The notes under the pieces are model-generated. The model did no database searches. It worked only from the letters and a program-made list of their open reading frames with translations, and had not been told where the DNA came from. The translations under genes and the position numbers were made by a program. A DNA stretch of 33,371 nucleotides from contig JAFTHS010000058.1 in assembly GCA_017457295.1 (NCBI GenBank), positions 1-33,371 of the forward strand. The letters run 5' to 3'. This DNA is from Paludibacteraceae bacterium. Lineage in GTDB: Bacteria > Bacteroidota > Bacteroidia > Bacteroidales > Paludibacteraceae. Shown piece after piece: positions 1 to 33,371 of this stretch (positions within the stretch are counted from its first letter, which is position 1; each line of letters opens with the position of its first letter).

Positions 1-640
1 GATGATTGACATCCTCAACGAGCAACTCATCAGCGAGCACAAAGATCCTATCGCATTCGACCACGACTGCCGTGAGGGTATCTGCGGTATGTGCTCTATG
101 TATGTGAATGGTCACCCACACGGACCAGACAGCGCTATCACCACTTGCCAATTGCACATGCGTAAGTTCAAAGATGGCGAGACTATCACTATCGAGCCAT
201 GGCGTAGCCGTGCCTTCCCTGTAATCAAGGACTTGATGGTGGACCGCGAGGCATACGACAAGATTATGCAAGCAGGTGGTTTCGTGTCAGTTAATACAGG
301 TGGTGTACCTGATGCAAACGCAATTCCAATTCCTAAGGCACACGCTGACGAGGCAATGGATGCTGCTTCTTGTATCGGTTGCGGTGCTTGTGCTGCTGCA
401 TGTAAGAACGGTTCTGCTATGTTGTTCGTTTCTGCAAAGGTTAGCCAATTGGCTCTCTTGCCACAAGGTAAGGTAGAGGCAGCTGCTCGTGCTAAGGCAA
501 TGGTGGCTAAGATGGATGAATTGGGCTTTGGTAACTGTACCAATACGGGTGCATGTGCTGCTGAGTGCCCAAAACAAGTATCTTTGGCAAACATCGCTCG
601 CCTCAACCGCGAGTTCCTCTGCGCAAAGTTCCAAGACTAA
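1..640 (+). CDS. frdB: Fumarate reductase/succinate dehydrogenase iron-sulfur subunit (5' partial)
   Basis: This is the electron-transfer subunit of the membrane quinol:fumarate reductase/succinate dehydrogenase, carrying electrons between the flavoprotein and the membrane b subunit. The 5' end lies outside the window; the visible frame starts at base 2, and the first ATG there is internal, because the family has about 40 more residues before the first cluster. In the visible 212 residues, Cys23, 28, 31 and 49 form the [2Fe-2S] site ([10 protein letters not shown]). Cys124, 127, 130 and 134 ([11 protein letters not shown]) and Cys179, 185 and 189 ([12 protein letters not shown]) supply the [4Fe-4S] and [3Fe-4S] ligands. 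One variation is Lys-Asn-Gly rather than Pro after Cys134. The partner genes should lie immediately upstream. A strong terminator follows, so this is the last gene of its operon. The family assignment is secure; whether the enzyme works mainly as Frd or Sdh cannot be told from sequence. Confidence 0.95.
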
Positions 641-685
641 TCCCCTTCGGGAAACGGTAATCGGACATCGGTTATCGCTATATAT

Positions 686-722
686 AATAAGAGGCGTGCT
701 CCAGCACGCCTCTTATTGTTTT
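686..722 (+). terminator. Intrinsic terminator after frdB
   Basis: A perfect 15-bp inverted repeat (AATAAGAGGCGTGCT at 686-700, its complement at 703-717) is followed by GTTTTC. It lies 46 bp after the frdB stop. A-rich sequence on the 5' side means it could also work in the reverse direction. Confidence 0.85.
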
Positions 723-1122
723 CTTGCCTCTCGACTTTAACCCATAACCTTTCGCCTTTACACTCTACACCTTATACCTTTTCTTAAGATTCTCTTCTTC
801 TTGACTTTGGCTGTATCTACCGAGAGAACACCGAGAGACGACCGAGAGAAGAGCGAAGCAACCACTACTAAAAAATCGCACGATTTTTAAGATCCCGTAT
901 CTTTGAACCTTCTATATCTTTCCTTTGTCAAAGACCAAGGATGAACCTAGGAACGACCAGAGAACTCCGAAATAGGAAAAGTGCTTTTTATTAAGATTAC
1001 TTTCCTAAAAAGTTGTCCCCTTCCCTAAAAAGGTTGACTCGATTCCTCAAAAAGTATACTACCTTTCTAACATTGTTGACTTATAGGTTTCTAAATAAAA
1101 TTCGTCCCCAAAGCGATTTTTA
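723..1122. other. Gene-free intergenic stretch with short repeats
   Basis: I see no credible gene here. The stretch holds three tandem 11-bp units (819-851, listed separately), a small palindrome AAAAATCG-CA-CGATTTTT (871-888), and A+T-rich sequence leading into the promoter at 1123-1154. Confidence 0.6.
819..851. repeat. Three tandem 11-bp units
   Basis: The units are ACCGAGAGAAC (819-829), ACCGAGAGACG (830-840) and ACCGAGAGAAG (841-851), with only the last two or three bases varying. The function is unknown. A second 11-bp, three-unit array occurs at 31599-31631. Confidence 0.85.
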
Positions 1123-1154
1123 TTTGCACATCTCGAAAAAAAAGTGTATCTTTG
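1123..1154 (+). promoter_or_regulatory. Bacteroidetes-type promoter of the GHKL ATPase/DUF4325 operon
   Basis: The -33 element TTTG (1123-1126) and the -7 element TATCTTTG (1147-1154, matching TAnnTTTG) are separated by 20 bp. This is the spacing expected for the primary sigma factor of Bacteroidetes. The start codon is 26 bp downstream. Confidence 0.85.
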
Positions 1155-1180
1155 CGCCCAAATAGACTAATACCTATAGT

Positions 1181-1831
1181 ATGAACCTATCAACACTCAT
1201 AAAACAATACTTCCATTCATCAAACAACGATGTGACCATTGATGTGTTTGATGAGAAAAACATTTACTCCGTTTACCAACGCGTAGTAAGTGTGCTAACG
1301 CAACATATTGACATTGAAACAACGGTGTTGCAAGCCATGAGCTATTGCTTTTACGAGATTTTGGATAATGTCCTTACCCATTCAGGCAAAGAACTTGGTA
1401 CCGTCATCACGCACTACGATGCTGCCAATCACATCCTCAGTTTCTTGGTTGCAGATGATGGAATCGGTGTACAGGCATCGCTTTCGGAAAACGAGAAATA
1501 CCTCAACATCTCTGAGCCAGAGGCATTGAAAATATGTATCAAAGATGCTGTAACCGATGGAAAAGGAATGGGCTTTGGTCTATATTCAACCTCCCTGCTT
1601 GCGCGCGATGCAGGTCTGCGCTTTGAAGTTCGCTCGGGAAATCACACATTGCAGGTCAATGGAGTTGAATCTACCTCGGAAAGCGAGTTCTGGCAAGGTA
1701 CAATCATTTATCTGCAACTCCGCACAAATAAAGAGATTAATCCAGCAGAAGTAGTTGCCAATCGTACTAATGTGGCAGCGCAATATAACGAAACATTCTT
1801 AAACGACAACGAATTAGAAGAGCTATGGTAA
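1181..1831 (+). CDS. GHKL-type ATPase (histidine-kinase-like/anti-sigma-like)
   Basis: This 216-residue protein has a HATPase_c fold without a recognisable phosphoacceptor-His domain or membrane segment. The N box is around residues 59-63 (EILDN), the G1 box is DDGIG at 92-96, and the G2 box is GKGMGFGL at 127-134. The presence of ATP-binding boxes but no kinase dimerisation domain resembles SpoIIAB/RsbW-like switch proteins or stand-alone sensor ATPases. The ATG sits 26 bp after a good TAnnTTTG box. The downstream DUF4325 gene starts inside its last codons (1825), so translation is coupled and the two products probably act together in a partner-switch-like pair. The cellular target is not visible from the sequence. 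Confidence 0.8.
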   Translation: MNLSTLIKQYFHSSNNDVTIDVFDEKNIYSVYQRVVSVLTQHIDIETTVLQAMSYCFYEILDNVLTHSGKELGTVITHYDAANHILSFLVADDGIGVQASLSENEKYLNISEPEALKICIKDAVTDGKGMGFGLYSTSLLARDAGLRFEVRSGNHTLQVNGVESTSESEFWQGTIIYLQLRTNKEINPAEVVANRTNVAAQYNETFLNDNELEELW

Positions 1832-2115
1832 CATTCAGTTTTAAGGAATACGGAGAGAATTTAGGTACACGCCCATTAGGTAAGCGTGTGCGTGAGGATT
1901 TGTTGCCTATGATTGAGCAGAACGATCGCGTTGTGCTCGACTTTACTGGAGTCAATGTGGTAAGTAACTCGTTTGCTGATGAGTGCATTGCTAAGTTGCT
2001 GCTTTCTATGTCGCTTGCCGACCTGAAGAGCCGCACCACTTTCCGTGGTCTAAACCCTATCGCCTCTGAAAGTGTACTCACCGCCCTCCAACGCCGTCAT
2101 TTGACTATGGCATGA
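1825..2115 (+). CDS. DUF4325 STAS-like protein
   Basis: This 96-residue protein matches the STAS-like DUF4325 pattern: VVLDFTGV at residues 36-43 followed by SNSFADE at 47-53. In classical STAS antagonists, the loop after the LDF strand carries a regulatory Ser/Thr; here Ser47 and Ser49 occupy that region. Its ATG overlaps the end of the upstream GHKL ATPase gene by 7 bases, which strongly suggests coupled expression and a functional pairing analogous to an anti-sigma/anti-anti-sigma couple. DUF4325 proteins are also found as domains next to ATPases in defence-related genes, so a signalling role other than sigma control is possible. No sigma factor is nearby. Confidence 0.8.
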   Translation: MVTFSFKEYGENLGTRPLGKRVREDLLPMIEQNDRVVLDFTGVNVVSNSFADECIAKLLLSMSLADLKSRTTFRGLNPIASESVLTALQRRHLTMA

Positions 2116-2511
2116 ATTGGAAATAAATAACCAAACAATACTAACCCCCTAAATTACTTATCATTCATCACTCATAGTTTATAGTTAATTCGCAACGATA
2201 CCGTTGCCCGACATATTTAATATAGCGTTATAAGCCTAGACTTGATTTTCTGAAACTTCGACACTTTCAAGAAATCATTAATGTTTCAAGTACGGTTTAT
2301 GCACGCTCGCGTTAACAGCGTGAGTTTTCCGTGCGTAAATTTGAAACATTAAGGTAGTCGAAGACCTCAGAAAATCAAATTGAAGCGAACGAAAGTTCAC
2401 GCTTTTTCGTGTATGCATAAGAATCTTATGAACAAACAATAAATCAAATAATTAACCAACGGAGTGTGCCGAAAATCCGACAAAGAGTAGGCAAAACAAA
2501 TTATTTAAATT
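2116..2511. other. Gene-free region with a large near-palindrome
   Basis: No coding sequence is supported. The stretch contains a nested inverted repeat (2242-2378) followed by a GNRA-like hairpin with a T-tract (2384-2407), a small palindrome CATAAG-AAT-CTTATG (2416-2430), and the upstream region of the lipoprotein gene. I find no TAnnTTTG box in front of that gene. Confidence 0.6.
2242..2407 (+). ncRNA. Candidate structured RNA or MITE-like near-palindrome
   Basis: Nested complementary arms define a stem of about 137 nt. TTGATTTTCTGA (2242-2253) pairs with 2367-2378, CTTCGAC (2256-2262) with 2357-2363, TTAATGTTTCAA (2278-2289) with 2341-2352, TTTATGCACG (2296-2305) with 2330-2339 through one G-U pair, and CTCGCGTT (2306-2313) with 2317-2324. 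Directly after it, AGCGAAC-GAAA-GTTCACGCT plus TTTTT (2384-2407) resembles a terminator. It could be a structured transcript or a small palindromic mobile element; I cannot decide which. No promoter was found. Confidence 0.4.
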
Positions 2512-3264
2512 ATGAAAAAGTTTTTATTAGTGTTTAGTACATTTATTTGTACTCTGTTATTTTCAAGTTGCGAAGAGAAAGTGCAACTGACTAGTCTTAA
2601 AGGAACTACTTGGAGACATGATTTTGACAAATATGGATACGTACTTTATTCTTTCTTAGCTGATGGGGCTGCTTCTATGGTAGTTGTTGATTCTAGTGAG
2701 GAAGAATTCAATTGGTTATCGTTACTGTATACATGTAGCAATTCAGGCAATGTAAAAACAAATTTACAGTACAATGGTCAAGCACATAAAAAAGGTATAT
2801 TTAATATTGAGAATGCTAAATTAGAAATGGATGGAATGGAAATGGATTTAGTGTACCACCCAGGGAATGAAGAAAAGATAAATACATTAGCAGGAACGAG
2901 TTGGGTTAGATATAATGGTAAAGACGAGGATGTTCGTAGGACTTATTATAAATATGAAGTTATTAACTTTGTTGATAATTATATAGCAATAACCTATTCG
3001 TTGCTTTCAACAATAGAGGGAGTGCTTTCTGTACCTCAAGCTATGGTCTTAAATAGATATGAAGGATATTATAGAGATTTTAAACATCCGTATTTCATAT
3101 ATAGGGAAGATCCATCATTTAATGACGACTATCAATGCGTATTGTTCAATAATAATCAAAGTCTCAAATATCATTGCGGTAAATATGATTATGATTATCA
3201 TAAATTAGATTATTATTTTAAACCTGTAAATTATTGGCCATATTACGATGGTAAAAGAGACTAG
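2512..3264 (+). CDS. Putative lipoprotein with two LxGTxW repeats
   Basis: This is a 250-residue secreted lipoprotein of unknown function. It has a charged N-terminus (MKK), a hydrophobic stretch and the lipobox LFSSC with Cys20, so it should be lipid-anchored in the cell envelope. Two similar halves each begin with a L-x-G-T-x-W motif (LKGTTW 29-34 and LAGTSW 126-131) followed by alternating strand-like segments. This is reminiscent of lipocalin-like small beta-barrel lipoproteins common in Bacteroidales. The C-terminal 70 residues are rich in Tyr and Asp. The gene is A+T-rich like the OLD/helicase pair downstream but is separated from it by 233 bp, a perfect 16-bp inverted repeat and a promoter, so it is probably a separate unit. 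Confidence 0.7.
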   Translation: MKKFLLVFSTFICTLLFSSCEEKVQLTSLKGTTWRHDFDKYGYVLYSFLADGAASMVVVDSSEEEFNWLSLLYTCSNSGNVKTNLQYNGQAHKKGIFNIENAKLEMDGMEMDLVYHPGNEEKINTLAGTSWVRYNGKDEDVRRTYYKYEVINFVDNYIAITYSLLSTIEGVLSVPQAMVLNRYEGYYRDFKHPYFIYREDPSFNDDYQCVLFNNNQSLKYHCGKYDYDYHKLDYYFKPVNYWPYYDGKRD

Positions 3265-3309
3265 TGATTAGTTCACAAAAATAGTTGACATCTTATAAAT
3301 CTCGCAATT

Positions 3310-3352
3310 CACTTCGCATAATTGAGTAGAAAGCATTCAATTATGCGAAGTG
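3310..3352. terminator. Perfect 16-bp inverted repeat after the lipoprotein gene
   Basis: CACTTCGCATAATTGA (3310-3325) and its exact complement (3337-3352) are separated by 11 bases. The repeat lies between the lipoprotein stop and the OLD/helicase promoter. There is no T-tract on either side, so it may be a terminator, a transcript-stabilising hairpin, or a site bound by a protein. Confidence 0.5.
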
Positions 3353-3420
3353 TTACATATATGGATAAATTTGAAAAGTTTTTAAAATGTAATCAAAAAA
3401 ATATTTTTTTAAACTTTTAC

Positions 3421-3451
3421 TTGCTTATCTATAAAAAAAAATGTAATTTTG
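3421..3451 (+). promoter_or_regulatory. Promoter of the OLD nuclease/helicase operon
   Basis: The -7 element TAATTTTG (3444-3451, TAnnTTTG) is preceded at 20 bp by TTG (3421-3423) as a weak -33 element. The start codon of the nuclease gene is 46 bp downstream. Confidence 0.65.
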
Positions 3452-3497
3452 CAGCGATAAATTTAATCATCGAAGATCAATATAGTACCGAATATTT

Positions 3498-5066
3498 ATG
3501 AAAACAATTTCAAAAATCATTCTTCATAATTTTAGAAGATTTACTGAATTAGAAATAGATTTTAATCCAACGATGAATATTTTAATTGGAGATAACGAAT
3601 CAGGAAAAAGTTCTGTGTTATTGGCCATTGATTTATTATCATGTGGAAGTAGATATAAAGTAGAAGAAATTGGGCTTGAAAAATTATTTAATACACAAGT
3701 TATCAATGAATACATGCAAGGAGATAGAAAAATTGAAAATTTGCCAAAATTGGAGATTGAAATCTATTTTCCAGAACAAAATAACGAGTTCTTATTTGGT
3801 CGGAATAATAGCAAACAAATAGAATCGGATGGATTACGTATGCAATGCAAACCAATGACCGAATATAGCGAACAAACCCAAAGAGCGTTAAGTAACCAGA
3901 ACGCTTCTTTTCCATTTGAATTCTATGGAATATATTTTGAAACCTTTGCGGGTCATCTTTATAATGGTTATACAAAACAACTACGCAGTATATTTATTGA
4001 TCATACAAAAAATTATTCTACTTATTCAATGAGTGAATATATTAAAACACTATACCATTCTAAATTAACTATTCAACAACGGATTGATATACAACAACAA
4101 TATCATGCTCATAAGGATGAATTTGCAAAAAATATATTGTCGCAATTTAATGATAATGAAAATAATTATGCGTTCTCTATAAAAAACTCTCCAAATTGTA
4201 ATATAGAAACTGATCTTACGATAATCGCAGATGGTATAACAATAGATAATAAAGGTATGGGGATGCAATGTTTTATTAAAACAACATTGTCTCTATCAAA
4301 AGTGGATGATAATATTGATATTGTTTTACTGGAAGAGCCTGAAAGTCACTTGAGTTATACTAATATGTTGAAATTAATAAGTCTTATTGATTCTGCAACA
4401 AACCGTCAACTTTTTATTGCAACTCATAGTGATTTAATCGCTTCTAGATTAGATTTGAGAAACTGTATATTACTGAATAGCAATAGTAAAAATCATAGTA
4501 CTTTAGGAATGATTTCCGAAGATACAGCAAAGTTCTTTATAAAAGCACCAGACAAAAATCTACTACAATTTATTTTATCTGAAAAAGTAATTTTGGTTGA
4601 AGGAGATGCAGAATATATATTGATGGAAGCCATGTATAAAAATACTGCAACTAAAGATTTGATAGATGCAGGAATTAGTGTAATTGCTGTTGATGGTAAA
4701 TGTTTCAAACGATATCTTGAAATCGCAAAGATACTAAAAATAAAGGTTGCTGTAATTACAGACAATGATTATAACTATGATGAAAACATTACAAATAGAT
4801 ATGCAGAATATATGACTACAGAATGCTCCAATATTAAAGTATTTGCAGATTCCAACAATGAAAATCACACATTTGAAGTTTGTTTGTATAAGGAAAATAA
4901 AAAAATCTGTGACGATTTGTTCAAATCACCAAGACGAACATTAGAGGTGTTAGAGTATATGCTATCCAACAAGGCAGAAGCTGCATACAACCTGCTTAGT
5001 TCAAAAGCAAATGAGTTAATCACACCTCACTATATAAAGGAAGCAATTTTATGGGTAAATGCATAA
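3498..5066 (+). CDS. OLD-family ATPase/TOPRIM endonuclease, GajA-like
   Basis: This 522-residue protein has an N-terminal ABC/SMC-type ATPase and a C-terminal TOPRIM nuclease domain, the layout of OLD nucleases and of GajA in the Gabija anti-phage system. The Walker A motif is GDNESGKSS (31-39). A signature-like KGMGMQ lies at 252-257, Walker B is IVLLEEPESHL (275-285), and the H-switch is THSD (309-312). In the TOPRIM domain, LVEGDAE (366-372) holds the metal-binding Glu368, and TDNDY (421-425) supplies the Asp-x-Asp pair (422/424). It is shorter than the well-studied GajA of about 580 residues, mostly in the region between the Walker A motif and the signature. The helicase gene begins 16 bases before its stop, so the two are translationally coupled. 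Base composition is much more A+T-rich than the housekeeping genes, consistent with transfer. The OLD family is clear; the Gabija role is inferred from the partner gene. Confidence 0.88.
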   Translation: MKTISKIILHNFRRFTELEIDFNPTMNILIGDNESGKSSVLLAIDLLSCGSRYKVEEIGLEKLFNTQVINEYMQGDRKIENLPKLEIEIYFPEQNNEFLFGRNNSKQIESDGLRMQCKPMTEYSEQTQRALSNQNASFPFEFYGIYFETFAGHLYNGYTKQLRSIFIDHTKNYSTYSMSEYIKTLYHSKLTIQQRIDIQQQYHAHKDEFAKNILSQFNDNENNYAFSIKNSPNCNIETDLTIIADGITIDNKGMGMQCFIKTTLSLSKVDDNIDIVLLEEPESHLSYTNMLKLISLIDSATNRQLFIATHSDLIASRLDLRNCILLNSNSKNHSTLGMISEDTAKFFIKAPDKNLLQFILSEKVILVEGDAEYILMEAMYKNTATKDLIDAGISVIAVDGKCFKRYLEIAKILKIKVAVITDNDYNYDENITNRYAEYMTTECSNIKVFADSNNENHTFEVCLYKENKKICDDLFKSPRRTLEVLEYMLSNKAEAAYNLLSSKANELITPHYIKEAILWVNA

Positions 5067-6085
5067 TACAAGCCGTTGCAGGAGCAGGTAAAACAACAAA
5101 TATAGTAAATCGGTTAAATCTTATTGACCGATTTTTAATCGTTACATATACAACAAACAATACTGAACATCTTAGATTATCTATTATAAAAAGATTTGGT
5201 TATTTTCCATCTAATATAACCTTATATTCTTATTTTCAATTTTTGATCAGCGTTTGCTACAAGCCATTTCTATCTGATCAAATGTGTGCATTTGGGATTT
5301 CATGGAAAACACCTCCAGAATACACTCTTAGAATGAAACGTAGTAATCTAGACTTTTATTTATCAAAAAAGAAATATTTGTACTATAACAGGATTGCTAA
5401 ATTATGTCAAGATACATATATTACAAATATTAGTAATAGAATTAATAAGTACTACGATTATTTCTTTTTTGATGAAATACAAGATTTAGCTGGTCATGAT
5501 TTTAATTTAATAAAAAGTATTTCTCCTCAAAATACAAATTTACTATTCTTAGGCGATTTTTACCAACATACATTTGATACTAGTAGGGATGGGATTATAA
5601 ATGTAAATTTACATAAAGAGATGCATAAATATTTTGATTTATGGAGAAAAGAAAACTTTATAATTGACACAATAAGTTTACAACAGAGTTATCGATGTTC
5701 AAAAACAGTATGTGATTTTGTAAGAATCAAAATAGGTATTCATATTTATGCCATTAATGAACGAGAGAGTATAGTTGAATATATAACTTCCGCAGAAAGA
5801 ATAGATGCCATAGTGAAAGACAATAATATTATCAAGCTTTTTTTTAACAATAGTGATAAATATAATTGTTGGTCTTTGAATTGGGGGAATTCAAAAGGAT
5901 TAGATCATTTTACAGACGTTTGTGTAATCCTTAATAAAACTACAAATATAAAATATAATAGTAATCAATTACAGGAGTTAGCACCAAGCACCAGAAATAA
6001 ATTATATGTTGCATGTACTAGAGCAAGAGGTAATTTATATCTTATTCCACAAGATTTATTAAATGATTATAGAATTATTCCATAA
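5051..6085 (+). CDS. Compact UvrD/Rep-like SF1 helicase, GajB-like
   Basis: This 344-residue protein carries every canonical UvrD-type motif: I AVAGAGKTT (8-16), II DEIQD (141-145), III LGDFYQ (167-172), IV QSYRCS (212-217), V SKGLDHF (281-287) and VI LYVACTRAR (318-326). It is therefore an SF1A ATPase, predicted to sense or move on DNA next to its OLD partner. It is far shorter than UvrD/PcrA (over 700 residues) and shorter than the studied GajB (about 490). The gap between motif I and II is only about 125 residues and that between IV and V about 65, so the 1B and especially 2B insertions are reduced. The start codon overlaps the nuclease gene by 16 bases. Family membership is secure; helicase activity and a defence function are inferred. 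Confidence 0.85.
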   Translation: MGKCIIQAVAGAGKTTNIVNRLNLIDRFLIVTYTTNNTEHLRLSIIKRFGYFPSNITLYSYFQFLISVCYKPFLSDQMCAFGISWKTPPEYTLRMKRSNLDFYLSKKKYLYYNRIAKLCQDTYITNISNRINKYYDYFFFDEIQDLAGHDFNLIKSISPQNTNLLFLGDFYQHTFDTSRDGIINVNLHKEMHKYFDLWRKENFIIDTISLQQSYRCSKTVCDFVRIKIGIHIYAINERESIVEYITSAERIDAIVKDNNIIKLFFNNSDKYNCWSLNWGNSKGLDHFTDVCVILNKTTNIKYNSNQLQELAPSTRNKLYVACTRARGNLYLIPQDLLNDYRIIP

Positions 6086-6245
6086 ACTTTGCTCACATAT
6101 GGTTGCTATAAGATATTTCTTCGGCAGCAATTATTAGTTTTTTTTGATAATCCTTTGCTCCTTCTCATTGCAATCCCAATAACGAAATTTTACATGTCGT
6201 CGGCACAATCTTCGGCACGAAGAAAAAAATAACAAAAAAATCACA

Positions 6246-6282
6246 CAAGCGGGAGGCGTTGGTAATCAACACCTTCCGCTTG
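6246..6282. repeat. Long imperfect hairpin
   Basis: CAAGCGGGAGGCGTTG (6246-6261) pairs with CAACACCTTCCGCTTG (6267-6282) through one mismatch and one G-U, around a 5-base loop. CTTTAAGCACCTTTTTA follows, which may give it terminator activity on the plus strand. Confidence 0.65.
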
Positions 6283-6313
6283 CTTTAAGCACCTTTTTAT
6301 GGCAAAATTTACA

Positions 6314-6353
6314 AATCTTCGGCACAAAACGACTATAATGCCGAAGATTTTTG
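6314..6353 (+). terminator. Inverted repeat of the ATCTTCGGCA unit with T-tract
   Basis: AATCTTCGGCA (6314-6324) pairs exactly with TGCCGAAGATT (6339-6349), followed by more T residues. It has the shape of an intrinsic terminator but sits 230 bp from the preceding gene, and the same arm recurs alone elsewhere (6207, 7919). It may instead belong to a repeat family. Confidence 0.4.
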
Positions 6354-6523
6354 CAGCATTATTATAGAGACACGTTTATAGAAAGCCACCAAAAGCCCAC
6401 AGATGTCCCACATATCTCCTATTGTGGTCACCTAATCAACAAATCACTTTTCCTATTCCGGTGTATAAGGATATATAAAAGATAAGTAAGTATACGGAAA
6501 GAACACATTTTTTCATAAAAATA

Positions 6524-6555
6524 TTTGTCTATATCACAAAAAAGCATTACCTTTG
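6524..6555 (+). promoter_or_regulatory. Promoter of the AAA/DUF4143 gene
   Basis: The -33 TTTG (6524-6527) and -7 TACCTTTG (6548-6555) have 20-bp spacing. This placement excludes the upstream in-frame TTG at 6553 as start, because that codon lies inside the -7 element. Confidence 0.88.
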
Positions 6556-6597
6556 CGGGGTAAAAATGCGGATAACCGCAAAAATACCCCACAAAGT

Positions 6598-7899
6598 ATG
6601 AAAATCGAGCGGAAAAGACACCTACAAAGACTCATCAATAGTCGAAAAAACGGACAGATAAAAATTATCACAGGAATAAGACGCTGCGGTAAGTCTTACC
6701 TGCTTAATGTCCTATACCGAGAATACCTTCTGCAAGAGGGGATCAAGCCAGAGCAAATCATCGCTATCGAACTTGACAACGATATTGCTATTCGTTTGCG
6801 CAACCCACTCGAACTGAGTGCTCACCTCAGACAAGCGGTACAGGATACTAACACCGAATATTACATCATGCTTGATGAGATACAAATGGTAGAAACCATT
6901 GACAATCCATATTTACCCAAAGAGACTGGGGCTAAAATCTCTTTCGTGGATGTACTACTCGGACTAAAAAGTCTTCCAAATGTAGATGTCTATGTCACTG
7001 GAAGCAACTCCAAAATGCTCTCATCGGAGGTTGCTACCACTTTCCGTGATAGAGGAGAAGAGATACATATCACACCACTTACTTACGAGGAGTTTTACGA
7101 GGCATACCCCAATGAAAAACGATATGCGTGGCGCGAGTTTATGACCTATGGAGGCATGCCTTTCGTGCTACATAAAAACTCACACGAAGAAAAAGCCAAA
7201 TATTTGCAAGACCTATTCCGCCTCACATATATCAAAGATGTGATAGACCGTAATAACCTACGCACAAAAACAGAAATCTTAGACGAACTTCTCAATGTGG
7301 TGTCTTCATCAGTAGGATCACTTACTAATCCAACAAGAATAGCCAATACCTTTCAATCAGTAAAGGGTGTGAACATCAAAAACGAAACTATCTCATCCTA
7401 TCTTGACTACTTTATTGATGCATATATATTGAGAAAATCACATCGCTATAACATCAAAGGACGCTCGTATATAGATACTCCTCTCAAGTATTATTTTGCA
7501 GATAATGGATTGAGAAACGCCCTGCTTAATTTCCGTCAGCAAGAAGAAAACCACATTATGGAAAATATCCTCTACAACGAACTAATCTCCAGAGGATTTA
7601 GCGTAGATGTAGGAGTCGTAGAATATAACCATACTAATGCAGAAGGCAAGAAACTGCGTTCACAACTGGAAGTCGATTTCGTTGTGAATAAAACCAATAT
7701 GCGATATTATATTCAATCTGCATTAACAATTGTAGATGAAGAAAAACGACAACAAGAAATCAATTCGCTCACTCGTATTGATGATTCATATACTAAAATT
7801 GTTGTCGTGCGCGACGATATTCTCCCATGGACTGACAACAACGGAATGCAATACATCAATATTGAAGACTTCCTTTTAGATAAGATCAATCTATTATAA
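6598..7899 (+). CDS. AAA ATPase with DUF4143 C-terminal domain
   Basis: This 433-residue protein belongs to the AAA_14/DUF4143 family, very common in Bacteroidales and of unclear function. The Walker A motif is GIRRCGKS (26-33) and Walker B is MLDEIQ (91-96). A TGSNSKML segment follows as a likely sensor, and the C-terminal half has the DUF4143 pattern with ENILYNEL and a late VDFVV strand, resembling a nuclease-like fold of unproven activity. The ATG at 6598 is chosen because the promoter -7 box ends at 6555. The gene is monocistronic and flanked on both sides by AATCTTCGGCAC repeats. It has often been assumed to be a DNA-linked ATPase; its closeness to the OLD/helicase pair is not evidence of a shared function, since it has its own promoter and different base composition. 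Confidence 0.85.
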   Translation: MKIERKRHLQRLINSRKNGQIKIITGIRRCGKSYLLNVLYREYLLQEGIKPEQIIAIELDNDIAIRLRNPLELSAHLRQAVQDTNTEYYIMLDEIQMVETIDNPYLPKETGAKISFVDVLLGLKSLPNVDVYVTGSNSKMLSSEVATTFRDRGEEIHITPLTYEEFYEAYPNEKRYAWREFMTYGGMPFVLHKNSHEEKAKYLQDLFRLTYIKDVIDRNNLRTKTEILDELLNVVSSSVGSLTNPTRIANTFQSVKGVNIKNETISSYLDYFIDAYILRKSHRYNIKGRSYIDTPLKYYFADNGLRNALLNFRQQEENHIMENILYNELISRGFSVDVGVVEYNHTNAEGKKLRSQLEVDFVVNKTNMRYYIQSALTIVDEEKRQQEINSLTRIDDSYTKIVVVRDDILPWTDNNGMQYINIEDFLLDKINLL

Positions 7900-7918
7900 T
7901 AAGCGAATAATTTACCAC

Positions 7919-7930
7919 AATCTTCGGCAC
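7919..7930. repeat. Third direct copy of AATCTTCGGCAC
   Basis: This copy is identical over 12 bases to 6207-6218 and 6314-6325. It sits 20 bp after the DUF4143 gene and 44 bp before the GH9 gene. Confidence 0.7.
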
Positions 7931-7973
7931 ACGAAAGTTTTTTTCTACCTAAGACAACTATAACATCTCCACC

Positions 7974-9674
7974 ATGCGTTTAAAATTATTCCTTTGCGTT
8001 TTATGCATCAGCAGTTTGGCAATGGCTGAACAGATTATTCGTGTGTCGCAGATTGGCTATCTGCCAGAAGCGAAGAAGTTTGCTATCATCATGACGGGTG
8101 ATAGTGGGCGATGGGAATATACCCGCTACGATTTCTCGGATCTCAAAGAGGAGGGATGGCATCAATTGAAGATAGGCGAGGCAGTGTCGGATAGTTTTCT
8201 CATTAGCAAGCATGTATATGATGGTTTGGCAGATTTTCCTCTAAACTATATGCGTCAGCAACGCTGCGGATGGAATCCATTCACAGGAGATAGTTGTCAC
8301 CAAAAAGATGGGTATATCATTTACCATCCCACCAAGACGGGGCAACATATTGATGTGCGTGGTGGTTGGCACGATGCCAGCGATTGTTTGCAATATGCGA
8401 CAACTACTGCCAATGCGATCTATCAGATGATGTTGGCATACGAACAATATCCCGAGTTGTTTGGCGATATGTATCAAACGAATGGTACACCTGGGGCAAA
8501 TGGCATTCCTGATATTGTGGATGAGATTCGTTGGGGATTGGATTGGTTGGACCGCATGAATCCTGCACCTGGGGAGTTCTACAATCAATTGGCAGATGAC
8601 CGCGACCATATAGGTATGCGTTTCCCAAAAGATGACCAAGCGGATTATGGCTGGGGCGTGAATAATGGTCGTCCAGTCTATTTCGTTACGGGTGAGCCAC
8701 AGGTGCAAGGCAAAGGAATGAATATCTCGACAGGTACTTCATCTATTGTAGGTAAGTATGCATCCTGCTTTGCTTTGGGTAGCAAGATTCTGGCGCCATA
8801 CTATCCAGAATTGGCAGCGCGTATCGGCGAGAAAGCCGAAGATGCATACGAACTGGGTGTCCGCAAACCTGGTTTTAGTCAAACTGCATCTGTTCGCTCA
8901 CCATATATCTATGAGGAGACAAACTGGGTGGATGATATGGAGTTAGGAGCATATGAGTTGTATCGCAAGACCAATGATAAGTCCTATCTCAAAGAGGCTG
9001 TTTCCTATGGTAGAAAAGAACCTACCACCCCATGGATGGGCAGCGATACGGCTCGCCATTACCAATGGTATCCGTTTATGAATATCGGTCACTATCGTTT
9101 GGCTAGTGAGGCTAAGAATCGTTCTCGGGAGGAGTTTGTCGCCTATTTGAAAAGGGGCATTGATACGGTATATCAGCGTGCCATTCATGGCGAACCTGTG
9201 CAGCAAGCCTTCTTGTATGGTGTGCCATCTATCTGGTGCTCAAATAATCTCACCACGGCTATGTTGACCCAATGTATATTGTATCGCCAGTTGACCAATG
9301 ATTCTACCTATATTGACATGGAATTGTCATTGCGCGATTGGCTATTGGGTTGTAACCCATGGGGCGTGTGCATGATTGTGGAATTGCCTGGAGCCAAGTG
9401 CTATCCTACTCAGCCTCACTCGTTTATGATTAGCGAGGGAATAGGTAACACGACCGGTGGATTGGTGGATGGTCCCGTGTATCAAGGCATCTTCAATAGT
9501 CTGCGTGGCGTGAACATGGAAGGTGGTATCAATTATATGCGCTACCAACCTGATGTGATGGTCTATCACGACTCCACAAATGACTACTCCACCAACGAAC
9601 CTACCATGGATGGTACTGCGTGTTTGATATTCCCATTCGCTGCATATGAGGCAGAAGCCAAGTTAAGTGAATAA
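7974..9674 (+). CDS. Glycoside hydrolase family 9 enzyme (endoglucanase-like)
   Basis: This 566-residue secreted enzyme is predicted to hydrolyse beta-1,4-glucans such as cellulose, mixed-linkage glucan or xyloglucan, by an inverting mechanism. A signal peptide (about residues 1-18, cleaved near AMA-EQ) is followed by a short Ig-like CelD_N domain (about 21-95) and an (alpha/alpha)6 catalytic domain. GGWHDASD (130-137) holds the paired Asp134/Asp137 (base and nucleophilic-water site). DYSTNE (537-542) ends in the catalytic acid Glu542, and the GCNPWG block precedes the PHS segment of the active-site cleft. The Ig-like domain looks about 30 residues shorter than in homologues I remember, with residues 37-55 bridging what is normally a longer stretch. 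There is no SusC/D or other CAZyme next to it and no recognisable promoter within the 74 bp upstream. It converges on the DUF4886 gene with only 4 bp between stops. Confidence 0.9.
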   Translation: MRLKLFLCVLCISSLAMAEQIIRVSQIGYLPEAKKFAIIMTGDSGRWEYTRYDFSDLKEEGWHQLKIGEAVSDSFLISKHVYDGLADFPLNYMRQQRCGWNPFTGDSCHQKDGYIIYHPTKTGQHIDVRGGWHDASDCLQYATTTANAIYQMMLAYEQYPELFGDMYQTNGTPGANGIPDIVDEIRWGLDWLDRMNPAPGEFYNQLADDRDHIGMRFPKDDQADYGWGVNNGRPVYFVTGEPQVQGKGMNISTGTSSIVGKYASCFALGSKILAPYYPELAARIGEKAEDAYELGVRKPGFSQTASVRSPYIYEETNWVDDMELGAYELYRKTNDKSYLKEAVSYGRKEPTTPWMGSDTARHYQWYPFMNIGHYRLASEAKNRSREEFVAYLKRGIDTVYQRAIHGEPVQQAFLYGVPSIWCSNNLTTAMLTQCILYRQLTNDSTYIDMELSLRDWLLGCNPWGVCMIVELPGAKCYPTQPHSFMISEGIGNTTGGLVDGPVYQGIFNSLRGVNMEGGINYMRYQPDVMVYHDSTNDYSTNEPTMDGTACLIFPFAAYEAEAKLSE

Positions 9675-9678
9675 GATA

Positions 9679-10494
9679 TTATTTGCTTTTTTTCATGGCT
9701 TGATGAGCTGCTCGTTGGGTAAGGCGTTTTTGTTGTGAAGTCATTGTGCCGTTTTTGTAAGGGTTGTGTCGGCAGTTTTTGCCTGTGAGCAGTTCGTACC
9801 AAACACATGAAGCAGTATAGCGGCCATACTCATAACTCAAATGGTATCCGTCGCGGCATAGAGTATCACCAAGTTTGGTGGTACGAGCAATTTTGATTGC
9901 TTTCCCACAAGGAATGAGAGTGAGTTCGGGATAGCGCAGAAGTAGCGCTTGTGTGGCAGAATGTATGCTATCGTCCATGATCTGTTGACTCTTTTGATAC
10001 CTTGGGAAAGCAGGGTGTTTGGCATCTTGTGAGTAAGACCAAGTTTGCATCCAGCAAAATTGTGCGTGGGGTTGGTATTTGCGTACGGAGTCGATGAGCG
10101 CTCCTAGATATGGTTCGTAGGTAGACTGAATACCGCTGTCGTGACTAGCTTGCTGAAATGAGATGTAGTCCCATTGGTCGAGCAATAATGCTTGACGAAG
10201 AGAATAGCCTTCATGAACTGTGCGGATGCCTTCTTTGATGTATCGAAAGCTATATGCAGCGGTGTCTTTGAGAAGAAAATTATGATGCTGCTGCAACGAG
10301 CATCCTCCATAGTATAGATTTCCGATGATGATGGGCTGTTTGCCAGCTTGACATAGCGGAGCAAGTTCTTGCTCAACAGCATCCCATGAGAAACTGTTAC
10401 CAATGCAAAGGACACGAATAGTGTCGCTGGCTATCAATAATGGTGATGTTAAAAAAGATAAAGCAAAAATAAAGAGATGAAGAAAGTGTTTCAT
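9679..10494 (-). CDS. Secreted DUF4886 (SGNH-like) protein
   Basis: The likely product is 271 residues, starting at the ATG complementary to 10492-10494; an upstream in-frame extension would run across the promoter. A signal peptide (about residues 1-23) leads into VLCIGNSFSWDA (28-39), the family hallmark, where the GNSFS block resembles the GDS Ser block of SGNH esterases. A later HLSYEYGRY segment plausibly contributes the catalytic His. DUF4886 proteins are frequent near polysaccharide-degradation genes in Bacteroidetes, so a carbohydrate esterase role is plausible, here beside a GH9 enzyme, but this is inferred. It is transcribed from a promoter at 10527-10558 that overlaps the divergent one of the serine hydrolase gene. 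Confidence 0.85.
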   Translation of the reverse strand: MKHFLHLFIFALSFLTSPLLIASDTIRVLCIGNSFSWDAVEQELAPLCQAGKQPIIIGNLYYGGCSLQQHHNFLLKDTAAYSFRYIKEGIRTVHEGYSLRQALLLDQWDYISFQQASHDSGIQSTYEPYLGALIDSVRKYQPHAQFCWMQTWSYSQDAKHPAFPRYQKSQQIMDDSIHSATQALLLRYPELTLIPCGKAIKIARTTKLGDTLCRDGYHLSYEYGRYTASCVWYELLTGKNCRHNPYKNGTMTSQQKRLTQRAAHQAMKKSK

Positions 10495-10526
10495 GATTTT
10501 TGGATTGTATTTTCTAAAAGTTTGTG

Positions 10527-10558
10527 CAAAAGTACAAAAAAAATTGCATATGTCCAAA
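10527..10558 (-). promoter_or_regulatory. Promoter of the DUF4886 gene
   Basis: On the minus strand, -7 TACTTTTG (10534-10527) and -33 TTTG (10558-10555) have 20-bp spacing. It overlaps the divergent plus-strand promoter at 10544-10574. Confidence 0.82.
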
Positions 10559-10574
10559 AAAAATAGTACTTTTG
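10544..10574 (+). promoter_or_regulatory. Promoter of the serine hydrolase gene
   Basis: The -7 TACTTTTG (10567-10574) is preceded at 20 bp by TTG (10544-10546). The -33 region of each divergent promoter lies inside the spacer of the other, so the two probably compete for polymerase. Confidence 0.8.
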
Positions 10575-10603
10575 CAGCAGAAATAAATCTTATACTAATA
10601 CAT

Positions 10604-11701
10604 ATGAAACGTATTCTTTTGGTTTCCTTATTGGGAATTGGTTTGTTGCTTTCGAGTTGCGGAAAGCGTGGTGGTTCATCGTTGCACTTTGATGCAGATA
10701 GTGCGCGCGTGCTCATTGAGCAGGCGATAGCGGACTCGCTTATACCCGGTGCAGTGCTCTGTGTGGTGGATGAAGGAAAAGTGGTGCACTTGGAGGCGTA
10801 CGGTCATCGTGCTATCGTGCCTAAACATGAGAGGATGACCACAAACACCATCTTTGATCTTGCTTCGGTCAGCAAACCAACAGGCGCAGGTACAGCGGCA
10901 TTGTTGTTGGTGAAAGAAGGGCTATTATCAGTAGATGATCTTGTGTGCAAATACATCCCTAATTACCATCCCGATGTGACAGTACGCCATTTGATGACTC
11001 ACTATTCGGGATTACCCGCTTACTTTACTGCGGCGCCTATGGAGAAGGTCTATCTGGAGCGTTTGGGTGAGATGGCTGATACAGAGCAAGCGCGTCGCGA
11101 TTTCACTATCGACTCGATTGCACGTTGTAAGCGTCCTACAGCCATTGACGAGAAATATCGCTACTCATGTCTGAACTTTATTTCGCTGCAACGTGTGGTA
11201 GAGACTATCGTGGGCACTGATGTGAATACCTATTTGCGTGAAAAGTTGTATGGCCCTCAAGGATGGGAAACGATGGGTTGGTTGCCCGATAAGGCAAACA
11301 TCGAACGTATTGCTCCTACAGAGTGGAATGAGAATGCGAAGCTGCGTGGCGATGTGCATGACCCGGTGGCACGCGTGATGATGTGCGGTATATCAGGTAA
11401 TGCGGGTGTGTTCGCTACTGCCGAGGAGATTGGCAAATGGGCTATCTGGTATATGAGTCAATCGCAAGAATTACGCGAAAGTGCTTGCAATGCAGGACTT
11501 TGGACAGAAGATGTCCAATTGGCCGCGGATACATTGCAGACAACCGTGGAGAGCAGACATACGGGATATACTGGAACAAACGTAGTGGTATGGCCAGAGT
11601 ATAATCGCGCTGTTGTACTATTGGCACATCGCGTACATCCATACGACAAAGGTAGTATGTACAGACTGAGAAGTGGAATAAAAGAATTGGTGCGACCATA
11701 A
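10604..11701 (+). CDS. Beta-lactamase-family serine hydrolase lipoprotein
   Basis: This 365-residue protein starts at the ATG 30 bp after the -7 box. A lipobox LLSSC with Cys19 predicts an envelope lipoprotein. The fold is that of class C beta-lactamase/penicillin-binding-protein-like esterases: SVSK (88-91) holds nucleophile Ser88 and Lys91, YSCLN (187-191) is the second motif, and HTG (319-321) is the third. The second motif normally reads Y-x-N or Y-S-D, so Cys at 189 is unusual. Family members include D-aminopeptidases, esterases and peptidoglycan hydrolases; no substrate can be inferred. It is divergent from the DUF4886 gene with overlapping promoters, and followed 68 bp later by the deoxynucleoside kinase operon with its own promoter. 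Confidence 0.87.
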   Translation: MKRILLVSLLGIGLLLSSCGKRGGSSLHFDADSARVLIEQAIADSLIPGAVLCVVDEGKVVHLEAYGHRAIVPKHERMTTNTIFDLASVSKPTGAGTAALLLVKEGLLSVDDLVCKYIPNYHPDVTVRHLMTHYSGLPAYFTAAPMEKVYLERLGEMADTEQARRDFTIDSIARCKRPTAIDEKYRYSCLNFISLQRVVETIVGTDVNTYLREKLYGPQGWETMGWLPDKANIERIAPTEWNENAKLRGDVHDPVARVMMCGISGNAGVFATAEEIGKWAIWYMSQSQELRESACNAGLWTEDVQLAADTLQTTVESRHTGYTGTNVVVWPEYNRAVVLLAHRVHPYDKGSMYRLRSGIKELVRP

Positions 11702-11715
11702 ATTTAGAAGATAAA

Positions 11716-11747
11716 TTTGCATATGTCCTCAAAAAGTAGTACCTTTG
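11716..11747 (+). promoter_or_regulatory. Promoter of the deoxynucleoside kinase operon
   Basis: The -33 TTTG (11716-11719) and -7 TACCTTTG (11740-11747) are 20 bp apart. The start codon is 22 bp after the -7 box. Confidence 0.88.
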
Positions 11748-11769
11748 TGCTCGCGTTTATCTATTAGAA

Positions 11770-12408
11770 ATGTATATAGCTATTGCAGGAAATATTGGAG
11801 CTGGTAAGACAACATTGACAAAAATGTTGGCGAAATATTATGGTTGGGAACCGCGCTTCGAATCGGTGAGTTTCAATCCATACTTGGAGGATTATTATAC
11901 CGACATCAAGCGTTGGTCGTTCTGCGTAGAGACCTATTTCCTTAAAGAGCGTTTCAAAGATATGCTTCGTATCAAGGAGGTAGAACACACCATAGTGCAA
12001 GATAGAAGCATCTTTGAGGGGGTGTATGTGTTTGTTACCAACAACTACTTACGTGGTGACTTGTCGGAGAGGGATTATCAAACGTATATGGAACTTTTTG
12101 ACCATATGAAACGCTTAATGCGAATGCCCGATTTGATGATATATTTGCGCAAGTCGGTACCTTCGTTGATTGCACAAATACAAAAGCGTGGGCGCGACTA
12201 CGAGAAGACAATGCAATTGGATTATCTGCGAGATTTGAACGAACGATATGAGGATTTTATCTTCAAACAATACGAGGGTAGGGTACTAGTGATTGAAAGT
12301 GATGAGATGGACTTTGAGAGTAACCCCGAAGATTTCCGATTAATAATTAATAAGATAGATGCAGAACTATTCGGTTTGTTTAGTGAACTGAATTGGGAAA
12401 AGAAGTAA
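11770..12408 (+). CDS. Deoxynucleoside kinase (paralogue 1)
   Basis: This 212-residue enzyme of the dCK/dGK-type family phosphorylates salvaged deoxynucleosides with ATP. The P-loop is GNIGAGKT (7-14). QDRS (77-80) is the family's (E/Q)-x-R-S-type catalytic block, followed by IFEGVYVF. KRGRDYE (139-145) is the arginine-rich LID. Length is typical for bacterial dAK/dGK-like enzymes. It is followed 23 bp later by a close paralogue, recalling lactobacilli, where tandem kinases form a dAK/dGK heterodimer. The base specificity of each copy cannot be read from motifs alone. Gly84 stands where the second copy has Asp after its Glu, in the segment that shapes the substrate pocket. Confidence 0.92.
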   Translation: MYIAIAGNIGAGKTTLTKMLAKYYGWEPRFESVSFNPYLEDYYTDIKRWSFCVETYFLKERFKDMLRIKEVEHTIVQDRSIFEGVYVFVTNNYLRGDLSERDYQTYMELFDHMKRLMRMPDLMIYLRKSVPSLIAQIQKRGRDYEKTMQLDYLRDLNERYEDFIFKQYEGRVLVIESDEMDFESNPEDFRLIINKIDAELFGLFSELNWEKK

Positions 12409-12431
12409 ATAACCCCTAATATATATAAGGT

Positions 12432-13082
12432 ATGCATATAGCAGTAGCAGGAAATATTGGTTGTGGCAAGACTACTCTGACCAATATGTTAGCAAAACAT
12501 TATGGCTGGCAGCCACGCTTCGAGAGTGTGGAGTTTAACCCCTATTTGGAGGACTTCTATGCGGACATGGGCCGCTGGTCGTTTAACTTGCAGATATACT
12601 TTTTGAACAAACGATTCAAAGATGTGGTGGATATATCCAACTCCAACGAGTTTATTATCCAAGATCGCACTATCTATGAGGATGCTCGTATCTTTGCGCC
12701 TAACTTGCATCGTCAAGGATATATGTCAGATCGCGATTTTGACAACTATCGCGACCTGTTCGACTTGATGATGTCGCTCGTGAAGATGCCTGACCTGATG
12801 ATTTATATTCGCAGTACCATTCCCAACTTGGTGGCGCAGATACAAAAACGCGGTCGTGCTTACGAATCAAGTATGCGTATCGACTATTTGCAGGGATTGA
12901 ACGAACTCTACGAGAACTGGATTGCAGACTACAAAGGCAAACTGCTGATCATTGATGGCGATACCATCAAGTTTGGCGACCGTCCAGAAGATTTCCGCTA
13001 TATCACCGACCGCATTGATGCGGAGCTCTTTGGCTTATTCCCATTTGAGGGGGAAACTGCTCACGGTAGTGAGATAAAGTAG
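12432..13082 (+). CDS. Deoxynucleoside kinase (paralogue 2)
   Basis: This 216-residue paralogue of the upstream kinase shares roughly half of its residues by eye, with the same motif order: P-loop GNIGCGKT (7-14), QDRTIYED in the substrate-binding block, and LID KRGRAYE. It keeps the same C-terminal ending pattern with DAELFGLF and then adds a short tail. It is likely cotranscribed with paralogue 1 (23-bp gap), and perhaps with the recombinase gene beginning 69 bp downstream. The differences in the QDRS/QDRT block suggest divergent nucleoside specificity, plausible for a purine pair or for a dimer of unlike subunits. Confidence 0.92.
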   Translation: MHIAVAGNIGCGKTTLTNMLAKHYGWQPRFESVEFNPYLEDFYADMGRWSFNLQIYFLNKRFKDVVDISNSNEFIIQDRTIYEDARIFAPNLHRQGYMSDRDFDNYRDLFDLMMSLVKMPDLMIYIRSTIPNLVAQIQKRGRAYESSMRIDYLQGLNELYENWIADYKGKLLIIDGDTIKFGDRPEDFRYITDRIDAELFGLFPFEGETAHGSEIK

Positions 13083-13151
13083 GACACTGCGCTATAGGAC
13101 GGCGTTCTGCCTATTGGATATAGAATGCTCTCTGAACTATAAGTTGTAGGG

Positions 13152-14081
13152 ATGATTAAGCGATTTCTGGATTATATTGCAATAGAGAAACGGTACTCAG
13201 CGCGTACCGTAGGGGAATATGGGGATGATTTGAAAGCATGGTGCGCATTCTTGGGATGGACAGTGGAGGAGTTTGATCCTCAAAAGGTGGATGCGGAAGA
13301 TGTGAAAGCGTGGATGATTGATATGCTGGATAAGCAAAAGCAGTCGCCGCGTAGCGTGAAAAGACGATTGTCGGCAGTGAAGAGTTTCTATAAGTTTATG
13401 CTCCGCGTGGGGTTAGTAAAAGTGGATATTACACGTGCAATTGTAGCTCCCAAGACCGATAAACCGTTGCCATTGTACTTTCGTGAAAGTGAGATGCAAG
13501 GGGTGACAATTAATCAGCATCGCGACTGGAACGAGGCTATGAGCGAGGAAGAGCAGTTCGTGCATCTGCGTGATTATTTGGCGGTGGAAATGCTTTATCA
13601 AACGGGTATGCGTCGCGCTGAATTGGTGGGGCTGAGAGATGCAGATGTAGATACCAAGCAAAAGCAAGTGCGCGTGTTTGGTAAGAGAAGCAAAGAGCGA
13701 ATAGTACCAATGGGCGAAGGACTTTGTGAATTGATTGAGGAATATAGAAAAAATAAATGCGATTTTTTAGGCATAAGTGGTGATGTTGGCACGTTTCTTG
13801 TGCGGAAAAATATAGAAGGCGAGTGGGTGGAGATGAATGCGAATACTTTATATAAGGTTGTGCGCGCGCGGATGGGAGAGGTGAGTACGCTGAAGAAACA
13901 TTCACCTCACGTCTTGCGGCATACATTTGCTACTACAATGCTAAATAATGGGGCAGATATTCGCACTATACAAAGTTTATTAGGACATGCTAGTTTGGCA
14001 GCTACGCAAGTATATACTCATGCTACTTTCGAGCAAATCAAAGATGTGTACCAAGCAACGCATCCAAGAGGAAAGAAGTAG
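13152..14081 (+). CDS. Tyrosine recombinase, XerC/XerD-like
   Basis: This 309-residue site-specific recombinase is of the size of XerC/XerD, which resolve chromosome dimers at dif. The N-terminal SAM-like core-binding domain spans about residues 1-90. The catalytic domain has Arg154 (TGMRRAEL), Lys178 (FGKRSKER), His253-x-x-Arg256 (HVLRH), His279 (LLGHAS) and the nucleophile Tyr288 (VYTHA). All six catalytic positions are present. The gene lies among housekeeping genes, with no att sites or phage genes in reach, so a Xer housekeeping role is more likely than a mobile-element integrase. The gap to the kinase gene is 69 bp without a recognisable promoter. Confidence 0.9.
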   Translation: MIKRFLDYIAIEKRYSARTVGEYGDDLKAWCAFLGWTVEEFDPQKVDAEDVKAWMIDMLDKQKQSPRSVKRRLSAVKSFYKFMLRVGLVKVDITRAIVAPKTDKPLPLYFRESEMQGVTINQHRDWNEAMSEEEQFVHLRDYLAVEMLYQTGMRRAELVGLRDADVDTKQKQVRVFGKRSKERIVPMGEGLCELIEEYRKNKCDFLGISGDVGTFLVRKNIEGEWVEMNANTLYKVVRARMGEVSTLKKHSPHVLRHTFATTMLNNGADIRTIQSLLGHASLAATQVYTHATFEQIKDVYQATHPRGKK

Positions 14082-14110
14082 TTCTGGGGTAATGCTTAGA
14101 AAATAAAATA

Positions 14111-14125
14111 CCAAGCGATGCTTGG
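14111..14125. repeat. Small hairpin between the recombinase and hpf genes
   Basis: CCAAGC-GAT-GCTTGG forms a perfect 6-bp stem with a 3-base loop, 42 bp before the hpf SD-like sequence. There is no T-tract, so a terminator role is doubtful. Confidence 0.45.
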
Positions 14126-14152
14126 GAAAATAATATTAACATAACATAAAAA

Positions 14153-14158
14153 AGGAGG
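14153..14158 (+). promoter_or_regulatory. Strong Shine-Dalgarno-like sequence of hpf
   Basis: AGGAGG lies 5 bases before the ATG at 14164. This is notable because almost no other gene in the window has a recognisable SD, as is usual in Bacteroidetes. Confidence 0.75.
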
Positions 14159-14163
14159 AAACC

Positions 14164-14451
14164 ATGAAACTGAACGTAAAAGCTGTGAATTTCGAGACTG
14201 CAGAGCGTCTTGAGAAGTACATTGAGAAGAAAACACGTCGTTATGAGAAATTGCTTTCCCCTTCCGCAGAGCTGGAGATCCGAATGACGGTGGTAAAGCC
14301 AGAAACGAATCTGAACAAAGAAACCGCTATTCGTATTATGGGTATGGGAACGGAATTGTTTGCACAGAAGGTTTGCGACACTTTTGAACAAGGAATTGAT
14401 GAATGCTTGGAAGCATTGGACAAACAATTAGAAAAGCATAAAGATAGATAA
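14164..14451 (+). CDS. hpf: Ribosome hibernation promoting factor HPF (short form)
   Basis: This 95-residue protein of the HPF/RaiA family binds the 30S A/P-site region and helps inactivate ribosomes in stationary phase. It has the family pattern: a beta strand MKLNVKAVNF, a helix with ETAERLEKYIEKKTRRYEKL, strands EIRMTVV and a C-terminal helix. It lacks the long C-terminal dimerisation domain of long-form HPF, so it is the short type. The AGGAGG preceding its ATG is exceptional for this genome. A good terminator follows immediately, then the promoter of the tRNA-tuf operon. Confidence 0.9.
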   Translation: MKLNVKAVNFETAERLEKYIEKKTRRYEKLLSPSAELEIRMTVVKPETNLNKETAIRIMGMGTELFAQKVCDTFEQGIDECLEALDKQLEKHKDR

Positions 14452-14473
14452 ACCATGCTCGTTTTTGAGCTTT

Positions 14474-14500
14474 AAGCGGGGTTTTTGCCCCGCTTTTTTA
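14474..14500 (+). terminator. Intrinsic terminator after hpf
   Basis: AAGCGGGG (14474-14481) and CCCCGCTT (14488-14495) form an 8-bp stem with a 6-base loop, followed by a T-tract. It lies 23 bp after the hpf stop. Confidence 0.93.
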
Positions 14501-14539
14501 TGAAAAATGCAATAAAATGCAATTTTTTTTCAAAAATAT

Positions 14540-14570
14540 TTTGTCAGTTAAAAAAAATGTAGTACCTTTG
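14540..14570 (+). promoter_or_regulatory. Promoter of the tRNA-tuf-secE-nusG operon
   Basis: The -33 TTTG (14540-14543) and -7 TACCTTTG (14563-14570) have 19-bp spacing, 57 bp before the first tRNA. It is the only strong promoter before tuf, and probably drives the whole tRNA-tuf-nusG block. Confidence 0.88.
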
Positions 14571-14626
14571 CACCGCTTTTCCGCCGACGTGTTAGGAGGC
14601 GTGGCAAAATAGCCGAAAAGTGACCT

Positions 14627-14700
14627 GCCTCTTTAGCTCAGTTGGCCAGAGCACGTGATTTGTAATCTCGGGGTCGTTGGTTCGAATCCGACAAGAGGCT
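14627..14700 (+). tRNA. tRNA-Thr (UGU)
   Basis: A 74-nt cloverleaf: acceptor GCCTCTT pairs with AAGAGGC, with discriminator T. The anticodon loop TTTGTAA gives UGU, and the T-loop contains TTCGAAT. CCA is not encoded. Confidence 0.95.
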
Positions 14701-14725
14701 CAAAGACGAACATTGAAATAGTATT

Positions 14726-14811
14726 GGGAGTATTCCAGAGCGGCCAAATGGGGCAGACTGTAAATCTGCTGGTTTTCACCTTCGGTGGTTCGAATCCATC
14801 TGCTCCCACCA
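14726..14811 (+). tRNA. tRNA-Tyr (GUA)
   Basis: An 86-nt class II tRNA with a long variable arm. Acceptor GGGAGTA pairs with TGCTCCC, and the anticodon in GACTGTAAATC is GUA. Discriminator A is followed by an encoded CCA (14809-14811), unlike the other tRNAs of this cluster. Confidence 0.95.
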
Positions 14812-14848
14812 ATAACAAAATAACCGTCGCGGAAGTCGTGGTTAATTC

Positions 14849-14921
14849 GCGGAAATAGCTCAGTCGATAGAGCACTAGCCTTCCAAGCTGGGGGTCGCGG
14901 GTTTGAGCCCCGTTTTCCGCT
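14849..14921 (+). tRNA. tRNA-Gly (UCC)
   Basis: A 73-nt cloverleaf: GCGGAAA pairs with TTTCCGC, and the anticodon loop CTTCCAA gives UCC. CCA is not encoded. Confidence 0.95.
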
Positions 14922-14977
14922 CGATTTTTGTTTATACACTCGTATTTTTCGAGTAGTGGCGAACGTTAGTTCGTGTT

Positions 14978-15049
<72 letters not shown>

Positions 15050-15068
15050 CGAAGTTTTAATGCCAAAT

Positions 15069-15088
15069 AATACTCTTTCGGGAGTATT
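15069..15088. repeat. Hairpin upstream of tuf
   Basis: AATACTC (15069-15075) pairs with GAGTATT (15082-15088) around a 6-base loop. It lies between the last tRNA and tuf and may be a processing signal; there is no T-tract. Confidence 0.5.
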
Positions 15089-15130
15089 GTGGTGTGTAAA
15101 ACAGGTGATAAAATTAGGTAAAACTTATAG

Positions 15131-15144
15131 TATTAACGTTAATA
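15131..15144. repeat. Perfect 14-bp palindrome before tuf
   Basis: TATTAACGTTAATA is its own reverse complement, 16 bp before the tuf ATG. It could bind a dimeric regulator or form part of the tuf leader; it may also be chance in A+T-rich DNA. Confidence 0.5.
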
Positions 15145-15160
15145 ACTAAATTCTAGAATT

Positions 15161-16348
15161 ATGGCAAAAGAAAAATTTGACCGTTCGAAACCACACGTGA
15201 ACATTGGTACAATTGGTCACGTTGATCACGGTAAAACTACTTTGACCGCAGCTATTACCACTGTATTGGCTTCTCGTGGTCTTTCTGAGCTTCGTTCATT
15301 CGACTCTATCGACAATGCTCCAGAGGAGAAAGAGCGTGGTATTACTATTAACACTTCACACGTTGAGTATCAAACCGCTACTCGTCACTACGCTCACGTT
15401 GACTGCCCTGGTCACGCTGACTACGTAAAGAACATGGTAACTGGTGCTGCTCAAATGGACGGCGCAATCATCGTAGTAGCTGCTACTGATGGTCCTATGC
15501 CTCAAACACGTGAGCACATCCTTTTGGCTCGTCAGGTGAACGTTCCTCGCTTGGTTGTATTTATGAACAAGTGCGACCTTGTTGATGACGCTGAGATGCT
15601 TGACCTCGTTGAGATGGAGATGCGTGAGCTTCTTTCGTTCTATGAGTTCGATGGCGACAATACTCCTATCATCCGTGGTTCTGCTCTTGGTGCTTTGAAT
15701 GCAGTAAAAGAGTGGGAAGACAAAGTTATGGAGTTGATGGATGCTTGCGATACATGGATTGAGTTGCCTCCACGTGCTGTTGATAAACCATTCTTGATGC
15801 CTGTTGAGGACGTATTCTCAATTACAGGTCGTGGTACTGTAGCAACTGGTCGTATCGAAACTGGTGTCATCAAAGTTGGTGAGGAAGTTCAATTGATCGG
15901 TCTTGGTGCTGAGGGTAAGAAGTCAGTTGTAACTGGTGTTGAGATGTTCCGTAAGTTGCTCGACCAAGGTGAGGCTGGTGATAACGTAGGTTTGTTGCTC
16001 CGTGGTATTGATAAAGATGAGGTTCGCCGTGGTATGGTAATCACCCACCCAGGTGTTGTTAAGCCTCACGAGGAGTTCAAGGCTTCTGTTTATATCTTGA
16101 AGAAAGAGGAAGGTGGCCGTCACACTCCATTCCACAACCACTATCGTCCACAATTCTACATCCGTACAATGGACGTAACTGGCGAGATTACTTTGCCAGA
16201 GGGTACAGAGATGGTAATGCCAGGTGACAACTTGGAGATCAAGGTTAAGTTGATCTACCCAGTTGCTTGCTCAGAGGGTCTTCGTTTCGCTATCCGCGAG
16301 GGTGGTCGCACCGTAGGTTCTGGTCAAATTACCGGTTTGCTTGACTAA
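15161..16348 (+). CDS. tuf: Elongation factor Tu
   Basis: This 395-residue GTPase delivers aminoacyl-tRNA to the ribosome. The G1 motif is GHVDHGKT (19-26), G3 is DCPGH (81-85) and G4 is NKCD (136-139), followed by domains 2 and 3 ending in the conserved GSGQI segment. Length is normal. It sits after four tRNA genes and before tRNA-Trp-secE-nusG, the conserved Bacteroidetes order. A perfect hairpin follows in the gap to tRNA-Trp. Its first in-frame ATG, at 15161, matches the family N-terminus MAKEKF. Confidence 0.98.
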
Positions 16349-16368
16349 TATTTAAGCAACAATAAAAA

Positions 16369-16398
16369 CGATTGCCAAAGTCGAAACTTTGGCAATCG
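16369..16398. repeat. Perfect 13-bp hairpin between tuf and tRNA-Trp
   Basis: CGATTGCCAAAGT-CGAA-ACTTTGGCAATCG, with a tetraloop and no T-tract. It ends 4 bp before the tRNA-Trp gene. It is likely an RNA-processing or 3'-end-protecting hairpin that shields tuf mRNA after tRNA excision, rather than a terminator. Confidence 0.6.
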
Positions 16399-16402
16399 AC
16401 AT

Positions 16403-16473
16403 ACGGAAGTCTTCTAATGGTAAGAAAGCGGTCTCCAAAACCGTCAATGTGGGTTCGATTCCTGCCTTCCGTG
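16403..16473 (+). tRNA. tRNA-Trp (CCA)
   Basis: A 71-nt cloverleaf: ACGGAAG pairs with CTTCCGT, discriminator G, and anticodon loop CTCCAAA gives CCA. It lies between tuf and secE as usual in bacteria. The 3' CCA is not encoded. Confidence 0.95.
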
Positions 16474-16561
16474 CTGTTACAAAAATAGCTTCCGTCTGAC
16501 TTCGGCGAATGCTGAGGCCAGATGTTTGGCGCAAATAAGAATAAAGAAAAAAACTACAGAT

Positions 16562-16750
16562 ATGAAGTTCGTTGAAAGTATTAAAGAATCCTACGAGGAG
16601 TTGGTTCATAAAGTGAGCTGGCCTACTCGTAAAGAGTTGTCCAAAAGCGCAGTGCTAGTATTGATAGCTTCCATAATACTAGCGTTGATAGTGTGGCTAA
16701 TGGATTTCTGTTTCGAGTCAATCATGACTTTTGTTTACGGCTTATTCTAA
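16562..16750 (+). CDS. secE: Preprotein translocase subunit SecE
   Basis: This 62-residue protein has the short-type SecE layout: an amphipathic helix with EELVHKVSWPTRKEL (residues 12-26) and one membrane segment (about 29-48). It is the essential clamp subunit of the SecYEG channel. The ATG at 16562 is chosen over an earlier in-frame non-ATG codon because it matches the family N-terminus. It is directly upstream of nusG, the conserved order. Confidence 0.95.
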   Translation: MKFVESIKESYEELVHKVSWPTRKELSKSAVLVLIASIILALIVWLMDFCFESIMTFVYGLF

Positions 16751-16767
16751 TCAATTAAATTTTGAGT

Positions 16768-17319
16768 ATGGCTGAAAGCAATTACAAGTGGTATGTGCTC
16801 CGTGCTATTAGTGGCAAGGAAAACAAGGTGAAAGAGTATATCGAAGGTGCCTTGGTGACTTCTACTATATTTAAGGAGTATGTGTCTCAAGTCTTAGTTC
16901 CGACTGAAAAAGTGTACGCTGTTCGCAATGGAAAACGAGTCGTAAAAGAGCGCAATAAGCTTCCAGGTTATGTGCTCGTTGAGTGTAACTTGACCGATGA
17001 GTGTTATCCATTGTTGCGTAATATCCCTAACGTGTTAGGATTCTTGCTAGAGAGTAAGTCCTCTAATAAGGCGGCTCCTGTTAGTCAAGAAGAAATCAAT
17101 AAAATGGTAGGAAATATAGAAGAAGCTGCGGTGGATTCTGTTATGGACGAGGTTTTCTTGGTTGGAGAACGCGTGAAGGTTATCAGTGGTGCATTCAACG
17201 GATTCGAAGGTGTTATTGATGAGGTGTCGCAAGACAAGCGTAAGCTGAAAGTGGTTGTGACAATCTTTGATCGTCAAACACCATTGGAATTGGGCTTCGA
17301 TCAAGTAGAAAAAGAGTAG
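16768..17319 (+). CDS. nusG: Transcription antitermination/termination factor NusG
   Basis: This 183-residue protein has an N-terminal NGN domain (WYVLRAISGKE near the start) and a C-terminal KOW domain with GERVKVISGAFNGFEG. It binds the beta' clamp of RNA polymerase and links transcription with ribosomes or Rho. The ATG at 16768 is preferred over the in-frame TTG two codons earlier. It is cotranscribed after secE with a 17-bp gap and is followed by the ribosomal protein genes. Confidence 0.97.
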   Translation: MAESNYKWYVLRAISGKENKVKEYIEGALVTSTIFKEYVSQVLVPTEKVYAVRNGKRVVKERNKLPGYVLVECNLTDECYPLLRNIPNVLGFLLESKSSNKAAPVSQEEINKMVGNIEEAAVDSVMDEVFLVGERVKVISGAFNGFEGVIDEVSQDKRKLKVVVTIFDRQTPLELGFDQVEKE

Positions 17320-17398
17320 GAGGCATTTGTTACGGGCCGTTGTACTACTCGGTAGTTTATAAATAACAAAACTATTAACAAAGTAAAAAAACTAAATT

Positions 17399-17821
17399 AT
17401 GGCTAAAGAAATTGCTGGATTTATCAAACTCCAAATCAAGGGTGGCGCAGCTAACCCTTCACCTCCAGTAGGTCCTGCATTGGGTTCTAAGGGTGTGAAC
17501 ATCATGGAGTTTTGTAAACAATTCAATGCCAGAACGCAGGATAAGGCAGGTAAGGTTTTGCCTGTAGTCATCACTGTTTATGCTGACAAATCGTTTGATT
17601 TTATCGTTAAGACTCCACCTGTTGCTGTACAGTTGAAGGAGGCTGCTAAAGTTAAGAGTGGTTCGAATGAGCCTAACCGTAAGAAAGTGGCTACTATCAC
17701 TGAGGAGCAATGTGTGGCAATTGCAACCGATAAGATGGTCGATTTGAACTGTTTCACTGTAGAGAGCGCTATCAAGATGGTAAAGGGTACCGCTCGCAGT
17801 ATGGGTATTACCGTTAAATAA
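17399..17821 (+). CDS. rplK: 50S ribosomal protein L11
   Basis: This 140-residue protein of the GTPase-associated centre has the typical block [18 protein letters not shown] near the N-terminus and the C-terminal RNA-binding domain ending in [10 protein letters not shown]. It is the first ribosomal protein of the L11-L1-L10-L7/L12 group, 79 bp after nusG, with rplA 19 bp downstream. Confidence 0.98.
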
Positions 17822-17840
17822 TTAAACTTCAATCACTATT

Positions 17841-18533
17841 ATGGCAAAATTGACAAAAAATCAAAAGCTTGCTGCTGAGAAGATTGAAGCAGGTAAGCTC
17901 TATACCGTAGCAGAAGCTGCTGCGTTGGTGAAAGAGATCACTACAACTAAGTTTGACGCTAGTGTAGATGTTGATGTACGTTTGGGTGTTGACCCACGTA
18001 AAGCAAACCAAATGGTTCGTGGCGTGGTAAGTCTTCCTCATGGTACAGGTAAGCAAGTTCGCGTACTCGCATTGTGTACTCCCGACCAAGAGGCTGCTGC
18101 TAAAGAGGCAGGTGCTGATTATGTAGGTTTGGATGAGTATATCGAGAAAATTAAAGGTGGTTGGACAGATATCGACGTGATCATTACTCAACCTCAAATC
18201 ATGGGTAAGATTGGTGCTCTCGGTCGTGTATTGGGTCCTCGTGGTCTGATGCCTAACCCAAAATCAGGTACAGTGACTATGGATGTTGCTAAGGCTGTTA
18301 AAGAGGTTAAGCAAGGTAAGATCGACTTTAAGGTAGATAAATTTGGTATCGTTCACACTTCGATTGGTAAGGTTTCATTTGCTCCTGAAGCAATCGCAGA
18401 GAATGCTATTGAGTTTGTTCAAACACTCATCAAGTTGAAACCCGCTGTAAGCAAGGGTACCTATATCAAGAGCATTTATCTTTCCAGTACAATGAGTCAG
18501 GGTATTAAGATTGACCCAAAATCTATTGAGTAA
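17841..18533 (+). CDS. rplA: 50S ribosomal protein L1
   Basis: This 230-residue L1 stalk protein shows the family segment [15 protein letters not shown] in its middle and ends after the [15 protein letters not shown] strand. In many bacteria L1 represses its own operon by binding the mRNA leader; no obvious site was identified here. It is 19 bp after rplK and 21 bp before rplJ. Confidence 0.98.
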
Positions 18534-18554
18534 TTAAATTAATCGCAGACAAGT

Positions 18555-19088
18555 ATGAAGAAGGAAGATAAAAACGCCATTATTGCTTCTTTGCAAGAGC
18601 AATTAGGTCAATACTCACACTTCTATTTGACCAACATCGAAGGTTTGAATGCAGAGAAGACTAGTGAGTTGCGCCGTGCTTGCTTCAAGCAAGATGTGAA
18701 GTTGCTTGTAGCGAAGAATACTTTGCTCCAAAAAGCATTAGAAGCTAAAGGTATTGATGCTCAGATATTTGAAGCTCTCAAAGGTAATACTGCTTTGATG
18801 TTGTCTAATACAGGTAATGCTCCTGCAAAACTCATCAAAGAGTTTACTAAGAAAGAGAAAAATAAAGAGGAAGCTAAGCCACAGTTGAAGGCTGCATATG
18901 TAGAGGAAACAATCTACGTTGGTGCACAAAACTTGGATTTCTTGGCTACTATCAAGTCGAAGAACGAACTTATTGCAGATTTGGTTGCTTTGCTCCAATC
19001 TCCTGCAAAGAATGTTGTTTCTGCACTCCAATCTGGAGGTACTACCATCCACGGTGTTTTGAAAACGCTGGGTGAACGTGCTGAATAA
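18555..19088 (+). CDS. rplJ: 50S ribosomal protein L10
   Basis: This 177-residue protein anchors L7/L12 dimers to the stalk base. The N-terminal 23S-binding part contains LRRACFKQDVKLLVAKNTLL, and the C-terminal helix that carries L7/L12 ends near VSALQSGGTTIHGVL. The gap to rplL is 103 bp, longer than the other spacings in this block. Confidence 0.96.
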   Translation: MKKEDKNAIIASLQEQLGQYSHFYLTNIEGLNAEKTSELRRACFKQDVKLLVAKNTLLQKALEAKGIDAQIFEALKGNTALMLSNTGNAPAKLIKEFTKKEKNKEEAKPQLKAAYVEETIYVGAQNLDFLATIKSKNELIADLVALLQSPAKNVVSALQSGGTTIHGVLKTLGERAE

Positions 19089-19191
19089 TCAGCAAATACA
19101 AATGATGTCGCCCGGAGGGATGCCAAAAGGATACCGAAGGATGTGGCAATTAAACTAACATTAAAAATTAACACTTTAAAATTATACAACA

Positions 19192-19569
19192 ATGGCAGAT
19201 TTGAAAGCTTTTGCTGAACAATTAGTAAACCTTACAGTTAAGGAAGTAAACGAACTCGCTCAAATTTTGAAAGAGGAGTATGGTATTGAACCTGCAGCTG
19301 CAGCTGTTGCAGTTGCTGCTGGTCCAGCTGCTGATGCAGCTCCTGCAGCAGAGGAGAAAACATCTTTTGATGTTGTCTTGAAATCAGCTGGTGCTAACAA
19401 GCTCCAAGTAGTTAAGGCTGTTAAAGAGCAAACCGGTCTTGGTTTGAAGGAAGCTAAAGACATCGTAGATGCAGCTCCTGCAAACGTTAAGGAAGGTGTA
19501 GACAAAGCTACTGCTGAGGCTCTCAAGAAAGCTCTTGAGGAAGTTGGTGCAGAGGTAGAGTTGAAGTAA
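19192..19569 (+). CDS. rplL: 50S ribosomal protein L7/L12
   Basis: This 125-residue acidic stalk protein has an N-terminal dimerisation helix with [16 protein letters not shown], an Ala-rich flexible hinge (about residues 36-55, rich in AAAVAVAA) and the C-terminal factor-binding domain with [15 protein letters not shown]. It is made in several copies per ribosome; a hairpin with T-tract follows before rpoB and would give the expected higher expression relative to polymerase. Confidence 0.98.
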
Positions 19570-19592
19570 TACTCATACGCCTAACAATGATA

Positions 19593-19628
19593 GGTTTAGA
19601 TCCCTATATGGGGGGTCTAAACCTTTTT
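19593..19628 (+). terminator. Attenuator-like hairpin between rplL and rpoB
   Basis: GGTTTAGA (19593-19600) pairs with TCTAAACC (19616-19623), followed by TTTTT. It is the shape of an intrinsic terminator inside an operon, 23 bp after rplL. In enterobacteria a partial terminator at this place lowers rpoBC relative to ribosomal protein expression; here the same role is inferred. I find no convincing TAnnTTTG promoter in the 158 bp that follow. Confidence 0.8.
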
Positions 19629-19786
19629 CTCTGAATAGAGAGTAATGTTGAAAAAATGTTAAAAACTGATAATTAAGATGCGGTTTTAGTTAATAAAGAG
19701 TAAAATACAAAACCATATATTTAGATCTAAATAACTCATTATCAGGCATTTTGCAATATTAGAAAATAGATAAAACTTTAAAATAA

Positions 19787-22700
19787 ATGGCAAAACAGAA
19801 CAAAACCCAGCGAATCAATTTTTCGGCAATGCAACAGCAGATGCCTTATCCCGATTTTCTGGAAATTCAATTGAAGTCCTTCCGTGATTTCTTTCAGATT
19901 GACTCTACTCCTGAAGTTCGTCACAAGGAAGGTTTGTTTAAGGTGTTTTCCGAGAACTTCCCAATAGCGGACACTCGAAACAACTTTGTGCTTGAGTTCT
20001 TGGATTATCATGTAGATTACCCTCGCTATTCTATCGAGGAGTGTTTACTTCGAGGACTGACTTATAGTGTGCCTTTGAAGGCGAAATTATTCTTGTCATG
20101 TACTGACCCTGATCACGAAGATTTTGAGCCAGTTATGCAAGATGTGTTCTTGGGAACTATCCCTTACATGACTCCTAAGGGTACTTTTGTTATCAATGGT
20201 GCTGAGCGTGTTATTGTTAGCCAGTTACACCGTTCTCCAGGCGTGTTCTTTGGTACATCAATGCACTCTAATGGTACAAAACTTTATTCTGCCCGTATCA
20301 TTCCTTTCCGTGGTTCATGGATTGAGTTTGCTACTGACATCAACCGTGTGATGTATGCTTACATCGATCGTAAGAAGAAATTGCCTGTAACAACCTTGTT
20401 ACGTGCTATCGGTTTCGAGAGTGATAAGGATATTTTGGATTGCTTCGGTTTGGCAGAAGAGATCAAATGTACCAAAGAGAATTTGGATGCTGTAGTTGGT
20501 CGCACTTTGGCGGGTAACGTGCTGAAAGCATGGACTGAAGACTTTGTTGATGAAGATACTGGTGAGGTTGTAACAATCGAACGTAATGAGGTAATTATCG
20601 AACGTGAGACTGTATTGACCGAAGAATTGTGCGAAACAATCTATGATTCGGGTGCAAAGACGATCTTGCTACATAAAGATGAAAACAACGAAGCAGAGTA
20701 CTCAATTATTTTCAATACCTTGCAAAAAGACCCATCTCATTCGGAGAAAGAGGCCGTGCTATACATCTATCGCCAGTTGCGTAACTCAGAGCCTGCTGAT
20801 GATGCTACTGCACGTGAGGTGATTCAAAACCTATTCTTCTCAGAAAAACGCTATGATTTGGGTGAAGTAGGACGTTATCGTATCAACCGCAAGTTGGAGA
20901 TGGAAACTCCAACAGAAGTTCGCACTTTGACCAAGGAAGATATTATTGAGATTATCAAATATTTAGTTCAATTAATCAACTCTAATGCAGAGGTGGATGA
21001 TATTGACCACTTGTCTAATCGTCGTGTTCGCACTGTAGGTGAGCAATTGTACAACCAATTTGGTATTGGTTTGGCTCGTATGGCTCGCACTATCCGTGAG
21101 CGTATGAATGTGCGCGACACTGAAGTGTTTACTCCTACCGATTTGATTAATCCAAAGGCTATTTCAAGTGTTATCAACTCATACTTTGGAACCAACGCCT
21201 TGTCTCAATTTATGGATCAACAAAACCCATTGGCTGAGATTACTCATAAACGTCGTATGTCAGCTCTTGGTCCTGGCGGATTGAGTCGTGATCGTGCTGG
21301 TTTTGAGGTTCGTGACGTTCACTATACTCACTATGGTCGTCTATGTCCAATTGAGACTCCTGAAGGTCCAAACATTGGTTTGATTTCTTCTCTATGTATC
21401 TATGCAAAGATCAACGATCTCGGCTTTATCGAAACTCCTTATCGTCAAGCTGCGAATGGTGTGGTAGATTTGGACAATGATCACGTTGTTTATATGACCG
21501 CAGAGGATGAAGAGAAATCTACAGTTGCTCAAGGTAATGCTCCATTGGATAAAAATGGTAAGTTTATCCGTAAAAAGGTTAAAGCTCGTTATGAGGCAGA
21601 CTTCCCTGTAGTAACTCCAGAGCAAATTGACTTGATGGACGTTTCTCCATCTCAAATTGCGTCTATTGCAGCTGCGTTGATTCCATTCCTTGAGCACGAT
21701 GATGCTAACCGTGCATTGATGGGGTCGAACATGATGCGCCAGGCAGTTCCATTGTTGCGCAACGAGGCTCCTATCGTGGGTACTGGTATTGAAGGTCAGT
21801 TGATTCAAGATTCTCGTACACAAATTGTAGCAGAGGGTGATGGTAAAGTTACCTATGTTGATGCAGAGAAGATTCGCGTAAAATATGATCGCAGCAAGGA
21901 TGAGGATTTCATCTCATTTGAGTCTGCAGAAAAAGAATATCTTTTGCCTAAGTTCCAACGTACCAATCAAAATACTACTATTGATCTTCGTCCTATCGTA
22001 CGTAAGGGTGATAAGGTAACCAAAGGACAAATCCTATCTGAGGGTTATGCTACAGAGAATGGAGAGTTGGCTTTGGGTAAGAACTTAAAGGTTGCTTATA
22101 TTCCTTGGAAGGGTTACAACTATGAGGATGCTATCGTATTGAGCGAACGTATTGTTCGTGAAGATATGTTTACTTCTGTACACGTCGTGGAGCAATTGTT
22201 GGAAGTTCGCGAGACCAAACGTGGTATGGAGGAGTTTACTTCAGATATCCCTAACGTTAGCGAAGATGCTACCAAAGATTTGGATGAGAATGGTATTATT
22301 CGTATAGGTGCTCATATTGAACCAGGTGATATCATCATAGGAAAGATTACTCCTAAGGGAGAATCTGATCCATCTCCAGAGGAGAAACTATTGAAGGCTA
22401 TCTTCGGTGATAAGGCAGGTGATGTGAAAGATGCTTCTTTAAAAGCTAGTCCCTCTTTGAGCGGTGTGGTTATAGATAAGAATCTTTACAAGAAGGCATC
22501 TAAAGACCGTAAGCAAAAGATGGAAGATAAGGAGACTTTGGCTAAACTTGATGCCGCATTTGCTGCAAAAGCTGATGAACTTAAGAGTTTGTTGGTTAGC
22601 AAGTTAACTACAATTCTCAAAGGCCAAGTTTCGCTGGGCGTTAAGGATTATGTAAATGCTGATGTAGTAGCCAAAGGTGTTACTTTCACAGAAGAACGTT

Positions 22701-23599
22701 TGCAAAATTTGGATTATGCATCAGTTATGTTGGCTAATTGGACTGCAGATGAGCATATCAATTCGCTGGTAGAGCGTTGTATCATGAATTATCTAGCTAA
22801 ATACAAAGAGATGGACGCTCAACTCAAACGTGATAAGTTCAATCTGACTATTGGTGATGAACTTCCAAATGGTATTGTTCAAATGGCCAAAGTATATATT
22901 GCTAAGCGTCGTAAGATTCGCGTGGGCGATAAGATGGCAGGTCGACACGGTAACAAGGGTATTGTTTCCAAAATCGTGCGTGTAGAAGATATGCCATTCT
23001 TGGCAGATGGAACTCCAGTGGATATTGTTCTTAACCCTCTGGGTGTGCCATCTCGTATGAACATCGGACAGATATTTGAGGCTGTTCTTGGATGGGCTGG
23101 TCGTGAGTTAGGTGTTAAATTTGCTACTCCAATCTTTGATGGTTGTACATTGGATTCACTCAACGAATGGACAGATAAGGCGGGGCTACCACGTGCAGGA
23201 AAGACTCAACTCTACGATGGTGGTACAGGCGAAGCGTTCGACCAAATGGCTACTGTAGGTGTAACCTACTTTATGAAGCTTGGTCACATGGTTGACGACA
23301 AGATGCATGCTCGTTCGATTGGCCCTTATAGTTTGATTACCCAACAGCCACTTGGTGGTAAAGCACAATTTGGTGGTCAACGTTTTGGTGAGATGGAGGT
23401 TTGGGCACTTGAGGCGCACGGTGCTGCACACATTTTGCAGGAGATCCTCACTGTTAAGTCTGACGATGTTACGGGCCGTGCTCGTACATACGAGGCTATT
23501 GTGAAGGGCGAACCAATGCCAACACCAGGTTTACCAGAATCGCTCAATGTATTGTTGCACGAGTTGCAAGGTTTAGGTCTATCAATCACAATGGAATAA
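19787..23599 (+). CDS. rpoB: RNA polymerase beta subunit
   Basis: This 1270-residue catalytic-core subunit has the length usual in Bacteroidetes. The rifampicin pocket reads [18 protein letters not shown] at 473-490, with Asp477, His487 and Ser492 (the positions of the classical resistance residues D516, H526 and S531) unchanged. The E. coli S522 equivalent is Ala483, a group-level difference. The later block [12 protein letters not shown] and the end with GLGLSITME are standard. No mutation typical of rifampicin resistance is visible. The gene is 12 bp before rpoC. Confidence 0.99.
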
Positions 23600-23611
23600 A
23601 ATTCAAGAATT

Positions 23612-26600
23612 ATGGCTTTCAAACAAGATAATAAGAAAAACGGTTTTTCCCGTATCTCTATTGGCCTAGCATCGCCAGATGAGATTATGCGTATCAGTTC
23701 GGGCGAAGTACTCAAACCTGAGACGATTAACTATCGTACCTACAAACCTGAGCGCGATGGTCTATTCTGCGAACGTATTTTTGGTCCTACTAAAGACTAC
23801 GAATGCCATTGCGGTAAATACAAGCGTATTCGCTACAAAGGTATTGTCTGCGAGCGTTGTGGTGTAGAGGTAACGGAGAAGAAAGTTCGTCGTGAACGCA
23901 TGGGACACATTAAGTTGGTCGTTCCTGTTACACATATTTGGTATTTGCGTTCATTGCCATCAAAAATGGCAGCTCTCTTGGGAGTTCCTACCAAGAAATT
24001 GGATTCTGTAGTTTACTACGAAAAATACATTGTGCTTCGTGCAGGTGTATTGGCTGGTCAAGAGATTGATGGCGAAGAGATACAAGATAGAATGTTGCTT
24101 GATGAGGATCAATACATTGAGCTGATTGGTCGTCTTCCAGAAGACAACCAATCGCTTGAGGATGATGATCCTGACAAGTTCATTGCAAAGATGGGTGCAG
24201 AAGCAATTGAGGAATTGCTGATGAATATTAATCTTGACGAGTTAAGTTATGAGTTGCGTAATCGTGCTAATAGCGATACCTCTATGCAACGCAAAGCTGA
24301 CTCGCTCAAGCGCTTGCAAGTGGTAGAGAACTTCCGAGCAAGCAAGGGCAAAAACCGTCCAGAATGGATGATACTTCGTGTTATTCCGGTTACTCCTCCA
24401 GAGTTGCGCCCACTTGTGCCTCTAGATGGTGGCCGCTTTGCTACATCCGACCTCAATGACCTCTATCGTCGCGTGATTATTCGTAACAACCGTCTAAAAC
24501 GCCTCGTTGAGATTAAGGCACCAGATGTGATTCTCCGCAACGAGAAGCGCATGTTGCAAGAGGCTGTAGATTCGCTCTTTGATAACAGTAAGAAGACTAC
24601 CGCAATCAAGTCTGATGCTAACCGTCCACTGAAATCACTCTCTGATTCTTTGAAGGGTAAACAAGGTCGTTTCCGTCAGAACTTGCTCGGTAAACGTGTA
24701 GACTATTCTGCTCGTTCTGTGATCGTTGTAGGTCCAGAGTTGAAGATGCATGAGTGTGGTTTGCCAAAAGATATGGCTGCGGAGCTCTACAAACCGTTTA
24801 TTATCCGCAAACTCATTGAGCGCGGAGTAGTAAAGACGGTTAAGTCAGCTAAGAAGATTATTGACCGCAAAGAGCCTATTATTTTCGATATCCTTGAGCA
24901 TGTAATGAAGGGTCACCCAGTTTTATTGAACCGTGCTCCTACATTGCACCGCCATGGTATTTTGGCTTTCCAACCACGAATGATTGAGGGTAAAGCTATT
25001 CAGTTGCACCCACTTGCATGTGCTGGTTTCAATGCCGACTTCGATGGTGACCAAATGGCTGTTCACTTGCCACTTTCTAATGAGGCTATCTTGGAGGCAC
25101 AACTCCTTATGTTAGGCTCTCATAATATTCTTGACCCTGCAAACGGTAATCCTATTACAGTACCATCACAAGATATGATTCTTGGCTTGTATTACATTAC
25201 CAAAGAGCGCATTGGTGCGAAGGGTGAAGGACTTACTTTCTATTCTCCAGAAGAGTGCGAAATCGCACTTAATGAAGGTAAAGTGGATATTCATGCTATT
25301 GTTAAAGTTCGTATCACAGACCAAAGAACTGGAAAAACTTCGCTTATCGAGACTACTCCTGGTCGTGTGCTGGTTAACTACTACGTTCCAAACGAAGTTG
25401 GTTATAAGAACGTTACTCTTGGCAAGAAGGCTGTAAGGGAAATTATTACCGATGTAATTAAGACTTGTGGTGTGGCTCGTACCGCTCTCTTCTTGGATGA
25501 AATCAAAGACCTCGGTTATAAGATGGCCTTCAAAGGTGGACTCAGTTTCAACCTTAATGATATTCTTATTCCAGAAGAAAAAGCAGAATTGGTTGCTAAA
25601 GGAAATCAAATCGTGGAAGAGGTTACCGAACTCTATATGGAAGGTCTTATGACCGATAACGAGCGTTACAACAAAGTCGTTGCTGCATGGGGTGATGTCG
25701 ATACGCAATTGCAAAATGTATTGATGAAGCACATGAAGGAGGCTGATCAAGGTTTCAACTCTGTCTTCATGATGATGGATTCTGGTGCCCGTGGTTCGAA
25801 ACAACAGATCAAACAGTTGGCTGGTATGCGTGGTTTGATGGCTAAGCCTCAAAAAGCAGGTGTTACCGATAGCCGCCAAACTATTGAAAACCCAATTCTT
25901 TCTAACTTTAAAGAAGGATTGAGCGTGTTGGAGTACTTTATTTCTACTCACGGTGCTCGTAAGGGTCTTGCCGATACTGCTTTGAAAACTGCCGATGCGG
26001 GTTATTTGACTCGTCGTCTCGTAGATGTTTCACATGATGTTATCATCACTGAAACCGACTGCGGTACATTACGCGGACTAACTGCAAAAGCAATCAAGCA
26101 AAATGACAACGTTGTTGCTACGCTTACTCAACGCATTTTGGGTCGTGTCAGCGTGCATGATATCTATGATGTTGAGGGTAATTTGATTGTGGCTGCTGGT
26201 GATGAAATCCGTGAGACTGCATGTCAAGCCATCGAAGATGCTGGTATTGAGTCTGTTGAGATTCGTTCTGTTCTTACCTGTGAGGCTAAACATGGCGTTT
26301 GTGCCAAATGTTATGGTCGCAACTTGGCTACTCGTAAGATGGTTCAAAAGGGTGAGGCTGTTGGCGTGATTGCGGCACAAGCTATTGGTGAGCCTGGTAC
26401 ACAGCTTACATTGCGTACATTCCACTCTGGTGGTGTCGCAGGAAATGCTGCTACACAAAATACTTATGCTCTTACACAAGCTGGACGAGTAGAGATTGAC
26501 GACCTCCGTACTATTACTACCGAAAATGGCGATGTCATTGTAGTTAGTCGTCTTAATGAGATGCGTTTAGTAGACGTTAAGACTGGAGTGGTTCTTACAA

Positions 26601-27898
26601 CCTTCAATATCCCTTATGCTTCTAAGCTCTTTGTTACTTCTGGTGAAGTATATGAGAAGGGTCAACAAATCTGCGAATGGGATCCATATAAGGCGACTTT
26701 GATTATTGAGCAGGCTGGTCGTCTTCAATATGAGGATGTGATTGAAGGTGTTACTGCTAAGACTGAAGTAGATGAACAAACAGGTAAGAAAGAGGTTAGT
26801 ATTATTGAAACCAAGGATAAAACCAAAATGCCATCTGCTCATATCGTTGATGCTGAAGGCAATATCTTGCGAACCTACAATTTGCCTGTGAAGGCATTGC
26901 TTGTTCATCCTGATAATACAGATGTAAAGGTTGGTGACTCGCTCTTCACACAAACACGTTCATTTGGTACTGCTGGTGATATCACGGGTGGTCTTCCACG
27001 TGTTACTGAACTCTTTGAAGCGCGCAATCCATCCAACCCTGCTATTGTAGCTGAGATTGATGGTGAAGTGAGCTTCGGACGTATCAAACGTGGTAATCGT
27101 GAGTTGTCTATCACTTCTAAATTGGGTGAGGTGAAGTCGTATCTCATTCCTCTTGGTAAGCAAATCCTTGTTCAAGAGGGTGACTATGTACATGCTGGTA
27201 TCGCGCTTTCTGACGGTGCTATTACTCCTAATGATATCCTCTCTATCCAAGGTCCTACTGCGGTACAAGATTATATCGTTAATGAGGCACAATCTGTATA
27301 TCGTATGCAGGGTGTAGAAATCAACGATAAGCACTTTGAGATTATCGTACGTCAAATGATGCGTAAGGTAGAGATCCAAGACGCAGGAGACACACGTTAT
27401 CTTGACAAGCAAATTGTTGACAAACGCGACTTCCTAGAGGAGAATGATCGTATTTGGGGCAAGAAGTATGTCATTGACGCAGGCGATAGCGAGACCTTGA
27501 AAGCTGGTCAAATCATCACTGCACGCCGTCTGCACGATGAGAACTCATCTTTGCGTCGTAAGGATAAGAAACTAGTACAAGTACGTGAAGCTACTTGCGC
27601 TACCGCAAGCCAAATCTTGCAGGGTATCACTCGTGCAGCATTGGGTACCAAGTCTTTCATGTCTGCAGCTTCCTTCCAAGAGACCACTAAGGTACTCAAC
27701 GAGGCTGCTATCCAAGGCAAGGTAGATTACTTGGATGGTATGAAGGAGAACGTTATTTGTGGTAACTTGATACCTGCAGGTACAGGTCTCCGTGAATTCC
27801 AGCACGTAGTTGTACACAATGCTGAAGAGTATGCAGCCATTCAAGCTGCTCGTGCTGCTGCGGCAGAAGCGCAATTGAGAAGTCAAGAAGAGTTTTAA
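23612..27898 (+). CDS. rpoC: RNA polymerase beta' subunit
   Basis: This 1428-residue subunit carries the catalytic Mg2+ triad in NADFDGDQM (474 onward). The N-terminal zinc ribbon has Cys65, Cys67, Cys80 and Cys83 (CHCGK ... CERCG), and a second Cys cluster [15 protein letters not shown] lies in the jaw/trigger-loop region. It is complete and closed by a strong terminator. Confidence 0.99.
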
Positions 27899-27911
27899 TA
27901 ACTCTACATAT

Positions 27912-27950
27912 GAAAAAATACCTAACCATTTCGGTTGGGTATTTTTTTTT
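27912..27950 (+). terminator. Intrinsic terminator after rpoC
   Basis: AAAATACCTAACC and GGTTGGGTATTTT form a 13-bp stem (one G-U) around a short loop, with a run of T residues. This is the end of the rplK-rpoC block. Confidence 0.93.
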
Positions 27951-28031
27951 GTATTATACTGCTATGTAGATAACTATATTTCGCTCCAAGTGGGTATTCT
28001 TTGAGTGTGATTTTAATAAAATGCATTTTTT

Positions 28032-28063
28032 TTTGGTATTTCCATAAATTATTTGTACCTTTG
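28032..28063 (+). promoter_or_regulatory. Promoter of the AraC-family regulator gene
   Basis: The -33 TTTG (28032-28035) and -7 TACCTTTG (28056-28063) are 20 bp apart. The start codon is 22 bp downstream. Confidence 0.88.
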
Positions 28064-28085
28064 TGCCGAAAATAATACTTTTGTT

Positions 28086-28928
28086 ATGAAAAATGAAAAA
28101 ATCCCATTAATTGATTGCCCTATTGATTATATTTTTGGCGAGGCAAGTGGTAAGATTCTAAATGAGTACGGGCGTTTCCCCTGCAAGATTCAGTGTGCTG
28201 TATATGCTTTCATGCTAAAGGGGACTGCGCATGCTACATTGAACATTACGCGTTGCGAGTTTAAGGAGAACGACCTTATTTATGTGCAGCCAGGCAGTTT
28301 TTTGTTGGTGCATGATTTTAGTGAGGATGCGCGTTTGGTATATATTGTTTTCTCTTCTTCGTTTGTCGAGAAAAATTCATATGGAGTTATTCGTCGCCTG
28401 CCTTTATCTCCGCAGTCCTCTAGTCCTATTGTGCACTTGAATCATGAGCAATCTAATGTGGTGGTTGCATTCTCTAATTTATTGGATACCTCCATCAACT
28501 GTACTCCATCAATGCTATCTCCTGAGCGTATGGTCCATGTGCTTAATTTGATTCATCAGACATATACTGAGTTGTTTATGTCCGATAATCGGTCTGCGTA
28601 CATGCAGGATCGCAAAACGGAAATTTATCAAGAGTATAACGATCTTGTGCTTCGTCACTATCACGAATGGCATCATGTAGCGGCATATGCAGAGGCTTTG
28701 CGAATCACGGTACCTCATCTTTGCTCCACTATCAAGTCAGCTAGCGGGCGTACTGCGGGAGATATCATTGTGGATGCTATTTTGATGGATGCAAAAGCGC
28801 AACTGAAAATATCTATTTTACCTATCAAAGAGATTGCCAACAATCTTGGTTTTGAGAACGTTGCCCTCTTCAATCGCTTCTTTAAGAGTCACGTTGGAGT
28901 AACTCCTAAAGCATACCGTAATTCATAA
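28086..28928 (+). CDS. AraC-family transcriptional regulator
   Basis: The 280-residue product starts at the ATG after the -7 box; an earlier in-frame TTG at 28053 lies in the promoter and is rejected. The N-terminal 170 residues form a likely cupin-type sensing domain. The last 90 residues hold two helix-turn-helix units with the family pattern IKEIANNLGFENVALFNRFF and GVTPKAYR. The sensed ligand and the regulated genes are not visible; the next gene has its own promoter and starts 77 bp later, so this regulator is monocistronic. It resembles Bacteroidetes AraC regulators of the type that respond to small organic molecules. Confidence 0.88.
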   Translation: MKNEKIPLIDCPIDYIFGEASGKILNEYGRFPCKIQCAVYAFMLKGTAHATLNITRCEFKENDLIYVQPGSFLLVHDFSEDARLVYIVFSSSFVEKNSYGVIRRLPLSPQSSSPIVHLNHEQSNVVVAFSNLLDTSINCTPSMLSPERMVHVLNLIHQTYTELFMSDNRSAYMQDRKTEIYQEYNDLVLRHYHEWHHVAAYAEALRITVPHLCSTIKSASGRTAGDIIVDAILMDAKAQLKISILPIKEIANNLGFENVALFNRFFKSHVGVTPKAYRNS

Positions 28929-28951
28929 TCATAGTCGAAAAGCCATATTTG

Positions 28952-28983
28952 TTTGCATATTTGCGAAATTTATACTACCTTTG
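28952..28983 (+). promoter_or_regulatory. Promoter of the ABC ATPase-ruvB-HAD operon
   Basis: The -33 TTTG (28952-28955) and -7 TACCTTTG (28976-28983) have 20-bp spacing. The start codon is 21 bp downstream. Confidence 0.88.
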
Positions 28984-29004
28984 CAAATAAATATTTGATT
29001 AGTC

Positions 29005-29694
29005 ATGGCCATAGAGATATCTCATCTAAATAAGTTTATCGGCAAGCAACATGTGTTGAAAGACGTTAATCTTTCCATCGGTGATGGTGAGATTGTGGGG
29101 TTGCTTGGTCCCAATGGTGCGGGTAAATCTACATTAATGAAGATTCTCGTGGGAGTATGGAATGCTACAGATGGCGAGGTAAAGGTCTCTGAATCGATTG
29201 GCTTCCTTCCTGAGCAAAATCCCCTCTATGAAGATATGTATGTGCGGGAATATCTACGCTTTTTCGTAGAACTTCGCAAAAAATCTTCTGCCACACTACA
29301 TAATCTTACACCACGCTGTACCACACAACTGATTGATGACCTTATTAATCGTGTGGGACTAACTGCGGAAGCAAATAAACGGATTGGACAACTCAGCAAG
29401 GGCTATCGCCAACGTGTGGGCTTGGCGCAAGCGATGATCGGTGATCCTGAACTATTGATTTTGGACGAACCAACCACAGGTCTTGATCCTAATCAATTGG
29501 AAGATATCCGCGCGTTAATCCGTGAGATGGGAGATCACCGAACAGTCATCCTTTCTACGCACATCTTGCAGGAAGTCAAGCAGATGTGTACGCGAGTTAT
29601 TATTATTGACCATGGTGAGATCAAGGTGGACAAACCTATACCAGAGATAGAAAATCTAGAGGAAACTTTTAAGCAAGCGACAAACAATGAATGA
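29005..29694 (+). CDS. ABC transporter ATPase, GldA-like, short
   Basis: This 229-residue ATPase has Walker A GPNGAGKS (35-42), signature LSKGYRQ (130-136) and Walker B LILDEP (151-156). It resembles the N-terminal 230 residues of the GldA/ABC-2-type ATPases of Bacteroidetes, ending with LEETFKQA just after the D-loop/H-loop half. GldA proteins are often near 300 residues, so the C-terminal accessory part is missing. No permease gene is adjacent. It overlaps ruvB by 8 bases, so its transcript also yields ruvB. A short ABC-2 exporter ATPase with its permease elsewhere is the likeliest reading. Confidence 0.85.
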
Positions 29695-30706
29695 GAATTT
29701 TGATATTAGGGGACAGATGACCGAGAAGGAGCAAGACAATGCCTTGCGTCCTTTGCGTTTTGATGATTTTGCGGGACAGTCCAAGATTGTCAGCAACTTG
29801 CGTATTTTTGTAGAAGCAGCGCGCATGCGTGGTGAGTCGCTTGACCATGTGCTCCTTTTTGGCCCTCCAGGCTTGGGTAAAACGACGCTCAGCAATATCA
29901 TTGCCAACGAATTGGGGGTAGGGTTCAAGATCACTTCAGGTCCTGTGCTCGATAAACCAGGCGACTTGGCGGGATTGCTTACTTCGCTTGAGGAGAACGA
30001 TGTGCTTTTTATTGATGAGATTCACCGCCTTTCTTCTATTGTAGAGGAGTATCTCTATTCGGCTATGGAGGACTATCGTATTGATATTATGATAGATAAG
30101 GGACCTTCTGCCCGCACGATACAAATTGATCTCAACAAGTTCACGCTTATTGGTGCCACCACTCGCAGCGGTCTGCTGACCAGCCCATTGCGTGCGCGTT
30201 TTGGTATCAATTGCCATTTGGAGTACTACGATGCGCATATTCTTGCGGGGATTGTGGAGCGTAGTGCGCGACTGTTGGGCATTCATATTGACAGCAAAGC
30301 GGCAGCCGAGATTGCACGCCGCAGTCGTGGTACCCCTCGTATAGCTAACGCCTTGCTCCGTCGCGTGCGTGACTTCGCACAAGTCAAGGGTAATGGTGCA
30401 ATTGATTTGGAGATTGCTCGCTATGCCTTAGAAGCATTGAATATCGATACTTTTGGTTTGGATGAGATTGATAACAAGTTGCTTAGCACCATTATTGATA
30501 AGTTTAAAGGCGGCCCTGTCGGTTTGAATACCATTGCCACTGCTATGGGTGAAGATGCAGGCACGATAGAAGATGTCTATGAGCCATACCTCATCAAAGA
30601 GGGCTTTATCAAACGCACTCCTCGCGGTCGTGAGGCCACCGAGTTAGCTTACAAGCACCTCGGCAAGACACCGCTTGTCAATGGGCAAATCACATTGGAG
30701 TTCTAA
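29687..30706 (+). CDS. ruvB: Holliday junction branch migration helicase RuvB
   Basis: This 339-residue AAA+ motor drives branch migration with RuvA. Walker A is GPPGLGKT (59-66), Walker B is DEIH (110-113), and the sensor/arginine-finger region is [18 protein letters not shown]. The C-terminal winged helix ends at [12 protein letters not shown]. The start codon overlaps the end of the ABC ATPase, and the HAD gene begins 1 bp after its stop, so all three are cotranscribed. ruvA and ruvC are not in the window. Confidence 0.97.
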
Positions 30707-30707
30707 C

Positions 30708-31433
30708 ATGAAGCAGTACAAAGCAGTCTTTATCGACTGGGATGATACAATAGGGGATTTTGTTGGTGCCGCGAAGCGAGCACTCCAAGAGATGTACGAC
30801 AAGTACAAGTTAAGTGACTATTTTGCTTCGCATGAGGAGTTCGTGTCGCTCTACAAACCGCATAATATTGAATTGTGGGATAAATATGGTAAGGACTTAG
30901 TAACCAAAGCATTTTTGCGTGTGGATCGTTTCTTATATCCCTTGCTACACGGCACTAAGGTTGCTTCACAAATACAATCCTACACCGCACTTTCTGCTCT
31001 TGCGGAGCAAATGAGCGAGGACTTTTTGCATTTGACCACGAAATACTTCTCTTTATTGCCTGGTGCTGAGGAGTTGGTGCGTTATTTGGCGAAGAAATAT
31101 CCGCTGACGGTAGTGACCAATGGATTCATAGAAGTACAGTACGAGAAGTTTGATAAGAGTGGACTGCGCAACTGCTTCTCGCATATCGTGTTGAGCGAGG
31201 AAGTGGGTTGCCAGAAACCTAATCCACGCATTTATGAGGAGGCACTACGTATGAATGGTGTTTCGGCAGAAGAGGCAGTGATGATAGGCGACTCGTGGAA
31301 CTCTGATATTCAGGGGGCTATCAATGCGGGCATTGACCAGATTTGGGTTCGCAAATCCCAAGACTCGCTCCCCGAAGGACAATCGGCTACATATCTCGTC
31401 CAATCCCTCTCTGAGGTGATGGAAATTTTATAA
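30708..31433 (+). CDS. YjjG-like HAD hydrolase (noncanonical pyrimidine nucleotidase family)
   Basis: This 241-residue HAD-IA phosphatase has nucleophile motif DWDDT (10-14), a later T-V-V-T-N segment, Lys in QKPNPRIYEEAL, and the acidic motif MIGDSWNSDIQGA. These fit the YjjG family, which dephosphorylates noncanonical pyrimidine nucleotides. The ATG at 30708 begins 1 bp after the ruvB stop and matches the family N-terminus; an earlier in-frame start would overlap ruvB deeply. The family name is inferred from overall pattern; other HAD-IA substrates are possible. Confidence 0.85.
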   Translation: MKQYKAVFIDWDDTIGDFVGAAKRALQEMYDKYKLSDYFASHEEFVSLYKPHNIELWDKYGKDLVTKAFLRVDRFLYPLLHGTKVASQIQSYTALSALAEQMSEDFLHLTTKYFSLLPGAEELVRYLAKKYPLTVVTNGFIEVQYEKFDKSGLRNCFSHIVLSEEVGCQKPNPRIYEEALRMNGVSAEEAVMIGDSWNSDIQGAINAGIDQIWVRKSQDSLPEGQSATYLVQSLSEVMEIL

Positions 31434-31498
31434 AGAAATACTTTCCACTAAGGTCTGCAATTCTTTTTCGTATTCAATATTCGACGTTTTTAGTACAC

Positions 31499-31542
31499 TT
31501 CGACACATTTTTTTATGTGATAGTGTGATAGTGTGGAAGTGT
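31499..31542 (+). repeat. 8-bp-unit repeat, copy A
   Basis: TTCGACAC, then T-rich spacer, then TGTGATAG-TGTGATAG-TGTGGAAG-TGT: three 8-bp units in a row. A direct copy with base changes lies at 31856-31899 and an inverted copy at 31685-31713. Confidence 0.85.
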
Positions 31543-31598
31543 ATTCCTACGTTTCATTTTTTTTGATACGAATTTATCTCCTCCCTTGTCAATAGAAA

Positions 31599-31631
31599 TT
31601 ATCCCGAAGATACCCCGAAGATATCCCGAAG
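31599..31631. repeat. Three tandem 11-bp units
   Basis: TTATCCCGAAG (31599-31609), ATACCCCGAAG (31610-31620) and ATATCCCGAAG (31621-31631). Its reverse complement carries ATCTTCGG, also the core of the repeats around the DUF4143 gene. Confidence 0.85.
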
Positions 31632-31684
31632 ATAGCTCATACATAATCAGCAAATATTTCAAAAATAAACATATTTTTACATTT

Positions 31685-31713
31685 CACACTACCACACTAT
31701 CACACTATCACAT
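31685..31713 (-). repeat. 8-bp-unit repeat, copy B (inverted)
   Basis: The reverse complement reads ATGTGATAGTGTGATAGTGT then GGTAGTGTG, differing at one base from copy A over 28 positions. Copies A and B could form a stem around about 140 bases that include the 11-bp array. Confidence 0.85.
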
Positions 31714-31855
31714 ATTTTTATGAGCGAATTTTCTCTACATACTGCCAAACTGTCAAAAACATACTTTTCCAAAAATCGGCGATTTTTAGGGGGTATTGGG
31801 GTAGTATATAATTATATACATAGTATATATTATATTTTTTTCGAGCGATACACCA

Positions 31856-31899
31856 TTCGACACTTTTTTTTATGTGGTAGTGTGGTAGTGTGGGAGTAG
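31856..31899 (+). repeat. 8-bp-unit repeat, copy C
   Basis: TTCGACAC, T-rich spacer, then TGTGGTAG-TGTGGTAG-TGTGGGAG-TAG. It has the same architecture as copy A, with A to G changes in matching positions of the units, 357 bp downstream. Confidence 0.85.
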
Positions 31900-32038
31900 C
31901 CCAATAGATATTCTATTTATTAAATTTTGTTAACGGGCACACTTGGTATAATTTTATCTGAATGTGGAGCAAAGAAAGAAAAATATAGAGATTAACAAAT
32001 TTATTAATGTGTGTTTGTGATTTGCATAAAAAATATTG

Positions 32039-32055
32039 TCTGCCATTATGGCAGA
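32039..32055. promoter_or_regulatory. Inverted repeat upstream of grpE
   Basis: TCTGCCA-TTA-TGGCAGA is a perfect 7-bp palindrome 59 bp before the grpE ATG. It does not match CIRCE. It may be an operator for the heat-shock pair or a hairpin; the evidence is only its symmetry and place. Confidence 0.4.
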
Positions 32056-32113
32056 TTTAAGGGGTGTGGCATGGATTTTGAACACATATATTACGTAGTA
32101 ATAAAATTTGATT

Positions 32114-32710
32114 ATGAAAAAGAATAAAGATAAAAATCAAGTAGAGCAACCTGTTGAGAATCAGGTGGAAAATGGAAATGTAAAAACTGAAAATGGGCAG
32201 GTGGAAGTAGAGAATACAGAAACTGTACAAACCGAGGAGGTGTCAGAGGATGAACAATTGCAAGCCAAAGTGGCAGAACTCGAAGCACGCGTGGCAGAGT
32301 TGGAAGACCTGAAACTGCGCCAAATGGCAGAATTTGATAACTTCCGTCGCCGTACCAACAAAGAGAAACTCGAACTCATGACCACAGCTGGCGAGCGCAT
32401 CTTCAAAGATATGCTGCCCCTTGTTGATGACTTTGAACGCGCCAAAGATGCGATGGCAAAGACCGATGATATTGAGGCAGTTCGTCAAGGTATTGAGTTG
32501 ATCTACAATAAGTTTATCGGTTTCTTGGCGGCAAACGACGTGAAAGTAATTGATACAACCGATGCTGATTTTAATACCGATTTGCACGAGGCAATTACCA
32601 CTTTTGCAGCAGGCGAAGACAAAAAAGGTAAAGTAATCGATTGTACACAAAAAGGATACACCTTGGGCGAAAAAGTGATTCGCTTTTCTAAAGTCGTTGT
32701 TGGTGAGTAA
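32114..32710 (+). CDS. grpE: Nucleotide exchange factor GrpE
   Basis: This 198-residue DnaK cochaperone promotes ADP release. The first 50 residues are charged and Glu-rich (low complexity), then a long coiled coil (about residues 50-100, LQAKVAELEARVAELEDLK) and the beta domain with GYTLGEKVIRFSKVVV. The start is the ATG at 32114, just after an in-frame TTG. dnaJ follows 37 bp later; dnaK is not in the window. Confidence 0.95.
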   Translation: MKKNKDKNQVEQPVENQVENGNVKTENGQVEVENTETVQTEEVSEDEQLQAKVAELEARVAELEDLKLRQMAEFDNFRRRTNKEKLELMTTAGERIFKDMLPLVDDFERAKDAMAKTDDIEAVRQGIELIYNKFIGFLAANDVKVIDTTDADFNTDLHEAITTFAAGEDKKGKVIDCTQKGYTLGEKVIRFSKVVVGE

Positions 32711-32714
32711 TTCA

Positions 32715-32741
32715 TAATTCAAAATTCTTAATTCAAAATTC
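32715..32741. repeat. Direct repeat between grpE and dnaJ
   Basis: TAATTCAAAATTC occurs at 32715-32727 and again at 32729-32741 (period 14). It fills most of the grpE-dnaJ gap. Confidence 0.75.
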
Positions 32742-32747
32742 GGAATT

Positions 32748-33371
32748 ATGGCAGAGAAAAGAGATTATTATGAAGTGCTTGGCGTGGAAAAGAACGCCAG
32801 TGCGGATGAAATAAAAAAGGCGTACCGCAAGAAAGCGGTGCAATATCACCCTGACAAAAATCCAGGTGACAAGGTAGCTGAGGAGAAATTCAAAGAGGCA
32901 GCCGAGGCATATGAGGTGCTTTCTGACCCGCAGAAACGCCAACGCTATGACCAGTTTGGTCATGCAGGTATGGGTGGTGCTGGCTTCAGTGGCGGCGGCA
33001 TGAACATGGAAGATATCTTCTCGCAATTCGGTGACCTATTCGAATCATGGGGCATGGGCGGCGGAGGCTTCTCCAGTTTCTTCGGCGGCGGCAGTCGTGG
33101 TGGCGGTCAGCGTGTGCGTAGAGGTAGCGACTTGCGTGTTCGCGTGAAAGTAACCTTGGAGGAGATTGCCACAGGTGTGGACAAGAAAATCAAGGTGAAG
33201 AAAATGGTGAACTGCAAGAGTTGTAACGGTACAGGTAGCGCGGACGGCAACGTGGAGACATGTCCAACATGTAAAGGTTCGGGACGTGTGGTGAGTGCGC
33301 AACGCAGTATCTTCGGTATGATGCAGGTGCAAAATGAGTGTCCGACCTGCCATGGCGAGGGCAAAATCATC
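32748..33371 (+). CDS. dnaJ: Chaperone DnaJ (3' partial)
   Basis: The first 208 residues of the Hsp40 cochaperone are present; the gene runs off the window end in frame. The J domain carries HPD (34-36), followed by a Gly/Phe-rich linker (about 70-120) and the start of the zinc-binding region with three C-x2-C-x-G-x-G repeats at Cys156, 172 and 198. The fourth repeat lies outside. It delivers substrates to DnaK and stimulates its ATPase. The ATG is 37 bp after grpE, so the two are probably cotranscribed. Confidence 0.96.

Follow-up and report, generated by a model that had tools for sequence, protein, structure and literature searches.

A compact Gabija-type gene pair in a Paludibacteraceae genome, with a reduced GajB that probably acts as a switch on GajA

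A contig of a Paludibacteraceae genome (GCA_017457295.1, JAFTHS010000058.1), analysed here over a stretch of 33,371 nucleotides that we call the window, carries two overlapping genes which probably constitute an anti-phage operon of a compact Gabija branch, one in which GajB serves as a DNA-responsive NTPase switch on GajA and not as a processive helicase. The pair matters mainly because its small partner is without a part that UvrD-type DNA-unwinding enzymes have. Interest in the role of GajB stems from the Bacillus cereus protein, which has helicase motifs and still has its 2B subdomain, yet is reported to unwind DNA neither alone nor with GajA (PMC10681800). PADLOC already classes such compact pairs as Gabija; our literature search, which covered titles and the openings of abstracts, found no description of a compact Gabija branch and no trial of any of its members against phage.

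The gene pair and its overlap

The two open reading frames, their 16-base overlap and the motifs quoted in an earlier note on this DNA are all present in the sequence (Table 1). The best PADLOC families of the two products are GajA and GajB: PDLC00102 matches residues 3-517 of the first at 6.9e-104 (346 bits), and PDLC00148 matches residues 3-332 of the second at 1.9e-49 (167 bits). Pfam returned OLD-like_TOPRIM (3.5e-20) and AAA_15 (3.4e-18) for GajA, with AAA_21 also matched, and Viral_helicase1 (4.5e-10) followed by UvrD-helicase (5.4e-07) for GajB. With such E-values from both collections the pair is not a chance match, and the Gabija assignment made in the earlier note is upheld by these profiles, as it is by the co-occurrence and the trees of both genes described below. 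Within its own genome the window gajA is the single match at E≤0.001. Two other identities for the ATPase were set aside: the match to AriA of PARIS is weaker and partial (7.1e-21), and that to the retron ATPase PtuA reaches 46 bits against a cut-off of 500. Neither AriB nor a reverse transcriptase is among the PADLOC families listed for six window proteins (the best 25 of 101 for GajA and the best 25 of 30 for GajB).

Table 1. Positions of the gene pair, its motifs and neighbouring features in the window
Feature	Position	Strand	Evidence or conservation
Promoter-like site of Bacteroidota type, TTG-N20-TAATTTTG; its end lies 46 nt upstream of the gajA ATG	3421..3451	+	Script scan
gajA-like gene, 522 aa; ABC ATPase of the OLD family that also has a Toprim nuclease domain	3498..5066	+	ORF, Pfam, PADLOC
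GajA Walker A GDNESGKS, residues 31-38	3588..3611	+	G31, N33, G36, K37 invariant, 79/79
GajA Walker B LLEEPESHL, residues 277-285	4326..4352	+	E279, E280, P281, E282 invariant, 79/79
GajA Toprim glutamate motif LVEGDAE, residues 366-372	4593..4613	+	E368 79/79; position 372 E 69/79, D 10/79
GajA Toprim DxD (DND, residues 422-424; D422, D424)	4761..4769	+	79/79
gajB-like gene, 344 aa; UvrD-type SF1A helicase core that leaves no space for 2B and has few residues ahead of Walker A	5051..6085	+	
gajA/gajB overlap, 16 nt, with gajB start codon and gajA stop codon	5051..5066	+	Register recurrence, codon conservation
GajB Walker A AGAGKTT	5078..5098	+	K14 79/79
GajB motif II DEIQD, residues 141-145	5471..5485	+	D141, E142, Q144, D145 79/79
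AAA_14/DUF4143 ATPase gene, next after the pair	6553-7899		PADLOC PDC-S01, 7.7e-103

Judged by the first start codon, the overlap is exactly 16 nt in 75 of 98 loci with both genes, and an in-frame ATG, GTG or TTG stands at the exact 16-nt register in 81 of them, all of which belong to the 87 loci of the main clade; the remaining six of the 87 have an ATG one codon upstream of that register (L107, where a contig end cuts the locus, is excluded from these counts). The 11 divergent compact loci (L126-L136) overlap by 8-71 nt. The fourth codon from the end of gajA, counting the stop, is the isoleucine codon ATA in 79 of 88 genes, i.e. the 87 of the main clade and that of the window, which itself has GTA there. 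ATA holds this position in 14 of the 16 loci above 55% GC, whereas elsewhere in those genes it makes up 57 of 474 Ile codons, and third-position identity of gajA is 0.81 within the overlap versus 0.40 upstream. ATA retention and third-position identity together indicate that the overlap is conserved in both frames, and we infer that it couples translation of the two genes. Overlapping frames were remarked on earlier for Class 2 OLD genes (PMC6755086).

Catalytic residues and size of GajA

Residue conservation was assessed in alignments of 79 pairs, made up of the window, 76 of 93 intact pairs, L032 and L033. K37, E280, E368, D422, D424, E460 and K492 are invariant in the 79 GajAs, and the ligand set of the OLD two-metal site, as placed by alignment, is present in every one: E368, D422 and D424 for metal A; E/D372, T/S458 and E460 for metal B; and K492 as the basic residue. 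PMC7049728 describes these roles for OLD nucleases, with E, D and D at metal A, with E/D, T/S and E at metal B, and with a basic residue besides. E372 of the window protein occupies the place of a metal B ligand, and the KGMGMQ quoted in the earlier note lies at residues 252-257.

The nuclease had been described as shortened between Walker A and the signature, which the measurements contradict. From the Walker A lysine to the Walker B glutamate there are 243 residues in the window versus 245-289 in seven canonical GajAs, and the room for the helical insert of the ATPase is similar to the 253 residues of L176, a canonical GajA that phmmer matches to the B. cereus protein. From D422 to the end there are 100 residues versus 125-206 in the canonical proteins (n=7), so that the missing length is mainly C-terminal and compact GajA is Class 1-sized; median DxD-to-end lengths are 100 for compact GajA (19 rows), 167 for canonical GajA (7 rows) and 107 for class 1 OLD (9 rows). 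According to Schiltz et al. (PMC6755086), Class 2 OLD nucleases exceed Class 1 by about 50 aa and have an additional helical domain at the C-terminus; judged by size only, compact GajA is without that extra length. Across 82 main-clade loci (L038-L125), GajA as called has 518-585 aa, with a median of 522; five loci with split or cut genes (L043, L052, L091, L111 and L121) were left out of the length and GC counts.

Motifs and reduced core of GajB

K14, D141, E142, Q144, D145, R215 and R324 are invariant in the 79 aligned GajBs, and the motifs of the window protein beyond those in Table 1 are IV at R215, V around G283 and VI at R324. By motif spacing, subdomains 1A, 1B and 2A fit into the window protein and 2B does not. 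Motifs IV and V are 68 aa apart, versus 213 in the canonical GajB of L176 (itself cut by the locus end; the spacing is unusable in the other canonical rows, since locus ends cut them) and about 284 in UvrD/PcrA-like rows, and 68 aa leave no space for 2B, a domain of about 100 aa. Motifs Ic and II are 77 aa apart versus 99 in L176 and up to 158 in seven canonical rows, a spacing at which subdomain 1B appears reduced and not absent. The earlier note's picture of a strongly reduced helicase, lacking most of the 1B and 2B insertions, is thus accurate for 2B and overstated for 1B.

GajB measures 335-353 aa (median 343) in the 82 main-clade loci, broken or cut genes excluded, and 355-406 aa in the 11 divergent ones. 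The Walker A lysine is residue 14 in the window and residue 30-69 in the seven canonical rows; as a distinguishing mark this short N-terminus is weakened by B. cereus GajB, which starts just about 8-9 residues earlier. A predicted monomer model of low confidence (pLDDT 62) gave its best structural alignments with Rep, UvrD and PcrA.

Comparison with named systems

Gabija of B. cereus VD045 (PDB 8SM3) has the same gene order as the window, with an OLD ATPase-Toprim gene first and an SF1A helicase-like gene second, and the same Toprim E/DxD, Walker A and DExQD motifs. It differs in size: B. cereus GajA has 578 aa against 522, the window protein being about 46 aa shorter after DxD, and B. cereus GajB has 494 aa against 344 in a window protein that is without room for 2B and begins closer to Walker A. 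The compact plan of the window pair is common to the compact Gabija models of PADLOC, PDLC00102 and PDLC00098 for GajA (532 and 534 aa) and PDLC00148 and PDLC00140 for GajB (369 and 365 aa), which both window proteins match over most of their length. Another compact pair, L128, outscores the window on such models, with 712 bits for GajA on PDLC00098 and 421 bits for GajB on PDLC00140 (window 346 and 167), and the two GajB models match all 79 aligned GajBs, rows that had been gathered as relatives of the window pair. The class 1 OLD nuclease of Thermus scotoductus (6P74) shares the catalytic layout of window GajA and has about 94 aa after DxD against 100; class 1 OLD genes, as described in PMC6755086, stand alone, whereas compact GajA has GajB adjacent in 79 of 80 genome loci.

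Recurrence of the pair

In the order to which the window belongs, a PDLC00102-type GajA (E≤1e-30) occurs in 6 of 295 genomes, the window's own among them, and in those same six a PDLC00148 match below 1e-40 lies directly downstream, one of the six gajB copies (G080) having an internal stop. At E≤0.001, PDLC00148 matches something in 293 of the 295 because the profile also responds to other SF1 helicases. Genome contigs were scanned with the GajA alignment, and among the best 80 of 510 relatives, which were analysed, compact GajB is directly downstream in 79; the exception, L107, ends at a contig edge, and among the 79 gajB is split in two loci (L043, L052) and cut by the contig end in one (L111). 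A scan of viral contigs from GajB gave 27 loci, comprising 19 compact GajBs, every one with GajA upstream (split in L121), the intermediate pair L140, and seven hits without a GajA match; one of the seven, L141, begins at a contig edge, and in the four that were measured motifs IV and V are 165-168 aa apart. The co-occurrence in genomes and viral contigs speaks against lone OLD and lone UvrD proteins that never co-occur, the case against Gabija that the earlier note had raised.

Titles of the records that hold the 80 genome loci include Bacteroidota, Pseudomonadota, Bacillota, Spirochaetes, Acidobacteria, Nitrospirales and candidate phyla. Since the genome, unnamed-genome and viral sets overlap, all these counts are of loci and not of independent events. 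Several loci are likely to hold the same element, with identical junctions in L114 and L119 and in L084, L121 and L125, and probably also L047 together with the G020 locus. Plasmid records with the compact pair number 1583 at a coverage of at least 80% and 2291 with any match, mainly from Klebsiella and Escherichia; in the one record inspected, the two genes likewise overlap by 16 nt and the annotation of GajB reads 'hypothetical protein'.

Relation to canonical Gabija

The GajA tree has 36 rows, including 19 compact GajAs, seven canonical ones, all from one phylum, and nine class 1 OLD proteins as the sole outgroup (L177 and L187, with broken OLD genes, were dropped). The compact clade is recovered at 100/99, the split between class 1 OLD and compact plus canonical GajA also at 100/99, and L140 is sister to the compact clade at 99/94, with long branches for L140 and L176. 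L140 is an intermediate pair, whose GajB has 457 aa and a IV-to-V spacing of 157 aa. Within the compact proteins, the 16-nt-overlap main clade forms a sister branch to the compact pair L128. In the GajB tree (52 rows) the compact proteins group at 100/100 with L140 as sister (97/85), and canonical GajB falls near without being firmly placed. The trees support one clade of compact members for each gene, beside canonical Gabija. Two proteins labelled UvrD-like, L014 and L015, cluster with canonical GajB in the GajB tree. A tree of 18 Gabija systems that includes two E. coli strains has been presented elsewhere (PMC13304284).

Compact and canonical GajA align in hhalign with a probability of 100 and an E-value of 3.9e-40 over 401 columns. 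Against the PDB, the compact GajA profile has class 1 TsOLD as its best match (1.5e-16), with B. cereus GajA absent among the best 60 of 71 chains matched, and the compact GajB profile matches PcrA at 3.5e-14 and B. cereus GajB at 1.1e-12; single-sequence phmmer searches from the window proteins retrieved neither B. cereus GajA (E≤0.001) nor B. cereus GajB (E≤1). Distances of the two genes correlate over 69 main-clade pairs (Mantel r 0.77, 0 of 2000 permutations as high) and over all 79 pairs (0.94). Nearest neighbours agree between GajA and GajB in only 40 of the 69 rows, a result that close spacing of the rows or a degree of exchange may explain.

Proposed function and alternatives

Structures of B. 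cereus Gabija consist of a GajA tetramer with GajB dimers (4:4), in which GajB makes its contacts through 1B, and 2A and 2B are untraceable in one cryo-EM map (PMC10781630, PMC10822852, PMC10681800). Cheng et al. 2023 proposed a DNA-stimulated (d)NTPase role for B. cereus GajB (as told in PMC10568477), and for Pseudomonas aeruginosa Gabija the proposed trigger is phage DNA ends from which RecBCD is kept off (PMC12407980). For the compact pair we infer that the proteins form a complex, that their translation is coupled, that they have nuclease and NTPase activity, that they act in phage defence and that a sensing step is involved. GajA would be a Toprim nuclease under ATPase control, cutting DNA through the two-metal mechanism of OLD proteins, and GajB, probably synthesised in step with it through the fixed 16-nt overlap, would bind it as a subunit. 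GajB itself would be a minimal SF1A motor consisting of 1A, a reduced 1B and 2A, in which processive DNA unwinding, with 2B missing, is most likely absent. It may sense DNA ends or single strands and hydrolyse nucleotides inside the complex, and this hydrolysis would switch GajA on against invading phage DNA. The retention of nuclease and ATPase residues and of part of 1B, alongside the loss of 2B, fits an NTPase switch triggered by DNA ends or single-stranded DNA. ATP binding by B. cereus GajB has been linked to extra N-terminal residues that a short form is without (PMC10681800); as compact GajB starts still nearer to Walker A, its nucleotide binding alone may be poor, and with this shorter N-terminus the protein may hydrolyse NTPs only together with GajA or not at all.

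That GajB of a Gabija pair still works as a translocase or helicase, with part of GajA standing in for 2B, we consider unlikely. The SF1 motif residues tested are invariant in the 79 pairs and the best structural alignments of the low-confidence model are those with Rep, UvrD and PcrA, which would suit such an enzyme, but B. cereus GajB does not unwind DNA even with its 2B present, and the 68 aa between motifs IV and V compare with about 284 in UvrD/PcrA-like rows. A different origin is also conceivable, in which a small SF1 helicase was acquired independently by a class 1 OLD nuclease and the likeness to Gabija arose by convergence and not by descent. The class 1-like C-terminal size of compact GajA, the rank of TsOLD among its PDB matches, the strong difference from canonical GajB between motifs IV and V and the loose placement of canonical GajB in the GajB tree all lean that way; the split that sets compact and canonical GajA jointly apart from the nine class 1 OLD rows, and the position of the intermediate L140 as sister in both gene trees, make independent pairing quite improbable.

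A role in DNA repair or recombination, with an OLD nuclease and a UvrD-like motor as its parts, would be in line with the speculation of Schiltz et al. on repair or replication for Class 2 OLD proteins with a helicase (PMC6755086). Presence of the pair is patchy (6 of 295 genomes of the order, with the window's own), and it occurs in viral contigs and in over 2,000 plasmid records. Of 80 related loci, 74 have a lower GC content in the pair than in the flanks; PADLOC families are matched by 8 of 36 neighbouring ORFs (a raw count without background control), and the gene after the pair in the window encodes an ATPase of PDC-S01 type; a repair module is, against this evidence, very unlikely. The switch reading of a Gabija-type operon is the one we retain.

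A further-reaching claim, which we advance as doubtful, is that the branch represents a minimal form of Gabija that exists in nature, with a partner unable to work as a UvrD-type helicase. GajB would then be a (d)NTPase switch triggered by DNA, immunity would do without unwinding, and the form, with more than 1,500 plasmid records, most of them enterobacterial, would be widespread. A branch that spans many phyla and has dropped 2B while its tested ATPase residues are invariant is in effect a deletion made by nature: should the branch prove to defend, a helicase model of Gabija would be hard to keep, and the switch model could be tested on a small two-gene system in which the fixed overlap offers a simple handle on GajA:GajB stoichiometry.

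Genomic surroundings

The pair is A+T-rich relative to its flanks, as had been noted, with 28.0% GC versus 43.0% in the window excluding 2501-6552. Of 93 related loci, 80 have 1 kb or more of sequence to either side, and the other 13 were excluded; the deficit averages 6.3 points (sd 5.8) over those 80. In the window the A+T-rich zone begins at about 2500, upstream of the pair, and takes in an orphan lipoprotein-like gene; a dispersed hairpin repeat and an ATPase/STAS-like pair also lie upstream. The promoter that the earlier note had assigned to the pair is matched by a site in front of gajA (Table 1) with the form TTG-N20-TAATTTTG, which we take to be the Bacteroidota promoter consensus; 16 promoter-like sites occur over both window strands, where 100 local shuffles gave 2.8 on average and at most 7.

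Flanks were checked in 18 of 93 loci, taking the nearest ORF of at least 120 aa within 3 kb on each side, and PADLOC matches were counted at E≤1e-10 as a raw count without a background rate; some of them (RT, RecD-like) are generic. Acquisition of the pair as a unit is plausible: the lower GC of the pair across related loci favours it, and the empty-site comparison does not add to it. The gene at 2-640, presumably sdhB-like, is matched in 57 of 61 genomes of the window's family, and the comparison used 14 stretches from nine of these genomes. Only L165, L168 and L169 extend far past that gene, and L166 and L167 are cut by contig ends; the next ten genes of the window were unmatched in the 14 stretches (tblastn, E≤1e-5), one 55-bp stretch of the window did match, and no empty site was found. 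The region 10493-16600 is present on other contigs in two genomes of the same genus.

Relatives of the compact Gabija-type pair

The compact branch, i.e. the gajA/gajB pairs with a small GajB, has as its sister in both the GajA and the GajB tree the intermediate pair of locus L140, which encodes a GajA of 566 aa and a GajB of 457 aa, with 157 aa between motifs IV and V; this GajB shows what reads as a half-reduced 2B region. A compact pair is also found at locus L188, adjoining vapBC on an IncF conjugative plasmid, and DNA similar to this pair occurs in 2291 PLSDB records, with coverage of at least 80% in 1583. Among the matches listed, seven of the eight plasmid records, L188 included, annotate GajB as 'hypothetical'.

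Features of the pairs and of the DNA surrounding the window pair (promoter-like sites are consensus-scan matches)
Feature	Location	Evidence or note
Intermediate gajA/gajB pair	L140 4286-7356	viral contig
Compact gajA/gajB pair	L188 3001-5570	E. coli plasmid p1916D18-2
Promoter-like site	window 1124	goes with the HATPase_c/STAS-like genes
HATPase_c gene	window 1181-1831	Pfam
DUF4325 STAS-like gene	window 1825-2115	Pfam; overlaps HATPase_c gene
Imperfect hairpin, long	window 2242-2378	DNA fold z-score -6.7; within dispersed repeat
DUF805b RNA	window 2459-2493	Rfam RF02914, 41.9 bits, above gathering score
Orphan gene, A+T-rich, lipoprotein-like	window 2512-3264	ORF, 250 aa
AAA_14/DUF4143 ATPase gene	window 6553-7899	PADLOC PDC-S01, 7.7e-103; Pfam
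Its own promoter-like site	window 6525	consensus scan

Surroundings of the pair in the window

The orphan gene shares its low-GC island with gajA/gajB; its product, termed lipoprotein-like from the protein start, matched no family of Pfam, PADLOC or NCBIfam significantly. Immediately ahead of it sits the RF02914 match. The similarity search of the own genome with 2130-2500 returned eight matches, the query itself counted, five of them substantial copies (81-100% identity), and the dispersed hairpin repeat may be described as MITE-like. Further upstream, two overlapping genes occupy 1181-2115, HATPase_c then STAS-like, a putative anti-sigma-like or signalling pair.

The first gene after gajA/gajB is the ATPase gene. 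The short stretch at 10524-10578, which resembles many sites in two genomes of the same genus, is probably a dispersed promoter-associated repeat, because the consensus scan places promoter-like sites on both strands within it.
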